Virus record (IMG/VR): IMGVR_UViG_3300023174_000056
Span: 62,001-126,000 of that record
Source of the DNA: a virus
Direction: 5' to 3' (one strand)
DNA: 64,000 nucleotides
The notes under the pieces were generated by a model. The model was not told the origin of the DNA. It worked only from the letters and a program-made list of their open reading frames with translations, and made no database searches. Position numbers and translations under genes: made by a program. This document shows, one piece after another, positions 1-64,000 of this stretch (positions are counted from its first letter, which is position 1; every line of letters starts with the position of its first letter).

Positions 1-30
1 TGGTAAATCTGTTTTTGTTGCTTCTGCCAT
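1..30 (-). CDS. Start of a gene cut by the window edge
   Basis: An ATG at 28-30 opens a frame reading MAEATKTDLP before the window ends. It lies three bases beyond the stop of the gp53-like gene, the tight spacing used throughout this operon, so it is probably the next tail or baseplate gene. Ten residues are too few to assign a function. Confidence 0.55.
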   Translation of the reverse strand, partial: MAEATKTDLP

Positions 31-33
31 TTA

Positions 34-372
34 TTAACCCTTAATATAAAATAAAATCTTATCTAGCGGTTGTGGTATTATAATTACATCTCCCGCTTTT
101 AGTTCTGCTTCAGTTGGTTTTTTATTGTAAAAAGAAATAACCCACCAGTATTTTGGATCGCCATAATATTTGTCGGATAATCTCCAAAATTTATCGTGTT
201 GCTTCCAGACATATTGGCTTAGTGTAAGCTCCGATATTTGTTCTAGGTCTGGATATGATAACTCTTGCGTGCCGTATTGTTTAATTACTTTTATATTTCT
301 ATCTTGCAAAGATTTATCATATAAAAAATTATTATTAGAAAATATCTCTGATCTCTCGTATCTTTCTGACAT
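34..372 (-). CDS. 53: Baseplate wedge protein, gp53-like (LysM-type fold)
   Basis: 112 residues. The C-terminal half has the pattern WRLSDKYYGDPKYWWVISFY, then KPTEAELKAGDVIIIPQPL, which is the LysM-like signature of T4 gp53 and related baseplate wedge proteins (a WW pair, an N/KKPTE turn, GDVI-IP). In T4, gp53 joins the wedges around the hub. The protein is shorter than T4 gp53. The ATG is preceded by AGGAAAA at good spacing. The neighbours are tail tube-associated and tape measure genes, which fits a baseplate role. The family call rests on motif reading only. Confidence 0.75.
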   Translation of the reverse strand: MSERYERSEIFSNNNFLYDKSLQDRNIKVIKQYGTQELSYPDLEQISELTLSQYVWKQHDKFWRLSDKYYGDPKYWWVISFYNKKPTEAELKAGDVIIIPQPLDKILFYIKG

Positions 373-383
373 TTTATATTTTC

Positions 384-1232
384 CTATGTAGGTTCAAGTA
401 TACCTGCTGATGCGTTTTGTAGTGCATCATTTACCGCTTCGCTTTCTGCTACTTTTTGTGCTTGTTCTTTATTTAATACACCTTCTGTTGTTGAGAAGCC
501 GTAAGGATAATAGCTTGTATTTGCTTGTTCATCACGTGATCCAAAAACATAAGTTCTTTCTGCGCCTTGCTTTGTATTTTGAATCCACCCTACAGAATGT
601 TCGTGGATTACGTTAAATCCAGATATATTAATACTAAATAATTTTGGAACAAAATATCTTGGAATATTATTTGTGTCTAGGACTTTTTTTGATAATTCAT
701 TAACGTTATAATCAACATCTTTATCGTTTCGAGAAAACGAGTGAAAACCAGCTTCTAAATTAGGAGAAAAATTTATATTTTTAATTTTACCTAATAATCC
801 ATTATTAAAAGTGCTAGAATCAACGCTGAAATTGGAGAATTTTAATCTAACAAGAGGTGAGGATGAAATTGTCAAGGCATTTCCACCCTGCTTATAAGAT
901 GGATATAAAAATTGCTTTAGAAGCGACATCTTCTGCATATTTTCAATAGCTTCTTCTATTCCATAGGATGGAACCTCAAAAGCAATGCTCACTATTCTTT
1001 TTGTACTTTGAAAAGTAGAAATATCATCCATTCTACCATAAACAGATTCATCTGACCATGTTGACTGGTGATCGTCACTAAATTCTGTTATAAAAGCTTT
1101 AAATCTAACAGCTTGATTTGTCAATAAATGATAAACTTCAATATAAGATCTATCGTTATTTGTTGTTAAATCGGTGCTTGATTCACCGTTTCTAAAATTA
1201 TATGGAAGATATCTTGTTTTATCGTTTGCCAT
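384..1232 (-). CDS. Baseplate / tail-tube initiator-like protein (gp48/gp54 position)
   Basis: 282 residues. The N-terminal half contains VRFKAFITEFSDDHQSTWSDESVYGRMDDISTF followed by a segment ending in a YPSY motif (LLKQFLYPSYKQGGN) and SPLVRLKFSNF; this RMD...YP-Y arrangement is typical of tube-fold proteins that cap the baseplate or start the tube in myophages. It lies directly downstream of the tape measure gene and upstream of gp53, where T4-like phages keep gp48 and gp54. The last ~50 residues are polar and Ala/Glu-rich. I infer a tube-initiator or hub role. It could also be another hub component. Confidence 0.55.
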   Translation of the reverse strand: MANDKTRYLPYNFRNGESSTDLTTNNDRSYIEVYHLLTNQAVRFKAFITEFSDDHQSTWSDESVYGRMDDISTFQSTKRIVSIAFEVPSYGIEEAIENMQKMSLLKQFLYPSYKQGGNALTISSSPLVRLKFSNFSVDSSTFNNGLLGKIKNINFSPNLEAGFHSFSRNDKDVDYNVNELSKKVLDTNNIPRYFVPKLFSINISGFNVIHEHSVGWIQNTKQGAERTYVFGSRDEQANTSYYPYGFSTTEGVLNKEQAQKVAESEAVNDALQNASAGILEPT

Positions 1233-1244
1233 TTATTATGCCTC

Positions 1245-3680
1245 TTATATAGCTTGTGGTCTTAATTCTGCATTTGCCAATCTTGCTATTTCTCTTCCGT
1301 TTGCTTGGATGACTAATGGACGATTTGCTAAAGCCATCATTGCTTGATACATTTTATCATCATTATTGCCAGAATTACGACCAGCTTTTGTAAAATCTAC
1401 TAGCATAGCAGTATCATTTTGTGTACCACTTATAAGTTTGCCAGCAGCGGTTTTAATAACTGGTAATCCAGGCGATGAAAGAACGTCCTCTCCTTTTTCA
1501 TCTGGTTTCAATGCTGTAGAAGATTTATTATCTGGAGCCATCTTATCCGTGAGTACTCCTCCAACACCCTTCATAAAATCTTCTGCAATGCCTAGTTTAT
1601 TCAATCCTTTTACTAAAACATCACCAGCACTCCATCCAAAAGCACCTGCAAGACCATTAACTATACTTAAACCAATACCAATTGGTCCTCCAAAAGCTAA
1701 AAGACCATTTAATATAGTATTGGCACCACCTTTTACGGCTATCTCGCCAACAGTTTTTTTAAGACCATCATCTGGCGTTTTCCCACCAGCTGTACCAGTT
1801 TCAATAGCATCCTTGATATCTTTATAAGTGAAAAACACGTCTAAGGCTGGTCCAAGGAATTTTAAAGCAGTTTTCAAGGCACCTTTTGCTGCTGCTTTAG
1901 CACCACCAGCAGCAACTTTGCCTCCAACATCAGCAGTGGCTTCTAGACCAGCTCTTTCTGCACCGCTTGCTAATTTATAAGCTTCTTTTGCGGTTTTTCC
2001 AGACGCACGGGCCTCTTTAAATATTTTGGTACCTTCTTCGCTTAGATTACCGATTGATTTTTTGCCAGCTTCTGCTACTGTTTTTGACCCTGCGGATGCA
2101 GGAACTGGTAAATTTCCTGCGCCTCCTCCCTTAAATATACCACCAATCTTATCCTTTAAAAATCCACCAGCCATATTTGCTGCAACTGCTCCAGCTAGGG
2201 CAGTAATTGTTCCAGCTAGAAAGAGTATCTTTCCTCCCAAAGAATCTAAAGTTTTGTCTAACTTATCATTCATTTGCAAATAAGTGTCAACTGCACCGGC
2301 ACCGCCTACTGCTTCAGTCATTCTAGCAGTAGTTTTACCAGCAGCACGCTCTTCACCAGTTGCTGCTTCTTTAGCTAAATCTCTTACACTTTTTTCTTTC
2401 TTTAAATCTTCCTGTTCTCTAATTGCTTTAGCTAATTTATCTCCTGTCAAATTAGCTAAACCTTTAAATGTTTGCGGATCAATACCAGAAGCTTGTGTGA
2501 CTGCTCTCATTACTTTTGGATCGTTTAAATCTAGACCCGCTCTTTGAATGTTTTCAACGATATATTGAATTTTTTCTGCGCCTTCTAGATTCACCAACTG
2601 CCCAACATCAAAAAGATCCATACCTGCTAAAGCATTCAATCTACCGGCAAACTCTCCTGCACCTTCAAATGTTGATAGCTTTTCCGTTAAGTCAGTTAAT
2701 GTACTAACTTGCGTTCCAGCTAAATGAGCTTGCCTCTCTAGCCCTTCAAATTGTTTTCCAGCGTTAGAACCATAAATTGCTAAACGATTTAAGTTTGAAG
2801 TTAAATCTGAGTTTACTTCTGAAGCTGTTTTTCCTATGGATCTTGCTAAATGCACTAAATTTTCTTCTAAATCTATTGCTGTTTCTTTAGAAACTCCAAG
2901 ATTTGTATTTAAAGTATTAACAACAGTAGAAAACTCCTTTGAAGGAACTCCTAATTGTTCAAGGCTTCTTGCCATTTCGGCCGCTCTTGAACGAAACTCT
3001 AAACTAGTATCATTAAAACCAACTATTGTAGTTGATAGATTACTAAAAACCCTAGCTGCGTCTTCATGTTGAGTTCCTAAATCTGCGGTAGCTTTCTGCA
3101 AGGCTACCATTTCTTCTTTATATTTTCTACCAGCTCCTGTTGTTTTAGCAAAGCTTGCTTGTGCTGCGTCCATTTGCTTTATCATTCCAATTGCCATTTC
3201 AGGAGTGTATAATCCTTTAATATTAAAGTAGGCTTTTCCGGCCTCCATGCCCATATCTTTAATATTACCAGCAATTTTTTTAAATGCTTCAGACGCTTTT
3301 GAAGTATTATTTTCAACTTCTTTTAATTCTTTATTGATTGTTTTTAGGTCTGCAATATATCTTTTTGCTTCTTCGCTATTCTTTTTTCCAGCCTTTATTT
3401 CGGCTTCGAGGGCGTCTTCAAGCGTGCGTTGCATCTGTTTTAATGCACGTTGCTTTTCACTTCTTAATTCTTCTCTTTTTTGCTCGCCAGAATAAATTTC
3501 TTCTATTAATTCTTTTTGAATTTTATAAACTTCATTTTGCTTTTGCAAACTAGCAGGAACATCAGAGGAATCACTATCGTCAGTAGCTGTTCTTCTTGTG
3601 GCTCTTGAAGATGTGCCACCTTTTACAACTTTAAGAAGGTTTTCTAAAGCCGACTCTAATTCTTTTGGATCATATGCCAT
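1245..3680 (-). CDS. Tail tape measure protein
   Basis: 811 residues. The N-terminus is strongly helical and charged, with coiled-coil character between about residues 45 and 140, followed by long alternating helices. Hydrophobic Gly/Ala-rich segments follow near residues 485-510 (LFLAGTITALAGAVAANMAGG) and 660-690 (GGPIGIGLSIVNGLAGAFGW), as in tape measure proteins that reach the host membrane. It lies after the tube and gp26-like chaperone genes, the usual place. T4 gp29 is 590 residues; by the common rule of about 0.15 nm per residue this one suggests a tail near 120 nm. It has its own upstream terminator/promoter-like pair (3727-3754, 3711-3719) and an AGGAAA ribosome site. Confidence 0.85.
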   Translation of the reverse strand: MAYDPKELESALENLLKVVKGGTSSRATRRTATDDSDSSDVPASLQKQNEVYKIQKELIEEIYSGEQKREELRSEKQRALKQMQRTLEDALEAEIKAGKKNSEEAKRYIADLKTINKELKEVENNTSKASEAFKKIAGNIKDMGMEAGKAYFNIKGLYTPEMAIGMIKQMDAAQASFAKTTGAGRKYKEEMVALQKATADLGTQHEDAARVFSNLSTTIVGFNDTSLEFRSRAAEMARSLEQLGVPSKEFSTVVNTLNTNLGVSKETAIDLEENLVHLARSIGKTASEVNSDLTSNLNRLAIYGSNAGKQFEGLERQAHLAGTQVSTLTDLTEKLSTFEGAGEFAGRLNALAGMDLFDVGQLVNLEGAEKIQYIVENIQRAGLDLNDPKVMRAVTQASGIDPQTFKGLANLTGDKLAKAIREQEDLKKEKSVRDLAKEAATGEERAAGKTTARMTEAVGGAGAVDTYLQMNDKLDKTLDSLGGKILFLAGTITALAGAVAANMAGGFLKDKIGGIFKGGGAGNLPVPASAGSKTVAEAGKKSIGNLSEEGTKIFKEARASGKTAKEAYKLASGAERAGLEATADVGGKVAAGGAKAAAKGALKTALKFLGPALDVFFTYKDIKDAIETGTAGGKTPDDGLKKTVGEIAVKGGANTILNGLLAFGGPIGIGLSIVNGLAGAFGWSAGDVLVKGLNKLGIAEDFMKGVGGVLTDKMAPDNKSSTALKPDEKGEDVLSSPGLPVIKTAAGKLISGTQNDTAMLVDFTKAGRNSGNNDDKMYQAMMALANRPLVIQANGREIARLANAELRPQAI

Positions 3681-3710
3681 TTAAATTTCCTCAAAACTCT
3701 TTATATACAA

Positions 3711-3719
3711 ATAAATAGT
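3711..3719 (-). promoter_or_regulatory. Promoter-like motif ACTATTTAT upstream of tape measure gene
   Basis: Minus-strand ACTATTTAT, 31 bases before the tape measure ATG and just after terminator 3727-3754. One of a family of such sites in this window; promoter function is inferred from placement. Confidence 0.5.
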
Positions 3720-3726
3720 GATAAAT

Positions 3727-3754
3727 AAAAAATCCCAGCTATTAGGCTGGGATT
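3727..3754 (-). terminator. Rho-independent terminator after the tail chaperone frames
   Basis: Nine-base stem AATCCCAGC / GCTGGGATT with a 6-base loop, followed on the minus strand by six T. It starts three bases past the stop of the 3757-3903 frame, which supports that frame being translated to its end. Confidence 0.85.
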
Positions 3755-3756
3755 AA

Positions 3757-3903
3757 TTATCTGGAAGTATTTGCTTTTTTATTTTCTTCTGCTTCCTCTT
3801 TCTTTAACTTAATAAGTCTTCTGAGCATCCACCGTCTTAGACCTATTGGCATATTATAAGTTTCAACTAAACTCCAGCCGTTATAATACTTAAGAAGAAA
3901 CAT
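3757..3903 (-). CDS. Short frame downstream of gp26-like gene, probably its frameshift extension
   Basis: From its ATG at 3903 this frame codes for 48 residues, with the core YYNGWSLVETYNMPIGLRRW and a Lys/Glu-rich tail. The frame stays open upstream to base 3951, overlapping the end of the gp26-like gene exactly at a run of seven T (3943-3949). Translated from the run, it adds about 61 residues. The ATG has only a GAGG two bases away, a poor start site. Short proteins with a W-x-x-x-E/D-x-x-xMP-x-x-xR pattern follow the gp26-like gene in other myophages and in contractile injection systems. I favour expression as a +1 (or -2) fusion, as for tail assembly chaperones placed before tape measure genes. 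A stand-alone protein is the alternative. Confidence 0.65.
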   Translation of the reverse strand: MFLLKYYNGWSLVETYNMPIGLRRWMLRRLIKLKKEEAEENKKANTSR

Positions 3904-3931
3904 TTCCTCATATATAGATTCAATATATTCT

Positions 3932-4771
3932 TTACTTAGACCAAAAAAAGTTTACGTTAAACGGCACCTCCATGTCCGTTTCGTTTTGGCATACAGTACA
4001 AGTAACCACTGTATTGGTTGTAATATTTGGGAAGCATTCTGCATAAACATTTCTTAAAAACTTGGAGTCTCTAGCTGGCATACTCATTATTGCCTGATAG
4101 ATTATGTTTTCCTCAGAAACTCCATTAATTGAATAAATAAAAGTCTTAGCAGTTTCAATTAATGTATTTTCTTCTAGTTTATGTTTTTTTCTACCTTCTA
4201 GGATTTTTTGAAGTTTTTCTTGTTCATATCCATCTAATGGCTTCACTTCTATTTTCCATTTTGTTACTGGTAGTACAACTTCAACTAATCCATTTTCTAA
4301 TAATCTACAACCTTCTTTTAATTCAGGCTCTTTTATCTTCAAAAGCGTGCTTAAATCTACTTCAGTATCAAAAGAGCTACCACAAGAGGAACATTCCGCT
4401 TTTATTGGATATTCTGGCCCATAACCACTGATTCTTGCTGCTAACAATAGAGCATTTTTGTCTATAACAAGTAAAGATGTTGGGTCTATTCTTTTGTCAA
4501 CCAAAATTGATTGCAAAAGGCGATCCATAACAATACCTTTTTCTAAAAATGATTTATTGTAGAGAATGTCCTCTTCACGGGCAGTCATTTCCTTTATTTC
4601 GGCTGACTCTTTACCGTGAAGAGGATGTTCTGGAGGATAATACGCACCTTTTGATGGTAAATCCACTAATTGCGTTGGTACTACATAATTAAACGGACTT
4701 CTTACTGCTTCTACATCTGAATCTTGCGTGTGTAATTGATTACTTGTCAAGCGGTCTTGATTATTTCTCAT
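3932..4771 (-). CDS. 26: Tail assembly chaperone / baseplate protein, gp26-like (T4_baseplate family)
   Basis: 279 residues. Two Cys pairs are visible, ECSSCGSSF near residue 130 and TCTVCQNET near residue 263, which could bind one zinc. The fold-order and neighbours match the T4 gp26-like family (Pfam T4_baseplate) found between tube and tape measure genes in T4-like phages and contractile injection systems, where it acts in hub or tail assembly. The gene ends FFWSK after reading AAC TTT TTT TGG; the seven-T run there permits a shift into the 3757-3903 frame, giving a product near 338 residues. The ATG follows the tube gene by about 20 bases with a weak AGAG site. Confidence 0.75.
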   Translation of the reverse strand: MRNNQDRLTSNQLHTQDSDVEAVRSPFNYVVPTQLVDLPSKGAYYPPEHPLHGKESAEIKEMTAREEDILYNKSFLEKGIVMDRLLQSILVDKRIDPTSLLVIDKNALLLAARISGYGPEYPIKAECSSCGSSFDTEVDLSTLLKIKEPELKEGCRLLENGLVEVVLPVTKWKIEVKPLDGYEQEKLQKILEGRKKHKLEENTLIETAKTFIYSINGVSEENIIYQAIMSMPARDSKFLRNVYAECFPNITTNTVVTCTVCQNETDMEVPFNVNFFWSK

Positions 4772-4790
4772 CTAAAACTCTTTTCTTTTG

Positions 4791-5381
4791 TTATGATAAG
4801 TTTCCTACTACCCAGTATTTTCTTGTAGGTGAAATTCCGTTAGCTGTGTGGCGTGAGCCTTGGTTTACTGTTGATAATTGTGCCCAGTCATAAGCTAATG
4901 TCATTTTAACTTCAATTAAACCTTCATTTTCATATGAGAGCGAACCACCAAAGTCTGCTGATTTAACGATTGGATTTGTTAATCTCCAAACTTCGATTGG
5001 CTTACCTTGTGCATCAACTTGCTTAATATAAACTTCTCCCAAAGTGTTTGTTGATTTTTTCTTTGAGATTGTTTCCACACCAACACCTTGTGGTGCAGCA
5101 ACTGGTGGGTTATAACCAGATTGGCGTAAGATTGTAGCCAAAATATTTACTGAGTCTGGTTGAACTGGATCTACCAATGTAATATTAATGTCATTCCAAG
5201 TAACGTTACCTGGATATTTATAGGTATGTCCAAAGAACTTGTGTTCTTGTGCGCCAACAGTTGCTACTGGTTTATCGACTGATTTAACCACCCATAAAGG
5301 GATATGGTTTGATAAACCAAATACCCATCTAAACTGTCTCTTTGGTTCTACGCTGCTATCGCTCCAAAATGATCCTGCCAT
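4791..5381 (-). CDS. 19: Tail tube protein (gp19-like)
   Basis: 196 residues. The sequence FRWVFGLSNHIPLWVVKSVDKP, then KFFGHTYKYPGNVTWNDINITLVDP, matches T4-type tail tube subunits (gp19 family). Subunits stack as hexameric rings to form the inner tube under the sheath. Length is near T4 gp19 (163 residues) with modest extension, and the C-terminus carries the usual LAYDWAQL strand. It lies directly downstream of the sheath gene, the standard order, and has a strong GAGG site before ATG. A high-copy protein. Confidence 0.9.
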   Translation of the reverse strand: MAGSFWSDSSVEPKRQFRWVFGLSNHIPLWVVKSVDKPVATVGAQEHKFFGHTYKYPGNVTWNDINITLVDPVQPDSVNILATILRQSGYNPPVAAPQGVGVETISKKKSTNTLGEVYIKQVDAQGKPIEVWRLTNPIVKSADFGGSLSYENEGLIEVKMTLAYDWAQLSTVNQGSRHTANGISPTRKYWVVGNLS

Positions 5382-5412
5382 CTTTTTTTTCCTCTTTTAT
5401 TATACTTCTGTT

Positions 5413-5421
5413 TTAAATAGT
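5413..5421 (-). promoter_or_regulatory. Promoter-like motif ACTATTTAA upstream of tail tube gene
   Basis: Minus-strand ACTATTTAA, one mismatch from the recurrent ACTATTTAT, 32 bases before the tube ATG. It also forms one arm of the inverted repeat AAATAGT / ACTATTT at 5415-5434, so a weak hairpin is an alternative reading. Confidence 0.35.
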
Positions 5422-5435
5422 GTTAAAACTATTTT

Positions 5436-8285
5436 TTAATCGTTGAAAGAAGCACCGCTATTTGTTACAACGAAATCTAGAGCAATAAATTCAATTGCAC
5501 GTGCTGGCTTCAATAGGATCTTGGCATACATGATGTTTCTATCAACTAGTTCTGGAGTTGTTGTTGTTTCGTCAAGAATGACTCTGAAGTCTGTTAATCC
5601 TAATCTTGCTTGAATGCTTGCCAAGAATGGATTAACTTGACCCAAGAATCTTTCCCAAGTTACTTGAACGTCTGGATCAAATAGCACAGTTGAAGCAACA
5701 CGACTAATTTCTTTCTTAACGTAATTCATTAATCTACGAACGTTAATACGGTCAAGAGCGCTTTCAGTTACTTGTAGGGTCTTTTGACCAAAGATAACGA
5801 TACCCTCTGCTGGGAATGAAGCGATTGGGTTAATATTTGTTTCGTATAATAAATCACGTTCTTTTGAATTAAGTTTTTGTGATACTGCTGTAACTGTCAA
5901 ACCGCCAGCGCTATTTTCTGATAGTCCGCCACGGGTGAACCCTGCTGGGGCAAACCATATTTCTGAGAATCTTCTTGTTGTTGCAAAAGTCCCCAAGGCA
6001 ACAACTGATGGAGGCATCCAAACAGTGTTTGTTGAATAATCATCCTTGACTAATACCCAAGGATAGAAAGCGCATCCATATGAGCTATTAATAGTTAAAT
6101 CGTCCTTAACATAGGATACAGCGTCAGCAACGTTTGGTTTACGAGCAGATTCTGCGTCTTTATTTTCTGTGCTTGGTGTGTAATCGCCTTGTAAGTCAAT
6201 GATTGCCAATGAATCTCCACGTGTTTCACATGCTGCAATCATTTTTTTATGAATACTTGTGTTTTTAATTCCTGGGATTGCCAAAGTATTCATTTCAACA
6301 ACTTCTGGATCTGAAACAGCGTCAATGGCAACGTTTAATGAATTAATTGCATAGCTTGTTGTTTCATCGGCTGTTGCATCTAGAACTGCCGCTGAGTTGT
6401 TGAATGGTTCTTTTTCTGTAATGTCTAGACCTTCAAATCCGCCAGCTAATGGCAAGGTGAATTTATTAAAATGAGCTAAGAATGTACCTAGTTCATCGCC
6501 ACCCATATTTGAAGTTACAGAATTTCCAGAAGCTCTATTTCCTGGTGTCCATGAGGCTTCCTTGTATTTACCAGTTTGTGAATTTAAAGAACCAGAAATA
6601 TCATCTAAAGAAAACACAAATGAGTATTGTTTAACTGATTCAGGTACGCCAACTGGTTTAGTTCTTAAGTACTCTGGGATTTCTTTATTAAATAACTTTG
6701 TACCTTCTACTGCTGTCTTCATACCCCAGTAAATATTCTCTGGTCTTGTGATGTAGTTATCTTCAATGCTACTTGTTAGAACTGCTGGCAATTGTGGGAA
6801 TGCAAAGCTTGCTGTCCATTCGGCTGTGCAAGTAGGACCGCTTGAGCTTACTACGCCATAAAATTGAGTTGTTAAGTAGCTTGAACCATCAGATTTTGAT
6901 AAGTTTGTAGCTGCGGCATTTGCAGAAGCTGAAACATTAGCAACTGTCTTATATGTTTCTGGACCGTAGAAACCAAATGGTAGTAAGTCTTGGTCAGTTA
7001 TACCAGCCTCTACATCTGGATCTACTTCTACACGAACATATCTTGACATATTTTCATATGTGCCATATTCTTTAAATCTTCTGTTTATATAATCCCATTC
7101 TGTGTATTTATCGCCAATCTTCTTTGAGATATAATTTGGCGATGAAGGATCAAGAGAAATTTGATCAAATCTTTCTAGCACAATTTGTTGATCATCAGTA
7201 TCTTTAATATCTCTGATTACAACTGCAAAGCTTCCAAATTTAAGGTACTTGCTAGCTGGGACTTTGATGTCTTGGATAGAAATTTTTACACTTTTTTGTA
7301 CTGATTCGTCTTCTGATAAAGTGTGAAACTTGAAAAGTTTCTGTGATGGTGCGCCAACTGTTAAATCTGTGCTTGCAGCCCACTCTACTGGTTGCCCTTT
7401 ATGTTGTGCAAAAATCCAACCACTTTCTGATTTTGCAGCATCTTTTTTGAAATTGCTTGCTTTTTTATCACCTTGAGCTAAACCTAAGATAATGGCTGCT
7501 ACTTCGCCATTATATGATTTAACTGCGTTTTCAAATGTTTCACCCAACCAATAAATCTCTGGTTGTGACGATAGGGCATCATTTACTTTTGAAGGGCTTG
7601 TATTTAATACGTTTCTAATGAATAATTTTGAATCTTCATTAAAGTTTACAATTTTTGAAGGCAATGCGACATTGCTTTTGCTTTTAAAAGTTAGTTTAAA
7701 TTCTTTTGCTTGTAAGTCTGTAGAAGTTGTTTTAACCCAAGTGCCAGCTTTACCGTCTACTGCTGAATTGTCTAAAGCACTTCCTGAAAGACCGACGCTT
7801 CCTTCGTCTACATAAATAATTGCTGCTAATTGTGCAGTACCACTAACTGTTGTACCGCTCACAGGAGCTAGGAACAAACCAAAGGCTCCACCGTTTAAGT
7901 TTTGAGTAACGTTTAAGCTATTTGTTGTAGACCATCCTGCATACCCCAACTCTGAAGCGTCTGGATTTTGATATCCGCCCAAACGAACGAAGGTTAGTGG
8001 ACCTGCATTTTTTAAATATGCTTCTGCTGCATAAGCGCCATAGGTTGGAGCAATTTGATTACCTTCTCTCCATACATCTACATTTTTTGAGCCAGCTACT
8101 GGTTTACCAAATAGTTGTTCAAATTCTAATACTGATTGTACTTTTACTGGACGTAAAATTGGGCCTTTTAGTGAACGACCAACAACAACTGGACCGATTT
8201 CTTCAAATTCTCTTGGTAATTGTGATTGATCAATTTCATTTACGAAAACGCCTGGAGACACGAACTTAAAGCTGTTAACTGACAT
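5436..8285 (-). CDS. 18: Tail sheath protein (gp18-like), enlarged
   Basis: 949 residues against 659 in T4 gp18. The N-terminus VSPGVFVNEIDQSQLPREFEEIGPVVVGRS is the canonical sheath start, with the strand that links neighbouring subunits. The conserved C-terminal domain (about residues 700-949) contains RRLMNYVKKEISRVASTVLFDPDVQVTWERF and ends LKPARAIEFIALDFVV. The extra ~290 residues sit in the middle, probably as surface-exposed insertion domains, as is usual where sheaths differ in length. Strong AAGGAG site. Polymerised sheath contracts to drive the tube through the envelope. Confidence 0.92.
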   Translation of the reverse strand: MSVNSFKFVSPGVFVNEIDQSQLPREFEEIGPVVVGRSLKGPILRPVKVQSVLEFEQLFGKPVAGSKNVDVWREGNQIAPTYGAYAAEAYLKNAGPLTFVRLGGYQNPDASELGYAGWSTTNSLNVTQNLNGGAFGLFLAPVSGTTVSGTAQLAAIIYVDEGSVGLSGSALDNSAVDGKAGTWVKTTSTDLQAKEFKLTFKSKSNVALPSKIVNFNEDSKLFIRNVLNTSPSKVNDALSSQPEIYWLGETFENAVKSYNGEVAAIILGLAQGDKKASNFKKDAAKSESGWIFAQHKGQPVEWAASTDLTVGAPSQKLFKFHTLSEDESVQKSVKISIQDIKVPASKYLKFGSFAVVIRDIKDTDDQQIVLERFDQISLDPSSPNYISKKIGDKYTEWDYINRRFKEYGTYENMSRYVRVEVDPDVEAGITDQDLLPFGFYGPETYKTVANVSASANAAATNLSKSDGSSYLTTQFYGVVSSSGPTCTAEWTASFAFPQLPAVLTSSIEDNYITRPENIYWGMKTAVEGTKLFNKEIPEYLRTKPVGVPESVKQYSFVFSLDDISGSLNSQTGKYKEASWTPGNRASGNSVTSNMGGDELGTFLAHFNKFTLPLAGGFEGLDITEKEPFNNSAAVLDATADETTSYAINSLNVAIDAVSDPEVVEMNTLAIPGIKNTSIHKKMIAACETRGDSLAIIDLQGDYTPSTENKDAESARKPNVADAVSYVKDDLTINSSYGCAFYPWVLVKDDYSTNTVWMPPSVVALGTFATTRRFSEIWFAPAGFTRGGLSENSAGGLTVTAVSQKLNSKERDLLYETNINPIASFPAEGIVIFGQKTLQVTESALDRINVRRLMNYVKKEISRVASTVLFDPDVQVTWERFLGQVNPFLASIQARLGLTDFRVILDETTTTPELVDRNIMYAKILLKPARAIEFIALDFVVTNSGASFND

Positions 8286-8350
8286 TTATTTTTCTCCTTG
8301 GGAGCAAATTTTTTTTCAAAATTTAGTCAAATATTTTAAAAATATTTATT

Positions 8351-8359
8351 ATAAGTAGT
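8351..8359 (-). promoter_or_regulatory. Promoter-like motif ACTACTTAT upstream of sheath gene
   Basis: Minus-strand ACTACTTAT in the 97-base gap between the 8383-8889 gene and the sheath start, 66 bases before the sheath ATG. This is the longest leader among the motif sites. Confidence 0.45.
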
Positions 8360-8382
8360 ATTTTGTGTTTTGAAATGTCAAA

Positions 8383-8889
8383 TTACTTTGAATTGAAAAC
8401 ACTTTCTCTGGCTTTGATGCACTTGGCAATAATTTCAAATTTATGATCTATTTGACCAAATAATCTCTTACTTTCATTTAATGTAACAATTTCGTAGAAT
8501 GTATCGCCATATGCAACAAAATCTCCTTCTCTTACATACAAATCTTGATCTTCAATAAGCCTTCTACGATGAAATTTAACAGTTATTGAAGTAACACGAT
8601 CAATACCAAATGCTTCTGTTGATGTTTTTGAGCCTTCCCATTCAACTAAAACATTTATTTTAACTGGTGCAAGGAATGTTTTTTGCACAGCCTCGCCATA
8701 AATTGGATGATAGTTCGTTAACTCTCTGCTTATAGGATAGTATACAATTGTTTGTCCAATAACTCTTTCAATTAGCTCATCATTTACTTGTTTTACTAAA
8801 TTTCTCTCCTTTTCACCAAGAAAAAGAGGAGGAGGAGGCGATTCAGGCGGTAATTGCGCTATATTATCGTCTTTTTTTCTTCTAGCCAT
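8383..8889 (-). CDS. Neck / head-tail connector protein (gp14 position)
   Basis: 168 residues. It begins with a basic and proline-rich stretch (MARRKKDD, PPESPPPPLF) and continues with a beta-rich domain containing FGIDRVTSITVKFHRRRL, VREGDFVAYGDTFYEIV and DHKFEIIAKCIKARES. The small beta-barrel style with GD-FV-YGDTFYEIV resembles head-completion or stopper proteins of myophage necks. It lies between the gp13-like gene and the sheath, where T4 keeps gp14. It is shorter than T4 gp14 (256 residues), so the assignment rests on position and strand pattern. Confidence 0.6.
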   Translation of the reverse strand: MARRKKDDNIAQLPPESPPPPLFLGEKERNLVKQVNDELIERVIGQTIVYYPISRELTNYHPIYGEAVQKTFLAPVKINVLVEWEGSKTSTEAFGIDRVTSITVKFHRRRLIEDQDLYVREGDFVAYGDTFYEIVTLNESKRLFGQIDHKFEIIAKCIKARESVFNSK

Positions 8890-8895
8890 CTAGTT

Positions 8896-10170
8896 TTATC
8901 CTACAAATATTAAGTTTGGAACATACGCCTGAGTTTTATTGGCATCTTCCATCATTTTAGCGCTTTCTTCATTTATTTTAACATAAGTCATATCAGCTAA
9001 TAAAGTTTTTAGCTCCTCACGAAGCTCTCTTTGTTCTTCTTTACCTTCTGATATCAGTTTATCACCATTTAAAGTTACACTTTCGCCTGGAATTGGGATT
9101 GAACCAAACTTACTACGTATCTGACCAAGCATTTCTTTGCAAAGCGCTAGTGCAAAACGGCGAATCCATTGCTTTCCTATGCTGTTGATCTTATCATATG
9201 GTAAATTTTGAAAAGGCACCGAGTTCATGTTGTTAATTCCATTAACTCCACTTGTTGAATTTGGTGTGCTTTCTGTCCAAGCGTCAGTTGGGACTATAAA
9301 TTCAACCCAAAATTGCTGTGGGCTTGATGCATTTGGTACTGGAAATATTCGTAATTGATTATTTCTTATTTGGAATGACCAATCAGATACTCTTGTTTTA
9401 ATTGCATCCTCATAAGCCATAGCTTGTAACTTATTTTGCCACGCTGGGATAATTTCAAAAGTGCTATCATCTGCATATTGACCATATGTGCTTAAGTTAC
9501 CAACAACGTTAAGACCGCCAAAGTAGCCATAAAAGTTCCATGAAGCACCAGCAGTCTTGTAATAAACTTTTTTTATTGCTATTCTTTTATTACCAATATT
9601 CCATCCATTTGCTTCGCTTGCTCCACTAATAATACTTTGTAGGTCGTAGTCCTGCTGGGAAGGAATCATCGCAAATGAAGCTGAATAGACTGGCTCTGTG
9701 CCATTTGTCAGTGTTTCATTGGCAACGTAATTTGCAATATTTTTAGCATAAACAAACGACATTTTAGGAAATGCAAGATTTGCATTTGTTAAATCTTGGT
9801 CAGAACCCGATAATTGACCATCATTATTAAATGTGCCAGTTGTTTGTCCTAAAATAAAAGGTAAAGCATTTTTACTTTGATGCAAATTAATTAAATAAGA
9901 GTATTCTAAAGTTGCTTCTTCGTAAGCGGCATAAACGTTTCCTTCAACTAATTCAATATCAAGTACGTCACCGCCTAATTTCTTATATACGTGTGCTACT
10001 TCTTCAACCGCACCAGATTTAAACATACTTATCTGATCGTTTGACCAGTAATCTGTATTTAAATAAATTGCAAATGGTAAATTATTTGGGGTTACATTTT
10101 GTACATTACCAGTTGGCGGTAATATAACTTTACTCATTTGTGATACAGGGCTAAAAGCTGGTAGAGACAT
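8896..10170 (-). CDS. Neck adaptor protein (gp13-like)
   Basis: 424 residues. The first half alternates polar beta segments and NWNIGNKRIAIKKVYYKTAGASWNFYGYFGG; the C-terminal part is helical, with WIRRFALALCKEMLGQIRSKFGSIPIPG and a Lys/Glu-rich helix including ELREELKTLLADM. The combination of an adaptor-like helical region and placement between capsid genes and the sheath matches the gp13 neck adaptor that binds the portal after packaging. It is longer than T4 gp13 (309). It is preceded by its own terminator/promoter pair (10229-10259, 10197-10205) and an AGAGG site, so it starts the neck-tail transcription unit. Confidence 0.65.
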   Translation of the reverse strand: MSLPAFSPVSQMSKVILPPTGNVQNVTPNNLPFAIYLNTDYWSNDQISMFKSGAVEEVAHVYKKLGGDVLDIELVEGNVYAAYEEATLEYSYLINLHQSKNALPFILGQTTGTFNNDGQLSGSDQDLTNANLAFPKMSFVYAKNIANYVANETLTNGTEPVYSASFAMIPSQQDYDLQSIISGASEANGWNIGNKRIAIKKVYYKTAGASWNFYGYFGGLNVVGNLSTYGQYADDSTFEIIPAWQNKLQAMAYEDAIKTRVSDWSFQIRNNQLRIFPVPNASSPQQFWVEFIVPTDAWTESTPNSTSGVNGINNMNSVPFQNLPYDKINSIGKQWIRRFALALCKEMLGQIRSKFGSIPIPGESVTLNGDKLISEGKEEQRELREELKTLLADMTYVKINEESAKMMEDANKTQAYVPNLIFVG

Positions 10171-10196
10171 TATTTTTTTCCTCTAATAATCATAAA

Positions 10197-10205
10197 TTAA
10201 ATAGT
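10197..10205 (-). promoter_or_regulatory. Promoter-like motif ACTATTTAA upstream of gp13-like gene
   Basis: Minus-strand ACTATTTAA, 27 bases before the neck gene ATG and directly after terminator 10229-10259. Confidence 0.45.
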
Positions 10206-10228
10206 TTTCTCGGAAATTTAAAGCAAAT

Positions 10229-10259
10229 AAAAACCCCGCCAATCTCTCGAAAGGCGGGG
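10229..10259 (-). terminator. Rho-independent terminator after tagged gene 10281-10682
   Basis: GC stem CCCCGCC / GGCGGGG (10234-10240, 10253-10259) followed on the minus strand by TTTTT. Lies 22 bases past the stop of the tagged 133-residue gene. Confidence 0.9.
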
Positions 10260-10280
10260 ATGATAAATTATGATTTTATT

Positions 10281-10682
10281 TTATTCTTCGCTCTTATCAA
10301 TATATTTTCCAACTTCGGCAGAGGCTTTCTTTCTAGCGTCTTTAACGAAATCTCTAGCTGCTTGCTCTGTTTCAAAAGGTCCATATGCATCGCTATATCC
10401 CAATGAATCAACGTGATCAACATAAAAACCTTTTTTCATTAAATCAGTTCTGTGAGCAGTACGAGCGGTCTTGTTTAAAGTCCCAGTATTCACATTTAAT
10501 TGTCTAATTTGCCATCTACCTTTATCTAATTCACTATCTGGATCTTGTGGCTCTGGAGTTCCCCCAGCTGGTGTTTTTTGGCTAAAGCGTCTTAATTGTT
10601 GTCTTTGTTTTGTTCCTAACGTATCTACTTCTTCAATTGCTTCTTTAATAAGTTCTCTTAAAAATTGTTTTGTAACTTTCAT
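10281..10682 (-). CDS. Small protein with capsid-targeting-like N-terminal tag
   Basis: 133 residues, function not recognised. The first 19 residues, MKVTKQFLRELIKEAIEEV, form a charged amphipathic helix nearly identical to the start of the 19318-19839 product, while the rest of the two proteins is unrelated. The body is polar and contains RTDLMKKGFYVDHVDSLGYSDAYGPFETEQAARDFVKDARKK, a small SPOR/DUF-like alpha-beta pattern with a conserved YGPFET turn. It forms its own transcription unit directly after the major capsid gene, with terminators on both sides and a strong GAAGGAG site. By analogy with T4 internal proteins I infer a protein packed inside the prohead; see findings. Confidence 0.6.
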   Translation of the reverse strand: MKVTKQFLRELIKEAIEEVDTLGTKQRQQLRRFSQKTPAGGTPEPQDPDSELDKGRWQIRQLNVNTGTLNKTARTAHRTDLMKKGFYVDHVDSLGYSDAYGPFETEQAARDFVKDARKKASAEVGKYIDKSEE

Positions 10683-10711
10683 ATTACTTCTCCTTCAAAT
10701 AAAATTATAAC

Positions 10712-10720
10712 ATAAATAGA
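10712..10720 (-). promoter_or_regulatory. Promoter-like motif TCTATTTAT upstream of tagged gene
   Basis: Minus-strand TCTATTTAT (one mismatch), 30 bases before the ATG at 10682 and after terminator 10758-10791. Confidence 0.45.
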
Positions 10721-10757
10721 TGTTTGATTTACAAACTGAACTTTTTAGTTTTTTAAC

Positions 10758-10791
10758 AAAAACAAAACCCCTCAAGTTTTCACAAGAGGGG
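10758..10791 (-). terminator. Rho-independent terminator after the major capsid gene
   Basis: Stem CCCCTC / GAGGGG (10768-10773, 10786-10791), then TTTTGTTTTT on the minus strand. Lies about 35 bases past the capsid stop codon. Confidence 0.85.
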
Positions 10792-10824
10792 CGGTTTTTC
10801 AACCTTTAATTTGTTTAGCTAAGA

Positions 10825-12621
10825 TTAGCCTAATAGATCTTGTACAACAACTAAGCCGTACATGTCTGGGCGAACCATTGCCTTACCATAACGAGTCATA
10901 ACAGCCTTACGTGGTACGAAGGTGTTTGGATCGAAGATGGTTGGTGTTGATTGTAGTGGTACGTATGGAGCATAGACGTAGCCGCTTTCTAGGAAGCTAC
11001 CGCCCTTACGACCGACTAGGATTACGTTACGGTGGAAGTATGGGTGAACGATAACATCCCACTTCTTGTTTAGATCGCCAGTCTTTACTGCACCAACTGT
11101 GCCTTTTTCTGCATCGGCAGTTACTGATGCACGGAATCCGCTGGTGAATTCAAGAATGTTTGCAACTTCTGGTCCGCAAACTAGGAAGTTTGCGCCACCA
11201 CGTAATGTCTTACGGTGGATATTTGCTGAAACATCGTTGATGGTTTCAACTAGGGTTTCGTACCACATGCTTACGTTACCAGTGAAGTCTGGTGGAGCAG
11301 CGTAGTTAGCTAATACGTTACCAGCAATATCTAGGCCGGTATCACGGTTTACGAACTTACCTGGACGGCGTGACCAGTACTTAACGCCAGCAGTTTGTCC
11401 CTTGACTAGATCGTTTAGAATTTCTTGGTCAATTTCTAGACCAATTTGTTCTGACAACATTGAAGTTAATTCAACTTCAGCGTCTAGGTTGTGGTAAGCG
11501 TTTAGATCTTGGCCTAATTCTGGGGTCCAAGCAGCCTTTAGCTTACGGGTACGAGCAGTGATTGAGAATGAATCAACTTTTAGTTCAATTTCTGGAATTG
11601 CTGCTGAACCTTCAAATGTCCAAGGAGTTGCACCAACAATTGCACCTAATGCTGAGTCACCAACTGTTGACAAATTGTCTTTGATTGGGTATGATAGAAC
11701 TAAGTGGGTCTTGCCACTTAGGATAGCTGTTTTAGCAGCATCGCCACCTGAAGCTACAACGAATTGTAGAGCTGGTGTTCCGTCTAATGAACCGCTTTGA
11801 ACAACTTTAGCTAAACGACGAATTAGTTTTGTTCCAGTTCCAGCTAATGCAGCACCACCAGCGTAATCACCGGCTGCTGAACCTGCTGAAGCCGTTGTGG
11901 CAACTGCTGAAAGAGCGAATACGTCTTGAACAGCTAGTAAACCACCAAATGCTAGGTCGCTTATTCTTACTTCTAATACTGAGGCTGATACAACTGATGA
12001 GTCATTTAATAGATCTGCATCAAAGCGTACCAATTTCTTTTGTGCATCTGTTGCAGCTGCAACGCCGAAAGCTGCAAGTTCTGCTACGCTTCCTGTTGCA
12101 ATTGATTGGTAATAACGTGATGTGTTATAACCATTTGCCATGTTGTAGAAACCTTTTTCAGCATATTCTACACCATCTACACGTACACCACCAGTGATTT
12201 GAACGCCCAAACGATCACCAAAGAATGATGATGAAACTACGAAAGGACGGTTATCACCTTCAGCTGCGTTACCAATTGATGTACCACGGCGGAAGTCCAT
12301 GAAGAATACTAGACCGCTTGGTAGTGACATTGGTTGTACTGAAACTAGATCGTTAGCGATCAAGCCAGCAAATACACGACGGACGATTGGGAACGCAACA
12401 GCGGCAAAGCCTTGTACGTCACCACCAGCCATTGTGGTTGATTCTTTTAGTAGTTCTTTGGCTTGGTTCTCTAATAGAACTGCCATTGTTGATTTTTGGC
12501 GAGCTGATTTTAGACCTTCTAATAGTCCTGATTTTTCCCACTTGGAAACAACTGCTTCGGTTTCCTTTAACATATTGCGTTCAACGACGCCTTCTGTTAG
12601 TCTTTCTAATACGTTAGCCAT
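10825..12621 (-). CDS. 23: Major capsid protein (gp23-like)
   Basis: 598 residues, T4 gp23 being 521. After a charged helical N-terminus (about residues 1-60) comes AFPIVRRVFAGLIANDLVSVQPMSLPSGLVFFMDF, the highly conserved gp23 start of the HK97-fold region. The C-terminus has the expected PYVPLQSTPTIFDPNTFVPRKAVMTRYGKAMVRPDMYG block. A likely prohead-protease site is LKE/S at residue 60, just before the conserved core, as in gp23 maturation. Codon use is visibly less AT-rich than in most neighbours, which suits a very abundant protein. It has a strong AGGAG site, follows the scaffold gene and is closed by a terminator. Confidence 0.95.
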   Translation of the reverse strand: MANVLERLTEGVVERNMLKETEAVVSKWEKSGLLEGLKSARQKSTMAVLLENQAKELLKESTTMAGGDVQGFAAVAFPIVRRVFAGLIANDLVSVQPMSLPSGLVFFMDFRRGTSIGNAAEGDNRPFVVSSSFFGDRLGVQITGGVRVDGVEYAEKGFYNMANGYNTSRYYQSIATGSVAELAAFGVAAATDAQKKLVRFDADLLNDSSVVSASVLEVRISDLAFGGLLAVQDVFALSAVATTASAGSAAGDYAGGAALAGTGTKLIRRLAKVVQSGSLDGTPALQFVVASGGDAAKTAILSGKTHLVLSYPIKDNLSTVGDSALGAIVGATPWTFEGSAAIPEIELKVDSFSITARTRKLKAAWTPELGQDLNAYHNLDAEVELTSMLSEQIGLEIDQEILNDLVKGQTAGVKYWSRRPGKFVNRDTGLDIAGNVLANYAAPPDFTGNVSMWYETLVETINDVSANIHRKTLRGGANFLVCGPEVANILEFTSGFRASVTADAEKGTVGAVKTGDLNKKWDVIVHPYFHRNVILVGRKGGSFLESGYVYAPYVPLQSTPTIFDPNTFVPRKAVMTRYGKAMVRPDMYGLVVVQDLLG

Positions 12622-12644
12622 TTTTATTCTCCTGTGAATAATTT

Positions 12645-14042
12645 TTAAGTTTTGTTTGTAATTCCTGCTAATTTCTTCATTCTTTCAGTAAATGACTCAT
12701 CGGCCACTTGCTGTTTGCGATTTAAGAATGGCGAATTACCACGGTTTAACGCTTCGCTTAGTGATTCTTTTGGCTTTTTCGTTGAAAAAGCCCCTTGCAC
12801 TGTGCTTTGAAGCGTGTTATAGATGGTTTTTGCCTCTAAAACGCTTGTAGATTTGGAAATGTTTTCGACAATTTGTTCTTTTTGTCGCTCATTCAACGAG
12901 GCATTTCCTAATACTTTGTTAGTATATAGTAATTTGGCGTTTGAAATGCTTAATTTTTCAATATTTTCTTTCAAAGTAGCAAAATTTTCTTCGAATTCTA
13001 CCATTTTTTCAATTAATTCTTCGTTTTCTTTTTTGCTTTCTTCTAATTTGGCCTTTAAGTCTGACATTGCGGCTTCTTGTGCTGCTCTTTCTTCTTCTGC
13101 TTTGGCATCTCTTGCAGCAGCTTTTTCAACATCACCGGCAAATTTACGTTCTATTGTTGTTGTACCCATATAACCACGTAATTGACTTTCTGGCTTTAAA
13201 TCTACTTCTAAACGCTCCGCTAATTCAGCTAATTCTTCTTCTGTTATTTGGATATCTTCTTCCATAGATGTAGCACTCATTCTTCCACCAGACAAATTTT
13301 TTCTAGCTGATTTAGAGGCTAAATCGTGGTAGATTGCATCTGCTTCCAAAGCTTTTTTACGTGCGACTTGGACTGCTGGGTCTTCCCCTTGTTCTTGCAA
13401 TTCATCTTCTAGTTCGAGTTCCAATTCTTCTTCGTATTCTTCCATTTCGCCTTCGTGGCTACCTAAATGAATTTTTATAGCTTCTTCTAATTCTTCTTCA
13501 TTAATAGTCCCACCATCTAAAGCATCTGTATGAGTTGCGTCTGATGGCCCTTCGCCACGCTCTTCTAATTCCTCTTCTTCCAATTCTTGTTCTTCATTCC
13601 AGCCTTCAGCTAAAGGCTGTGTTTCTAGGGATGGTTCCTCTTCTGTTGATTGTTCAAGAGGCTCTTCTTCTGGTGATCCTAAAATTGGGTTTTCAACACC
13701 CATCATTGATGATATTTGTTTTTTTAATTGATCAAAATTAATAGTTATAATTTGATCATCATCGCCATCTAAATATGATGCAGGAACTTTCTCAAATGCT
13801 TTTTCTTTATTATCGTCTGCCCCTGTCATCTGTGGGACATCAGCACTAAGTGAAGCATCTGGTGACATCATTGGGTCTGTTTGCATTGCAGCAGTAGACA
13901 TATCTTCTTGCTCTAATAATTTTTCAACAGATTGTTTAAATTCTTTTGAATATTTTTCAATTAAAGCAGATTCTGCATTTTTTATAGCAATTTCTCGAAG
14001 CGCTGCTGCATCTACTATTGCTTGTTCTAACAAATTTGACAT
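12645..14042 (-). CDS. Prohead scaffold / core protein (gp22-like)
   Basis: 465 residues, highly charged. Residues ~105-235 are extremely acidic (runs of Glu such as EEEELEERGEG), and residues ~250-400 are a long coiled coil (AARDAKAEEERAAQEAAMSDLKAKLEESKKENEEL). This composition and the position directly before the major capsid gene identify the internal scaffold, which the gp21 protease degrades on maturation. It is much longer than T4 gp22 (269 residues); the acidic block may stand in for the separate acidic core protein gp67 of T4. It follows promoter-like motif 14083-14091 and a CAGGAG site. Confidence 0.8.
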   Translation of the reverse strand: MSNLLEQAIVDAAALREIAIKNAESALIEKYSKEFKQSVEKLLEQEDMSTAAMQTDPMMSPDASLSADVPQMTGADDNKEKAFEKVPASYLDGDDDQIITINFDQLKKQISSMMGVENPILGSPEEEPLEQSTEEEPSLETQPLAEGWNEEQELEEEELEERGEGPSDATHTDALDGGTINEEELEEAIKIHLGSHEGEMEEYEEELELELEDELQEQGEDPAVQVARKKALEADAIYHDLASKSARKNLSGGRMSATSMEEDIQITEEELAELAERLEVDLKPESQLRGYMGTTTIERKFAGDVEKAAARDAKAEEERAAQEAAMSDLKAKLEESKKENEELIEKMVEFEENFATLKENIEKLSISNAKLLYTNKVLGNASLNERQKEQIVENISKSTSVLEAKTIYNTLQSTVQGAFSTKKPKESLSEALNRGNSPFLNRKQQVADESFTERMKKLAGITNKT

Positions 14043-14082
14043 ATAATTTTACTCCTGTAGACAGGAAAAGGAAACTTTGTAA

Positions 14083-14091
14083 ATAAATAGT
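14083..14091 (-). promoter_or_regulatory. Promoter-like motif ACTATTTAT upstream of scaffold gene
   Basis: Minus-strand ACTATTTAT, 41 bases before the scaffold ATG in the gap after the bS21-like gene. It would drive scaffold and capsid genes together. Confidence 0.5.
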
Positions 14092-14114
14092 GTTTAATGG
14101 TACTAAAGGACTAT

Positions 14115-14423
14115 TTATTCTTTTTTTACAGTTTCTTGTGATTGCTTTGAATAAGCTTTTTTCTTTTTAGTTTTAACGGGACCGTCGCCGTTTAATTCAT
14201 CATTGTATTTTTTTGCATTTCTCTTATATCTTAGCTTTTTTTCTCTAGTGATAATTGATTTTTTTGTGAATCTTCTAGAAAAAGCACTATTATCAGCTAA
14301 AAATTGTAATAAAGAATCCTTACTACATTCTTTTAGAAATTTTTTGATAAGTTGTTCACTAGTCTCATCGGTTGGTCTTACGTGAGGAGGTAATTTTACC
14401 TCTAAGTTTACTGCTCTAGCCAT
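14115..14423 (-). CDS. bS21-like (ribosomal protein S21-like) small basic protein
   Basis: 102 residues from the ATG at 14423, which has an AGGG site seven bases before it; a longer frame to 14480 only overlaps the upstream gene. Residues ~30-75 read KKFLKECSKDSLLQFLADNSAFSRRF, then TKKSIITREKKLRYKRNAKK, resembling the helical and basic part of bacterial bS21 (RRFKR-CEK-G-L-E-RRRE-YEKPT-ERKR-KR-AKK). bS21 homologues are known in marine phages and can join host ribosomes. The tail is Lys-rich. The gene sits between a tagged head-cluster gene and the scaffold gene, so a nucleic-acid-binding head-core role is the main alternative. Confidence 0.5.
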   Translation of the reverse strand: MARAVNLEVKLPPHVRPTDETSEQLIKKFLKECSKDSLLQFLADNSAFSRRFTKKSIITREKKLRYKRNAKKYNDELNGDGPVKTKKKKAYSKQSQETVKKE

Positions 14424-14431
14424 GCTATACC

Positions 14432-14881
14432 CTATTCTTTCTTGCCTTTTCCATTTAAGGCAGTTGTAAAAGTTTTCCAAACTTCTTTATTTTGTCCCAA
14501 TAGCGCAGAAATATCTACGCCCTTTCCTTGAATACCTGGAACTACGGATGCTTCTGGGTTTAATGATTCTGCAATTTGTTCAGGATCATTTTCTGTAGGA
14601 GTTGATCCAGCAAATGGATCAAAACCACCCATTGAAATTTTTTCTAATAAATGCTTTTTTGCTTCTTGAATTTTATTTGGTTTATTCTCTGAAGTTTGTT
14701 TCATGAATTTAACTTCTTTTACCGCATAAGATTCTTCTTCTTTATTTTCTTTTACCATTTCACGTTGTCTTGTCTTAATAGACTCTTCAATAAGCTTATT
14801 TAAACCTTGTTCATAAAGAATCTCAGTTAAGCATTCTTTAATTAGCGGTTTAATTATTTTTTTTAAATTATTTTTATCCAT
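14432..14881 (-). CDS. Head-cluster protein with tag-like N-terminal helix
   Basis: 149 residues, not recognised. The start MDKNNLKKIIKPLIKECLTE is a Lys/Ile-rich amphipathic helix similar in pattern (KxIIKxxIKE) to the tags on three other proteins here. The middle is charged and helical; the C-terminal part contains GGFDPFAGSTPTENDPEQIAE and ends in a basic GKGKKE. It overlaps no recognised domain. Position between fibre-like head-cluster genes and the scaffold gene suggests a prohead core or internal protein (compare T4 gp67/gp68, which lie near the protease gene). Strong AGAGG site. Confidence 0.5.
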   Translation of the reverse strand: MDKNNLKKIIKPLIKECLTEILYEQGLNKLIEESIKTRQREMVKENKEEESYAVKEVKFMKQTSENKPNKIQEAKKHLLEKISMGGFDPFAGSTPTENDPEQIAESLNPEASVVPGIQGKGVDISALLGQNKEVWKTFTTALNGKGKKE

Positions 14882-14889
14882 TATTACCT

Positions 14890-16227
14890 CTAAATAGCTG
14901 TTATAGTATATGGTTCATAATCACTTACATCTCTAATCATCCAAGTATATCCAAATTGGCTTGATGATATAGCTTGTAAGGTTATAAAATTATGTTGGTC
15001 AGTCTCATTTGCATGTGCAATCATACTTGAAAAATCTCTTACTGCATTTGTAATTAAATAACTATGAAATGTATTATTACCAGTTATTTTACCAGTACCA
15101 ATGTAATCTGTATAGCCTCCACTTGAATATGGATTAAATGTTATTTTATGGACCGAGTATTTACCATTTATTGTAAATAACCCATCAGAAGAAGAATAGC
15201 CTACCGGGTCTATGCTTGTTGTTCCTACATAAGTAGCATTAATAAAAGTAAACGTCTTACCAAGCACTAACGAAACTGGCGGTAAATTAATTGACATGCT
15301 CATATCGGAAACGGCATAATCAACACCTTTTAATCTTGGCTCTTGAGCAGTCCAAGGAGAATAGGTTATATTATTATAGTGTGGACTAAAGGAGAAATAT
15401 ATTGTTTTGTCTTCTGCTTGTGGAACATAACTGCTGGTGTTATATAAAAATTTATAACTGTCTAAAGAAGCGGTATTAAACGATAGAGTAACAGTAGAAC
15501 CGCTTCTATAAGTTAATACTTCGCCAGCAGAAACTACGTCGGTTATGTAGTTTTGATTATTATCACCACCGCTATTGCCGTTTACGGCAGCAGCAATTTG
15601 TTCTATGGATATAGTATTATTTCCAACAGAAAAATCTATACCAGCTTCTGTTAAACGGACCTTTGATTGATTGACAGAAAGTTCTATAATGTCGCTGTTA
15701 ATATTATAGCTGCTAGCGGATACATGGCCGATAGCAATAGAAGCGTTCTGCCCTTGTCCTTGACCATCTACGATTGAAGTTCCTAAGAAGTAGCTATCCT
15801 GACCGCCGCCAAATTCAGCAAATGATTGCGTAGTTTGTTGAATACAGTTATCAGCATAACTACCGCTGTCTCCACCGCCATTATCTCCACCATTATTGCC
15901 GCCGTTATCACCACCACCGTTATTACCACCCATAGATGCAAAAACATCCATGCCATTATAATAAATTGTAGCATTTCCATTGATATGCAAACTAGAATCA
16001 TTTAAGCAAATACCAGCAGAGGACGTAAACGGAGCATTTACTGTTATTAAATCAGCAGCGCTGCTTCCTAGAATTACATTATTTTTAAAGTCGGCATTTG
16101 CATAGACATACAAATCATCTACATTTCCATCATTATTTTCTAGTGGAGTTCCAATAGTAAATACATCCTTGGCGGCGGATGCCATATTAAGACCACCAGA
16201 AACTGTTAAAGTAGTTAATATTTTCAT
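14890..16227 (-). CDS. Fibre or decoration-like virion protein with Gly/Asn linker
   Basis: 445 residues. Residues 1-95 begin MKILTTLTVSGGLNMASAAKD and contain VYANADFKNNVILGSSAAD, a beta-repeat style seen in phage fibre proteins. A low-complexity linker of Gly, Asn and Asp spans about residues 99-123. A beta-rich C-terminal region follows (residues ~125-445), including a Ser/Tyr-rich set of strands. No catalytic motif was seen. The gene is in the head cluster between protease and scaffold genes, not near the tail fibre genes, so a capsid-surface decoration is possible. The N-terminus resembles those of the 33178-35640 and 31910-32632 products. Confidence 0.5.
   Translation of the reverse strand: MKILTTLTVSGGLNMASAAKDVFTIGTPLENNDGNVDDLYVYANADFKNNVILGSSAADLITVNAPFTSSAGICLNDSSLHINGNATIYYNGMDVFASMGGNNGGGDNGGNNGGDNGGGDSGSYADNCIQQTTQSFAEFGGGQDSYFLGTSIVDGQGQGQNASIAIGHVSASSYNINSDIIELSVNQSKVRLTEAGIDFSVGNNTISIEQIAAAVNGNSGGDNNQNYITDVVSAGEVLTYRSGSTVTLSFNTASLDSYKFLYNTSSYVPQAEDKTIYFSFSPHYNNITYSPWTAQEPRLKGVDYAVSDMSMSINLPPVSLVLGKTFTFINATYVGTTSIDPVGYSSSDGLFTINGKYSVHKITFNPYSSGGYTDYIGTGKITGNNTFHSYLITNAVRDFSSMIAHANETDQHNFITLQAISSSQFGYTWMIRDVSDYEPYTITAI
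15853..15931 (-). repeat. Gly/Asn/Asp codon repeat encoding a flexible linker
   Basis: Low-complexity run of GGN/AAT/GAT codons inside the 14890-16227 gene. It encodes GGNNGGGDNGGNNGG-type sequence between two beta-rich parts, and is a likely site of length change by slippage. Confidence 0.7.
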
Positions 16228-16238
16228 ATATAAATATC

Positions 16239-17822
16239 CTAAAATAGGTCTAATTCAATAGTTAAATCTGCTGCCAAACCGGGATTACCGGGGGTCGTCG
16301 TTTGAACAGCCAAATATTCACCAATGCCGAAATCCACAGAACAAAGATAGTTTGTAGCTTTTGTTTCGCCATCGGTTATACTTGCGGTCATAGCGGTTGC
16401 TACACCACTTCCAGGTATGCCTGTTGTGCTTTTTAGTATTGTGATAACAACAGTATGGACACCAACTAAATTACCAGGAGCAGTTCTTAAATTAATTGAC
16501 ATACCTTGTAAAATGCTTTTTTGTTGAAAGCGATAATAAACTTCGGTAGCATCGCCAGTAGTTTGATTGCCCTGCCAATAGTAATATGTACCATTAGGTA
16601 CATTTCCACGTAAACCATAAAGCAAAGTTGTTGGAGTAACATAGGTGGTAAAAGGTTTACCGCCAGCAGTTTTATTTATAAGATCACAGCCGGGGCCAAG
16701 TTGGATGCCAGTATTGATAAAGCCTGTACCTGGAGTTGTCTGTAAGATATCGCTACCTGTATAACTACCGCTTGTCGTTGGACCGCTAATGCTTGTTGTA
16801 CGCATTTGCAATGAACAACTTGCATTATCTGATTGTATACCTACATATGATCCGGTTGAAAGTGCGCTAGTTGGTGCTTTAACATAAATATTTGTATCAC
16901 GAAATGTTGTTACAACCGGAGTATCAGCATAAACACCACGTTTTTTTCCACCGCCATTTGAAAATACATTTATTGTTACACCACGGGTAAAATTAAATGA
17001 AAAGTCGCTTGGTGTTATACCAGTTGAACCACTGGCGTAAACTCCATAGACATTCGTGTTTGCGCTTGCAGTAACACTACTATTATCAACAGTCAATACT
17101 GCTGTACGTAATTTACTGTTTGTTCCTGTACTACCCGGTAATTTAATACCAATTAAGTTAGCGGTGCTGCTTGTTGAATAAAGTGTTAATGATAAATCTT
17201 CTATACGGCTATTGTTACCCATAGTAACCATAGTTACATCGCCGTTGCTTGCGGTTAGAACAAGTTTTGTGGTTTGTGTTGATAGACCACGTAGGGCACA
17301 ATTATCTGGCATTGTAAAACCAGAAGTTAAAGTATAAGTATTTGGCATTACCCAAATTGTAGGATAAGATAGACCACTGCCACTAACATAATTAATAGCT
17401 GCATTTACTGTTTTGAATGGAAGACCATTGACTACACCAGTACTATCATTTCCGTTTACACCATCAACAACAATAACATTGCCAGCCTTAGATGCGGCAA
17501 CACCAGCAGAAGCAGCATTTAGCGCATAAGAAGATGTTATAGAATAAGAAGAAGAAATAACACCTGTAACTTGTGAACCATCGCCTTTTAGTGAAGCGGT
17601 TACAGCCGTAATTGAAATACTTGGCTGTAATTGCACAGGGCTGCCTACTGTGCCATTTCCTTGAATACCATCAGTAGTCACAATAACAGGAACGTATGAT
17701 GCAGTTAAAACATAATCTACTAAAGGAGCCGAAACCCATCCTGCGCCGATACCATTGTTTATCAGTAAAGACGCAGTATTAGGCACTCCTTCTGGTAGTG
17801 GTTTAGGTCCAAAACGTAACAT
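16239..17822 (-). CDS. Right-handed beta-helix virion protein (pectate-lyase-like fold)
   Basis: 527 residues. The N-terminus (residues ~1-105) is a connector with TSSYALNA-type repeats. Residues ~105-340 have the features of a DUF1565/pectate-lyase-like parallel beta-helix: VDGVNGNDSTGVVNGLPFKTVNAAINYVSG, then IWVMPNTYTLTSGFTMPDNCALRGLS, followed by short strand repeats rich in T, V, N and G. The C-terminal ~110 residues look like a separate beta domain. Such helices occur in tail spikes and surface-binding proteins; no active-site residues can be assigned. It has an unusually G-rich ribosome site (AAGGGGGGG). Placement in the head cluster suggests a head fibre or spike rather than a tail spike. 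Confidence 0.6.
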   Translation of the reverse strand: MLRFGPKPLPEGVPNTASLLINNGIGAGWVSAPLVDYVLTASYVPVIVTTDGIQGNGTVGSPVQLQPSISITAVTASLKGDGSQVTGVISSSYSITSSYALNAASAGVAASKAGNVIVVDGVNGNDSTGVVNGLPFKTVNAAINYVSGSGLSYPTIWVMPNTYTLTSGFTMPDNCALRGLSTQTTKLVLTASNGDVTMVTMGNNSRIEDLSLTLYSTSSTANLIGIKLPGSTGTNSKLRTAVLTVDNSSVTASANTNVYGVYASGSTGITPSDFSFNFTRGVTINVFSNGGGKKRGVYADTPVVTTFRDTNIYVKAPTSALSTGSYVGIQSDNASCSLQMRTTSISGPTTSGSYTGSDILQTTPGTGFINTGIQLGPGCDLINKTAGGKPFTTYVTPTTLLYGLRGNVPNGTYYYWQGNQTTGDATEVYYRFQQKSILQGMSINLRTAPGNLVGVHTVVITILKSTTGIPGSGVATAMTASITDGETKATNYLCSVDFGIGEYLAVQTTTPGNPGLAADLTIELDLF

Positions 17823-17851
17823 CTTTCACACCCCCCCTTGCAAAACCTTTA

Positions 17852-18250
17852 TTAACCTACACCAACAGAGCCAGACCAGCTACCTGGTAATAAATTGGCA
17901 TCTATACCTGTTAGAGAAGCGATAACGGAAATACTTGCTGTGCTTGCGGTATTACTGAGCAAGTACAGTTTAGTTATTTTTACATCCGCCTCAAAAGATT
18001 CGTCTTTATCTAATAAGAAATAATTTGTTCCTTTTACGCCATTAGCACTAAAACCAACTCTAACTTTATTGGTAGAACCATTTACATTTTTTATAAGTAT
18101 TGTTTTAGTCACGCTTGGAAAAGTTACTTCTAGCGGTTCAGAAGAAGACACTGGTGCCGTTAAGGACGATGTAACCCACGGAATACCGCTTACTTGATAA
18201 TTACCTACATTATTTAAACCTGCTTTTGGGACATATGTAAAATCACTCAT
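17852..18250 (-). CDS. Possible capsid decoration protein (small beta protein)
   Basis: 132 residues. It reads as a single beta-sandwich-like domain: YQVSGIPWVTSSLTAP, LEVTFPSVTKTILIKN, KVRVGFSANGVKGTNYFLLDKDESFEADVKITKLYLLS. There is no enzyme motif. It lies directly downstream of the prohead protease gene (two-base gap) and upstream of the beta-helix gene. Related-looking short proteins occur near head genes of other T4-like aquatic phages, so a decoration or attachment protein for the head is my inference. AGGAAAA site before ATG. Confidence 0.45.
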   Translation of the reverse strand: MSDFTYVPKAGLNNVGNYQVSGIPWVTSSLTAPVSSSEPLEVTFPSVTKTILIKNVNGSTNKVRVGFSANGVKGTNYFLLDKDESFEADVKITKLYLLSNTASTASISVIASLTGIDANLLPGSWSGSVGVG

Positions 18251-18251
18251 T

Positions 18252-18860
18252 TTATTTTCCTACTATATCGTTCAGTAAACGATTTAATTTATCTGCCTTG
18301 CTAAAAACTTGATTAATATCTCTTCTTTTGCCTTCACTCATCATAAAAGCGCCTGGAGTTGATGGTTCTTGGACGAAATCAAAACAAATTAATTGAAAAT
18401 CATCTTCAACTATTGTTTTTCCGCCTTCTTTTCTTGTTGAGCCTAAGCCTCTAGAAGAAATTCCTAGTTTTACTCCACCTCTAACTAGATTTTTAAGAAT
18501 ATTACCAGAAGGAGTGTCTAATACCTTAACTTTGCCCATAACATTATTGCCGTCCCACCATATTTTTGTTACCATATGGGATGCATTCTTTAAATTAACA
18601 ACAGAGTCATCTGGGTGGTCCAATTCTCCCAAAGCTCTTCGGTCTTCCACTATTCTTTGATAGTTTTCAATTTCTCTTTCAAGAATATTTCTAGAATAAA
18701 CACGGCCATTTCCATTTTCTTGATCGCATTTTTGCATTATACCCGTCAAGAAAACAACGCCGTTATTTTTTATCATAATCTTCTCATCTTCCGTTAGAAG
18801 ATCTTGACAAAAACCGCCTTCACATAATTCATAATATTCTCTTAATAATTCTTGTGCCAT
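18252..18860 (-). CDS. 21: Prohead maturation protease (gp21-like)
   Basis: 202 residues, T4 gp21 being 212. The conserved serine-protease blocks are present: NGNGRVYSRNIL, then GELDHPDDS with the catalytic His at residue 82, and VKLGISSRGLGS with the catalytic Ser at residue 135 or 136. The enzyme cleaves scaffold, capsid and internal proteins after Glu in I/L-x-E contexts during head maturation. The ribosome site is weak (AGG about 10 bases before ATG), and upstream lies the 25-codon ORF and hairpin at 18882-18989, which may tune its expression. Confidence 0.9.
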   Translation of the reverse strand: MAQELLREYYELCEGGFCQDLLTEDEKIMIKNNGVVFLTGIMQKCDQENGNGRVYSRNILEREIENYQRIVEDRRALGELDHPDDSVVNLKNASHMVTKIWWDGNNVMGKVKVLDTPSGNILKNLVRGGVKLGISSRGLGSTRKEGGKTIVEDDFQLICFDFVQEPSTPGAFMMSEGKRRDINQVFSKADKLNRLLNDIVGK

Positions 18861-18881
18861 GTTTTATAACCTATTTTGAGT

Positions 18882-18916
18882 TATAGCCTCCTAGATTTTT
18901 TTTCTAGGAGGCTATA
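18882..18916 (-). promoter_or_regulatory. 13-bp perfect hairpin covering the stop of a 25-codon ORF
   Basis: TATAGCCTCCTAG (18882-18894) and CTAGGAGGCTATA (18904-18916) pair perfectly around an A-rich loop (minus strand). No T-run follows on the minus strand, so it is not a classical terminator. The 5' arm contains CCTCC and the 3' arm GGAGG, and it lies about 22 bases upstream of the protease ATG. Confidence 0.7.
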
Positions 18917-18989
18917 TTATGCTACCATTGCAACAACGTCTAACGGGTTGCAACATATAACGACGGATGTATACAGTTTCTGTACGCAT
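18912..18989 (-). CDS. Possible 25-residue leader peptide
   Basis: ATG at 18987-18989, stop at 18912-18914, product MRTETVYIRRYMLQPVRRCC followed by NGSII. Upstream is GGAGGTGATC (18994-19003), a ten-base perfect complement of the 16S rRNA 3' end, with nine bases to ATG; this is the strongest ribosome site in the window. A promoter-like motif lies at 19011-19019, and a 13-bp hairpin covers the stop codon. The peptide has no recognised family. It may be a translated leader regulating the protease gene, a tiny functional peptide, or part of a small RNA. Confidence 0.5.
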   Translation of the reverse strand: MRTETVYIRRYMLQPVRRCCNGSII

Positions 18990-19010
18990 AATAGATCACC
19001 TCCAATCAAT

Positions 19011-19019
19011 ATAAATAGT
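19011..19019 (-). promoter_or_regulatory. Promoter-like motif ACTATTTAT upstream of 25-codon ORF
   Basis: Minus-strand ACTATTTAT, 22 bases before the small ORF ATG. It would drive the leader ORF and then protease and decoration genes. Confidence 0.5.
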
Positions 19020-19023
19020 GAAA

Positions 19024-19314
19024 TTAATGTTTTTTCACTTTTATTGTTAAACCGTCGTCATCTGCTATACGTGATAACAGATACGATGTGCCAGATGAAA
19101 TACAACCAGCAACAAACCAATTAAAACTTACATCTATCAAAAAACAATTAATAATTCCAACCCAAAATCCCATACACATAGTACATTTAATCATGTATGA
19201 AATTAAATTATTATTTAAAGAATTAATTTTAATTCTTATTTTTTCAAAAATTTTGCTATAGACTAAGATCATAGTCATTCCATAGCAAGCAAGAACAAAA
19301 ATTAATAAATTCAT
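19024..19314 (-). CDS. Small membrane protein (DUF1360-like)
   Basis: 96 residues with hydrophobic segments at about 1-20, 45-65 and 66-85. The motif KCTMCMGFWVGIINCF in the middle, a C-x-x-C followed by GFW, is typical of the DUF1360 family of small inner-membrane proteins found in phages and bacteria. Function is unknown. The C-terminus is charged (ADDDGLTIKVKKH). Four bases separate it from the upstream tagged gene, with no clear ribosome site of its own, so it is probably translationally coupled. Confidence 0.5.
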   Translation of the reverse strand: MNLLIFVLACYGMTMILVYSKIFEKIRIKINSLNNNLISYMIKCTMCMGFWVGIINCFLIDVSFNWFVAGCISSGTSYLLSRIADDDGLTIKVKKH

Positions 19315-19317
19315 TTA

Positions 19318-19839
19318 TTATTCTGTGCCTTCTTCTTTACCTTGTTGGGTTTCTGCTGCTTCTGGTGATGCTTCCGCTGGCACTGGCTTTTCTTTCTTCA
19401 TTTTACCAGCGGCACCAGAACCTACCATTTGATCGTGAACTAGTTTGTCTAAATCTGTCATAGCAGACATAACTTTTGCATAAAAAGGTTTTGATTCTTC
19501 TCCTTTAAATACAATTTGCATATCTTTATGCAAATCATTAATTTTTGGAAGAATAACTTGTTGAAGTTTTACAGCTCTTTGTTTTGAGTGCGTTTGCATA
19601 CCAATAGTTTTTTTAGTTTTTTCAGCTGAAGCTGCTACATCTTTTGCGCCAACCATTCCAGCGGCTTTGCCAATTCCACCTACAGCGGCAGATTTAGCTG
19701 CGCCCTTTAATCCCTGCCAGCCGCTAGCAACACCAGCCCCAACACGATCAAAAAAACCTTCTTCTAATTGACTTTCTTGTACTACTGATTCCAATTCTTC
19801 TTTAATTATTTGTTCTAAATATTGTTTTGTTACTTTCAT
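19318..19839 (-). CDS. Tagged small protein, candidate internal head protein
   Basis: 173 residues, function unknown. It starts MKVTKQYLEQIIKEELESV, nearly the same amphipathic helix as the 10281-10682 product. Residues 26-28 read LEE, an L-x-E site suitable for gp21-type cleavage, followed by a Gly/Ala-rich stretch (GAGVASGWQGLKGAAKSAAVGGIGKAAG). The middle is helical and basic, and the C-terminal ~30 residues are Pro/Glu-rich. It lies between portal-module genes and the protease gene and has promoter-like motif 19869-19877 and a CAGGAG site. An internal head protein released by protease cleavage is inferred. Confidence 0.55.
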   Translation of the reverse strand: MKVTKQYLEQIIKEELESVVQESQLEEGFFDRVGAGVASGWQGLKGAAKSAAVGGIGKAAGMVGAKDVAASAEKTKKTIGMQTHSKQRAVKLQQVILPKINDLHKDMQIVFKGEESKPFYAKVMSAMTDLDKLVHDQMVGSGAAGKMKKEKPVPAEASPEAAETQQGKEEGTE

Positions 19840-19868
19840 TTTTTATTTTCTCCTGTAACTGATTATAA

Positions 19869-19877
19869 ATAAGTAGT
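19869..19877 (-). promoter_or_regulatory. Promoter-like motif ACTACTTAT upstream of tagged gene
   Basis: Minus-strand ACTACTTAT, 30 bases before the ATG at 19839, in the 54-base gap after the 19894-20418 gene. Confidence 0.5.
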
Positions 19878-19893
19878 TCTTGCAAACTTAAAA

Positions 19894-20418
19894 TTAATAA
19901 TTGTAACGATAAATACCACGTGTTGGGAAGCCGTATTTTGGAATGGATCCCTTGAAAGGCTCTTGAGGAACTTCTCCAAGCTCCGTAGAATTTTTGATAC
20001 TTGGCTCCAATAATTGCTTTTCTTTTGCATCATGAAATTCTTTTTCATATGTAAATTCTGGGCGTTGGTCTTCAATAAAATTTGCAATAGTATAAATTGC
20101 TACTTGTAAAGCACTTTCTCCACCTGGGGGAGTTGGATTATACATTGCTTGTAGCGAACCATAAATATTTCCACCAGTTACAGTATCAGGTAATATTGTA
20201 CCCTCTTTTAACATAAAATTAAATAATTTATCTTGTATATTATATACACGATCATTATAATCATCTTTTGGTAAAGATAGAATTTTATTTTTTTCTGGCA
20301 TTACAATAATATCAATCTCGGGGTGTTCCCTGAGAAAATAATCTCCATTAATTGTTCTTGAAATTTGAACTTCTTTTTTTAAGCCAGTTTGTCTATCCTT
20401 AATGGTGATATTTAACAT
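19894..20418 (-). CDS. Conserved-looking head-module protein of unknown function
   Basis: 174 residues, soluble, alpha-beta. The N-terminal part has NGDYFLREHPEIDIIVMPEKNKILSLPKDD; the middle carries MYNPTPPGGESALQVAIYTIANFIEDQRP; the C-terminus is KYGFPTRGIYRYNY. I recognise no family. It shares a start/stop overlap with the upstream 276-codon frame and lies between portal and tagged internal-protein genes, so a head assembly role is likely. A GGTGAAC site precedes ATG. Confidence 0.55.
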   Translation of the reverse strand: MLNITIKDRQTGLKKEVQISRTINGDYFLREHPEIDIIVMPEKNKILSLPKDDYNDRVYNIQDKLFNFMLKEGTILPDTVTGGNIYGSLQAMYNPTPPGGESALQVAIYTIANFIEDQRPEFTYEKEFHDAKEKQLLEPSIKNSTELGEVPQEPFKGSIPKYGFPTRGIYRYNY

Positions 20419-21233
20419 TATTTGTTCACCTCACTAACAAATTGTTGAATTTTTAAAACTTTTTGTAGATTATCTTGTGATAATTCTTTAATTTGCTTAA
20501 AAGAATTTAAATAATCAAGAGCTTTTTTAGTTTTATCAACTAGGGTAGGATTACTGATTATTTCTTCTTTTTCTAAAGATTTTTCTACTTGCTCTTTTAA
20601 TCTTTCTAATTCTTCATTTAAATAAATTTTTAAATCTAAACCATCATTTTGAAAAGATTCAATATATTTTGTTAATAATTTTTTTTGTTCGTTTAAAAGA
20701 GAGCTGTATTTTTCATTAAATTTTTTGCTAAATGTTTTATAAAGAAGATTATCAATTGGTTGCATAGTTTCTTTTAACTTGTCTTCTTTAATAATTTTAA
20801 TTTTTTCTACGACTGCTTGCTCTAGCAGGATTTTTTCTTTTATTGGAGTTGAGTTATTGAAAATTTGCGAAATAGTAGCAAGGTCTTTATAATTTGGAAC
20901 AAACGAGTTGTATGTATTGAATCCCAACTTCTTATTAATTTTATTAATAAGAGCTGTTTGTTCATTAAAAATTGTTTTTTTATCTAATTTTTCATATCTC
21001 GCTTCAACTTCTTTAACAAATTTTTCAGCATATTGCTCTTCTACACTATTGCTTTCTAAAGCTTCATATAATTTTAGCTCTTTGTTTAGCTCCGTCGAAG
21101 AATTAAAATGCTCACACAAAATATCTCTTACTATTTTTATCTTCTCTAAATTTTGCTCTACTGCTGCTCTTGTACCTTCTCTCAAAAGAGCCTCGTAAAG
21201 AAAAGCGGTGTTTCTTTTCTTATTATGTTTCAT
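20418..21233 (-). CDS. Coiled-coil protein of the portal module
   Basis: 271 residues from the ATG at 21233, chosen because GGAG lies nine bases upstream; a TTG five codons earlier is less likely. It begins MKHNKKRNTAFLYEALLREG and is almost entirely helical and charged, with long coiled-coil stretches (residues ~30-90 and 190-240). The KNTAFLYE-type start is a pattern I associate with uncharacterised proteins next to portal genes in aquatic T4-like phages, but the function is not known to me. It overlaps the end of the portal gene by 11 bases, indicating coupled translation. Confidence 0.55.
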   Translation of the reverse strand: MKHNKKRNTAFLYEALLREGTRAAVEQNLEKIKIVRDILCEHFNSSTELNKELKLYEALESNSVEEQYAEKFVKEVEARYEKLDKKTIFNEQTALINKINKKLGFNTYNSFVPNYKDLATISQIFNNSTPIKEKILLEQAVVEKIKIIKEDKLKETMQPIDNLLYKTFSKKFNEKYSSLLNEQKKLLTKYIESFQNDGLDLKIYLNEELERLKEQVEKSLEKEEIISNPTLVDKTKKALDYLNSFKQIKELSQDNLQKVLKIQQFVSEVNK

Positions 21234-23196
21234 TTTTATTTTCTCCAATTACTTCTTTTTTATTTAATTTCTTGTCAAGACTTTTTAATTTTTCTTGAAC
21301 TTCATTTAATAACTGTTCATCTTTTTCATATAGGTCTACTTTTACGTTCTCTGTCATTCTTGCTATAGAGTCTAAGCCATCTTTACCTTTAAATAAGTTT
21401 TTTTGTGAGGAAGAGGCTATATTTGAAGAATACTTAGCAGAGTTGCTTCTCTCTCTAGGTCCATCTGTTTTTCTTTTATCTACAACTTTATATGTATAAG
21501 CTTTCTTTTTGGATTTTTCAGTTTCGTGAGGCAAAGAAGTTCCATCTGCTCTTCTAGCTGGGGCTGCTAATAGTGGAGATTCTTTGCCAGTATCGCCAGT
21601 AGCTGCTGGAGTGGCTGTTTCTGGAGTTGTCTCGGCTGCTGGTGTTTCTGTTCCTTCGTCTCCTCCAAATGTAGCGCCTCCACCAGTACCACCACCGCTT
21701 TCAGCGCCCTCTGCTCCAATAGCTTCTAAAGATTTAGAGAAAGTTGCATCATAACCAAGCTCTCTTTGATTTTTTAAGAAATCATGGTCAGAGAACTTCA
21801 AAATATTTGTAAAAATCCAGTGCTTGCTAATTCCTTGTTCTTTAGCGCTATTAGCAACGCCAAGTTGTTTATCTAAATGTTCTAACTCTTGTAACTCTGC
21901 CAATTTTGATGGATTGTGTAGTCTTAGATTAAATTTTAACAAGTCGTCATTTCTAAAACCAAGAGTGTACAAGTGGATCATACCAATTTTTTCTAGCTCT
22001 GAAATAATAACTCTTTGTAATCTTTGGATCGTGCGAGCAAAACGAATGTCTTTTTGAGCTAACATTGTCTTATCTTCTGCTGCGCCTTCGCCTCTTGCCA
22101 AGTAAGCTTGAGGAATCTTTAAAGCAGAAAATAATTTATCTCTTAAGTATTTAACGTCGTCAATGTCGCCAACAAAGTTAGCACCTGGTAGCGTTTCAAT
22201 AGCTGTAGCGCTTTGGTTACCACGAACTGGGATAAAATAATCTTCATCAATACTCATTGGATTATAACGAAGATCAACACGACCAGTATTTGGGTCAACA
22301 ATTTGATTACGCTTCATCTGCGTAATAATTTTTTGCATGTATTGTTCAACATCTTGAGGAGCAATATTGCCTACGTCAATTTTAAATACTCTACGGTCTG
22401 GCGCACGCACGATGCGGTATGCCATCATAGCGTCTTCTAGTAGTTGTAGCTGTCTCCAGATGCGTCTGGCTGGCTCTAGGATTGAGGTTCCGTATGGAGC
22501 ATATTTATCTTGTCCAAGAATACGAAAATGAGCAATTTGCCAATTTTCAAAAGTTAATTGAGCCGTGTTCCATTGAAATTGAACATAATTTGGGTTTGTT
22601 TCATCTTGTCCTTCCAGTCTTTCTACTTCAGGCGAAGGTAAACCAAGAACACTTTTAACGCCATATTGTTCATCTATATCAAGATACATGAAAAAATCGC
22701 CAAATTTGCACATTGTACGGCACCAACCATACAAATTTTGTTCGATATTTAAAGTTTTATAAAAAAGACTGTGTAAGACATGTTTTATTTCATCATTTTT
22801 ACAGTCAATAGACAATAAAGGTCTAAATTGATTACTTGTTGTCATTTCATCAGCATAAATATCCATAGCAGACGCAATCTCTGGCATGAATTCCATTTGA
22901 TCAAAGTCGCTGTATCGTTCAGCACGACTTTGATTAGCCATAATATTACTTTGAATTGCTTCAAAAGGATTATAACTCTTCTTTTTAAAGCTTTGACCGC
23001 TAGCTGATGTAAATTTAAAGCGGTCTAGATCTCGTCTTGTGAATCTTAGCTGGGCTTCTTGTTTATAATTTGCAATAGGGCCAGAAAATAAACGAGTTAA
23101 GGCAGTATATAATGCCGATTCTTCATTTTTAGGGTTCTTTTTTGATAAATTGTTTGTACCGTATCCTATTGTATTCTTTTTTATATTATTAGCCAT
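21223..23196 (-). CDS. 20: Portal protein (gp20-like)
   Basis: 657 residues against 524 in T4 gp20. The core matches gp20: RADRYSDFDQME-type start region, EIASAMDIYADEMTT, WCRTMCKFGDFFMYLD, FRILGQDKYAPYGTSILEPARRIWRQLQLLEDAMMAYRIVRAPDRRVFKIDVG, and YLRDKLFSALKIPQAYLARGEGAAEDKTMLAQKDIRFARTI. Twelve copies form the packaging vertex. The C-terminal ~150 residues are an unusual extension: a Gly/Thr/Ala/Pro-rich stretch around residues 490-550, then a basic and finally a coiled segment. It lies six bases downstream of the terminase gene. Confidence 0.93.
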   Translation of the reverse strand: MANNIKKNTIGYGTNNLSKKNPKNEESALYTALTRLFSGPIANYKQEAQLRFTRRDLDRFKFTSASGQSFKKKSYNPFEAIQSNIMANQSRAERYSDFDQMEFMPEIASAMDIYADEMTTSNQFRPLLSIDCKNDEIKHVLHSLFYKTLNIEQNLYGWCRTMCKFGDFFMYLDIDEQYGVKSVLGLPSPEVERLEGQDETNPNYVQFQWNTAQLTFENWQIAHFRILGQDKYAPYGTSILEPARRIWRQLQLLEDAMMAYRIVRAPDRRVFKIDVGNIAPQDVEQYMQKIITQMKRNQIVDPNTGRVDLRYNPMSIDEDYFIPVRGNQSATAIETLPGANFVGDIDDVKYLRDKLFSALKIPQAYLARGEGAAEDKTMLAQKDIRFARTIQRLQRVIISELEKIGMIHLYTLGFRNDDLLKFNLRLHNPSKLAELQELEHLDKQLGVANSAKEQGISKHWIFTNILKFSDHDFLKNQRELGYDATFSKSLEAIGAEGAESGGGTGGGATFGGDEGTETPAAETTPETATPAATGDTGKESPLLAAPARRADGTSLPHETEKSKKKAYTYKVVDKRKTDGPRERSNSAKYSSNIASSSQKNLFKGKDGLDSIARMTENVKVDLYEKDEQLLNEVQEKLKSLDKKLNKKEVIGENKNET

Positions 23197-23201
23197 TTAT
23201 T

Positions 23202-24779
23202 TTAACCTTTTATTAGCCAAGCAAATTCTTTATAAACATTTTGCTGCTGATTCATTTTTTGAGCATATTCATATGTTTGCATACCAGGAATGCTTGTATT
23301 TAAATGTGATCTTGAGTTACTAATTGCACCTAAGAAGGCTTTAGAATACTCTAAATTTCTCTCATTGTTAACAATAGCAGTATCACGAACCCAACATCCA
23401 ATTGCTAATGACATAACTAAATCATCATTATAACCTTTTTGGGCTTCTGGGCGGCCATTAATCCAAACAAAGGTATCTAATTCATTTATTGTTCGCTGTG
23501 AATTAATTTTTAGGATCTTATTTCTAACAAACTCATCTAATTTTGCAACAATTAATGGTCTTGTTTTCATTGTTGTTGCAAACCCTGGGACGCTGTTGCT
23601 ACTATATTGAGCGGTTGTTGTATCCATAAATTCATGAGAGCTTTTTGAGCTATAATAAATATTTGGATATCTCATGTCTATTAATTTTGTAATAACAGAA
23701 TACCCAATATTATTGTTTTCAACAACAGCCATACAACCGCCATATTCTAAACCAGTGTCATAAATTAATTTAGCAAAGTTATCTGGGTCTAGTTTACCTT
23801 GGTACTCTGCTACTTGTTCCATATTTTTTACATCAATAATATGAAATACTGAAAAATCTTTGCCGTCGCCACGGGCAACGTCAGCAGTTAAAATATAAGA
23901 ACCACCGGCTTCATACGGTTTCCATATGTGTAAATTTCTATCAACATAGCTTTTATATTTAGCCTCTGATAGATCTACCTTCATTCTTATAATATCTTCT
24001 GGATTGATAACTGTCTCACCCGACGCATTAAAATTACACTCATATTCTTGTGCAATTTCTCTCTTGGACATATTTTTTGTCATATTCGCAAACCATTCTT
24101 GCGTATATTCTGGGTGTACTGTCCAAGGAAGTCTTGTGGGTTTAAAATTATTACCGCCAGCTTCTGAGTCTATGTATGTCTTGTGGAACCAGTTACCTAC
24201 GCCGTTTGGTGTTGATAGGGCTATACAGCGACCACCAGTTGAAATGGTTGGTAATAAGCCAGTCCAAAGCTCGTCCATATCATCAACGAATGCGGCTTCG
24301 TCAATAATAAGAAGGCTCAAAGCCTGACCACGACCAGCATCTTTTGATGTTGGAGTGCCTTGGATCTTTGAGCCGTTATTTAATTCAAATGTTGTTTTAT
24401 TATTTGTTACTACTGTAGCTAGTTTAAGAAACTCTGGAATGGAGTCAATAATGTCTTTAACTTTATCAACAATTTCTATAGCTGTTTTTTGTTTTGTTGC
24501 CATACAAAGAATATTTTTTTCTTTGTGGAACAACATCATCCAAGCGCAATAGCCAGAAACAATTGTAGATATACCAAGCTGACGGCCTTTTAAAATTATA
24601 TTATATCTATGATCGTGGAAATCATTCAATAGATCTTTTTGAAACTTAAAAGTTCTAAAAGGAATTATGCCTTTTTCTTGGTGAGTAATTTTTGCATAAT
24701 TATCTAGGAAGTATGCTGGATCTCGTCCACATTTTATTATTTCGCTTCTGATCTCTTCCTTTGATAATTTATAAGACAT
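23202..24779 (-). CDS. 17: Terminase large subunit (gp17-like)
   Basis: 525 residues. The ATPase domain has an adapted Walker A GRQLGIST (residues 65-72), Walker B LLIIDEAAFV with D160-E161, and coupling motif STPNGVGNWF near 190. The nuclease domain has ADVARGDGKDFSVFHIID near residue 300, VVENNNIGYSV with the central acidic residue, and GYNDDLVMSLAIG near 465, the RNase H-like acidic triad. It pumps DNA through the portal and cuts it at the end of packaging. Shorter than T4 gp17 (610), mostly at the N-terminus. AGGTAAT site; six bases before the portal gene. Confidence 0.95.
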   Translation of the reverse strand: MSYKLSKEEIRSEIIKCGRDPAYFLDNYAKITHQEKGIIPFRTFKFQKDLLNDFHDHRYNIILKGRQLGISTIVSGYCAWMMLFHKEKNILCMATKQKTAIEIVDKVKDIIDSIPEFLKLATVVTNNKTTFELNNGSKIQGTPTSKDAGRGQALSLLIIDEAAFVDDMDELWTGLLPTISTGGRCIALSTPNGVGNWFHKTYIDSEAGGNNFKPTRLPWTVHPEYTQEWFANMTKNMSKREIAQEYECNFNASGETVINPEDIIRMKVDLSEAKYKSYVDRNLHIWKPYEAGGSYILTADVARGDGKDFSVFHIIDVKNMEQVAEYQGKLDPDNFAKLIYDTGLEYGGCMAVVENNNIGYSVITKLIDMRYPNIYYSSKSSHEFMDTTTAQYSSNSVPGFATTMKTRPLIVAKLDEFVRNKILKINSQRTINELDTFVWINGRPEAQKGYNDDLVMSLAIGCWVRDTAIVNNERNLEYSKAFLGAISNSRSHLNTSIPGMQTYEYAQKMNQQQNVYKEFAWLIKG

Positions 24780-24797
24780 TTCATTACCTATTTTCTA

Positions 24798-25301
24798 TTA
24801 TTTAGACTTTACATTCATTAGCCATCTTTTGGCAATATCTGCAAATTGTTCTTGTTCTGAGTCGTAGACCTTAACATCGCCACGATCTATTTGAACTCCA
24901 CCGATTTTATAAATTTGCACTGCATTTACGTAACAAGTTCTACGGTTAGCTGATTGAACAAGAATTTGAATGTCTCCTTCTTCAACTAAATTAAGGCTAG
25001 ATTTCATTAATTTACGATATTCTTCTTTGATGTGCTTATTTACTTGTTTTACGGTATCTCTAATGTCAGTTTCAAAATTTTTATCATGTACTTTTACTAG
25101 TGGCATTTCTGAATGGTATTTCAAGATCAACCTATCACCTTGGTATTGTACTCCAAAACCGTCCATAACTCTTGGATCATAAATTGAAACACCTTGCACT
25201 AGGTCGTGTGTTTCTCTTTTAAGACCAAATTCTGCACCACCATGATGCTTTGATTTAATTGCTTCTGAGATTCCTGTGATTACTTCTAGGATACTAGCCA
25301 T
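24798..25301 (-). CDS. Packaging-module protein of unknown function
   Basis: 167 residues, soluble, mixed alpha-beta. It reads MASILEVITGISEAIKSKHHGGAEFG, then YQGDRLILKYHSEMPLVKVHDKNF, a helical KQVNKHIKEEYRKLMKSSLNL, and EGDIQILVQSANRRTCYVNAVQIYKIGG. I recognise no family. It is the gene directly upstream of the large terminase, where T4 has the small terminase gp16, but it lacks the long coiled-coil expected for gp16, so I do not call it that. Strong GAGGAT site. Confidence 0.55.
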   Translation of the reverse strand: MASILEVITGISEAIKSKHHGGAEFGLKRETHDLVQGVSIYDPRVMDGFGVQYQGDRLILKYHSEMPLVKVHDKNFETDIRDTVKQVNKHIKEEYRKLMKSSLNLVEEGDIQILVQSANRRTCYVNAVQIYKIGGVQIDRGDVKVYDSEQEQFADIAKRWLMNVKSK

Positions 25302-25303
25302 TT

Positions 25304-25642
25304 TTATTTATCCTCTAACTTGCACATATAACATCTATAGCAAGTTTTAAATTTATTTAAGTATAGATCGTCACGCTTGTCAAAAGAATATTTTTTACAT
25401 AAAGAACATTCTTTATCTATATTTTTATTAATTAGTTTCTTTGGTAATAAAACTCCGTCAACCTCTACTTTTTCCTTGTTTTGTTCATTTTTATACTTTT
25501 TATCTATAAAATGTTTTTGGTCTTCTATAAATTGCTTTTCTTTTTCTTCATTCCAAAATTGTTTTGGGTTATATGTAGCCTGTTCCCCATATTTTTCTTT
25601 AACAGCTTTCTCTAAAGCTTGAACAAAATTTAAATCTCTCAT
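25304..25642 (-). CDS. Small zinc-ribbon protein
   Basis: 112 residues. The C-terminus has CSLCKKYSFDKRDDLYLNKF then CYRCYMC, giving C-x2-C and C-x2-C-x2-C clusters that could bind zinc. The N-terminal half is a charged helix (residues ~15-65) including FWNEEKEKQFIEDQKHFIDKKY. It lies two genes before the large terminase, so binding to DNA or to the terminase is possible, but no known family is recognised. CAGGTC site; it overlaps the upstream gene by four bases. Confidence 0.55.
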   Translation of the reverse strand: MRDLNFVQALEKAVKEKYGEQATYNPKQFWNEEKEKQFIEDQKHFIDKKYKNEQNKEKVEVDGVLLPKKLINKNIDKECSLCKKYSFDKRDDLYLNKFKTCYRCYMCKLEDK

Positions 25643-26103
25643 TTTGTGACCTGCACTGCTGCATAAAATATAGCTATTGAAGCAGCGAACCCTAAAATAA
25701 AACCTCCAACTAACTTTACATCACTCCATTTTTGTTCTGAGGATAGTTGGTCTATTCTATCTTGTCTTATTTTTAATAAACTTTCATACATATCTTTATT
25801 GATAGCTAGTTCTATTTCTTTCTTCTTAGTTAAAGTTTCTAGTTCTAGGTCTTTCTTCTTTAGTTCTGTATTAAAAGATAATTTTAATTTAGCTAATTCT
25901 TGTTCACGCTCTGTTATTAATTTTACCATAGCGTCTTTATGCAGCAAAAAACCATCGTAAGGGGCTGGTTCTTCCTGTCTAAGCTCTATGTAATCTCCAT
26001 CGTTGTCGTCGTCGGCAACGTCTTCATTTTCAGCAATGGCTGGTAGTGCCGTCAAATAAGAAGACAGCACAATTAAAGCTAATAACTTTTTTAAAAAAAC
26101 CAT
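25639..26103 (-). CDS. Signal peptide, coiled coil and C-terminal membrane segment (spanin-like candidate)
   Basis: 154 residues. An N-terminal signal peptide (KKLLALIVLSSYLTALPAIA) with a likely cut after AIA is followed by an acidic stretch, a coiled coil from about residue 60 to 125 (LITEREQELAKLKLSFNTELKKKDLELETL) and a C-terminal membrane helix (GFILGFAASIAIFYAAVQV). An exported coiled coil anchored at one end fits a spanin or other envelope-spanning lysis protein. No lipobox Cys is present at the cut site, so it is not a typical u-spanin. The two upstream genes are also small membrane proteins. Confidence 0.5.
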   Translation of the reverse strand: MVFLKKLLALIVLSSYLTALPAIAENEDVADDDNDGDYIELRQEEPAPYDGFLLHKDAMVKLITEREQELAKLKLSFNTELKKKDLELETLTKKKEIELAINKDMYESLLKIRQDRIDQLSSEQKWSDVKLVGGFILGFAASIAIFYAAVQVTK

Positions 26104-26459
26104 TACTTCGATGGTCCCTTCTTTTTCTTTTTTTCCTTTAATCCAAGGACTGCTTTTGCTTCTTTTTTAACCTCTTCTGAGGGTGCTTTTTTTAACTTTT
26201 CTACCTTTTCTTTTGTTTCAGCTTCAAGTTTTGCTTCTGCCTCTTTCTTTTCTTCTTCAAGCTTGGCTTCCGCTGCCTTTTTTTCTGCTTCAAGTTTTGC
26301 TGTTTCGGCAGCTAATTTTGCTGCTGCATCATTTTTTACTTCTTCTTCTTTTACAACTTGCTCTTGCTTTGCCCATTCATCTTGAACGTGCTTACGCCAA
26401 GCTGCAACACCAACAAGCAAGCCAGCAATTACGACACCAACCAATAATTTAAATTTCAT
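26103..26459 (-). CDS. Membrane-anchored Lys/Glu-rich coiled-coil protein
   Basis: 118 residues from the ATG at 26459, chosen because AGGAG lies eight bases before it; upstream starts (ATG 26495, TTG 26507) overlap the preceding gene and have poorer sites. An N-terminal membrane helix (LLVGVVIAGLLVGVAAW) is followed by a long highly charged coiled coil of Ala, Lys and Glu heptads (EEKKEAEAKLEAE) and a basic end (KEKKKKKGPSK). This resembles the inner-membrane spanin layout (type II anchor plus periplasmic coil), though the composition is low-complexity. Placed between a holin-like and a spanin-like gene. Confidence 0.5.
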   Translation of the reverse strand: MKFKLLVGVVIAGLLVGVAAWRKHVQDEWAKQEQVVKEEEVKNDAAAKLAAETAKLEAEKKAAEAKLEEEKKEAEAKLEAETKEKVEKLKKAPSEEVKKEAKAVLGLKEKKKKKGPSK

Positions 26460-26496
26460 GATAGCCTCTCCTAGCATTTTTTTTAATGTTTCCATG

Positions 26497-26793
26497 TTAT
26501 TTTCCAACTCCCTTCCACTTTGTGGCTAAATCTGTAACTCCTTGAACTCCAATATAACCTAATGATATTGCCATCCATTCGTCTGGCGTAATTTTTCCAA
26601 GGCCTAAGAATGCAGTTGATACAATCCATACAAGTAATTTTCTTGATAAGATTTTTTCAGACACAACATCAATTAAACCAACACCTTCTTTTTGAGCTTT
26701 TTCCATTTCTTCCTCAATTTCTTTTTTTAAGCTACCTAAAATACCAGTGTTAGAGGCATCTTCTGATTTTATCTTACTTCTTCCCTCTGCCAT
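26497..26793 (-). CDS. Holin-like small membrane protein
   Basis: 98 residues. A charged helical N-terminus (residues 1-45) is followed by two hydrophobic segments, KLLVWIVSTAFLGLG and WMAISLGYIGVQGV, separated by a short KITPDE turn, and a charged end. The RKLLV...GKIT-D-W...YIGVQ layout resembles small phage holins with two membrane helices. It is first of three small membrane-protein genes between the recombination nuclease and the packaging genes. No endolysin is encoded within the window, so the lysis role is inferred from topology. Strong AAGGAG site. Confidence 0.45.
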   Translation of the reverse strand: MAEGRSKIKSEDASNTGILGSLKKEIEEEMEKAQKEGVGLIDVVSEKILSRKLLVWIVSTAFLGLGKITPDEWMAISLGYIGVQGVTDLATKWKGVGK

Positions 26794-26804
26794 TTTACAT
26801 CTCC

Positions 26805-29800
26805 TTATTGATTAATATGTGCAAATCCATTAATTTTATCAATTGTAATTTGCATATCAACACAATCTTTTAAACTATCAAGATGTGAAATAAGAATAAC
26901 AGTCTTGAAGTATGATTTAATTAGTTCTAAAATGCGAACAAAGCCATCCATATTTTCTTCGTCAAGAGCAGTCCCTGGTTCGTCTAGGATGAAGATATCA
27001 CCTTTTGGAAGCGTTGTTACACTCAAAAGTGCCAATCTTATTGCCGTTGATGCGATTGTTTTTTCAGCACCGCTACCCATTTCTAGTGGGCGAGCATCAT
27101 ATTTTGGATGTTTAATCATAATGTCTAATTTATCATCATCATTTTCTAAGAAAACTCCAAATTCAACGATATTTGTTAATATTTTAGCAATTTCACCATT
27201 AATTTCTGGTAGTTTTTGTTTAATAATTTCATAAGAAATACCGCTTGGATGCATACATGACTGATAAAGGTCATATGCAGCATATTCTTTACGCAAATTA
27301 TCAAGATCAACTTTTTGTTTCTTTAAATTTTCTAATTTTTCCGTAACGGATCCATGTTTTCTATGAGCGTCAATGATTTCTGCTTCACAGTTTTTGATAT
27401 CTTTTGTTGTAGAATTAAACTGAGAGCGGCAAATTTCACGTTCGTTAAATACTGTTCCGTAATTTTCAATTGCTTCTCTATTATCGATGTAATTTTGGAG
27501 TTTTTGCTCATATTCGCCAATTTGTTTAGTTGTTTTTTCAATTGAGACATTGTTTTTTTCAATTTTTAGCTCATTCAAGCTTAAATGCTTCTCACTTTCA
27601 ATTTTCTTTTGAGAAATTTTACTTTGTTTATTAGAAAGTTCTGCGACTTTTGCATCTAATTCATCGTATCGATCATTTAATTGTTGTAATTCGTTGTTTT
27701 TACCATCAAATTTTGCATTTAGTAGCGGATATTGTGTTTTGACACCAAAGGCGTCCTTAATAAACTTGCAACTTGGGAATGAATCGCCGCATGGAACGCT
27801 TTCTAATAGCTCTAATTTATGTTTCGCAGAGCTTAATTGCGATGAGAGAGTAGAAATCTCTTTCTCAAGAGGTAAAATTTTGTTGTTAAGCTCTTCTATT
27901 TCGATACGACCATCAGAAATAGACTTAACATCTATCGTTGCTAACAATTCATCCGCTTTTTTAATGATATTTGCGAGTCTTTCATTATCTTTTTCTAAAG
28001 TATCGTTCTCGCTCTGCATTGAGGCTACAGAAGTCTTTAGGTTTTTAACTGATGCCGTTGTAGAATTGTAATCAATAACTTCCGCTGGAACGCTCGTAAG
28101 GGCTTTATTGAGTGTACAAAGCCTTTCATTGATGCTCGCTAAGTCTCTTTTTAGCTTTTCTACACTTTCTGTCTTTTCTTTGACAAGATTTTCGGCAGCA
28201 ACAACTTCTAATTCGGTTGTAGCGATATCTCTATCGTAGTTATTACCTTCAAGTTTCTTTAGGAGGCTTTTAACTTCAGCAGATTCTTCTTTTGCAAGCT
28301 TATACTTTTTTTCAAAGTTCTCAAGATCAAGGAATTTAGCAAGAATTTGCTTACGGTTTGTCGATCCTTCACCAATAAATGACAAATATCCAAATTGACT
28401 TGCCATAGAAGTCAAGAAAAAGTCATCAATTGTACCAAAGAAACGACGAATGTTCTTGTCAGTATCGTTACGAGCAAGACCATTTAATGATTCGCCGCTT
28501 GTTGTAAACTCAACATCGGTTTTTGCTTCAGTTGTTGTTACACCCTTTAGCTTTTTTGTATACTTTTCTGATGTTCTCGTGATTGTATAAGTTTCGTCGT
28601 CGATCTCAACCTCTACCTTGCCAGTACCTTTTTCACGGTTTTGATTAATAATATTGATATTTTTACGATTATTTTTGCTTGTTGTGTTATAGATAGTATA
28701 AAGCAACGAATCAATTACAGAGCTTTTACCGCTGTAATTTTTACCAAAAATACCAACGATACCATTTAAATTTTCAAAATCAATTTTATTACCTTCGCCG
28801 TAATTAAAAAGATTATCCCATTCTAATGTTTTTAATTTCCAATTAACGTTACGCAGTACTTCTTCGCTTTCTTCAAGGTATGAAGAAAACTTCTTGTTGA
28901 GTGCAACAACCTTTTCTAATACTTCCTCTTCAGCCTTGAAGTCTTTTAGATAATTACGGATCAATTTTTCTTGAACAGAAAGATCTCGCAAGTTTTCCGA
29001 CTGTGTTACTAACTCACTTACGCTCTCTGTATCAAAACTAGAAGTCGCTTTATTTAGGAAAGTAACGCTTTCTGGCGTATATCTTGATTTAACTACCTGT
29101 GTAGCCTTCTTGATTTTTTCTAAAGAAATACTTTTATCTGCAATAATACGAATTCTTGCGCCATCTTTTACTTGAACTTGTGGAATTTCTCCATTTTCAT
29201 CAAGATTAATTGTAAAAAATGGTCTTGGATTAGGAATTGCGTAGTGTACACAAGAAAATTCATCTTTACTTTCGATATCCCAAATTAAAAAACCCTTATC
29301 GTCAGTTTCGCCAAAGTTCTGCTGAACTGTTGAACCGGGATAACGAACCCGCCCAGCAACATCTAATGTTTGATTTGTTTTATGAATGTCACCAAGAAAT
29401 GCAAAATCATGGCCTTCAAAGATATCTACAGAATAATCGCCATGTTCCATCACATAGCCAATATCGGTTTGGACACCAGAAACCGAACCGTGAAACAAGG
29501 CAACATTAATTTTGTTATGATCGCTTGGTTTTACCCAATTTTCTTCGTCAAAAACACTCATAACATTAAAAGTTAGTTGGTCATTGACTTGTACCTCACC
29601 AGCATTTTTTAGTAGAGAAAGATTTGACAAATTGAGAGCATTTACAATTGGCGTAATTGCATCTTGACGACTATCATTACGTAAATTACCATCATGATTA
29701 CCAAGAATAATATATGTTGGAGCAATAGTGGCTAGATTCTTAAAAAAATCGCTAGCCATTTCAACAAATTCTGGGCTAATTTGCGTTTTTGTGTGGGCGA

Positions 29801-29933
29801 TGTCGCCGCAATGAACGATATAATCTACTTTTTGCTCTCTTAAAATATCATAAATTTTTGAAAAGATTTCACGATATTCGTCGTGGTACTTTAGGTTTTT
29901 AATGTGCGTGTCTGCAAGATGCGCTATTTTCAT
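26805..29933 (-). CDS. Fused SbcD-SbcC type recombination nuclease (gp47 + gp46)
   Basis: 1042 residues combining two usually separate proteins. Residues 1-~350 are the Mre11/SbcD calcineurin-like nuclease: LADTH (D8, H10), CGDIAH (D44), GNHD (N79-D81), then LFHGSV and FLGDIHK. Residues ~365-1042 are Rad50/SbcC: Walker A GKNYSGKSS near 398, coiled coils, a hook region VPCGDSFPSCKF near 715 with C-x6-C instead of the usual C-x2-C, ABC signature LEMGSGAEKT near 953, and Walker B FILDEPGTALDEEN near 985 followed by a switch His in ISHLD. It processes DNA ends for recombination-dependent replication, as T4 gp46/47 do. AGAGGG site; preceded by terminator 29944-29977. Confidence 0.92.
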   Translation of the reverse strand: MKIAHLADTHIKNLKYHDEYREIFSKIYDILREQKVDYIVHCGDIAHTKTQISPEFVEMASDFFKNLATIAPTYIILGNHDGNLRNDSRQDAITPIVNALNLSNLSLLKNAGEVQVNDQLTFNVMSVFDEENWVKPSDHNKINVALFHGSVSGVQTDIGYVMEHGDYSVDIFEGHDFAFLGDIHKTNQTLDVAGRVRYPGSTVQQNFGETDDKGFLIWDIESKDEFSCVHYAIPNPRPFFTINLDENGEIPQVQVKDGARIRIIADKSISLEKIKKATQVVKSRYTPESVTFLNKATSSFDTESVSELVTQSENLRDLSVQEKLIRNYLKDFKAEEEVLEKVVALNKKFSSYLEESEEVLRNVNWKLKTLEWDNLFNYGEGNKIDFENLNGIVGIFGKNYSGKSSVIDSLLYTIYNTTSKNNRKNINIINQNREKGTGKVEVEIDDETYTITRTSEKYTKKLKGVTTTEAKTDVEFTTSGESLNGLARNDTDKNIRRFFGTIDDFFLTSMASQFGYLSFIGEGSTNRKQILAKFLDLENFEKKYKLAKEESAEVKSLLKKLEGNNYDRDIATTELEVVAAENLVKEKTESVEKLKRDLASINERLCTLNKALTSVPAEVIDYNSTTASVKNLKTSVASMQSENDTLEKDNERLANIIKKADELLATIDVKSISDGRIEIEELNNKILPLEKEISTLSSQLSSAKHKLELLESVPCGDSFPSCKFIKDAFGVKTQYPLLNAKFDGKNNELQQLNDRYDELDAKVAELSNKQSKISQKKIESEKHLSLNELKIEKNNVSIEKTTKQIGEYEQKLQNYIDNREAIENYGTVFNEREICRSQFNSTTKDIKNCEAEIIDAHRKHGSVTEKLENLKKQKVDLDNLRKEYAAYDLYQSCMHPSGISYEIIKQKLPEINGEIAKILTNIVEFGVFLENDDDKLDIMIKHPKYDARPLEMGSGAEKTIASTAIRLALLSVTTLPKGDIFILDEPGTALDEENMDGFVRILELIKSYFKTVILISHLDSLKDCVDMQITIDKINGFAHINQ

Positions 29934-29943
29934 ACAACCCTCT

Positions 29944-29977
29944 AAAAAAAGACTCTGCTGGCTTGAACAGCAGAGTC
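29944..29977 (-). terminator. Rho-independent terminator between tagged gene and SbcDC gene
   Basis: Ten-base stem GACTCTGCTG / CAGCAGAGTC with a 7-base loop, followed on the minus strand by seven T. It overlaps the leader of the SbcDC gene, ending about 11 bases before its ATG, so it may also act as an attenuator for that gene. Confidence 0.9.
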
Positions 29978-30003
29978 AGTATACAACAGAGAAAATTTCT
30001 TGT

Positions 30004-30453
30004 CTACTCTTGAACCCAGTTTTTTTTGTAAAGATACACTGGCTCACCTTTTCTAGAGCTTTTTGTTTGCGGAGATCGCAAAAATTCTGCATCTTGATCT
30101 ATGTTAGGGTTATGATCTATTTGTGGAAAATGTGCAAATGCATTAATATTTTTTTCTTCACCACCAATAATTTTTACTATTTCATTATGTAATTGAGCGC
30201 AACGAATATAAAAATTTTGATCTACTTCCCTGTCTGGGTCTAACATATTGATCGCTAGACTTGGATTTACACCAATTTCTTCAAATGATTTAATCAAATC
30301 TTGAACAATATTTTCTTTATTAGCAGGGTCATCTGCTAATTGTATTCCTTTTATGAATAAATTAATAACTTTCCGTTTTATAGCATCGCTATAAAGCGTG
30401 TTTTGTATTTCTTCTTTTATTATTTGCTTTATGTAATTTATTTTAATTTTCAT
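30004..30453 (-). CDS. Tagged small protein next to the primase gene
   Basis: 149 residues, function unknown. The N-terminus MKIKINYIKQIIKEEIQNTL follows the same amphipathic pattern (KQIIKEE) as the 10281-10682 and 19318-19839 products. The rest is helical and mostly acidic: FIKGIQLADDPANKENIVQDLIKSFEEIG, then YIRCAQLHNEIVKIIGGEE. It overlaps the end of the primase gene by four bases and is followed by a strong terminator. If the tag directs proteins into the prohead, this would be a third such product, oddly placed in the replication island. Confidence 0.5.
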   Translation of the reverse strand: MKIKINYIKQIIKEEIQNTLYSDAIKRKVINLFIKGIQLADDPANKENIVQDLIKSFEEIGVNPSLAINMLDPDREVDQNFYIRCAQLHNEIVKIIGGEEKNINAFAHFPQIDHNPNIDQDAEFLRSPQTKSSRKGEPVYLYKKNWVQE

Positions 30454-31394
30454 AAATTAACCAACTTGTTTAATAAAAAATAATCTTTTCCATTAATTAG
30501 TTTTGCTTTTGATTTACATTCTAAGAATTGTTCGTGAGACATATCTCCTACGTCTATTCCGAATGGAATATCAATTTTATAAACCTCGGCGTCGTATTGT
30601 ATTAAATCTAAAATAAGACGTTCCGCCTTTTTCTCTGCATCTGGATCTAATGCAATATAAACGGCTGGATCGTTCTTGATGATCTCTTTAAAGAGTCTGG
30701 AATTTTCCCGCATTGTGGAACCAAGAATAGGGATTGCATTTTTAGCTTTAATTGCATCAAAAACACCTTCAACGATTGTAACATCTTCACTCCAATCAAT
30801 ATAAAGTTCATTAAAAACTAAATCTTTAGTTACATCTGGATTTTTATACTTGGACCAGCCGCCGCCGTCATAACGTCTGCCTATATAATAATTAACTTTT
30901 CCTTGGATATTAAATGATGGGATAATAACCCTGCTTTCATATTCGCCAGATACAGCGTATCCCATCTTCCAAAAAAGAATGTCTTGCTGAGTTATGCCAC
31001 GTTCTCGCAAATATCTACGTGCGGGTAAGGAAGTGAGAGATGGATCACGGCTACAAAGCGTTTGAAACTCTACTGGAAGCTCTGGCAATTCTTCATTCTC
31101 TTCTGCTACTTCGGTAAAATCAAAAATTTTTTCATAATCTGAAATCTCAACGACGCCGTTAAGTTCATTCCATGCACGATTATGGTTAAAATTACCAAGA
31201 CGTACAACAATTCTGCGAATAGTAGAACCATTCCAATCACAAACCCAGCACTTAAATTTATCTTTGCTAAGATTGACAGAAAGCTTTTTTTTGTGGTGCT
31301 TACATTTTGGACAAAAGAATAAGTATTCATTCCCAACATGGCTACAATTACCAAGAATTTCTTTTAAGATATTTAATTTTTTTGTTTCTGACAT
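30450..31394 (-). CDS. DNA primase (DnaG-type, gp61-like)
   Basis: 314 residues. An N-terminal zinc-binding domain has CPKCKHH (C28, C31) and CWVC (C49, C52). The middle contains YLRERGITQQDILFWKMGYAVSGEYESRVIIPSFN, as in DnaG-type catalytic cores. The TOPRIM part has VTIVEGVFDAIKA with the key Glu and VYIALDPDAEKKA with the DxD residues. It makes RNA primers for the lagging strand. It lacks any helicase domain, so a separate helicase must lie elsewhere. It overlaps the RuvC-like gene by 22 bases. Confidence 0.85.
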   Translation of the reverse strand: MSETKKLNILKEILGNCSHVGNEYLFFCPKCKHHKKKLSVNLSKDKFKCWVCDWNGSTIRRIVVRLGNFNHNRAWNELNGVVEISDYEKIFDFTEVAEENEELPELPVEFQTLCSRDPSLTSLPARRYLRERGITQQDILFWKMGYAVSGEYESRVIIPSFNIQGKVNYYIGRRYDGGGWSKYKNPDVTKDLVFNELYIDWSEDVTIVEGVFDAIKAKNAIPILGSTMRENSRLFKEIIKNDPAVYIALDPDAEKKAERLILDLIQYDAEVYKIDIPFGIDVGDMSHEQFLECKSKAKLINGKDYFLLNKLVNL

Positions 31395-31903
31395 AGGATG
31401 TACCCTGCTTTTGCAATTACATATGAATCAGCACGATCATATGTCCCAGGCTTGGGGTTGCCATGAGCAGTATACTCTACTTTAAATGTCGGTTCAAGAG
31501 CAAGAATATGCTTGAGGACTATTTCTTTTGCATTTTGGCCTTTTTCTACTTTAATATCTAGCTTTTTACGAGCAGAAGAAGCGCCAATATATTGTGGTTC
31601 TTTACCAAAAATTTCACAACAAATCCAACTAACTATACCATTAAATTTTCCAAGAGTCAAGATAACTTGTGCGCTGCTGAGTCCGGGTCTAAAAGCATTA
31701 AGCGACTGTTCAATATAAACTTCTTTTATGTTATATAAAAGTTTTATTTGCTGTAGCCGGTCTTTAACAACTTGTGCTTTTTGAAACATTGTTTCAAGTT
31801 TTTTAGAATCAAGACGTATTGCTTCATTATGCAAAATAATTCCGTCATCTCTAAGAACGGTAAAGCCAGTTATTGAAGTGCTTATATCTAATCCAAGTAT
31901 CAT
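31373..31903 (-). CDS. RuvC-like Holliday junction resolvase
   Basis: 176 residues. The fold start MILGLDISTSITGFTVL carries the first catalytic Asp (D6); YIEQSLNAF supplies E65; the C-terminal YDRADSYVIAKAGY provides D156 and D159. This is the RNase H-like four-acid pattern of RuvC. Length matches RuvC (173 residues in E. coli). T4 uses a different resolvase, gp49, so this phage replaces endonuclease VII by a RuvC type or adds to it. The protein likely resolves branched DNA before packaging. No clear ribosome site; seven bases from the upstream gene. Confidence 0.82.
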   Translation of the reverse strand: MILGLDISTSITGFTVLRDDGIILHNEAIRLDSKKLETMFQKAQVVKDRLQQIKLLYNIKEVYIEQSLNAFRPGLSSAQVILTLGKFNGIVSWICCEIFGKEPQYIGASSARKKLDIKVEKGQNAKEIVLKHILALEPTFKVEYTAHGNPKPGTYDRADSYVIAKAGYILCQKQKN

Positions 31904-31909
31904 AATATT

Positions 31910-32632
31910 TTATAGTATCACATAATCATCTGGGTTTTCATTATTTGCTAATAATTTATACTCATCCGTGTTTGTTAAGGCTGGTGCCGAAATATCAATA
32001 AAAATATTACCACCAGATACATAACTTTCAACAGCAACTAAATCGTTAGTCCATCTGCCATTATCTTTTATATATACATTTATATTTAAGAAATCTATTG
32101 AAGATGTAGGAAAAGAAGCTGCTCCATATGCAAAATTTGGCAACATAACTGTTTTAAATCCATCTATGTCAAAATAGCCAACTTCTTGGTATTTTAATCT
32201 TGCATGAGCATTTTTAACCTCTACGCCTATATTAGCATTGCCAGCGTATTCAGCATAAGACGCTGTACCAAATAAGTTACCAGTTATATTTGGTGCGACT
32301 AAGCTCTCTGAAACGTAGAGATAAGAAGAAGATATAGTGCCAATTACCAGAGGGTCTTTCAAGGCAATTGGATTTTCAAGCATACCACTACCAGTAACAG
32401 AACCAGTAGTGTAAATATTTAAATAATAGTCCGGTACATTTAACGCATACGACGCAGTACCATATAGTCGGCCTTCAATGCCAGCAGAAGCAGTTAATGG
32501 CAAAGACGTAATAACAACGCCGTCTTCTAAAGTACCGCTAACCTTGAAGAGTATATTGCCGTCTTGATCTTGTTTTAAAATCTGCTTTTTAGTTAGCAGA
32601 TCCGATAAAACTTTTACTGGCTTATTCGCCAT
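31910..32632 (-). CDS. Fibre-like virion protein
   Basis: 240 residues. The start MANKPVKVLSDLLTKKQILKQD resembles the start of the 820-residue fibre gene (MANPLKVLTDLIVSGS). The body contains the GTASYA / SSSYLYVSESL repeats typical of phage beta-fibre proteins, and the last ~90 residues form a separate beta domain with DGRWTNDLVAVESYVSGGNIFIDISAPAL, which resembles the C-terminal MWTNDLVSVQVEAVSSGSVWYPKFTISAPAL of the 33178-35640 product. The shared N- and C-termini make these two genes paralogues with a different number of middle repeats. GAGGAG site. Confidence 0.6.
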   Translation of the reverse strand: MANKPVKVLSDLLTKKQILKQDQDGNILFKVSGTLEDGVVITSLPLTASAGIEGRLYGTASYALNVPDYYLNIYTTGSVTGSGMLENPIALKDPLVIGTISSSYLYVSESLVAPNITGNLFGTASYAEYAGNANIGVEVKNAHARLKYQEVGYFDIDGFKTVMLPNFAYGAASFPTSSIDFLNINVYIKDNGRWTNDLVAVESYVSGGNIFIDISAPALTNTDEYKLLANNENPDDYVIL

Positions 32633-32634
32633 TA

Positions 32635-32889
32635 TTACTCCTCAATTCCGTACTGTTTCTTGATATCTTTAAGATTGGTTATAAAATCTTTTTGAACGCC
32701 AACCAAGCGAATATTTCTCTCTAATATATCTTTAATTAGTTGTAGGTACTTCTTTTGAGCGTTTAAATTTTCAAGAGCATCCTGTTTAGAAACCTTCTCT
32801 TTGTCTAATCTAAGACGGAAATCTTTTAATTTACCCCTGATTACATATACCCAATTAGCCACCTGAATAAAATTAAAGTTATACTTCAT
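32635..32889 (-). CDS. Small coiled-coil protein
   Basis: 84 residues, helical and basic (QVANWVYVIRGKLKDFRLRLDKEKVSKQDALENLNAQKKYLQLIKDILERN). No family is recognised. It overlaps the upstream 67-codon gene by 11 bases and has a GAGGAAG site. It may be a chaperone for the neighbouring fibre genes; that is a guess from position. Confidence 0.5.
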   Translation of the reverse strand: MKYNFNFIQVANWVYVIRGKLKDFRLRLDKEKVSKQDALENLNAQKKYLQLIKDILERNIRLVGVQKDFITNLKDIKKQYGIEE

Positions 32890-33082
32890 ACTCTTCCTCG
32901 CCTTCTACAGATATTTCATCTATAATTTTATCATATTTTTTTAACATTTTGTCAATTTCTTCATAAATTTCTTGACGGTTCTTTAGAAGTTCTGCTTGAG
33001 ATTTTATATCTTTTGTATGTGTAAGAATAAATTTCATCATTTCATCAAAGTCTTTTAATAAATAAGTTACTTTTCTTTTCAT
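32879..33082 (-). CDS. Small helical protein
   Basis: 67 residues from the ATG at 33082, which has GAGG six bases upstream; a TTG four codons earlier is less likely. Lys/Glu-rich helices (KRKVTYLLKDFDEMMKFILTHTKDIKSQAELLKNRQEI) suggest a small coiled-coil. No family is recognised. First gene after promoter-like motif 33098-33106. Confidence 0.5.
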   Translation of the reverse strand: MKRKVTYLLKDFDEMMKFILTHTKDIKSQAELLKNRQEIYEEIDKMLKKYDKIIDEISVEGEEEYEV

Positions 33083-33097
33083 TGTCAACCTCAAGAT

Positions 33098-33106
33098 ATA
33101 AATAGT
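33098..33106 (-). promoter_or_regulatory. Promoter-like motif ACTATTTAT after the fibre-gene terminator
   Basis: Minus-strand ACTATTTAT located between terminator 33109-33141 and the ATG at 33082, only 16 bases from that ATG. Confidence 0.5.
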
Positions 33107-33108
33107 AT

Positions 33109-33141
33109 AAAAAAAGCGAGGCGGTCGTTAAACCGCCTCGC
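33109..33141 (-). terminator. Rho-independent terminator after 820-residue fibre gene
   Basis: Ten-base GC stem GCGAGGCGGT / ACCGCCTCGC with a 6-base loop, followed on the minus strand by seven T. Among the strongest terminators in the window. Confidence 0.95.
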
Positions 33142-33177
33142 CAATTAATCTTTATTCAAGACTAATTCTAATTTCTA

Positions 33178-35640
33178 CTAAGCAATTACGTTAGCTTTTT
33201 CGTTAACAACGATTAAGCGAACATACCCGTCAGCTGCTAATGCTGGTGCGCTGATGGTGAACTTAGGATACCAAACACTGCCTGAAGAAACAGCTTCAAC
33301 TTGGACTGAAACTAGATCGTTTGTCCACATTGCTCCTGCTGCTGATTGTACTGCAACGTCAAATGAAGCAAATGGCATAACGTTGTTTAATAGATCAGCT
33401 GCTGAAGTGCTTGAGCTTAAGCCAGTAATTGGTGCCTTGTTGTATGTGCTTCCAGCACCGTCTGCGCCTGAGCCTGAGAATTGGATAACGATATCATCGG
33501 CATTGCCTTTCTTGCGTGCTGATACTGATGCACGAACGCCGTAGTATTCAGCTGGTGAAACAGTTGCAGCATTTGCGCCTGCAATTGCAGCATCTAATTG
33601 TTTAAATGCTTTTGCAACGTCTAGCTTGTTGCCTGCACCCCAAGTTGAACCAGTAACAACTGCAAAGCTTGCAGAGTTATCTGTTGAGAACAATGACATG
33701 GTTCCGTCAACGTTAACTGCTGAAAGGGTTGAAGTGCCATTGACTTGTAGATCAGCTTGAACGTTAACAAGTCCTGCTGATTTTAGGTCAATTCCGTTTG
33801 AAGCTGATAGTGTTACGCTATCTGAATTAACCATAAAGCCTAGTGGTCCAGCGTCTACTAATACCGCATCACCCTTAAGAGCAAGACCGTTTCCACTGTC
33901 TTGTCCTGCACTAAACGCACCAGCCAATACATAAGCATCAGCGGCGCTTCCATAGTTAAGTAATGAACCAGTGAATGAAACAAGGTTAGGACCAGCTGCT
34001 ACTTCTTTTTCTGCATATTTTAATGCTTCTACTGATCCTAGTTTTAGAGCGGCTGCTTCATCGATTGAGATACCAGCTAACGATGACATTGCACCGCTTA
34101 CTGTGATGGCATCACCAGATGCGTTACCTAGAATTACTGCACCATTGAATGCAGCTGCATTTGTTACAGTTAATGAATCAGCTGTAACAGCAGCTAATGT
34201 TGATGCACCTGAAGCATTTAATGTTCCAACTGAAGCGCCAACTGAAGCAGTGATTGCTGGAGCTTTTAATGCTGCGCTTGCGCTTAGATTTTCAGCATAG
34301 ATATCTTTTGCTTGGAAGTCAGCAAAAGTTGTTAATGTAATTTCATCGTCAGCGCCTGTTTCTGAAGTTGCACCTACTTGGAATCTAGCTGAATCATGGT
34401 CCCAGATAAATGCTTGTTGGCTGGTTGAACCGAAGATCAAACCTAAATCTTTACCAGCAGCATTTGAGCCGCTACCTACTAAGATAACTGGATCTTTGAC
34501 TAGTAAGTTTTCAGTGTCTACAGTTGTGGTAGCACCTGTAACGTATAGATTACCATTGATTGTGAAGTTACCTTCAACTGTGGTTAAACCTGTTCCGTCT
34601 TGAACTAGTTTTGAGCTAACAAATTTCTTGTTAATGTGGTCCCACATTGATAAGTAATCTTTATCGATGCTTAGACCAGTTTGATCAATTGATGAAGTGC
34701 CATTTGAGTAAGCGATACCTTGTGAGGCTGAGAATTCACCACGAACTGCTGCTTGAACGCCAGTGATATTACCATAGGTTAGATTTGTAACTTGTGCGCC
34801 ATCACCAATAAATGCAGTTGCTGAAATTCCTGCGCTTGATGTAACTGGTTTTGATAGCGAAATCTTAGTTCCATCTTCGCTGATGTCTGAATCAACTAAT
34901 TGTGAATTTGATGCATCCCATTTTAATAGTTTATTTCCAGAGAAGTTACCAGCATTCTTTAGTTGAACGTCACCTGCATTAACAGTAATACCTGTTCCTG
35001 CGCCAACTCCTAATACGCCAGCGGCAAAACCTAGACCAGCACCAGCAACGCTTTCGGTTAGAGCAAATTCACCAGTTGTTGAGTTGTATTTAACGCCTTC
35101 TGTTGCTGATAGTTCGCCACGTACTGATGAATGGATACCAGCAATATTTCCGTATGTTAGGTTTACTAAACCAGAGCCATCGCCAACTACTGTTGAAGCT
35201 GACATTTGGCCAGAAATATCTGCTGAAGCGGCTGTTAATTTACCAGTCAAAGCAACTGCGCTTGCGCTCATGAAGTTGTTGGTAAAAATCTTACCGTCGT
35301 CTGTAATTGTTACACCGCTTGGGCTACCTTGAACATAACCATTACCTGACTTTACTGCACCGCTAGCTTTCATGTCGCCAGTAATTTCAGCGCCATTTGA
35401 TGCGGTTAATTGACCAGAAACAGTCAATTTTTGAACTGTTGAAGCACCGTTGCTGATATTTAAGCCGCCTGCGCCACTGATTAAATCAGAAGCTTTTAAC
35501 GCTCCGGTGATTTCAGCACCACCGTATGTAACTGTTAGCTTATCAGCAAATGTTGCAGTTGATTTAGCATCCAATGCACCAGATAAGCTTGTAGAACCCG
35601 AAACAATTAGATCTGTTAGAACTTTTAATGGATTTGCCAT
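33178..35640 (-). CDS. Long beta-repeat fibre-like virion protein
   Basis: 820 residues, Ala/Ser/Thr/Gly-rich, with no Cys and many imperfect beta repeats of the SGQLTASNGAEITGDMKASG type. Two longer copies can be seen: GDGSGLVNLTYGNIAGIHSSV with RGELSATEGVKYNS, and GDGAQVTNLTYGNITGVQAAV with RGEFSASQGIAYSN. A further block (residues ~370-440) has NGNLYVTGATTTVDTENLLVKDPVILVGSG, common in virion fibre proteins of aquatic phages. Codon use is visibly less AT-rich than in most genes here, like the capsid gene, suggesting high expression. It is flanked by strong terminators, so it is expressed on its own. Paralogue of 31910-32632. Confidence 0.7.
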   Translation of the reverse strand: MANPLKVLTDLIVSGSTSLSGALDAKSTATFADKLTVTYGGAEITGALKASDLISGAGGLNISNGASTVQKLTVSGQLTASNGAEITGDMKASGAVKSGNGYVQGSPSGVTITDDGKIFTNNFMSASAVALTGKLTAASADISGQMSASTVVGDGSGLVNLTYGNIAGIHSSVRGELSATEGVKYNSTTGEFALTESVAGAGLGFAAGVLGVGAGTGITVNAGDVQLKNAGNFSGNKLLKWDASNSQLVDSDISEDGTKISLSKPVTSSAGISATAFIGDGAQVTNLTYGNITGVQAAVRGEFSASQGIAYSNGTSSIDQTGLSIDKDYLSMWDHINKKFVSSKLVQDGTGLTTVEGNFTINGNLYVTGATTTVDTENLLVKDPVILVGSGSNAAGKDLGLIFGSTSQQAFIWDHDSARFQVGATSETGADDEITLTTFADFQAKDIYAENLSASAALKAPAITASVGASVGTLNASGASTLAAVTADSLTVTNAAAFNGAVILGNASGDAITVSGAMSSLAGISIDEAAALKLGSVEALKYAEKEVAAGPNLVSFTGSLLNYGSAADAYVLAGAFSAGQDSGNGLALKGDAVLVDAGPLGFMVNSDSVTLSASNGIDLKSAGLVNVQADLQVNGTSTLSAVNVDGTMSLFSTDNSASFAVVTGSTWGAGNKLDVAKAFKQLDAAIAGANAATVSPAEYYGVRASVSARKKGNADDIVIQFSGSGADGAGSTYNKAPITGLSSSTSAADLLNNVMPFASFDVAVQSAAGAMWTNDLVSVQVEAVSSGSVWYPKFTISAPALAADGYVRLIVVNEKANVIA

Positions 35641-35669
35641 TAAATACTTCTCCCGGTCAAGTGACCTGT

Positions 35670-35696
35670 AAAAATTGACAAGACTCCTCTTGTCAA
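35670..35696 (-). terminator. Rho-independent terminator after gp15-like gene
   Basis: Eight-base stem TTGACAAG / CTTGTCAA with a 6-base loop, followed on the minus strand by TTTTT. Immediately after it comes a second palindrome GGTCA-ag-TGACC (35655-35666) in the leader of the 820-residue fibre gene. Confidence 0.85.
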
Positions 35697-35721
35697 TATA
35701 ATTAGAATATTATTTTTGTAT

Positions 35722-36792
35722 TTAACCAATAATTGTAACAATATATCTTAATCCAAGATTATCTGGGTCTACTACATCTCCCATGTCTATAGAAATATTG
35801 TTTAAATCCATAAAACCTACTGCTACTTCTACTCTTGCATAGTCACCAAAATTTTCTCTAATAGAAACATACATATCTCTTGTATTTAGGTTGTGCGTTA
35901 CTTGGTAAACAGAGTCAAGGTTATTTCCTATTTCGTAAGTCTTTTTTACAGCTATACCGGCTGAAACAGGAACGCCAGCATTTCTTAATAAAGAAGGAGC
36001 TTCCCTTTGTCTTTTTGGCTCTTCTTGTATAAAAGCAAGGTTTTCTTTTGGAATTTTTACTTCAACGGCATTTTCTTGAATTATTTCTTGAGGTTTTTCT
36101 TGATTGTCACCCTCTCCAATTAAATATCCAAGAACTTTAACAGTAATTGTTGATCTATATTTTCTCTCTTCTTCTCCTAAATTTGAAATACTTTCTTGTT
36201 CAAAACTAGGATTCATAAAACATTCATATTTATGCTCATCTTTTGTTATTATAAAATAATTTTGAGCGGTTCTTGCCATAAATGGTTGAATTGCTTCATT
36301 CATTTGGCCTTGATAATTTGTTATTATATTTATCTTATACTCTACCGTAACATAGATTGGCACTGGTATTGATTTATACTTATAGACCTTTTTTTGATTT
36401 TTTTTAGAAGTAACGAAATTGATTTGACCAGCGGTTCGTAAAGAGTCTGCGTTTGCAAAATTAGAAGTTTTATCTTGATTTAATTCTTCTGCTACGAAAT
36501 ATCTATCGAATCTTGGTGACAAAGTACCAAAAAAACTACCTTTATTAGTTGGTTCTTTTGCAGTAGATGATCTTTCTATAGATATAATTGGAGGTATTAA
36601 AGACCCATTTTTGTCTCTAAGCTCTCTATTATTTTTTATTTGGTATGCACGCTCTGCTGATGACCAGATAACTGGAATTTTTTCCCATCCATTTATTGTA
36701 GTACAAAATAAATTCAAGCCCTCGACGTATTGCAAAAATGCACCGTCGATTGTTTCAATTGAGCTTGGACTTGTATTGACTACTTTTTCCAT
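35722..36792 (-). CDS. Tail completion / sheath stabiliser protein (gp15-like)
   Basis: 356 residues. The N-terminal part reads WEKIPVIWSSAERAYQIKNNRELRDKNGSLIPPIISIER, then after a loop YKYKSIPVPIYVTVEYKINIITNYQGQMNEAIQPFM, matching the gp15 pattern (P-V-Y-S-E-R, PxI-I-R, PVPI--YELxI-T-Y---M-QI-E---PFF). In T4, gp15 caps the tail tube and sheath and binds the head. A C-terminal extension (residues ~230-356) carries the basic PKRQREAPSLLRNAG and a beta domain. It is far from the sheath gene, in the fibre block, as in some divergent T4-like genomes. Confidence 0.65.
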   Translation of the reverse strand: MEKVVNTSPSSIETIDGAFLQYVEGLNLFCTTINGWEKIPVIWSSAERAYQIKNNRELRDKNGSLIPPIISIERSSTAKEPTNKGSFFGTLSPRFDRYFVAEELNQDKTSNFANADSLRTAGQINFVTSKKNQKKVYKYKSIPVPIYVTVEYKINIITNYQGQMNEAIQPFMARTAQNYFIITKDEHKYECFMNPSFEQESISNLGEEERKYRSTITVKVLGYLIGEGDNQEKPQEIIQENAVEVKIPKENLAFIQEEPKRQREAPSLLRNAGVPVSAGIAVKKTYEIGNNLDSVYQVTHNLNTRDMYVSIRENFGDYARVEVAVGFMDLNNISIDMGDVVDPDNLGLRYIVTIIG

Positions 36793-36795
36793 ATA

Positions 36796-37251
36796 TTATT
36801 GGTTGCCTGAAGAAGAAAAAATCATTTCAAGTTTATGTAAGCTGCAAGTTAGATTAGTATCACTGCCTGACATATATAATTCTAACCCAAACCCTGGTTC
36901 ATTCCAAAATGGCTGTGGATCAATACCATAATATTTAATTTGTGCTACTGATTTCATACCAATATTGCTAGTAAATTGCAAGGTTTCGTCCATAGGCTGA
37001 ATATTTATGGATCCGGTGGCATCTGCTGCGCCAGTTATTTCTAGAATAACCATAATATTGTAGGAAGAACCAGATAAGCCATAACTACCAGAAGGAGGTA
37101 TTAAAATATTTGCAACCTTCTGCGACTCGGTTCCATAAGTTACAATAGGAAGTGTAGAATAAACTAAAGGTATAGTTAAAGGAAGGTCGGGATCTCTATT
37201 AACAGTTGTTGTTTGATTACTTGTTTGATAGCTTGGATATGAAATTGGCAT
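36796..37251 (-). CDS. Small beta-rich virion protein
   Basis: 151 residues. Beta strands with Ser/Thr/Gly linkers (IPPSGSYGLSGSSYNIMVILEITGAADATGSINIQPMD) suggest a single jelly-roll-like domain. No family is recognised. It lies between the gp15-like gene and the 488-residue repeat protein with only one to three bases on either side, so it is in the same structural operon. AGGATA site. Confidence 0.5.
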   Translation of the reverse strand: MPISYPSYQTSNQTTTVNRDPDLPLTIPLVYSTLPIVTYGTESQKVANILIPPSGSYGLSGSSYNIMVILEITGAADATGSINIQPMDETLQFTSNIGMKSVAQIKYYGIDPQPFWNEPGFGLELYMSGSDTNLTCSLHKLEMIFSSSGNQ

Positions 37252-37252
37252 G

Positions 37253-38719
37253 TTAGTATCCTATTCTTGTTACAAGAGTTTTTTGATTATTGACGGATTG
37301 ACTGATATAGAATCCAGCATGGAATAAACTAGCGGCGTATTCATCTGCTGTATAAGTACCCGATGGATAAATTACAAACGCATATGTCTCTGGCGCTGAC
37401 TCTGTAGTTTGTAGCAAAAATCCATTAACAAATCCAGGGTCAGAGCTACTACCTATTGCTATATAAAGTTCATGGCTGGACGGATTGGCAATAATTAAAG
37501 ATTTTCTATCTGTATCTGGGGTTGCCATGACGAACGTTCCGCTATTTACGGTCCAGTCAAAGCCATATACATTTGCAACATACCTTTGAGTTTGCGTTAT
37601 TGTAGCTGATCTCTTTTGTACCTGTAGTGGGAAGGAGTCAGAGGATGTAATGTATAAAGCGTTAGATGCGCTGTTAGCTACATACACTGGTTTGTCTGTA
37701 TCTGATATAACAAATAATGGATTTCCCTTAGAGGACGTAACGTTAACGCTGCCAGAAATAGAATTAACATTACTAACGTATATTGGATTTGAAATGCTTG
37801 CAACGTTTAGTGTACCTGTTACTGTTAACGGATCTTGCGCTGATGCTGTAACTTTAACTACTAAGGCAGATCCAGTTGGTAACGCATATGAAGCATAATC
37901 TAAAGCAAAATTACCAGTAACTGATACAGGGTCAGAAGAAGATCCTGTTATTTTTACAACAAGAGCAGCGCCTTCAGAAAAGCCATATTTTGCAACTCCG
38001 ATATCAGTAGAGCCGCTAACAAAAACTGGATCGGAATTATTGCTACCAGTTACTTTCACAACAAGAGCTGCGCCGCCAGATGGTAATCCGTACTTATTAA
38101 CACCAAACAAATTAGTATTCAAAGTACCAGTAACATATTGAGGCGAGTCTTCTGTAGAACCCGTAATTTTTACTTTTATTTTGTATTGGCTATCGCTTAA
38201 ATCAGTGGAAGCGGTGATGTAATTGATCATCTGCGCAAAACCAGAATTATCAATTGTAATTGAAGAGGCAGTTGTTGTAACGTAAAGAGATTTATAAGGC
38301 CCAAGAACATTTCTATATTCTTCTGGGAACTTCACACCTAAATAATTTGAAGATGGATCAACGCTGGTATAATACGAGTGCGATATAGCCACCATCGCAT
38401 GGTCAAAGAATGGGTTCTGAACAGAAACTGATGCCACACCAGTTATACTAGCAGTAATAGTATCTCCAACTACTAAATCAACATTAACAGGCTGACTAAT
38501 TGTTACAGCACCAGTAATATAAACTGGATTTGTTGAAGAAGCTGTAATTGATTGTACGGCAGCAGCAGAGCTTGAGATATCAGTTAATTTGCTAACAATA
38601 GATGCAATATTTGCGCCACTTATTTCTTGAATAATATGATGTGGCATATGGTCACTGCCAGTTACTGTCGTCTTTAAACTGGTAGTAGATCCTGCTCCAT
38701 CTTTTATAGTTAATGCCAT
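37253..38719 (-). CDS. Repeat-containing virion protein
   Basis: 488 residues. A central region (about residues 150-370) holds short beta repeats: ALVVKVTGSNNSDPVFVSG, ALVVKITGSSSDPVSVTG, ALVVKVTASAQDPLTVTG, then shorter NPIYVSN / NPLFVIS / KPVYVAN units. The C-terminal ~110 residues form a different beta domain (DTDRKSLIIANPSSHELYIAIGSS), resembling a surface or decoration domain. No catalytic motif was seen. It is preceded by promoter-like motif 38740-38748 and an AGAGG site, so it starts a short virion-protein unit running to the terminator at 35670. Confidence 0.6.
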   Translation of the reverse strand: MALTIKDGAGSTTSLKTTVTGSDHMPHHIIQEISGANIASIVSKLTDISSSAAAVQSITASSTNPVYITGAVTISQPVNVDLVVGDTITASITGVASVSVQNPFFDHAMVAISHSYYTSVDPSSNYLGVKFPEEYRNVLGPYKSLYVTTTASSITIDNSGFAQMINYITASTDLSDSQYKIKVKITGSTEDSPQYVTGTLNTNLFGVNKYGLPSGGAALVVKVTGSNNSDPVFVSGSTDIGVAKYGFSEGAALVVKITGSSSDPVSVTGNFALDYASYALPTGSALVVKVTASAQDPLTVTGTLNVASISNPIYVSNVNSISGSVNVTSSKGNPLFVISDTDKPVYVANSASNALYITSSDSFPLQVQKRSATITQTQRYVANVYGFDWTVNSGTFVMATPDTDRKSLIIANPSSHELYIAIGSSSDPGFVNGFLLQTTESAPETYAFVIYPSGTYTADEYAASLFHAGFYISQSVNNQKTLVTRIGY

Positions 38720-38739
38720 ATTTGTATTCCTCTGTTTTT

Positions 38740-38748
38740 ATAAATAGT
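38740..38748 (-). promoter_or_regulatory. Promoter-like motif ACTATTTAT upstream of repeat virion protein
   Basis: Minus-strand ACTATTTAT, 21 bases before the ATG at 38719, in a 44-base gap. Confidence 0.5.
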
Positions 38749-38763
38749 TTTTATTATTTTAAA

Positions 38764-39768
38764 TTATAGATCCAATTTTAATTTAAAAGTAAAATCTCTT
38801 GACTCTGTTTTTCTTACTGGTTTTGCTAATTTAGCAACTCCAATAACATTTTTTTCTTCATCGTAAATTAAAATTTTACTTATATAAGTTTCTTTATGAA
38901 AACTAGCTGTTGGAGACAGATATAAATTTTTTGTAATATTCTTCAATTCCAGGTCTGCTGGCTCTTGGTAAGACTTACTACCAGTAAAAATTGTTGTGCC
39001 AACATCTTGCTCCCTTTTTACAAACGTATAATTTGTAGAATTGTTTAATTCGCCCTTTGGTGCATGTGCAAGTAAGGTTAATTGTGGAATTTTATTTATA
39101 CCATCAAATTCTATATCATAGCTGGAACTTATAACAGAATCTTTTATTAAATTTTTGCTAATACCCCAGTTGGTCCATCGAACATAATCTGGATTTGTAA
39201 CTGCAAAATCTTTTGAATAAAATTTTTCTTGATAGCTAGAAATTGCAGTATTATCAAATAAAGCTATAAGACCTTCATCATATAGCACAACACCAGCAAC
39301 ATTTTTAAAATTTGATTCTAATACTGTAGAGCCGGTTGTTTGAATTAATTCTCCATTGTGGTATACGTCTTCTATTTTTGATAATAATACTCCATCAGAG
39401 TATATGCTTAATTTAACAGTACCCTTAGAAATAGTATCTCCGTAAAAAATACTTGGTATGCTAACTAGACAAATATTATCTGTATTAAAATTGGCATAAC
39501 TTGAAGAAAATTGATAAAAATCACTGTATCGTGAGTATCTCCTAAAAAGAGGCTCCAGTGTTTTTAATCTAATCCTGGATGGATTGCCATATTGTGATGC
39601 CAAAACATCTGATTGATTTGGGAAAAAATCAATGCTTATTGAAGAAGTTAAAGGGTAATCTTGCTGAAATATCCCTCCATACCCTAATGTATTAGCCTCA
39701 ACAGAATCTACAGAACTAAATCTATCTAAATTTGAACTTTTAACAATATATCTGTAGTAATTTGACAT
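38764..39768 (-). CDS. Virion/baseplate protein, paralogue of 40018-41130
   Basis: 334 residues. The C-terminal ~50 residues (YISKILIYDEEKNVIGVAKLAKPVRKT, ending FTFKLKLDL) match in pattern the end of the 40018-41130 product (YITTVGLYSVDEELLAVAKLSEPLKKT, ending ILRVRLDV). The N-terminus has PLTSSISIDFFPNQSDVLASQYGNPSRIRLKTLEPLFRRYSRY. The middle also shares CLVSIPSIFYGDTISKGTVKLSIYSDG with FSRLLVKDEIKKGTFQMVLG of its paralogue. Pairs like this are frequent in the fibre/baseplate region of aquatic T4-like phages; exact role unknown. Confidence 0.55.
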   Translation of the reverse strand: MSNYYRYIVKSSNLDRFSSVDSVEANTLGYGGIFQQDYPLTSSISIDFFPNQSDVLASQYGNPSRIRLKTLEPLFRRYSRYSDFYQFSSSYANFNTDNICLVSIPSIFYGDTISKGTVKLSIYSDGVLLSKIEDVYHNGELIQTTGSTVLESNFKNVAGVVLYDEGLIALFDNTAISSYQEKFYSKDFAVTNPDYVRWTNWGISKNLIKDSVISSSYDIEFDGINKIPQLTLLAHAPKGELNNSTNYTFVKREQDVGTTIFTGSKSYQEPADLELKNITKNLYLSPTASFHKETYISKILIYDEEKNVIGVAKLAKPVRKTESRDFTFKLKLDL

Positions 39769-39772
39769 GTCA

Positions 39773-40015
39773 TTATATTAGTGGTAAATATTGAGAATTA
39801 CAATCTTGGCTAAAATCTAGGTTATTTTCGCAAGTAGAAGGTGTTACGCCTTCTCCCAAATTTAAATCATTTAATGCAGCGTGTCCTTTAGGAACTGTAT
39901 CGGCAAAGTCTGTTTTATAAAAAACATCTCCATTAAAAATAGAAAATTTGCAATGAGGTTTTGTTTTTATAACATTTACAAAATAATCATTTTGTTCAAA
40001 TTTTCTAATTGGCAT
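39773..40015 (-). CDS. Small Cys-containing virion-operon protein
   Basis: 80 residues. It carries three Cys (KPHCKFS, STCENN, QDCNSQ) and the segment FSIFNGDVFYKTDFADTVPKGHAALNDLNLGEG. No family is recognised. It sits between two paralogous virion genes with two to four bases of spacing, so it is likely co-translated with them. Confidence 0.5.
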   Translation of the reverse strand: MPIRKFEQNDYFVNVIKTKPHCKFSIFNGDVFYKTDFADTVPKGHAALNDLNLGEGVTPSTCENNLDFSQDCNSQYLPLI

Positions 40016-40017
40016 TT

Positions 40018-41130
40018 TTATACATCCAATCTAACTCTTAAGATGAGAGAATCATCTGGAGTCTTCTTTAACGGCTCTGATAATTTTGCTACAGCCAATA
40101 ATTCTTCATCAACCGAATAAAGACCTACTGTTGTTATATAAGAAACTGGTGCATCTGTGGCTGTTTTCTTGACAACAATCTGGCTACCGCTCAAATATGT
40201 TGGGTTTGAGGAGTAATTAAATTCATTGTGATTTGCACGGCAGAAATAAATTGTTGAATTTAGCTCAGTTGTATTATTAAAGCTAATATTTTGTACTCTA
40301 GTTCTTAATGCATTGGCAATACCATCAATTGAAGCACTAGCAAACAATTGTTGAATTGTGCCAGAAACTATTGTAGTACCATTAGTTCCAGACACGGCTG
40401 CTGAATCAGCTAGTTGTCCTTTTTCTGAAACATATAAGCTTTCAGTCTCTTTCACAGTATCATCAAATCCTTCAAAAACGCCAGCAGAAAGAACAACAAC
40501 TCCAGCTTGATAAAAAATCAAACCAGCGTTTGTATACGTTGGGTTGCCAGCTCCACCGGCAGTTTTTAGAAGAACACCATATTCACCAGTTGGTGAATCT
40601 ACATAATAACTATTTGCAGCGGCGCTATCATCGATTGTAATCGTAGATGCAAATGGGGTAGCAGAACTACTTGCAGCACCAAGGACCATTTGGAATGTTC
40701 CTTTTTTAATCTCATCTTTTACTAATAATCTAGAAAAATTCAAAAAATAACAGTTTTGAAATATAGGTTCTGCAAAAATTGTATTTTTTGAATCTAATTG
40801 TTTAATGCTGCTGGTTGCATCATAGCCAACTAATAGTTGTGCCATTTGATTATAAATATTTTTTTTCTTTCCTTGTTGGATAACAGAAGGAAACACAGCA
40901 TCGATTTGACTTGATCTGCCGACAGTTATATCAAATAAAGCGTTTGCTGATGAACTTTGGTGTGGGTAATCATATACCGTCTGGAACATACCGTGAGTGT
41001 ATGTTTTAATGTTATTTGTACCATAAACTGAGCTGCTAACCAAAGTACCAGTGATTGGGATAGCCTCGTATAGAGGGGTTCTAGTAACTGCAACATCTTC
41101 AGATGATAGTCTTTTAAAAGTAGAAGCCAT
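40018..41130 (-). CDS. Virion/baseplate protein, paralogue of 38764-39768
   Basis: 370 residues. It begins MASTFKRLSSEDVAVTRTPLYEAIPITG and includes FDITVGRSSQIDAVFPSVIQQGKKKNIYNQMAQLLVGYD, NCYFLNFSRLLVKDEIKKGTFQMVLG, and a long Ala/Ser/Gly insertion relative to its paralogue. The shared C-terminal domain (ADAPVSYITTVGLYSVDEELLAVAKLSEP) is visible. Codon use is more GC than the neighbouring genes. Probably a baseplate or fibre-attachment subunit, by position. AAGGAAA site. Confidence 0.55.
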   Translation of the reverse strand: MASTFKRLSSEDVAVTRTPLYEAIPITGTLVSSSVYGTNNIKTYTHGMFQTVYDYPHQSSSANALFDITVGRSSQIDAVFPSVIQQGKKKNIYNQMAQLLVGYDATSSIKQLDSKNTIFAEPIFQNCYFLNFSRLLVKDEIKKGTFQMVLGAASSSATPFASTITIDDSAAANSYYVDSPTGEYGVLLKTAGGAGNPTYTNAGLIFYQAGVVVLSAGVFEGFDDTVKETESLYVSEKGQLADSAAVSGTNGTTIVSGTIQQLFASASIDGIANALRTRVQNISFNNTTELNSTIYFCRANHNEFNYSSNPTYLSGSQIVVKKTATDAPVSYITTVGLYSVDEELLAVAKLSEPLKKTPDDSLILRVRLDV

Positions 41131-41145
41131 TTTTGTTTCCTTATA

Positions 41146-42072
41146 TTATTGTTTCTTTAAGAAAGATACTGGTACGCTTACAGAATAACCTGTTGTAGCA
41201 CCAGTGACAGTGACGATTGTTTTTATAACTTTGTATGAAACGCTTGGAGATCCAATACTAACTTGTTGACCAAAGGTATCAAACAAATAAGTACTTGTTT
41301 GTGTTTCTAGTGATGAACGAATGCTAAATTTAATTGCTGAACCTTTTGGACCAGCAATGACGCTAGCTTTATTATTTTCAGTAGAAATAGCAGGTCCATC
41401 TAGAACATACGCTGGGTCTGTTGTTAGTGAGAAGTAATATTGTGCAATATTATCGTCGTCAACAAATGATTTAGCGGCCTCAGAAATATTGTTTTGGTTG
41501 CTATCAACTGTTATAATTGTTCCAAGGCGATTATCAATTTCAACCATATACTGTGTTTCTTTTAAGTCTTGGTCGATTGGAAAGTTAAAATTAATAGCAG
41601 TTGTGTCTAAACCTTGGTGAAGTTCAATAAAAGAAGAATTGTTTATGCTATATCCACGGATTAAGCCATCAACAACTGTTGATCCTGCGTTAAATGCTTC
41701 TTCTGTTTGCTGATCAACCAAAATAACAAATGTATTTTTGATAAAATCAGATCCATTTGTATAAGTTGGGCTTTTTAGTTTAATAACTGGTAAAAATAAT
41801 AAATTTGTTCTTGGGATTGTAAGTAGCTTACTGTTCAATGAAGCAATATTATTTGTAAATGCTTCTAACACTGGTGTTTGTAAAATATCTAAATCGTAAT
41901 ATGCACTACCGCTTGAGCTTGTAGGGTTATATAAACCATAATTGATCTCATCATCTCCGAGAGCAAATTGTGTTATCTTAAAACTACCATCTCCACGTGC
42001 AAGACGTTGACGGCCAGCGTCAGTTAATACTGCATCTAAAATTATATCACCAGAATTATCTAAAAATGCCAT
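41146..42072 (-). CDS. Virion protein with MAFLD / GDDEINY N-terminal domain
   Basis: 308 residues. The N-terminal domain MAFLDNSGDIILDAVLTDAGRQRLARGDGSFKITQFALGDDEINYGLYN is a pattern I associate with tail/baseplate structural proteins of aquatic T4-like phages, and it parallels the start of the 48097-48951 product (MSFFDSKEEVINIELTPYGKKLLLEG, then YTFHDDDIIYDI). The rest is beta-rich with no enzyme motif. It is preceded by the motif variant at 42096-42104 and an AGAGG site. Confidence 0.6.
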   Translation of the reverse strand: MAFLDNSGDIILDAVLTDAGRQRLARGDGSFKITQFALGDDEINYGLYNPTSSSGSAYYDLDILQTPVLEAFTNNIASLNSKLLTIPRTNLLFLPVIKLKSPTYTNGSDFIKNTFVILVDQQTEEAFNAGSTVVDGLIRGYSINNSSFIELHQGLDTTAINFNFPIDQDLKETQYMVEIDNRLGTIITVDSNQNNISEAAKSFVDDDNIAQYYFSLTTDPAYVLDGPAISTENNKASVIAGPKGSAIKFSIRSSLETQTSTYLFDTFGQQVSIGSPSVSYKVIKTIVTVTGATTGYSVSVPVSFLKKQ

Positions 42073-42095
42073 TTTTATATCCTCTTTTTTGTACT

Positions 42096-42104
42096 ATAAC
42101 TAGT
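42096..42104 (-). promoter_or_regulatory. Promoter-like motif variant ACTAGTTAT
   Basis: Minus-strand ACTAGTTAT (one base from consensus), 24 bases before the ATG at 42072, in a 61-base gap. Confidence 0.4.
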
Positions 42105-42133
42105 ATTCATGTTTAATTTTGTTAAAAAACTTA

Positions 42134-44701
42134 TTATCGTCTGACAATTCTAACAACAGCAGAGTTTAATTTTTCTGATATTGTCTCTTCACTTCCTATA
42201 GGTCTTGTTTCTTTGGCGGCTTTTTTGCCAGCATTGTCAGGTAAAACGGCAGTTGCGCCATTTAATATAGTTCTTGCGCCAATTTTCATAGAAAAATTAA
42301 TATCTATTTTACGTCCTGTTTGTTTTGAAGTTAAGCGAATTTTATATTTTTTATCCCATACTGTTGGACCAACACCAAAAGAAGGATTAATTGGAGCAGT
42401 TGATGGATCTTCTACTTTGTTTAGTAGAGTTTGAGTATATGATGGCGTTAGATATAGGTATTTTTTAAGACTTTTGCTTCCAACTACACCAGCATCATCT
42501 TTGAATTCATGTACAGATATTATTGGATAATAAACACCGCTATTATAGACTATTTCAATTTTGTACACAACAGTTGGGTTTGATTTTAAATTATTTTCGC
42601 CAACTTGTCTAAAAATATAATAATATTTTTTATTGTATTCTAAAGTATCAATAAATGATTCTGCTTGGATTGTTGTATATAATTGATTTTTAAAATCTTC
42701 GTATTTATATGGTTCTTTATCTATTCTAAATATTTCATACACTGATGGCGTTTTATTATAAATTGTAGGATCTGTATTTTGCATACCTGCTAAATCGCCA
42801 TTATAATCTATGGAATTCTTAAAGCCAAATTCAATACGTCCGTCTGGGAACCTTAGAGAATTAGCTTCTACAAATCGAATTGTGTCTCCATCGCTATCTA
42901 ATAATGGTACAAAATAATCTTTATAAAAATCAATCGTAGGTTGGAAATTAAATTTAATTTTATTTTTTAAGTCTTTATATGGGATTGGAGTTACAATTGG
43001 GGAAGTCGGAGGTCTTACTGGCTCCGGTACAAAAGAGTTCATTACAAGATCATCTTCTCCAAGTACTGGTATTTCAAAGACGTAAAGTAATTGTTTTGTA
43101 GTGACTTCTAAAATTGTTGGTTGTATTGCAGCAGCTTTTATGCCTAAATTAGTATCTTGTGTTTGTTTTGCCGTTGATGGTACTAATCTAGATAATTTAT
43201 TTAAGCCAACTTGCTCTAAAGTTTTTAAAGTTTCTAAAGAAGAAGGACTAGTATTTTGCTGTATTACCGTAAATTGTGAAGTTGTTTGTAATTGATTATT
43301 AGATTGAATAACTATTTGTGGAGGATTAATTGTATCTTGCAAAGTAGCTTGATTATTTTTTTGTTTTTTACCTTTGTTATCGATAGAGCCTAGGGAATAC
43401 TTATACTGATTTCCTATTGCTAAAACATAATAATATGTGTTATACTGGTACTCCTCAGCGTCAATTATTTGCGTGTCAATAAATTTTAGTAAATCCTCTT
43501 TTGTATTTTCAAAATAGTATGTTTGTACTACTCCAACTCCTTTTTTTTCTTTCTCTATTTTTATACCTACAACTTCCGTATAGCAATCTTTACCGGACAA
43601 TATTTCATACCAATTTCTAGTATTTTTAGAAGTAATAAAAGTAGATTTACCTAATAATATTCTTGATAGCAAGTTAGATAAAAAAACATTATCTCCAGTT
43701 GCTGGTAGCGAATCGTTTGTCTTATTTCCTATATAAAATGCATTTGAATTTTGGCTAAAATCAAAATATCTATTATTATTTATATCTGCGCTATTTTTTA
43801 ATATGTTTTCAAGCCATTCTGTGTAATCAAAGTATTTTATGCTATTATTTGTTGTTAATGACGCAACGATATCTACAGACCCAGTAGCACTTTCTACATC
43901 AAAATAAGGATGAATGTATCTTTTTAATTTATTAAACGGTAAAGCAGGAGACGAATCAGAACTACCAATTTCAACCATCTTAGATAAGAAATTTAATCCA
44001 TAATAAGTTTCATCAATTGCGCTAATAAAATCACCAGATGCATATTTATAAAAATCTACAGATGTATAATTTGGAAATAACTCTGCTGTAACTTCGCTAT
44101 ATGGAACATCTTTTGGATTAAAAGCAATTGTTTTTAATTTATCTTTATATTTTTTATCAAAAACATCTTTCCATTTTTCAAATGTTTTAACATAATTGCT
44201 ATAAAACGTATTAATGGTTTTTTTATCAAACAAAAAATCATCAATTTGATAGCCATTTGTAACGATATTTTCAATATCAGGGTTGTCTCTAATGTCTTTA
44301 GAAATAAGCAGATAATAGTTTAATAAATTTAATTCATCATTATAGTCTTTAGCTAATTTATTATATTCACTATTATAAAAATTAATTTTGTTAGTTATTT
44401 CTAATTTTGATGCTGGACCTACATTTGAGAATGTGCTCAACTCTTTATTTTTAATAACAAACGGAGATGATATTTCAAAAATAAAATCTTTGTATGTCTT
44501 GGTTAAATCAATATCTTGAATCAAGCTAGCATCTGGAACAAGCAAATAATACTTGCCGTCTTTATCTTTGGAAAATTTTTTTACATTCGATGAATCAATT
44601 GAAATACTGTTATTACCCTGAACCCATTCATTCTTGTATAATTTTCTAATTTGATCTTCATCTGTAAAAAAATAAAAATTTGAATCACCGACTTTTTTCA
44701 T
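42134..44701 (-). CDS. Large tail/baseplate protein with FN3-like repeats
   Basis: 855 residues. The N-terminal ~400 residues are rich in Asn, Asp, Tyr and Lys with no recognised domain. Two regions with an FN3-like pattern are visible: KFIDTQIIDAEEYQYNTYYYVLAIGNQYKYSLG near residue 415 and AESFIDTLEYNKKYYYIFRQVGENNLKSNPTVVYKIEIV near 690, both ending in a Y-x-Y-V/I-strand. A Gln/Thr/Ser-rich linker lies between them. The C-terminus is basic (SAVVRIVRR). Probably a structural part of the baseplate periphery; the family is unknown to me. Confidence 0.55.
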   Translation of the reverse strand: MKKVGDSNFYFFTDEDQIRKLYKNEWVQGNNSISIDSSNVKKFSKDKDGKYYLLVPDASLIQDIDLTKTYKDFIFEISSPFVIKNKELSTFSNVGPASKLEITNKINFYNSEYNKLAKDYNDELNLLNYYLLISKDIRDNPDIENIVTNGYQIDDFLFDKKTINTFYSNYVKTFEKWKDVFDKKYKDKLKTIAFNPKDVPYSEVTAELFPNYTSVDFYKYASGDFISAIDETYYGLNFLSKMVEIGSSDSSPALPFNKLKRYIHPYFDVESATGSVDIVASLTTNNSIKYFDYTEWLENILKNSADINNNRYFDFSQNSNAFYIGNKTNDSLPATGDNVFLSNLLSRILLGKSTFITSKNTRNWYEILSGKDCYTEVVGIKIEKEKKGVGVVQTYYFENTKEDLLKFIDTQIIDAEEYQYNTYYYVLAIGNQYKYSLGSIDNKGKKQKNNQATLQDTINPPQIVIQSNNQLQTTSQFTVIQQNTSPSSLETLKTLEQVGLNKLSRLVPSTAKQTQDTNLGIKAAAIQPTILEVTTKQLLYVFEIPVLGEDDLVMNSFVPEPVRPPTSPIVTPIPYKDLKNKIKFNFQPTIDFYKDYFVPLLDSDGDTIRFVEANSLRFPDGRIEFGFKNSIDYNGDLAGMQNTDPTIYNKTPSVYEIFRIDKEPYKYEDFKNQLYTTIQAESFIDTLEYNKKYYYIFRQVGENNLKSNPTVVYKIEIVYNSGVYYPIISVHEFKDDAGVVGSKSLKKYLYLTPSYTQTLLNKVEDPSTAPINPSFGVGPTVWDKKYKIRLTSKQTGRKIDINFSMKIGARTILNGATAVLPDNAGKKAAKETRPIGSEETISEKLNSAVVRIVRR

Positions 44702-44713
44702 TTTATTTTCTCT

Positions 44714-47700
44714 TTATTGTGTTTTATAGCTTACTATTAATACATTCTCGTTTTGTGTTCCTCTAAAACCTTTTACACCAACACGGTCTAAAACGCTTGG
44801 AACCTTATAAAATCTAGCGTCAGTGTATTGATCTGCTTGATCGCCTAATTCATATCTTATATCAATTTCTTCAAAAATTTTGTCTGGGTTCGTAAATATA
44901 TCTGTCACTTCCCCATCAGATTCGGCTCTTATTGTTAACCAAGCACCTGGTTCTAGTTTTCCTTTAGAATTTTTAAAATAATCAATTTTACTAAAATCCC
45001 CAACATTTGCCAATTGTGACTGTGGCATTGTTGGAACTAAATATAGATAAACTAATGGATCGCCCTTTTTAAACTTAGTACCAAGGAATGGGGCTGTTAT
45101 ATTTCCGTCTTTTTCAAAAGTAAGATATATTGCATTTTCAAATTGTTGTTTAAGCAAACCAAGCATTGATGGAGTGTAACCAGACGAATCTTTTGTTTCG
45201 TCCGCAATTTGTCCGTACTCTGGGACGCCCGTGAAGCTTAAAAAGTTATTTAACTTTACATTCCTTGTTATAGCGGTATTGAGTACTGGTACAAGATATG
45301 GTTTTGAAGGCTCTACTGCATAAAATGTAATACTTGGCTTTTCTACTATTGCCACAATATCAATTGGAGTAGTCTGGTCTACAACTGCACCCTTTGAATG
45401 TGAATAAATAAAATGCTGATTATGTACGGGCACATTACCATAAGTTGGCGAAGTCAAAAATGCCTTATCATTTACATATGGTCTAAGGAAGCATAGATAA
45501 TTGCCGTTTTTTTCATCGTTTGAAAATCTCGTATATACAGGATCTTTTAATATATAAACGCCTTTATGTTTTTTAAAAGAAATTTTCTCAACTTCTCTAA
45601 CAGTTTCGTACATTAATTTAAATTTGCTGGTTTTCCTTAGATTGATAGTAGAAAATTCTGAATTTGCTGGTAAAAACAGCGGACTTTCACCAGAAGAAAA
45701 ATTTTCTTGATTAGAATAATAGCTTAATTTTGCTTCAAAAATTGTCTTAACACTTTTATTTGTCTCATCCCCTATGGTAGTTGAATCGTTTAGAATTCCT
45801 GCTGTTAGCTTATAAAGCACACCAGAATCAATAAAATATAAAAGCTCTGATAAAATAGCTTCTGCTCTGTCTTCTCCATAAAGATTTTTTGTTTTTTCGT
45901 CAATAGCGTTTTGAATAAAAAATTCATCAAATAAGGTGCTTGTAGATATATCGTTAAGCTGTAAAATAGTTAAATCTGATGCTATTTTTTTAAGAGCAGC
46001 AACACCTTTTGTAGAAATAAGGTTCTCTTCTTTTAAGCTGTATAAATAAGCTTCAAATTCTTTTTTACCGTACAAGCTTAATAAGAAATCAACAGAAGCG
46101 TATGCAGAGTATTTAACTTCGTTTGACTGCTTAACGGCTTCTAATTCGTTTATTTTTTGTAGATCAAGCTTATAAAGTTGTTTATTGAAATCTTTGTAAG
46201 TAATATATTTTAAAAATTGATTAAATTTTGTATTCTGTATCTCTGAATCGAGGACACTAGAAAGCCCGTAACTCTTACTTTGGTTTTTATTAAAAAAATC
46301 AAGTCCAAAGCAATTTGTAGTTGTGGCATCTGCGATAAAATTATTGAAAACAACTTCTGTTTTAATTGTTTGTATGAAATTTGGTACAGAATTTAGAGAT
46401 GGGCTAGAAGAATTATATGATGCTGGTAATTCTGATAAACCATTATTTGGATTTATGCTTTTAGTGGATAAAATTTTATTTATATTTTCAAATAATTGTT
46501 CATAAAGTTTTAAAAATCCTTCTACACCTTCTGGATTACCTGTTTCTGGCTTTATTCCATAATAAATACTTGAGGCTAAACGTTCAATATGCTCTTGTAA
46601 ATCTATTTTATCTTTTTTAATTTTATCAGTATCTAGAAAAATTACATAAGTTCTTAAAAATCCAAGAATATTTTTAACTGCTTCTTCGCTAGAAAATATA
46701 TCTTGCAAGCCACTAGAAAAACGGTTTTCCGAAGCTATGTAAAAGCCCTCTTTTAAGTTTGCTAGATTTGTTTCTTTAAAAATATATTCACTTGCAACAT
46801 CAATATGTGGGTTTTCATCATATACATTTTCTGCTTGCAAATAAGGAATTGATGATATTTTTTGGTAAGCTTTTAAATAATTGTAACTTTTTAATAAGTA
46901 ATCATTTATTTTTTGTAAAATAGCATATGCAGGATCTACTATTTCTATTGAAAATTTGTACTTATATCTACCATTTGTAATATTTTTGAATGTTGTATCC
47001 ATTCCACTGAAAAATACAAGCTCGGGAGCATTATTTATAATGCTTGCGTGCAATTGATTATAATTTACTTCTTTTGCCGTAACTCCCTCTAAAATTACTT
47101 TTTCTTCATAATCGCCATATTTGTTTGGAACTTCATTTATTCTAGATAATTTTGCATTTAGGATAAAGCTAGAATTTGTTATGCTTGTATTATTAACAGT
47201 TGCTAGTTCGGCTAACTTACCAATTATTGAATTTTCTTTTAAAAATCTTTTTATATCAAAAAAGAATCCAAATTTAACAACATTTGAAACTTCTTGGTCT
47301 GCAATTTCATAGTATTCTACTTCTTTGCTTTTCTTACGTCTCTTTAATAATAAATTTTCATTGTCGTATGCAGCAAAAAAATCAGAAAAATAATCTAAAT
47401 TTGCTTTTTTTGTTTCTGATAAATTTGAATCATAAATATATTCTGGGATGTTTGTTAAAATTGTTGTATCGACTACGGTATTTGCAATGTCTCTTTCAAT
47501 TTTTCTATTGTTTATAATTCTTTGTATTTCTGGGGTGCCTACAAAATACTCCTCTGTGCCCAAAGAATTATTTAGATCTAAACCGTATTCTTTACAAATT
47601 TCTAAAGAATCGTAATACGATAAAAATACTACAGACAAATGTAAAATATCTTCAATTTTTTCTTTGTAGATATTATTTTCAAATTCAATTACAAATTTAG

Positions 47701-48097
47701 TTAAGTTAGCCTTTTTATCTTCAATCACTTTTTTAAAGTTTTGAAAAGAAAACGTATGTGTTCTATAGTTTTCTAATGCCACTGCCGATAAAGGGTCTTC
47801 AGATAATCTTTTTGCCTCTTGTTCATCTAAACAAATAATTGTTTTAAATTTTAAAAATTTATTTAAAATTTCATTGTTGAACCATGTTCCGCTATTTTGT
47901 ATTTTTTTATAATTGTCAAATAAGTGGAATTTGAATTTAAAATTTAATATGTTTTTGGGGTTTGATGAACCTTTTACTGGTTTTATTAAAGATTCAACCT
48001 CAAAAGAAACATCATTTACTTTTTTTGAAATAACACAGCTATCATAAGTTAACTGTGGAACAGTAGCGGTTGATATTTCGTTTATTAAACTTGTCAT
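44714..48097 (-). CDS. Large structural protein of the baseplate region
   Basis: 1127 residues from the ATG at 48097, which overlaps the previous stop in a TAATG and has GAGG seven bases upstream. The sequence is Asn/Lys/Ser-rich with alternating helices and strands and no recognised domain. The C-terminal ~250 residues include FLRPYVNDKAFLTSPTYGNVPVHNQHFIYSHSK and SKGKLEPGAWLTIRAESDGEVTDIFTNP, a beta-rich end. Position between the giant lectin/propeller protein and other virion proteins suggests a baseplate wedge or arm component. Confidence 0.55.
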   Translation of the reverse strand: MTSLINEISTATVPQLTYDSCVISKKVNDVSFEVESLIKPVKGSSNPKNILNFKFKFHLFDNYKKIQNSGTWFNNEILNKFLKFKTIICLDEQEAKRLSEDPLSAVALENYRTHTFSFQNFKKVIEDKKANLTKFVIEFENNIYKEKIEDILHLSVVFLSYYDSLEICKEYGLDLNNSLGTEEYFVGTPEIQRIINNRKIERDIANTVVDTTILTNIPEYIYDSNLSETKKANLDYFSDFFAAYDNENLLLKRRKKSKEVEYYEIADQEVSNVVKFGFFFDIKRFLKENSIIGKLAELATVNNTSITNSSFILNAKLSRINEVPNKYGDYEEKVILEGVTAKEVNYNQLHASIINNAPELVFFSGMDTTFKNITNGRYKYKFSIEIVDPAYAILQKINDYLLKSYNYLKAYQKISSIPYLQAENVYDENPHIDVASEYIFKETNLANLKEGFYIASENRFSSGLQDIFSSEEAVKNILGFLRTYVIFLDTDKIKKDKIDLQEHIERLASSIYYGIKPETGNPEGVEGFLKLYEQLFENINKILSTKSINPNNGLSELPASYNSSSPSLNSVPNFIQTIKTEVVFNNFIADATTTNCFGLDFFNKNQSKSYGLSSVLDSEIQNTKFNQFLKYITYKDFNKQLYKLDLQKINELEAVKQSNEVKYSAYASVDFLLSLYGKKEFEAYLYSLKEENLISTKGVAALKKIASDLTILQLNDISTSTLFDEFFIQNAIDEKTKNLYGEDRAEAILSELLYFIDSGVLYKLTAGILNDSTTIGDETNKSVKTIFEAKLSYYSNQENFSSGESPLFLPANSEFSTINLRKTSKFKLMYETVREVEKISFKKHKGVYILKDPVYTRFSNDEKNGNYLCFLRPYVNDKAFLTSPTYGNVPVHNQHFIYSHSKGAVVDQTTPIDIVAIVEKPSITFYAVEPSKPYLVPVLNTAITRNVKLNNFLSFTGVPEYGQIADETKDSSGYTPSMLGLLKQQFENAIYLTFEKDGNITAPFLGTKFKKGDPLVYLYLVPTMPQSQLANVGDFSKIDYFKNSKGKLEPGAWLTIRAESDGEVTDIFTNPDKIFEEIDIRYELGDQADQYTDARFYKVPSVLDRVGVKGFRGTQNENVLIVSYKTQ

Positions 48098-48951
48098 TAA
48101 CAATCCTCACCAAATGGTGGTTTAACTGTTTTTGTAGGTATAGATGAAATTTCTTTTGATAACTCTTCAAGGCTTATTTCATCATCTACTAAAATGTTAA
48201 AATAATTATCAGCAAGTGTTAAATTTTCATCAATTCTTTCTTCCGGTACTTCACTTTCATCTAATAAGATATTATTAACAACATACTCTTTTGGTTTCCT
48301 GAACTTTATTTGTTCTAAAAATTCTTCATTATTCTGATCTTCTTTTACTTCATAAAGCTCCATATCAAATGATTCTTTTTCAAAATCAACATTAAGCTCG
48401 GAAATGTCTAGTAAAACATACGTATTTTCTATTCTCAAAGCAGACTTATCATTAAAAAAGATGTCTGTACCCTTTTTTTCTTCTTCTGGTTTTATTGTTT
48501 TCACCTCATATTGAACTTTTTTTAAGTTAATTTGAGGAATATCTAAATCATTATTATTTTTAGTATATTTTTGCTCAAAACTCTCCGCTTCGCCACTTAA
48601 GATATTAATCTTCCACGCTGGTTTATAATCTTTATTCAGAGAAGAGTTACCCAATAAATTATTAATAAGACCACTATCCGATTTTTGGTCTAACGGAGAA
48701 ATTTTTTTATTTGTATTATCTACAGAAGTAAATCTTGTTTGAGGTTTAACATATAAACTTTCTTCAAGAATTCTCAAAGAAGACGAAAGCTGTATCTCAT
48801 CGTTAGACTCAGCGTATTTTATATCATAAATAATATCATCATCATGAAAAGTATAATAAGCTGGCTTAAATTTGCCTTCTAGGAGAAGCTTTTTTCCATA
48901 AGGTGTTAATTCTATATTGATTACTTCTTCCTTGCTATCAAAAAAAGACAT
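48097..48951 (-). CDS. Virion protein with MSFFD / DDDIIYD N-terminal domain
   Basis: 284 residues. The start MSFFDSKEEVINIELTPYGKKLLLEGKFKPAYYTFHDDDIIYDIKYAE is related in pattern to the start of 41146-42072. The remainder is acidic (many Glu and Asp) and lacks recognisable domains; it ends PFGEDC. It lies directly after the giant gene (11-base gap) and overlaps the next gene by one base. A small adaptor to the giant protein is plausible but unproven. AGGATAA site. Confidence 0.55.
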   Translation of the reverse strand: MSFFDSKEEVINIELTPYGKKLLLEGKFKPAYYTFHDDDIIYDIKYAESNDEIQLSSSLRILEESLYVKPQTRFTSVDNTNKKISPLDQKSDSGLINNLLGNSSLNKDYKPAWKINILSGEAESFEQKYTKNNNDLDIPQINLKKVQYEVKTIKPEEEKKGTDIFFNDKSALRIENTYVLLDISELNVDFEKESFDMELYEVKEDQNNEEFLEQIKFRKPKEYVVNNILLDESEVPEERIDENLTLADNYFNILVDDEISLEELSKEISSIPTKTVKPPFGEDC

Positions 48952-48962
48952 ATTTTATCCTC

Positions 48963-51900
48963 TTATTTTTTTATTTTTCTTGAAAATGACGCTTTTATGT
49001 TTTTTACTGCTGCTTGAGCTGTTGATGAATTTATTGTTTTTAATGCACTATTTTGTTGGTTTATTAATTGACTTGTAGTTGCGGTTACATTCAAATTAGT
49101 AGCATTTATATTTTGAATTTGCGCTTGTGCAACAGGGGTAAGCGAATTTACATTAATTGCTTGCAATGAAGAAGTCGGAGATCCGTTTAATGCTGACACC
49201 GTATTTATCTGTGGAACAAATTGAGTCTGAACAAGCGTTGGATTTGCTATCGTTGTCGTTAATTGCGTTGTTCCAATATTTGTATTATTTGTTTCTTGTG
49301 CATTTGTTACTACTGGTGTTGAAGTGTCTGCGTTGGAAGTTACTCTTCTTTGCGTTACAAATGTTTCTCCTGCCGTTTTTGATTTCAAATTAATATCTGT
49401 TTTACCATTTTTTAATTCTACTGTGGCATTAGCCATCTCAATAACAGAACAAAAATCGTAAGGCCAGTTATAAGAATATTCTGGTACTGCTTCTGATGAG
49501 GTAAACTTAAACTTAAAACGCTTTAGCGCCGACTCTTTTGAGTCTTCGACTAATTCATAGTAATTTACATTTGCTTTTTGTTTAATTTTGAAAACTTTAA
49601 ATTTAACATCTTTTGGCAATCTTTTACCGTGGAATAATTCATCCGAATTAAATGGATGTGAGATATTCTTGTTTTCTATATGTGATTCCATAGATTTTGA
49701 TGGCATGACACCTTGCCAGATATCAGATAAATCTGTATAATTACTGTCTTGCTGTAATTCTATATCAAATGGAATAACATACATTACGAAAGGATCAATA
49801 TTTTTGTTTCTTAACCAATCTAGATGAGGTGGCAAAACGAATCTTGTCATTTGTCTAACGGTATCTACTATGCTTGTATTTTTTAAAGAACTATTATTGT
49901 CAATAATTGTTTTTATTTCTTCAAAAGATATTTTTGATTCCTTACCAAAAGAAACCCCAAATGTTTCTTTTAGGATATCTCTATTGATCTTGAAATAATA
50001 TGGTCCTCTTCCTCTTTGATTTGGTTTTAAAATATTGTTTTCACCAAGAATCTCTGGTAATGTTTCTGCAAATTCTTGATTTATTTTTTTCTTTCCATCG
50101 ACATGGTTTTTATTATATGTGTATGGAATCAAAACCAAAGCTTCGCTGACAGTTTTTTCGGATCCTAGAACACCTAAAGTTGGCTTAACGTCAGTTTTAA
50201 ATCCACACATTTGAATTAAAGAACCAGTGTTAGGACCAGTTGGTGATTCTTGCAAATATAGTTTTATACCGCTGCCTTCTTGAACAGGGGAGCCATAAGT
50301 TGTCCAAATTCCTTTAAATAAGTTCTTATAAACGCCCTTAACAGTTCCTGGAATGCTTTTATCACCATCAATAAATTGTAGACCGATGTTATCTGTTAAA
50401 TCTGCATCATTAAAATTAATGCTTGGTGTTTCAAATTTTGTTTGAATTACCCATTTAAATTTTGGAACAAAAGATTTAGTGCCTTTATCTGCTTTTGAAG
50501 TTGCAACATCCACAGATAAATCTAGGTCTTCTGACTTTAATGTCAAATTGATGCTTGATGACAAGTTCATCATTGACTTATATGCTGGAGAATTTTTATA
50601 ATTATCCGCATACGAACTTGAAAAATCATTCAATAGGAAGTTTGATCTTTGCTTGAATAATGCTTCGGCCTCTGAGTTTAGGAATTCAATATTAATAGAA
50701 TCTTGAATTTCCTGTAGGCTGTAGGCTCTTGTTTTTGTATCGCTAGCTAAGAATGAAATTCTTGCAATTGCTTTTCCATAATAATATGGAGGTACATAAG
50801 GAGCATACGAAGGAGTATCTAGTAATTTAGAGTACAAATTATATGGGCCTTTTTGGTATAATAGGCTAGCAGAACCGGCGCTATCCCAGTATCTAACTGG
50901 AGGTCCGTATAATGAATCGGGTGAAGGAATCATAAATGTTCCTTCGCTATGCTTCGCTGGGTCGCTCTTTAGATTCTCGTAGTATGGATCTGTTATAAAT
51001 TCTTTGTAAGCTCCGTCTTTCTCAAGAACAACGTCCATGTAATAACGTGTGCCAGGAATTGCAGCAGCAAACTCGTTTTCTGGCTTGGAAGTTATTGATG
51101 TTAATTTACCTTTAAGGAAGAAATTAGGAATTTCTGCCAAGAAGTTATGCATAGCTAATTTATAGTTTGCATCCAAGAATGTAAATGACTTCAAAGAGCC
51201 AGTACCCATATTGTATGAAGGGTATGCAATATTATTAAAATCAGAACCTGTAATTGTATCTGTTGTATAATGTGTTGGGTTTAAGTAGTACAGATTATTT
51301 GCAGATACTTTTAAGTCATCTGGTATCTTTGTATCAAAATCAATTAAAGCTTCAAATGGTAATCTATAGTTTGGATTTAAATCAATGTAATTTGAAGCAG
51401 TGTAGTTTCTTTGAATATTATTAATGTAATCAAATAGATAATTTGTTGTTAGAGAACTTCCTGTGTTACCGTAAAATACGGGTGGCGTTCTTGAATCATA
51501 GCTAACACTTGATGTAATAAATACAGGGAAATCCACAGCAACTGATGATTTAATAGTATTTAAAAGAATACCTGGCGCAAATAGTGGCTGTAATAAAGCC
51601 AAAACTTGTTGATTTAGTGGCGTTCCATTTGAAAGTGCTGAGTAATATACCTCTTTTGGATTTTTACTTGAAACAAGAGTTCTTTTTAAAGGTAAAAATG
51701 AATTTATGAAATAGCTGCTTAATTGTTCTATTCTTTCACTTGGATAAAATCCTTTATATGGTAACAATTTTTTAATAGCAGAAATATTAATTGTTAATTT
51801 AAAATCATTATCTATGGGTAGACTTTCATCATACAAGAATGTTGTATCAAAGTTTTGCGAAATATTTGTAGAGCTGCTAAGATTATTAAATGAAGATTCC

Positions 51901-54900
51901 TGTAAAGCGCCTTGTAGGGTTAAATAATCGCTTGTTAAAATTGAATTAAAATTACCATTAACTTTTTTAACATAACTTTCCACAAAATTGCTAATTTTAT
52001 ACTCTGGTACTATAGAATACTTTTGAGAGTGTGGTTTAATGTCTTCTATAAATTTTGTATAAGAATCATAAAATGCGCCACGGCCTGCCTTTTGGTCTGT
52101 TTCATAAACATATCCTTGGTTTAAAACAAAGATTGAATTATTGCTAGAAGAATAAACCGTTGTGGTCAAATCTGTATTTGTTGCGTATGTGTTCTCGGCA
52201 ATTTTTAAATTTGAATTTGCATTTGGTGGTATAAAGTTATTAAAAATTAATTGAGGTTTTGGCATAACAATATCTACTGAAGCCGAATATGCTTCAAATT
52301 GATATTTAAAATCTTTTGTTTTAATAGTTGGACCCGATCTTGTGCCAGCAAAACGTCCACCAATAAAAATTTTATTTCCATCAGATACCAAGCTATAAAT
52401 TTCATCATCAGTTGTAAGATTAAAACCATTTCTAATACCGTTCGTACCAACTTGATTCCAATTTGTACCATCCCAGCAAGCTATATTATTTAAAATTGTG
52501 CCATCTGATGCAGAAGTGAAATTTCCAGCGGCATAAATTTTATTGTTTAAAGCTGTGAAAGACCAAATAAGCCCATTTAAAGTTTTAGAAATATCACTCC
52601 AACTTGTTCCATTCCATTTTTTAATAAATGGAGAAGTTACAGCATTACCAGCGTTACCAATAGTGTAGCCATCAGCACCATATACGTATAAACCATCAGA
52701 TGCGGACGCCATAGTAATTACTGTATTGTTTGGCCTTGATGGCGAAGACCCTCCGACTGAGTTCCACTTTACTCCATCCCACCTTGCAATGTTTGCAGTG
52801 TCGCTAATTCCCGTATCGGTAAATCCACCTCCGACATAAATGCCTTCGGAAGATGAAAGCATACAAAATACGCCACTTCCTAAACCGAACGATCCTGTTC
52901 CGAGAGAATTCCAACTTGTCCCATCCCATCTTGCAATACCATCAGCAGCTGCGATTCCCGCAGCATTAGTGAATTTGCCACCGACATAGATTCCTTCAGA
53001 CGCCGAAATTATAGATGAAATTTGATTATTGAAAGAATTCGTAGGTCCAACAATCTGGAAGGAACCACTACTTTTACATAAAACTAAGTTTTTGGCACCA
53101 GAGACACCGCCCCCATTAGTAAATTTACCACCAACATAAACACCAGCGGAGCTAGAGCATAAAGCAAATACAGAATCTCCAAACGTTGATGGAGTAATAT
53201 TTCCTATTGTAACCCAATCATTTTCTTTAGTCCATTTTTTTAGAAAACCTGTTAGGTTACCTATGCTGTTATAATCATTAACAGCCCTTAAACCTGCATA
53301 TACACCGTCAGAGCCGCTTACTAAGCATAAAATATCTCTATCTAAATTGTTTGTATAATCCTGGGTTGTTCCGTATAGAGAATATATATTTCCATTACCA
53401 TATTGGTTTGTATCTAGAATTGCTACATTTTTTATTGGATAGTAAATTTGTTCTAGATCAAAATATTTTTCTAGCAGTATGTCTTTGTTTGAAAGATAGC
53501 CAGAAGTATTTTTTTCATAAAAGATTTTCTGTAATTTATCTGGTACGAATTGTGTAACACTTCCACCAAAAATTATCCCAGACGAACCAGATGTAATTGT
53601 ATTTATTACAGAATAAGAATTTAATGGTAAATATATACTGCCACCAATCGTTCCCCAGCTTGCTCCATCCCATTTTGCTAATCCAATATTTTTATAAGAA
53701 GTATTACCAAAATTTCCAACTTTAGAAAATAACCCACCAATATATACACCATCGGAAGAAGAAAACAGAGAATTTATTCCAGAATTTACAAATGTTGCAG
53801 ATTTGTCTAGAGCATTGTAGGTAACTGTTGATAAAACAGAACCAAAACCTTTCCATTTTGATAAAATAGTATCCCATTTAGCAACGTTAGATACGCTATC
53901 GCTACCAGTTAAAGGAGAAGCTATAGAAAAACTACCGCCGACATAAATACCGTCAGAGCCGGATGAGATTGAAGCAACACGGTCATAATAAGAATTGCCT
54001 CCAACTCCATCACCAATAGTATTTCCAAACGCCGTCCAATTAGTGCCATTCCACACTGCTATATTTTTTGCATTTAGGTTGTTTGAAGCTGCAATAGCAA
54101 AAGCCCCTCCAACATAAAGACCATATGAAGAACTAGCCAAAGAAAATACTGTCGCAGAACTATACAATGAAGACCAGTCAGGGTCTGCGAGTGGTGGCGA
54201 GCCAGGAGAACCAGTGCCAACATTAGTCCAAGTTGAGCCATTCCATAGTGCTATTGTATCGGCATTAGAGACACCGCCAGCGTCTGTAAATACTCCTCCA
54301 ACATAAAGACCTTGAGAAGAGCTGACCATAGAATAAACAATAGTTTTAGAACCATTTGGAGAAAGTGGGGCGCTCCCAGCTGAAGACCCTGTTCCTAAAC
54401 TAACCCAATCTGTTCCATCCCATTTTATAATTGCATTTTTTGATGTAGTAGAATCCAAATTACTAAACTTGCCACCAACGTATAAACCGTCAGCGCCAGA
54501 CACTATTGAATAAACTACGGCATCAGTGACGTTTATTCCATTTTTGAATGTAGTAACTCTTTGTCCATCCCATTTAAGAATACAATTTGCTTTAGAATTA
54601 CCGCCAGCATTTGTAAAATCGCCGCCTATATAAATACCATCAGAAGTAGACAAAGAAGTATTTATATTACTTGCGAATATACCAGTATAAGCTCCAAAGT
54701 TTGTAACAATATTTGTATCCTTATTAAAAGAAAAAATATTATTTACTGGTAACTTAATATTATCAATATTATTTTGTAAAGAATAAGATTCACTATACTG
54801 CAAGTCTTGAGCAAAAATAGAATTTTTTAGTTTATTATTAGGATCAAAAATAAAATTATCGTAAGACCCATAGGAAGAAAATAATTTTGAGCCAATAGTA

Positions 54901-57900
54901 TTATATGAACTTGTAGCAAATCCAAACATATCAACAGTCGATGAAGGTCTTTCACGGTCTACGGCAGAATCCCTCCAGAATGTTTTTGTTTTTACTATGC
55001 TGTCTGTACTACCATTATCTTCATAATTTGGCTTTGTTCTAATGTCGCCTAAACCAATTTTATCTTTTCTTGGGAAAACAAGCTCAGAATAAGCAATACC
55101 AGCCGCCACAGGTTCGTCTATATCTTGTACTTTTGAGGTCAATAGATTATAAATCTTCTTATAGGAAGTTTTATTTCTATCTGGCTGCACTGGTGCAATT
55201 TCATTTTTTAATAATTGATTGGCAATTGTGTCTAAAACGTTTGAATATTCTGTTCTTAAAATTGTGTATACATCATTAATTTTTGTTAATTCTGTATTTA
55301 ATGTTACTCCAAATGTAATTGGTAAATTCCACTCTACAGGTGGTTCAATATAAGGCTTTGTTATGGATTTTACTTCTAATTTTGAAGGCTTTGTTAAGGG
55401 AGGAGACACAGAATCTGCGGCATAGGTTCTTGTTTCCGTTACAAAGTTTGAAGTATTTTTTTGAATAATAAACTTATTATTTTTAAATAATAAATTGGCA
55501 AGTTTATTATTATCTTTTTGTCTTATTTGCTTCCAAGAAGTATATCCAAAAGGTCCATCTTTTTTTAATAAATATTTATGTAAACTTCCGTTCTCATTAA
55601 AAGAAATAGTTGAAGTATCTTGGTTGACAGATGTTGTAATATTTGAATTATTTAAACCAACAAAGTCAATAACTTCGCCAGATTCTGTAGATGCAGATAA
55701 AACAGCAAGTGTACCAATATCAGTATTTGGATATATCGATGAGTAGGGACCACTTGAAGTTATTAAGTTTGTAGCAGACGCTGATATCCAAGCATAACCA
55801 TAATCACTTCTTGGAATTTGATGCGATACGAAGCCGTTATCATACTCATTGCTATTTGCTGTTTTTAAATGATTTTTATTAATCTTATGAAACGATGGGT
55901 TGTTTGAATCTATTGAAGCCGTTTCTCTCATCCAATCGTTTAAAGCTTTTCTTACTAATGGATTTCTATAATTAACTGTATTGTAAACCGAAAATGTTTC
56001 TGACTCTCTATCTAAAGCACCTCTTGATAGCGACTCAGGACCACCTGGGGCTGAGAACCGATTGACCATTATTCCTTCGTATTTCTTACGGGTTGGTAAT
56101 GGATAATCATAAGCGCCACTAATAAATGCGCTTGCAGTAGCAGAAGATAGAACACCTTCTACATCGACTAAATGTTTGTTATTGATTTCTCTACCAGCTG
56201 CTTGAACTATATTATATTGTTTAGAATAGTTTGCTCTTGGTTGGTTAAATAGGGAAGTTCTAGCAGATCCAGAGTCTGCAAACAAAGGTCTTAGTTCTAC
56301 TGAATTTGTTAAACTATTAAGCACATTTACAACTGCAAATGTTTCGATGCCATCAACCAAAGAGTAAGGCTTATCAGCTGCTAAATCATATAATCTTGCC
56401 AAGCGTCTATCATAATATGCAGTTTTTTCATAAACTGTGCTTGTGGCAGCATTATAAGATTTGTATTTTTTCTTATTTGTTTCATTTACAATCGAATCTA
56501 ATAATTTTTGCTTATCAGCATCTGCATCGCCTGATGAAACTATTACTGGCGAGTTAATTCGTTCGGCTCTTTCTTTCAGCCATAACGCACTATCTTCCTG
56601 CGAGAAGCTTGTTAAATCTTCTGGTGCATGGCCTTTCTTCCAATTATATTTTAACTCTTTAATGCCTTTTGCTTGTGCATAATCTACCGTAGTCTTTTTT
56701 ACTTGTGGAAGCTTATAATCGTATTTTGGTCTTTCCAATACGTGGCTTTCAATCATATTTCTAATATTTTGTGAAAATTCAGAACCAGCTGGTGCTAATT
56801 GATATAACATTTCTCCAATAGCTGAATCTATCCATTTATAGAATTCAATATATTTCTCTACAGATGGTTCATTTTCTACTTTTTCAAAAAACTTTCTTCT
56901 TAGGGCGTTTAAGTCTCTATACTCTTGGCGATATTTATTTATTGGATCGCCAATAAGATTATTAAAATCAACAATACCAGCAAACATATTTAACATTTCT
57001 TCTGATATTGTTTGGTACATACTTTTTTCAAAAGCCCAAAACAAACTAACTGGTTTAGTATCTTTTGTAAAAGCGTAGTCCGAATCGCCATAGATATTAA
57101 TTGTGTCTGATGTGTACAGATTCTCTGGGACTGTTTGCTTTGAGGCCAAAGTATAGTGTTTTTTAACTATATCTTTTGAATTTGCCAGAGTTTCTGATGC
57201 TTTGGCTGCATAAGTTTTTTCTACGTTGTAAGAAAATAAGCTGTCAAGACCACTTACAGCCCCTTTGGTATCCTTGACTAAAACTTCACCATTGCTATCG
57301 CTTGATGTTACTTCATCAAAATCCCAGTTAAAAGCTAAAAGATTTATTCTTTCGATCTTTTCATCTAAATTTTCATATGGTTTTGCAATAGGATTTTTTA
57401 CACCAAAATTAGCAGAATCTTTCGCATGTTCTTGAATTTCTTCGTTAGATAGATAATCATACCAGAATCTGGCGTTTGACACTAAGATATCTGTATAATT
57501 CAACACAGAGCCAGTAAAATTGTTTTTTCTAGCGCCTACATAAAATTTCTTAAAATCACCATGAATGTTTTGAACCTGCTCAAGAGTCAATGCAGAGCTT
57601 GTTACTGTGAATTCATTTTTTATATTACCTTCTACTGTGTTTACGCCATAAAATTCTAGATAATAATCTTTCCCAACGGGTAGGGTATTAAAAGCATTAA
57701 TATCATAATTTAACTTGTCTAAGTTATCATATGGAGTTTTTAGTCTAACCGCAAAATTCCATTTTTCTCCCTCGTAAATATCAGAAAAATATTGGCTTCT
57801 TAGATTATTATCAGCGGTAGCAATACAATTAAATTTAAAATATCCGCCCCTATCGTCCTTTTTATTTTTAACTAAAAATGTTTCAAAGTTATAGTGCGAA

Positions 57901-60053
57901 GTGACGATATTAGCTTCATCGGTTAAGTTATTTATAGAATAACCACCAAACAAAGATATATTTGTTTCTTCTGGCACTGAGTAATTTACGTCTGACGTTT
58001 CTAGTTTTTTTGGAAAGAAAATTTCTGTTTCAAACGTTAATGGGATTAAATAATAAGGTACTTTTGCAGTGTCTAAATTTATTGTAGGTAATAGAGACGA
58101 ATAAGAAGTTGTTGAATCGGAGGTTTCATTTGTGTTAAAAATATTTGTTCCGTAGCTATCTGGGGTTGAGAAGTTAAGAACTTTCTTTTTTTCTACGATA
58201 CTCTTCTTGTTGTTTTCAATAGTAAATTCTGTATTATTTGCATAGATATTTAATTTAATCAACTCATCATCTATACCAAATGATCTTATAAGATTTCTAA
58301 AGGATTTTTCTGTACCTTTTGTTTTATAAATATATGTTAAGTTATTTAAGATATTTTTATAAATTAAATTCTTTAAATCTGTTAATTTTTCTTCAAATAG
58401 TCTTTGTTCATCTCTAGATTTTAGATCTTCTATAATTTTAGAATCAACAAAAATATCAGGAGCTAGAAACCCGTTAGATTCTAGAATTGAATTAATAAAT
58501 GGAGCTGGCTTTCTATCTTGCTCGTAATATTCTCCAAAACCAAATGTAGGTAATTCTTTTATTTGAAGATAAATTTTATCAAAATAACTTGCAATTATTT
58601 GAGTAACTTTTTTTAGTTCTTCTGTCGCTACTTCTTCGTCTTCTGTGGTTATCCATTCTGGGAGGCTTCGGTAAATTGAATTACCATTCCGCAAATCCCA
58701 TTCTTGCCCTTTTTCTTTTAATTCTGAACTTTTATTTATAACCAAATAATGGTCTGGGTATAAGATTGGGTCTTTGACTTCTTGGCTTTCAAATAGACCG
58801 CTATCATCAATTGCTGACGATGTTGAGCGGACGCCAGCCGTATAATTTACGATAGTTCCGTTAGAAACACGCCCAGAATAATCTAATATTATAGAATCTC
58901 TCTGGTCTATAGACTCTTCGTTTAAAACGCCTTCATTAAATCTATAGTAAACTCCAAGATCTGTATTTGATAAATCTGTATTTGAACCACCATAAACTCT
59001 ATCGAATAAATAACGTTTTATATCTTTTTGAGTTTTTTCTGTTTTCCAAAATCTAAATTCATCAAAACTTCCAGGTGCTGCACCTAAATTATAATTGCCT
59101 GCGCTATAGAATCTATAAGATCCTAAGTTTGCTAAGAGATTTTTATTATCAAATGATAATGCAGATGCGTACTCGCCGTCTGATTTCCAAACTAATTCGC
59201 CGTCAATATATAATTTTGCAATTAATGTTCCATCATTTTCTTCTCTATTAACAAATGAGAATGCGTAATGATGCCAAGAGTTTAAATCAGTTAAATTATA
59301 ATCTATAGAGACATTTTGTAGAGCGCCATACCCTGAGAGAGGGTCTGTATTACCTTTATAAGTTATAGTAAACTTTTTTTGCGATGCTAAAAGACCTATT
59401 GACAATCTAGCATAATTTGAAGAATTGGTGTCCTCGATGCCGTTCCATAAATCAAATAAACCAAAAGAAGAAGAAAGGACATTTTGTGAAAGCCCTTCTT
59501 CCAACTTAAACCAAAATTCTACAGTATTTCCTTTTTGTGAACTTAAACCAAAATTGGCTTCTTGATTATTATTTACGTTATAGATGTTTCCATCTTTATA
59601 CAAATTTCCTTTTGCATTTGGGCCACTGTATGCCTTAACATATTGTGCGTTATTGCTTACTAAAACTTTAGTATCACCACTTCCTACTGAAGTGTATGCG
59701 GAATCATACGTATCAGAATTTAAAGTAATAAAGCCGGTTGTTTTTGGATATTCACTATCAAAAACATACTTTTCCAAGTAAGTTAATTTATTTCGCCAGT
59801 CAGTTATTTCTGACTCGGAACCATCATATGGATAAGAGCTATAGATATGTTGAATCGCTGAAGAATAATATTCATCAGCTAAACCAAATCTTGCAAAAGA
59901 TTTTGGATCAGAAAAATCTAAATTTGGTATAAATTCTTGGTTCTCTTCATTCTTTTTTTGAATGAAAGTTCTAGATTCTACTTCATTGTAAATTTCTTCT
60001 GGTTTTTCATTTGCTACTTGCTTGGTATCTTTAAATAAGTCTTTTATGGACAT
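48963..60053 (-). CDS. Giant virion protein with LamG domains and two beta-propellers
   Basis: 3,696 residues, 17% of the window. Residues ~140-375 form a LamG/concanavalin-like domain (GNTVEFWFKLEEG, SWHHYAFSFVNRE, DEFRFWKTEKTQ); ~690-880 hold a second (NFETFLVKN, EKWNFAVRLKTP, NARFWYDYLSNEEIQEH). Between them LTYIYKTKGTEKSFRNLIRSFGIDDE is a conserved-looking helical core. Residues ~1790-2180 and ~2235-2580 contain seven plus seven repeats of G-(L/I/V)-Y-V-G-G-x-F with (A)-x-W-(D/N)-G-x-x-W, as in bacterial delta-60/Kelch-like propellers. The end is a Thr/Asn/Gln-rich tail. It follows gp6 and a DNRLRE-like gene, in the gp7 position, so I infer a baseplate arm or host-adhesion protein. Intact frame throughout. 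Confidence 0.8.
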   Translation of the reverse strand: MSIKDLFKDTKQVANEKPEEIYNEVESRTFIQKKNEENQEFIPNLDFSDPKSFARFGLADEYYSSAIQHIYSSYPYDGSESEITDWRNKLTYLEKYVFDSEYPKTTGFITLNSDTYDSAYTSVGSGDTKVLVSNNAQYVKAYSGPNAKGNLYKDGNIYNVNNNQEANFGLSSQKGNTVEFWFKLEEGLSQNVLSSSFGLFDLWNGIEDTNSSNYARLSIGLLASQKKFTITYKGNTDPLSGYGALQNVSIDYNLTDLNSWHHYAFSFVNREENDGTLIAKLYIDGELVWKSDGEYASALSFDNKNLLANLGSYRFYSAGNYNLGAAPGSFDEFRFWKTEKTQKDIKRYLFDRVYGGSNTDLSNTDLGVYYRFNEGVLNEESIDQRDSIILDYSGRVSNGTIVNYTAGVRSTSSAIDDSGLFESQEVKDPILYPDHYLVINKSSELKEKGQEWDLRNGNSIYRSLPEWITTEDEEVATEELKKVTQIIASYFDKIYLQIKELPTFGFGEYYEQDRKPAPFINSILESNGFLAPDIFVDSKIIEDLKSRDEQRLFEEKLTDLKNLIYKNILNNLTYIYKTKGTEKSFRNLIRSFGIDDELIKLNIYANNTEFTIENNKKSIVEKKKVLNFSTPDSYGTNIFNTNETSDSTTSYSSLLPTINLDTAKVPYYLIPLTFETEIFFPKKLETSDVNYSVPEETNISLFGGYSINNLTDEANIVTSHYNFETFLVKNKKDDRGGYFKFNCIATADNNLRSQYFSDIYEGEKWNFAVRLKTPYDNLDKLNYDINAFNTLPVGKDYYLEFYGVNTVEGNIKNEFTVTSSALTLEQVQNIHGDFKKFYVGARKNNFTGSVLNYTDILVSNARFWYDYLSNEEIQEHAKDSANFGVKNPIAKPYENLDEKIERINLLAFNWDFDEVTSSDSNGEVLVKDTKGAVSGLDSLFSYNVEKTYAAKASETLANSKDIVKKHYTLASKQTVPENLYTSDTINIYGDSDYAFTKDTKPVSLFWAFEKSMYQTISEEMLNMFAGIVDFNNLIGDPINKYRQEYRDLNALRRKFFEKVENEPSVEKYIEFYKWIDSAIGEMLYQLAPAGSEFSQNIRNMIESHVLERPKYDYKLPQVKKTTVDYAQAKGIKELKYNWKKGHAPEDLTSFSQEDSALWLKERAERINSPVIVSSGDADADKQKLLDSIVNETNKKKYKSYNAATSTVYEKTAYYDRRLARLYDLAADKPYSLVDGIETFAVVNVLNSLTNSVELRPLFADSGSARTSLFNQPRANYSKQYNIVQAAGREINNKHLVDVEGVLSSATASAFISGAYDYPLPTRKKYEGIMVNRFSAPGGPESLSRGALDRESETFSVYNTVNYRNPLVRKALNDWMRETASIDSNNPSFHKINKNHLKTANSNEYDNGFVSHQIPRSDYGYAWISASATNLITSSGPYSSIYPNTDIGTLAVLSASTESGEVIDFVGLNNSNITTSVNQDTSTISFNENGSLHKYLLKKDGPFGYTSWKQIRQKDNNKLANLLFKNNKFIIQKNTSNFVTETRTYAADSVSPPLTKPSKLEVKSITKPYIEPPVEWNLPITFGVTLNTELTKINDVYTILRTEYSNVLDTIANQLLKNEIAPVQPDRNKTSYKKIYNLLTSKVQDIDEPVAAGIAYSELVFPRKDKIGLGDIRTKPNYEDNGSTDSIVKTKTFWRDSAVDRERPSSTVDMFGFATSSYNTIGSKLFSSYGSYDNFIFDPNNKLKNSIFAQDLQYSESYSLQNNIDNIKLPVNNIFSFNKDTNIVTNFGAYTGIFASNINTSLSTSDGIYIGGDFTNAGGNSKANCILKWDGQRVTTFKNGINVTDAVVYSIVSGADGLYVGGKFSNLDSTTSKNAIIKWDGTDWVSLGTGSSAGSAPLSPNGSKTIVYSMVSSSQGLYVGGVFTDAGGVSNADTIALWNGSTWTNVGTGSPGSPPLADPDWSSLYSSATVFSLASSSYGLYVGGAFAIAASNNLNAKNIAVWNGTNWTAFGNTIGDGVGGNSYYDRVASISSGSDGIYVGGSFSIASPLTGSDSVSNVAKWDTILSKWKGFGSVLSTVTYNALDKSATFVNSGINSLFSSSDGVYIGGLFSKVGNFGNTSYKNIGLAKWDGASWGTIGGSIYLPLNSYSVINTITSGSSGIIFGGSVTQFVPDKLQKIFYEKNTSGYLSNKDILLEKYFDLEQIYYPIKNVAILDTNQYGNGNIYSLYGTTQDYTNNLDRDILCLVSGSDGVYAGLRAVNDYNSIGNLTGFLKKWTKENDWVTIGNITPSTFGDSVFALCSSSAGVYVGGKFTNGGGVSGAKNLVLCKSSGSFQIVGPTNSFNNQISSIISASEGIYVGGKFTNAAGIAAADGIARWDGTSWNSLGTGSFGLGSGVFCMLSSSEGIYVGGGFTDTGISDTANIARWDGVKWNSVGGSSPSRPNNTVITMASASDGLYVYGADGYTIGNAGNAVTSPFIKKWNGTSWSDISKTLNGLIWSFTALNNKIYAAGNFTSASDGTILNNIACWDGTNWNQVGTNGIRNGFNLTTDDEIYSLVSDGNKIFIGGRFAGTRSGPTIKTKDFKYQFEAYSASVDIVMPKPQLIFNNFIPPNANSNLKIAENTYATNTDLTTTVYSSSNNSIFVLNQGYVYETDQKAGRGAFYDSYTKFIEDIKPHSQKYSIVPEYKISNFVESYVKKVNGNFNSILTSDYLTLQGALQESSFNNLSSSTNISQNFDTTFLYDESLPIDNDFKLTINISAIKKLLPYKGFYPSERIEQLSSYFINSFLPLKRTLVSSKNPKEVYYSALSNGTPLNQQVLALLQPLFAPGILLNTIKSSVAVDFPVFITSSVSYDSRTPPVFYGNTGSSLTTNYLFDYINNIQRNYTASNYIDLNPNYRLPFEALIDFDTKIPDDLKVSANNLYYLNPTHYTTDTITGSDFNNIAYPSYNMGTGSLKSFTFLDANYKLAMHNFLAEIPNFFLKGKLTSITSKPENEFAAAIPGTRYYMDVVLEKDGAYKEFITDPYYENLKSDPAKHSEGTFMIPSPDSLYGPPVRYWDSAGSASLLYQKGPYNLYSKLLDTPSYAPYVPPYYYGKAIARISFLASDTKTRAYSLQEIQDSINIEFLNSEAEALFKQRSNFLLNDFSSSYADNYKNSPAYKSMMNLSSSINLTLKSEDLDLSVDVATSKADKGTKSFVPKFKWVIQTKFETPSINFNDADLTDNIGLQFIDGDKSIPGTVKGVYKNLFKGIWTTYGSPVQEGSGIKLYLQESPTGPNTGSLIQMCGFKTDVKPTLGVLGSEKTVSEALVLIPYTYNKNHVDGKKKINQEFAETLPEILGENNILKPNQRGRGPYYFKINRDILKETFGVSFGKESKISFEEIKTIIDNNSSLKNTSIVDTVRQMTRFVLPPHLDWLRNKNIDPFVMYVIPFDIELQQDSNYTDLSDIWQGVMPSKSMESHIENKNISHPFNSDELFHGKRLPKDVKFKVFKIKQKANVNYYELVEDSKESALKRFKFKFTSSEAVPEYSYNWPYDFCSVIEMANATVELKNGKTDINLKSKTAGETFVTQRRVTSNADTSTPVVTNAQETNNTNIGTTQLTTTIANPTLVQTQFVPQINTVSALNGSPTSSLQAINVNSLTPVAQAQIQNINATNLNVTATTSQLINQQNSALKTINSSTAQAAVKNIKASFSRKIKK
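52310..54690 (-). repeat. Coding region of 14 propeller-blade repeats
   Basis: Fourteen divergent repeats inside the giant gene, each about 40-60 codons: IYIGGDF, LYVGGKF, LYVGGVF, LYVGGAF, IYVGGSF, VYIGGLF, IIFGGSV, then after a ~70-residue spacer VYAGLRA, VYVGGKF, IYVGGKF, IYVGGGF, LYVYGAD, IYAAGNF and IFIGGRF. The 7+7 grouping suggests two seven-bladed propellers. Confidence 0.75.
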
Positions 60054-60055
60054 TT

Positions 60056-61483
60056 TTACTGGACCTTAAATTTAAAAGTATTTTTTATTTCATTCAATTG
60101 CGACCCATCGTAAGTTGCAAGTCGTATACCATATGTATAGCCAGGTTCTAAAAACGTTAAATCTAAATCAAAATAATTTCCGTTGGAATCATAAGATGTT
60201 TTAGAGAAAGCGATAGAACCAGTTGAATAATCTATTATAGTATAATTATCGCTTAATCTTAAAATTTTATAGTATAAATTATTTGAAATTGTGTTTTCTA
60301 CAAGATTTGTAGCATTTGTATAAATTGTTGGTTTCCAATCACGATCTCTTATAAAAATTTTAAATCTTGCGTTTTCAGATCCAGTGTAATTTACTTTTAA
60401 ATTTACTATATTTACAACATACTCTGGCGTGCTATCATAATCATAACCATTTGGTTGATTAATATCAAAAGCGCTTGAAAAATATCTTCCAAGAGATGAG
60501 CTATTAATCCATACGTCGTATCCAACGCTCGCTGTTGTGTCCAATGAAACCCTAGCTTTATAAATACCTTCGCTTGGGTTAGAAATCGACAAATAAGAAG
60601 GAGCAATTTCGTTCAACAGAGTTGAATCGCTGTAAAATTTAACATTTAGCTGCGGATCTCCAGCGATGTTTTTTAAGACTCCTCTTGGTTTATTAAAATA
60701 ATATAAGTTCATTATATTATCTTCTGTATCGAAAGCACTGCTAGAAGCAAAGAAATTAGTCCTATCATCAGTTACAACTGCTGCCCATCGTGCTTCAATG
60801 GATGGTCTTTTATAGAAAAACTCACTACCTCTAGCAGAGAATTTTTTTGTATAAAAGCTTCTACCCTCTGTGCCGTCTTCAAAAGAACCAGAAAGTTTTA
60901 CTAAAACACCATTATTTGGAATTGTTGAAGTTATCCAATCTTCTACTAAATTTGTTATATCTAAATCAATATCTTCTAAACCGCTTGAGAATGTTTGAGT
61001 AAAATCATAGCCAGAGCCAGTAATATATGAAGATCCTGTGCCGCTCCAGACCGTTCCACTTTGTGCGTATTCCCAAGTACAGCCAGAACCTTTTAATACA
61101 GGGTGCCAACCAATATCGGAATATGTCTCCATGTCTAAGCCATAGCCTTCATCCCAAGACTGGCTAACAGGATTGATAGAAACACTAAAATCTCTTGGTA
61201 CGCTAAACGGATGTTCAACGTTATATAATTTCAAAAAAAATTTAACGCTCCCAGAGGCCGGAATTTTTGAAGATGTTCTATCTTCTATAATTTGCTCTAT
61301 TGGAAATTGAACTAAAATTCTGCTTTTTTCAACTGAATTATCCGTCGCCTGAGCAAATATAGAAAATATCTCTAACGAGTCGGAAGCTCCCATATTTGCA
61401 TTTACGGCCCTAGTAATTAGATCTGGCTTGAATGCGTCCGTAATTGTTGTATCTTTGCTCGCTACATATTTTTTTATTGGCAT
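60056..61483 (-). CDS. DNRLRE-like carbohydrate-binding virion protein
   Basis: 475 residues. Residues 1-240 carry the DNRLRE/CBM pattern: a start with DTTITDAF and NMGASDSLEI, SRILVQFPIE, FFLKLYNVEHPFSVPRDFSVSINPVSQSWDEGYGLD, then DIDLDITNLVEDWI and a final RRP-type SFYTKKFSARGSEFFYKRPSIEARW. Such domains bind polysaccharide in bacterial surface proteins. The C-terminal half is a set of Ig-like beta domains. It overlaps the end of gp6 in a TAATG and precedes the giant gene by two bases, so it is probably part of the same baseplate arm. Confidence 0.65.
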   Translation of the reverse strand: MPIKKYVASKDTTITDAFKPDLITRAVNANMGASDSLEIFSIFAQATDNSVEKSRILVQFPIEQIIEDRTSSKIPASGSVKFFLKLYNVEHPFSVPRDFSVSINPVSQSWDEGYGLDMETYSDIGWHPVLKGSGCTWEYAQSGTVWSGTGSSYITGSGYDFTQTFSSGLEDIDLDITNLVEDWITSTIPNNGVLVKLSGSFEDGTEGRSFYTKKFSARGSEFFYKRPSIEARWAAVVTDDRTNFFASSSAFDTEDNIMNLYYFNKPRGVLKNIAGDPQLNVKFYSDSTLLNEIAPSYLSISNPSEGIYKARVSLDTTASVGYDVWINSSSLGRYFSSAFDINQPNGYDYDSTPEYVVNIVNLKVNYTGSENARFKIFIRDRDWKPTIYTNATNLVENTISNNLYYKILRLSDNYTIIDYSTGSIAFSKTSYDSNGNYFDLDLTFLEPGYTYGIRLATYDGSQLNEIKNTFKFKVQ

Positions 61484-63285
61484 TATACTATTGTTCCATG
61501 AATGTCAACATCTGGATATTTTACTTCCCAGATAACGTTTGAAGGCATATTTATAATATTATCGTACAATGAGCTATTTGTGCTACTGTTTATATTTAAA
61601 TTGGTTCTAGCATAGTTTGAGCCATTTTTTGTCTTTATTGTAACTTCTCTTACGTCTAGAACGCTATCTACCCTTTTTAAAACAGCTAAAACGTCATTTA
61701 TCATAAATGGTTCACCAATTTCTGGTATTCTAGAGAAATACTTTTTTAAGGCTGTTAGAGCATCGTCTAGAACATCAGATTTTTGTTTTCCTGAAACTCC
61801 AATTGCAGTAAAATCTATTGATAAATTAACTATTTTTGCATCAATCATATCGATTGTATCTGATAAAACTCTATTTTTATCTATCCAAGTTTTTAAATTT
61901 TTCTTAATATTAACTGAAGACTTTATTAAATGTCCCTCATTGTCCTCAGATATTATATAAAGATTTAAGTTTCTTTTAAAAGAGTCTTGATCTTTTATTA
62001 ATCTGACTCTTTTAACTGATCCAAATTTTCCTGGCATTGAATATGCTAATGCTTCGTAATCTTTTTCAGTTACTGCTCTGTTTTGAGCCGCAAAATTATC
62101 GCCTATTCTTATTTTTAATTCATTTGAGTCTGGGATTTTAATATATCCAACAACTGGGTCTTCATTTTCTACTACAAAGCTGCTTCTTACATCATCAACG
62201 TCAAGTGCATTTAATGTTTGCTCATCTGTAAATTCAACAACTAATCTTGTTATAGAATTTATAGCTCCAACGGCGGCATTCACGTTTTCCGTAGTATTGA
62301 CTCTATATGTTATTGTAATATCGGTGTTTGAAGGAGCTATTCCAAATTTATCGCTATTTATCAATTTTTTTGGATCAAAGGAAGTGTCAGTAACGTATCT
62401 TTTTCCATACATCTTCATTACAAATTTGTTTGGATCTTCTAACATATTATCATTTTCTACATCAATTAAATTAGCAGCGCCAAAAGTAAGATAAGTGGAC
62501 TCATTATCTTTTTGGACAACATATCTTCTTGGAATAGCAAATGGAACTAAAATATTTGGCGCAGAAGCCGCATCTTCTGAATTATTTGGTATTTCTCTAT
62601 AGCTGATATTTTGGGATAAAAAGTCAGCTTCGTAATATTCATTTCCTTCTGCATCTACGACAGAAACAATATCTGTCACATTTGGTTCATTAATCTGTAC
62701 TTTTAGAAATCTTTTAAAAGAACCTATTGTGCTTACTTGATTTTTGTATATACCAGAAACTACCGTTCCAAATCCTTTTATAGCATAATACGTAGGAGAA
62801 CCTGTATCTGGATCTGTTTTTGCAACTCTTACTGTAAAGTTTGAATTTGACATGTTCACATTTTCAATTAATGAAAATGTGTTAGGTCCAGCTGCAAATG
62901 TAGTACCTTTTTTTATAATAGGCGCATAAGAAAGATTTGGCCCCAAACCATCAACTTTAGCAGGCACTAAACAATAAATTGAAACAGTGCCGTAAGAAGA
63001 AGGAAATGGATCATATCTATAGCCTAATTTATAGCCATGTTTTAATACGTTGTTAAACTCTATAGATGTCTTTAAATGGCTTTCATTAGCGCTGTAATCC
63101 ACATAAAAAGACAAAACATCGCCAACATACGCAACAGTATCAAGCATTAAAGCGCCAAAGCTTGCCTCATTAAAGTCTTTAAAAGTATCAGGATAATACT
63201 TTTTTGCATATTCGACCAACTCAGTTTTTATTGAATTAAAGTCTCTGGCTGTATATTTTATTGGTACTAATTTTTTACTATTCAT
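61483..63285 (-). CDS. 6: Baseplate wedge protein gp6-like (Baseplate_J)
   Basis: 600 residues from the ATG at 63285; a TTG six codons upstream has no advantage. The start TARDFNSIKTELVEYAKKYYPDTFKDFNEASFGALMLDTVAYVGDVLSFYVDYSANESHLKTS is the diagnostic gp6/Baseplate_J opening. The C-terminal part has AVTEKDYEALAYSMPGKFGSVKRVRLIKDQDSF and the FSRIPEIGEPFMINDVLAVLKRVDSVLDVREV end. In T4, gp6 dimers make the inner baseplate ring. Length is close to T4 gp6 (660). Promoter-like motif at 63304-63312. Confidence 0.9.
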   Translation of the reverse strand: MNSKKLVPIKYTARDFNSIKTELVEYAKKYYPDTFKDFNEASFGALMLDTVAYVGDVLSFYVDYSANESHLKTSIEFNNVLKHGYKLGYRYDPFPSSYGTVSIYCLVPAKVDGLGPNLSYAPIIKKGTTFAAGPNTFSLIENVNMSNSNFTVRVAKTDPDTGSPTYYAIKGFGTVVSGIYKNQVSTIGSFKRFLKVQINEPNVTDIVSVVDAEGNEYYEADFLSQNISYREIPNNSEDAASAPNILVPFAIPRRYVVQKDNESTYLTFGAANLIDVENDNMLEDPNKFVMKMYGKRYVTDTSFDPKKLINSDKFGIAPSNTDITITYRVNTTENVNAAVGAINSITRLVVEFTDEQTLNALDVDDVRSSFVVENEDPVVGYIKIPDSNELKIRIGDNFAAQNRAVTEKDYEALAYSMPGKFGSVKRVRLIKDQDSFKRNLNLYIISEDNEGHLIKSSVNIKKNLKTWIDKNRVLSDTIDMIDAKIVNLSIDFTAIGVSGKQKSDVLDDALTALKKYFSRIPEIGEPFMINDVLAVLKRVDSVLDVREVTIKTKNGSNYARTNLNINSSTNSSLYDNIINMPSNVIWEVKYPDVDIHGTIV

Positions 63286-63303
63286 GGTTTTGTTCTCTAA
63301 CAA

Positions 63304-63312
63304 ATAAGTAGT
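63304..63312 (-). promoter_or_regulatory. Promoter-like motif ACTACTTAT upstream of gp6-like gene
   Basis: Minus-strand ACTACTTAT in the gap between the gp25-like and gp6-like genes, 19 bases before the ATG at 63285. Confidence 0.45.
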
Positions 63313-63690
63313 CTATCTAGTAAGATTTTCAAGCGATAAATAATCCGTAACAGAAAGAGAAGGAACAGAATAAGAAATTGTTATACTAATACTATTATAA
63401 TCATCTTTTCTTAATATTTTTATAGAGTTAACGCTTAAAAACGACATATATTTTGATATTTGGTTTCCAATTCTGGAAATAATGTCGGCGTCTACTGCCT
63501 CTGACATATTCTCAAATAGAAATCTTTTAATACCTACGCCAAAATTTGCGTCATAAACTCTTTCACCTGGGTTTGTCAAAACTAAATTTTTTAAATTTTG
63601 TTTTATCGTATCTTTAATGTTTTTGTTTAATGTATGACCTATATCATTTCTATCTAATGATAACGGTAGTCTTGGTGAAATACCTGCCAT
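63313..63690 (-). CDS. 25: Baseplate wedge protein gp25-like
   Basis: 125 residues. The motif LKNLVLTNPGERVYDANFGVGIKRFLFENMSEA matches the gp25/GPW_gp25 family core (NPGER--P-FG--L-----EN). In T4, gp25 sits in the inner baseplate next to gp6 and gp53 and contacts the sheath. Length matches T4 gp25 (132). GGAGAT site; nine bases from the upstream gene. Confidence 0.92.
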   Translation of the reverse strand: MAGISPRLPLSLDRNDIGHTLNKNIKDTIKQNLKNLVLTNPGERVYDANFGVGIKRFLFENMSEAVDADIISRIGNQISKYMSFLSVNSIKILRKDDYNSISITISYSVPSLSVTDYLSLENLTR

Positions 63691-63699
63691 TTTTATCTC

Positions 63700-64000
63700 C
63701 TAACAAACATCATCATCGTTTGTTGTACTATCAGTTTCCATACCAAAATCATCTTCTGCCAATGAAATTGCAAAAGCCGCTTGTCCTTGTGGTGTGATAG
63801 GAGGAAGTAGAGCTGCTGACAATCCTAAACTTGGTATATACATAGGAAGGTTTTTAACGGAGATTTGTACTCCAGCAGCTTCTGCTTGCGCTACTCCAAG
63901 GCCGTAAGCCGTTGATACGGCAGAAGCAATAGAGATGTTTGGATCAGTTATTTGAGCAAAACTCCTAACAATTGTTTTTGGTAATGCAGCAAGCACTTTT
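63700..64000 (-). CDS. C-terminal part of an upstream baseplate-region gene
   Basis: The frame is open from the right edge; the first in-frame start inside the window is a GTG at 63996 without a visible ribosome site, so the gene probably begins outside. The visible ~98 residues are Ala/Leu/Ile-rich (ISIASAVSTAYGLGVAQAEAAG, then PMYIPSLGLSAALLPPITPQGQAAFAISLAEDDFG) and end in an acidic Cys tail. Lying directly before gp25 it may be a hub or spike-tip component, but no family is recognised. Confidence 0.45.
   Translation of the reverse strand, partial: KVLAALPKTIVRSFAQITDPNISIASAVSTAYGLGVAQAEAAGVQISVKNLPMYIPSLGLSAALLPPITPQGQAAFAISLAEDDFGMETDSTTNDDDVC

Follow-up and report, generated by a model that had tools for sequence, protein, structure and literature searches.

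The end of one phage tail gene raises the question of whether a single gene yields two proteins, a short one that ends at its own stop codon and a long one that continues in a second reading frame passing through the same run of seven Ts. The DNA analysed here (64,000 nucleotides, hereafter the window) is part of a 168,144-base IMG/VR virus record, and on its minus strand the genes for tail sheath, tail tube, a gp26-like protein and the tape measure follow one another in this order:

5436..8285, minus strand: tail sheath protein, 949 aa (phrog_23 tail sheath, E 1.6e-65)
4791..5381, minus strand: tail tube protein, 196 aa (phrog_4542 tail tube, E 3.3e-17)
3932..4771, minus strand: gp26-like gene, short form (TAC-N or 'G' form), 279 aa (PF12322 / phrog_150)
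3966..3971, minus strand: Shine-Dalgarno-like GGAGGU, at positions -25 to -20 relative to the P-site codon
3950, minus strand: C preceding the T-run (position -4), where a T would give a -1 heptamer
3941..3949, minus strand: putative slip site TTT TTT TGG, with P-site UUU at 3944-3946 and skipped U at 3943
3757..3951, minus strand: +1-frame extension (putative TAC 'T' part), FFGLSKEY...GWSLVETYNMPIGLRRW..., giving a predicted fused product of 337 aa
3731..3754, minus strand: intrinsic terminator directly after the extension, a 9-bp stem with a T tail
1245..3680, minus strand: tape measure protein, 811 aa (phrog_167 tail length tape measure, E 1.1e-12)

The 3' end of the gp26-like gene reads GTA AAC TTT TTT TGG TCT AAG TAA, with the T-run at 3943-3949 and the UGG that follows, rather than a stop, as the A-site codon. 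The +1 frame opens after a TAA (3952-3954), ends at the stop 3757-3759 and encodes TFFGLSKEYIESIYEEMFLLKYYNGWSLVETYNMPIGLRRWMLRRLIKLKKEEAEENKKANTSR. An earlier, sequence-only reading had described this gene end, both frames and the terminator correctly in sequence and coordinates; it had counted a single ATG in the second frame, which has three (residues 17, 34 and 41 counted from FFG), a slip harmless to its interpretation.

Its gp26-like assignment was borne out by a Pfam score well above the curated cut-off (PF12322, T4_baseplate; 36.5 versus 24.5 bits) and by PHROG 150 (E 6.5e-13), and the 279-aa protein carries zinc-ribbon cysteines. The gene lies between tail tube and tape measure, the tail assembly chaperone arrangement that had been proposed; its location and dual-frame layout mark it as a tail assembly chaperone gene. 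T4 gp26 and gp51 are listed among hub assembly chaperones (PMC3004832). AlphaFold modelled the short form with a pLDDT of 90.6 (92.1 for the N-terminal domain). A Foldseek search of the PDB with the whole protein gave no significant match; the top three chains for the N-terminal domain were 2ob9 (HK97 tail assembly chaperone), 3klu (which we take to be B. subtilis YqbN, a prophage tail-chaperone protein) and 3fgx, each individually weak (Foldseek E 1.4-4.5; VIA Z 5.4, 5.3 and 6.4, respectively).

We propose that a programmed +1 frameshift at the T-run extends the gp26-like chaperone of this large, contractile-tailed phage, and on the sequence evidence below we assign this reading a probability of about 0.87. 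Most ribosomes would stop at TAA 3932-3934 and release the 279-residue short form. A minority would stall while UUU (3944-3946) holds the peptidyl-tRNA-Phe and UGG occupies the A site; a forward slip by one base would place the tRNA on the overlapping UUU (3943-3945), with GGU CUA AGU read next to yield a long form carrying the conserved extension. The +1 fusion has 337 residues, close to the ~338 first predicted. If lambda gpG/gpGT is a guide, the tape measure protein might be coated by many copies of the short form and few of the long one, with the extension recruiting tail tube subunits. Dual-frame conservation, selection on the extension, slip-site rules and gene position are read from the sequences, whereas the ribosomal nature of the slippage, its efficiency and the binding roles are inferences.

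Conservation and coding of the extension

Homologues were drawn from annotated phages, IMG/VR and bacterial MAG contigs, and about 300 loci were read, ~215 of which retain this extension in the +1 frame, allowing for contig ends. Every sufficiently long locus of the window's clade and of the immuto-like clade, again allowing for contig ends, has an open +1 frame that reaches 52 codons or more beyond the stop, while the other frame is usually short there; the opening is therefore not a matter of chance. Outside the slip site, the genes contain just 3 runs of seven or more Ts in 80 kb. The two clades share an extension domain, FFGL..Y....Y......GGWSF.EAYNLP..LR.WF..RL. An SP-15-like clade has an equivalent dual-frame layout with a divergent extension, and the +1 ORF is kept across the stop in nearly all of its members; in one locus of this survey (L207) it runs only 42 codons past the stop, and three distant members found alongside (L226-L228) are of a -1 type discussed below.

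Upstream of the slip site, nucleotide variability is concentrated at codon position 3 in the gene frame, and downstream it shifts to position 3 in the +1 frame. In the part of the extension that codes in one frame only, the median dN/dS over 143 pairs was 0.108, as compared to 1.44 and 2.19 in the other two frames, and the window against its closest relative (L010) gave 0.126. By these sequence comparisons, the extension is under purifying selection.

Runs of seven Ts are error-prone in sequencing and assembly, and such an error could in principle create an overlapping frame of this kind. The +1 layout recurs, however, in isolate genomes (Microcystis phage Mel-JY01, RM378, a Flavobacterium immuto phage and Bacillus phage SP-15), and independent contigs that show it number well over 100, including variants that are not homopolymers, which leaves an artefact with a negligible probability.

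The extension could also be an independent gene, translated by reinitiation within the second frame. In the window, the ATG at residue 17 has a GAGG close upstream, and in the -1 branch an ATG often follows the stop directly. Against this, the conserved extension residues FFGL, Y8, Y13 and E14 precede the residue-17 ATG, and the slip site is itself under nucleotide-level selection (see below). Of the 175 loci with the +1 layout, 101 lack any ATG as far as extension codon 20, and 34 lack ATG, GTG and TTG alike. The pattern that the sequence-only reading had named as fatal to a frameshift, homologues carrying the short protein as a separate gene with a strong start, was thus not found in the +1 clades, and we regard separate initiation there as quite unlikely.

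Three further observations concern the extension and its surroundings. The records of immuto, SP-15 and Atu_ph07 (L002, L004 and L007) that were examined annotate the extension in truncated form (~36-40 aa, with the start placed inside it), which constitutes an annotation problem. The window's extension matches DUF6760 (PF20546) weakly (E 0.11), a match that could connect it to other contractile systems. Finally, some relatives lie in sequences labelled as bacterial: a gp26-like gene with identical match scores occurs near both ends (L105 and L106) of a 306-kb contig labelled Methylococcaceae (NHDW01000006.1), possibly a phage contig with repeated ends, and a close relative (L102) lies within the 2.85-Mb MAG chromosome of a candidate division WOR-3 bacterium (CP070664.1), as a prophage or a misassembly.

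Rules of the slip site

The 175 unique loci nearest to the window were selected by a search for (T/C)TT_T close to the gene end, and this core is accordingly present in 175/175; the only locus of the same two clades without it (L003) reads TTT CTA TTC, where UUU_C would serve. The E-, P- and A-site codons are TTT TTT TGG in 149 loci, TTT CTT TGG in 18, TTC TTT TGG in 3, TTT TTT TTC and TTT CTT TAC in 2 each, and TTT TTT TAC in one, so that the P site holds only UUU or CUU, followed by U.

These codons bear on the direction of the shift, which had been left at +1 or, as in phage Mu, -2. Both arrive in the same frame, but re-pairing in the P site at +1, of the YUU_U type known from prfB, is possible at all 175 sites, while the tandem re-pairing needed at -2 is possible at 0/175. 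The +1 alternative thus stands and the -2 alternative is disfavoured, to the point of being very improbable.

The expectation that homologues would keep both the T-run and the overlapping frame held for the frame; the run itself is broken in 23/175 loci (TTTCTTT in 20, TTCTTTT in 3), with the slippery core intact and the same extension retained. Most sites of the SP-15-like group are UUU_C, commonly UUU_CGU, again with a +1 P-site option. UUU_CGU, the core of the influenza PA-X shift site, is seen in many SP-15-like relatives (L195-L212), and a sub-clade (L213, L216-L218 and L222) has AAT CCC AGT instead, where the sequence suggests CCC_A as the likely shift codon, with a +1 P-site option. Exact shift codons are assigned for loci other than LIS04 (L006) and L215. 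According to a review, UUU_Y is especially +1-prone in bacteria, CUU_U serves in RF2 genes, and influenza has the cassette UUU_CGU (PMC5009743).

The broken runs also bear on transcriptional slippage, in which RNA polymerase would drop one U (or add two) on the T-run and the altered mRNA would encode the fusion, as in a Roseiflexus IS and T. thermophilus dnaX. An unbroken T7 in most loci, and a terminator-like GC-rich hairpin just 5' of the run in many loci of the window's clade, would suit such slippage. However, realignment on TTTCTTT requires an rC:dA mismatch, described as inviable (PMC5009743), and the hairpins remain in window-clade loci with TTTCTTT. High rates are described for runs of 9, whereas the window has 7 and lacks the hairpin; the stem-loop directly 5' of the tract, typical of the Roseiflexus IS, is thus absent in the window (p 0.71 against a synonymous null) and the tract is broken in 23/175 relatives. 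Because TTTCTTT and TTCTTTT sites keep the extension and UUU_CGU relatives have no long run, we consider transcriptional slippage unlikely, and retain ribosomal +1 slippage as the preferred reading.

Codon choice around the site was compared in 102 loci with the usage of the same genes. At -6, GAC was used in 59/60 cases (p 3e-28), at -24 GAG in 68/69 Glu codons (p 1e-30) and at -18 CCG in 61/101 (p 2e-27), and the two Phe codons were TTT in 99/102 and 98/98; a T at position -4 was found in 0/152 loci with an unbroken T7 and in 3/23 loci whose run is interrupted (Fisher p 0.002), all these p values overstating the evidence because the loci are related by descent, though the direction is still clear. 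The simplest reading of the sequences is that T is avoided before the run since it would form the -1 heptamer U UUU UUU.

GGAGGT was found in 62% of the 102 relatives, as compared to 16% expected from codon usage. This Shine-Dalgarno-like element, ~17 nt 5' of the T-run in the window and its relatives, is thus favoured beyond codon usage, and in the window it lies further upstream than known +1 or -1 stimulators.

A hairpin upstream of the site was considered as a universal stimulator and rejected. In the window's wider clade its mean energy is -5.5 kcal/mol, versus -2.3 kcal/mol for synonymous shuffles, but it is weaker in the immuto-like clade, and neither the window nor its closest relative shows one beyond the synonymous null; it therefore has no part in explaining the window. 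To our knowledge, a refolding RNA hairpin is known as a +1 stimulator only from reporter constructs. Since such a hairpin beside the shift site stimulates +1 shifting on 70S ribosomes (PMC6321510), the upstream hairpin may matter in the relatives that have it.

Relatives with the extension in the -1 frame

P-SSM2, S-PM2, HTVC008M, phiM12, KVP40, phiW-14 and Atu_ph07 each have one PF12322 gene, with U UUU UUY just 5' of its stop and the extension in the -1 frame; across ~90 T4-like relatives, a homologous extension in the -1 frame lies behind U UUU UUY at the same place as the +1 site. Eighty further viral contigs of cyanophage type (L248-L327) have the heptamer U UUU UUC without exception (80/80), and in 78 of them the open -1 frame spans 40 codons or more, the other two being shorter and reaching the contig end. 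GGAGG or GAGGG lies 9-10 nt upstream of the heptamer in 72/80, a spacing described as stimulating -1 shifts (PMC6321510). An ATG stands 2 nt past the stop in 68/80, so that in this branch independent initiation, and with it a free gp51, is possible as well.

The P-SSM2 and KVP40 records name the -1-frame extension gp51, and cyanophage gp51 is described as missing the first ~200 residues of T4 gp51 (Sullivan et al. 2010, PMC3037559). Some of the genes annotated as free gp51 in cyanophage-type phages may thus be extensions reached by frameshifting. In T4, two proteins, gp26 and gp51, match PF12322 over its full length, and its gp26 gene ends GAG TTC TTT GAG, with the heptamer absent. The short 'gp51' of the -1 branch aligns with the window-type extension (hhalign 97%), and the -1-branch profile matches T4 gp51 (E 1.9e-9), which carries the extension. 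A direct hhalign comparison of the T4 gp51 C-terminus with the window-type extension gave 0.1% and no alignment, and the link between them therefore runs via the cyanophage-type sequences.

On a tree of 78 PF12322 rows, in which long branches (T4, RM378 and Atu_ph07) make details unsure, the decoding types require 5 changes, where the minimum is 4 and shuffled labels require 35. Tentatively, and at somewhat less than even odds, we suggest that one ancient tail-chaperone family switched its decoding, with +1 shifting at YUU_Y in the majority of clades, a -1 shift at U_UUU_UUY, stimulated by a Shine-Dalgarno motif, among T4-like phages, and a gene duplication in T4. The base before the T-run would separate the two directions, and a refolding upstream hairpin would be a natural +1 stimulator in part of the +1 clade.

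Comparison with known systems

The results suggest a route by which phages related to T4 that have a single gp26-like gene could obtain both chaperone forms. They add ~200 natural candidate +1 shift sites, in which evolution reveals such rules as P-site re-pairing and the avoidance of T ahead of the run, and since one gene exists in a +1 and a -1 version, single-base changes in reporters can test directly what sets the direction of the shift. The +1 decoding, the rules of its site and the contrast between +1 and -1 appear to be new.

Tail assembly chaperones of T4-like phages were reportedly treated by Vladimirov, Gautam & Davidson in 2022 (Virology 566:9-15), and the genes concerned would be 26 and 51. 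Passages in papers citing that work mention that some T4-like phages carry a short copy and a fused long copy (PMC10274946) and refer to polyT signals in T4-like chaperone genes (PMC12846349). T4 gp26 and gp51 belong to the same protein family as the window's gene (PF12322); T4 has two separate genes, one short and one fused-long, whereas the phage of the window appears to make both forms from one gene via a +1 shift. The cyanophage branch differs from the window in using a -1 heptamer.

Lambda gpG/gpGT likewise precede the tape measure gene and comprise a short and a frameshift-extended form; the lambda shift is -1, the window's gp26-like protein is longer and has zinc-ribbon cysteines, and the likeness seen is one of position and forms. 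In Pseudomonas phage Adele, a conserved polyT frameshift signal lies at the end of a myovirus chaperone gene (PMC12846349); the shift there is -1 at an invariant GTTTTT, and the likeness to the window is in layout. The autoregulatory +1 shift of prfB (RF2) uses YUU_U with P-site re-pairing, as proposed for the window, and CUU_U itself occurs in 20/175 relatives; unlike prfB-type sites, the window has UGG in the A site and its Shine-Dalgarno-like GGAGGU at -25 to -20. The +1 shift of influenza PA-X (UCC UUU CGU) occurs in an unrelated gene, and its UUU_CGU recurs in many SP-15-like relatives, whereas the window has UUU_UGG.

Follow-up and report, generated by a model that had tools for sequence, protein, structure and literature searches.

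An apparent insertion of two predicted seven-bladed propellers in a giant, putatively baseplate-associated phage protein

Propellers have a precedent in phage host recognition, as staphylococcal phage phi11 reportedly carries one in its host-recognition protein. Phage tail proteins are already known to shuffle domains (PMC10684548). Pelagimyophages and cyanomyophages are reported to have no T4 gp7, which has apparently been replaced by VrlC, and to encode carbohydrate-binding domains in proteins without an assigned identity in the baseplate or structural operon (PMC7029224). Cyanophage S-SSM7 encodes two proteins of about 3,000 aa after gp6, in the gp7 position: SSSM7_101 (3,007 aa), which has a YHYH domain, and SSSM7_103 (3,001 aa). 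Outside phages, tandem pairs of seven-bladed rings are found in the periplasmic sensor domain of BT4663 (PDB 4a2l) and in other solved double rings.

Here we analysed a window of 64,000 nucleotides (positions 62,001 to 126,000) from the IMG/VR virus record IMGVR_UViG_3300023174_000056, which is 168,144 bases long and has terminase and portal matches together with an SbcC/D-like gene; the repeats, predicted fold, insertion, synteny and family-wide insertion sites described below were all computed. A giant gene in this window encodes a tandem propeller pair, predicted from sequence, close to a gp6-like baseplate wedge gene (Table 1). Flavobacterium phage immuto encodes a "baseplate wedge protein" that the gp6-like product matches at 31%, and homologues of the gp6-like gene and of the intervening 475-aa gene (best homologue identity 53%) were each found at 58 of the 61 IMG/VR loci in our first set of giant-protein homologues. 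A large modular protein near gp6, as proposed in an initial annotation of this DNA, is therefore borne out; the adjoining DNRLRE-like gene proposed with it is not, as the five neighbouring genes scanned gave no such Pfam match at E ≤ 1. Two further large genes follow the giant gene, at 44714–48103 (1,129 aa) and 42134–44701 (855 aa); the former has recognisable relatives at only 2 of the 61 loci and the latter is diverged (46 loci), and both may be host-range genes.

Table 1 Features of the giant gene and its upstream neighbours (positions in the window)
Feature	Position	Strand	Evidence or remark
Giant, putatively baseplate-associated protein, 3,696 aa (P0001)	48963..60053	minus	Single ORF; near-complete IMG/VR homologues ~2,750–4,800 aa
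LamG / concanavalin A-like domain, residues 172–346, family-conserved	59016..59540	minus	Pfam PF13385, E 2.1e-10
Conserved N-terminal core, residues 420–1150	56604..58796	minus	37-member alignment; KGT motif at 579–581
Conserved middle block, residues ~1274–1712	54918..56234	minus	blastp blocks in most homologues
Insertion with both predicted propellers, residues ~1765–2572	52338..54761	minus	Homologue gap lengths; short loop in L313
Predicted propeller ring A, residues 1772–2171: N-terminal strand pair and blades 1–7	53541..54740	minus	AF2
Spacer, residues 2172–2203, two predicted helices	53445..53540	minus	AF2 of pair
Predicted propeller ring B, residues 2210–2571: N-terminal strand pair and blades 8–14	52341..53426	minus	AF2, phrog_5490
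Conserved C-terminal core, residues 2650–3545	49419..52106	minus	31-member alignment
475-aa syntenic gene, between gp6-like and giant genes	60056..61483	minus	58/61 loci
gp6-like baseplate wedge subunit, 606 aa	61483..63303	minus	phrog_219, E 5.8e-17

The blade repeat of the giant protein has the consensus G-x-Y-V-G-G-x-F ... A-x-W-D/N-G-x-x-W. A strict motif for its first half, G-[ILVK]-[YFI]-[VIFA]-[GAY]-[GA], occurs 11 times, and composition shuffles gave at most 2 matches in 2,000 runs (mean 0.06). Both by hand and in the AF2 model we counted 14 A–B strand pairs, which residues 2172–2240 divide into two sets of seven; this places seven blades at residues 1797–2171 and seven at 2241–2571. 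An iterated blade HMM scored 12 of the 14 blades with a whole-protein E-value of 1e-77, which is not independent because these very blades were in its training set; the independent PHROGs library matched phrog_5490 with an E-value of 1.4e-15 for the whole protein, best over residues 2284–2569. The 7 + 7 split described in the initial annotation is recovered by the strand count, and blades 7, 8 and 12 are degenerate as it had claimed, having partly lost the motif. Its spacer of ~70 residues does separate the two sets, but part of it is ring sequence: two helices are followed by the N-terminal strand pair of ring B.

We then modelled the region with AF2, both as a pair (residues 1765–2595, with an alignment of 63 blade proteins, some encoded in bacterial genomes and others on viral contigs) and as ring A alone (residues 1765–2190, with 64 single-ring proteins aligned in register). 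The pair model contains the 14 strand pairs in mostly four-stranded blades (mean pLDDT 76.6, pTM 0.63), with the N-terminal strands of ring A below a pLDDT of 50, and ring B was modelled within this pair only. Ring A alone gave four-stranded blades at pLDDT 79.0 and pTM 0.85, with two strands (residues 1772–1777 and 1782–1785) ahead of blade 1 that align with a G-x-W-x-x-L-G strand found in the same place in ~90% of the single-ring proteins; in the model, these leading strands could supply the two outer strands missing from blade 7. Ring B has the same layout in the pair model, its strand pair lying at ~2210–2225, inside the spacer as first annotated. Taken over both models, the strand inventory gives the seven four-stranded blades of a seven-bladed propeller. 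Foldseek searches with the pair returned tandem double seven-bladed proteins as best matches, led by BT4663 (4a2l, E 6.8e-16) and including GH74, AIP1 and PorZ; these solved double rings share the tandem arrangement, but are only ~10% identical to the phage rings and have unrelated functions. Ring A superposed on natural seven-bladed rings at an rmsd of 6–9 Å and had an eight-bladed design as its top match, so that the number of blades is derived from strand counts and pTM rather than from superposition, and closure of the rings is likewise suggested by strand order and pTM.

One may postulate an alternative in which the 14 repeats form a single 14-bladed ring or an open array; the bacterial relatives mostly have 14 blades with no visible spacer, and their strand order by itself fits one ring or two. 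We regard this as improbable, however, given that single-ring relatives with seven blades exist, that ring A folds by itself at high pTM with its own N-terminal strand pair, that a helical spacer lies between the two sets, and that the top structural matches are double seven-bladed proteins. The predictions therefore favour the two seven-bladed propellers of the initial annotation, spanning residues ~1797–2571.

The same blades were confirmed at 404 or more loci in bacterial genomes and at 114 in viral contigs of IMG/VR. Complete proteins from bacteria include 48 arrays with 14 detected blades and 8 with seven; viral proteins include 42 arrays with six and 21 with seven, and one locus scored among the six-blade arrays (L065, 8930–11383) has seven by eye. 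Counts of seven and 14 are consistent with seven-bladed rings. Among the bacterial relatives at loci L069–L146, exactly 14 detected blades is strongly favoured, again with no visible spacer. Delta-60/DUF5122-like proteins of Hymenobacter, Verrucomicrobia, Chloroflexi and other bacteria have the same repeat (~28–37% identical), often as 14 blades, and differ from the phage protein in their bacterial genome context. Many of the viral blade proteins are ~800 aa long, and the one examined, L065, belongs to a cluster of tail genes, where it immediately follows a probable tape-measure gene. These phrog_5490-type phage proteins share both the blade repeat and the N-terminal strand pair with the giant protein; those of the L065 type differ in having one ring, in following a probable tape-measure gene in another type of phage, and in not being inserted in a gp6-adjacent giant protein. 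The repeats had initially been described as known from bacterial surface or secreted proteins and not from classical T4 baseplates, a view that needs revision in the light of the 114 viral loci and the existence of phrog_5490.

Assignment to a named propeller family was only partly successful. Ring profiles matched designed and natural Kelch chains in the PDB (best E 3e-10 and 1.4e-12), and phrog_5490 was matched as described; no Pfam Kelch model passed its cut-off for the giant protein (Kelch_6, E 3.9), DUF5122/delta-60 (PF17164) fell below its own (E 0.014, 16.1 bits against 27), and NCBIfam gave no match above cut-off for the repeats. A fixed-spacing DNA pattern for the blade had no match in the viral contigs, an annotated phage collection yielded a single weak match, outside the propellers and the C-terminal part, and no delta-60 repeats in phages turned up in the literature searched. 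A catalytic insert, for example a polysaccharide-degrading enzyme, might also be considered, as some double propellers are glycoside hydrolases and the GH74 structure 6p2m is among the Foldseek matches; yet the sequence-level PDB matches are Kelch propellers rather than hydrolases and Pfam gave no convincing enzyme family, and we consider this very improbable.

Comparison with homologues indicates that the propellers are a later addition, as the initial annotation had supposed. Residues 1700–2660 comprise 960 residues here against 85–258 in 36 aligned homologues, and more than 50 distinct IMG/VR relatives from both homologue sets span the site, none of them with blades; among the homologues fetched, blades in this protein family were not seen outside this phage. 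L313, the nearest relative identified, shares 57% identity over residues 1–1705 and 37% over 2593–3551, and has 137 residues between these conserved blocks where the present protein has 888; L248 is similar. Since the joined flanks of the giant protein align across the site with both relatives, the rings have replaced or entered a loop, and by sequence comparison the propeller block is an insertion of ~800 aa into a protein otherwise without blades. A tandem propeller pair in a gp6-adjacent giant protein, together with a relative in which the site is empty, is new.

The age and source of this insertion can be constrained to some degree. Third-position GC is 0.20–0.24 in the rings and 0.20–0.22 in the rest of the gene, from which it follows that the gain was not recent or that the donor had a similar composition. 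A foreign base composition was considered and rejected, as the higher overall GC of the rings arises only through second codon positions and reflects amino-acid content. Recent duplication of one ring within the phage was rejected as well: ring-equivalent blades are on average 35% identical and other pairs 36–38%. As ring-equivalents show no excess, both rings may have been acquired in one step, which would parallel the bacterial 14-blade proteins. An assembly chimera could be suspected, because the insertion is seen in one record only and the nearest relative lacks it, but a single open frame of 11 kb runs through the insertion and the third-position GC of the rings equals that of the remainder; we judge an artefact of this kind to be extremely unlikely.

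The giant protein belongs to a large and widespread, seemingly undescribed family, for which a wider profile scan confirmed at least 400 loci, 80 of which were kept for comparison; the protein appears divided into two or more ORFs in L024, L031, L035, L038 and L047, through gene splitting or assembly error. PDB searches with both core blocks gave no match and PHROG searches with them nothing convincing, so the place of the core in the baseplate is deduced from gene order. Proteins of Microcystis phage Mel-JY01 (1,336 aa) and Flavobacterium phage immuto (gp109, 1,265 aa) are homologous to the N-terminal core (hhalign Prob 98.6 and 97.7) and are likewise encoded a few genes after gp6 relatives, but they are less than half as long as the giant protein and have no match to the C-terminal core. 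The initial annotation had placed the protein at the position of gp7, a label that holds in a positional sense only: a T4 gp7 sequence aligned with both core blocks at an hhalign Prob of just 0.1–0.2%, and the giant gene does not directly follow gp6, as the conserved 475-aa gene intervenes. A KGT motif is common to the giant protein, three short relatives and SSSM7_101 of S-SSM7, and is absent from T4 gp7; this link to SSSM7_101 is a lead without statistical support, and profile comparison of the two core blocks with SSSM7_101 and SSSM7_103 gave nothing significant. The viral fold matches include a BFVD model that bears the name baseplate wedge initiator of S-SSM7 (E 4e-6), with poor superposition.

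Insertions are not restricted to the propeller site. At least ten sites in the 37-member alignment carry inserts of 120–750 residues in some members, and the propeller pair is larger than any other single insert in this alignment. Ten large inserts were scanned: five are of LamG type, one is an FG-GAP propeller and four have no convincing name. In the FG-GAP insert, found in L023 (11931–13193) at a site equivalent to residue 2912, five repeats of the FG-GAP_2 type were detected (E 2.9e-35); L040 and L041 encode 3,723-aa homologues with identical match coordinates. Inserts of 616–747 residues lie at the site matching residue 2717 in L045 (16430–18670), L042 (16493–18601) and L058 (16364–18211); the two scanned, from L045 and L042, gave no convincing Pfam match. 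Two LamG-like domains had been annotated in the giant protein itself, of which one, at residues 172–346, passes the Pfam cut-off in a region kept in 16 aligned homologues; profile comparison did not support the second candidate, at residues 655–900. The family profile of the N-terminal LamG region (59016–59540) has a weak PDB match to a sialidase chain (4c1w, E 0.013).

Our preferred explanation for these results, which we consider probable, is that the propeller pair is a host-binding module added to a baseplate protein, the phage being T4-related and contractile-tailed. On this reading the giant protein would be a baseplate-associated structural protein in which an exposed loop near residue 1765 took in a cassette of ~800 residues comprising two tandem seven-bladed Kelch-like propellers. 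Each ring would be closed by its own N-terminal strand pair, which would complete the final blade, and could therefore enter a loop as a self-contained unit. Presence of the rings in the virion, their copy number, their exposure and their ligand are inferences; the rings would most likely extend outwards from the baseplate and attach to polysaccharide or a different polymer on the host surface, acting as an adsorption aid that varies between phages while the core stays fixed. The large modular adhesin of the initial annotation thus survives in its propellers, insertion, modularity and proximity to gp6, and not in its second LamG domain or its DNRLRE-like gene.

The rings could instead be structural spacers or docking sites that anchor an adjacent fibre or make the baseplate more stable, with no host contact, and propellers do often mediate protein–protein contacts. 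This seems unlikely to us, however, since more than 50 distinct relatives keep the core without rings, which are thus not needed for assembly in the family, and since the other family inserts are LamG- and FG-GAP-type domains that are usually linked to surface binding.

The host-binding reading of the propeller pair may be of less interest than the larger family to which its carrier belongs. A tentative proposal, to which we give somewhat less than even chances, is that the giant family constitutes a fixed chassis in which ten or more sites accept ready-made binding domains (LamG lectins, FG-GAP propellers and tandem Kelch-like propellers), on which host range could evolve by cassette insertion. 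This phage and L313 together provide a clean with/without pair in which a core tail protein has gained a large folded module, and the at least 400 IMG/VR loci of the family offer material for a catalogue of insertion sites and cargo domains. Should the rings bind polymers of the host surface, host recognition would spread from the fibre tips into the body of the baseplate; and if the chassis proposal is true, host range would evolve in a core baseplate protein and not only at the tips of tail fibres.
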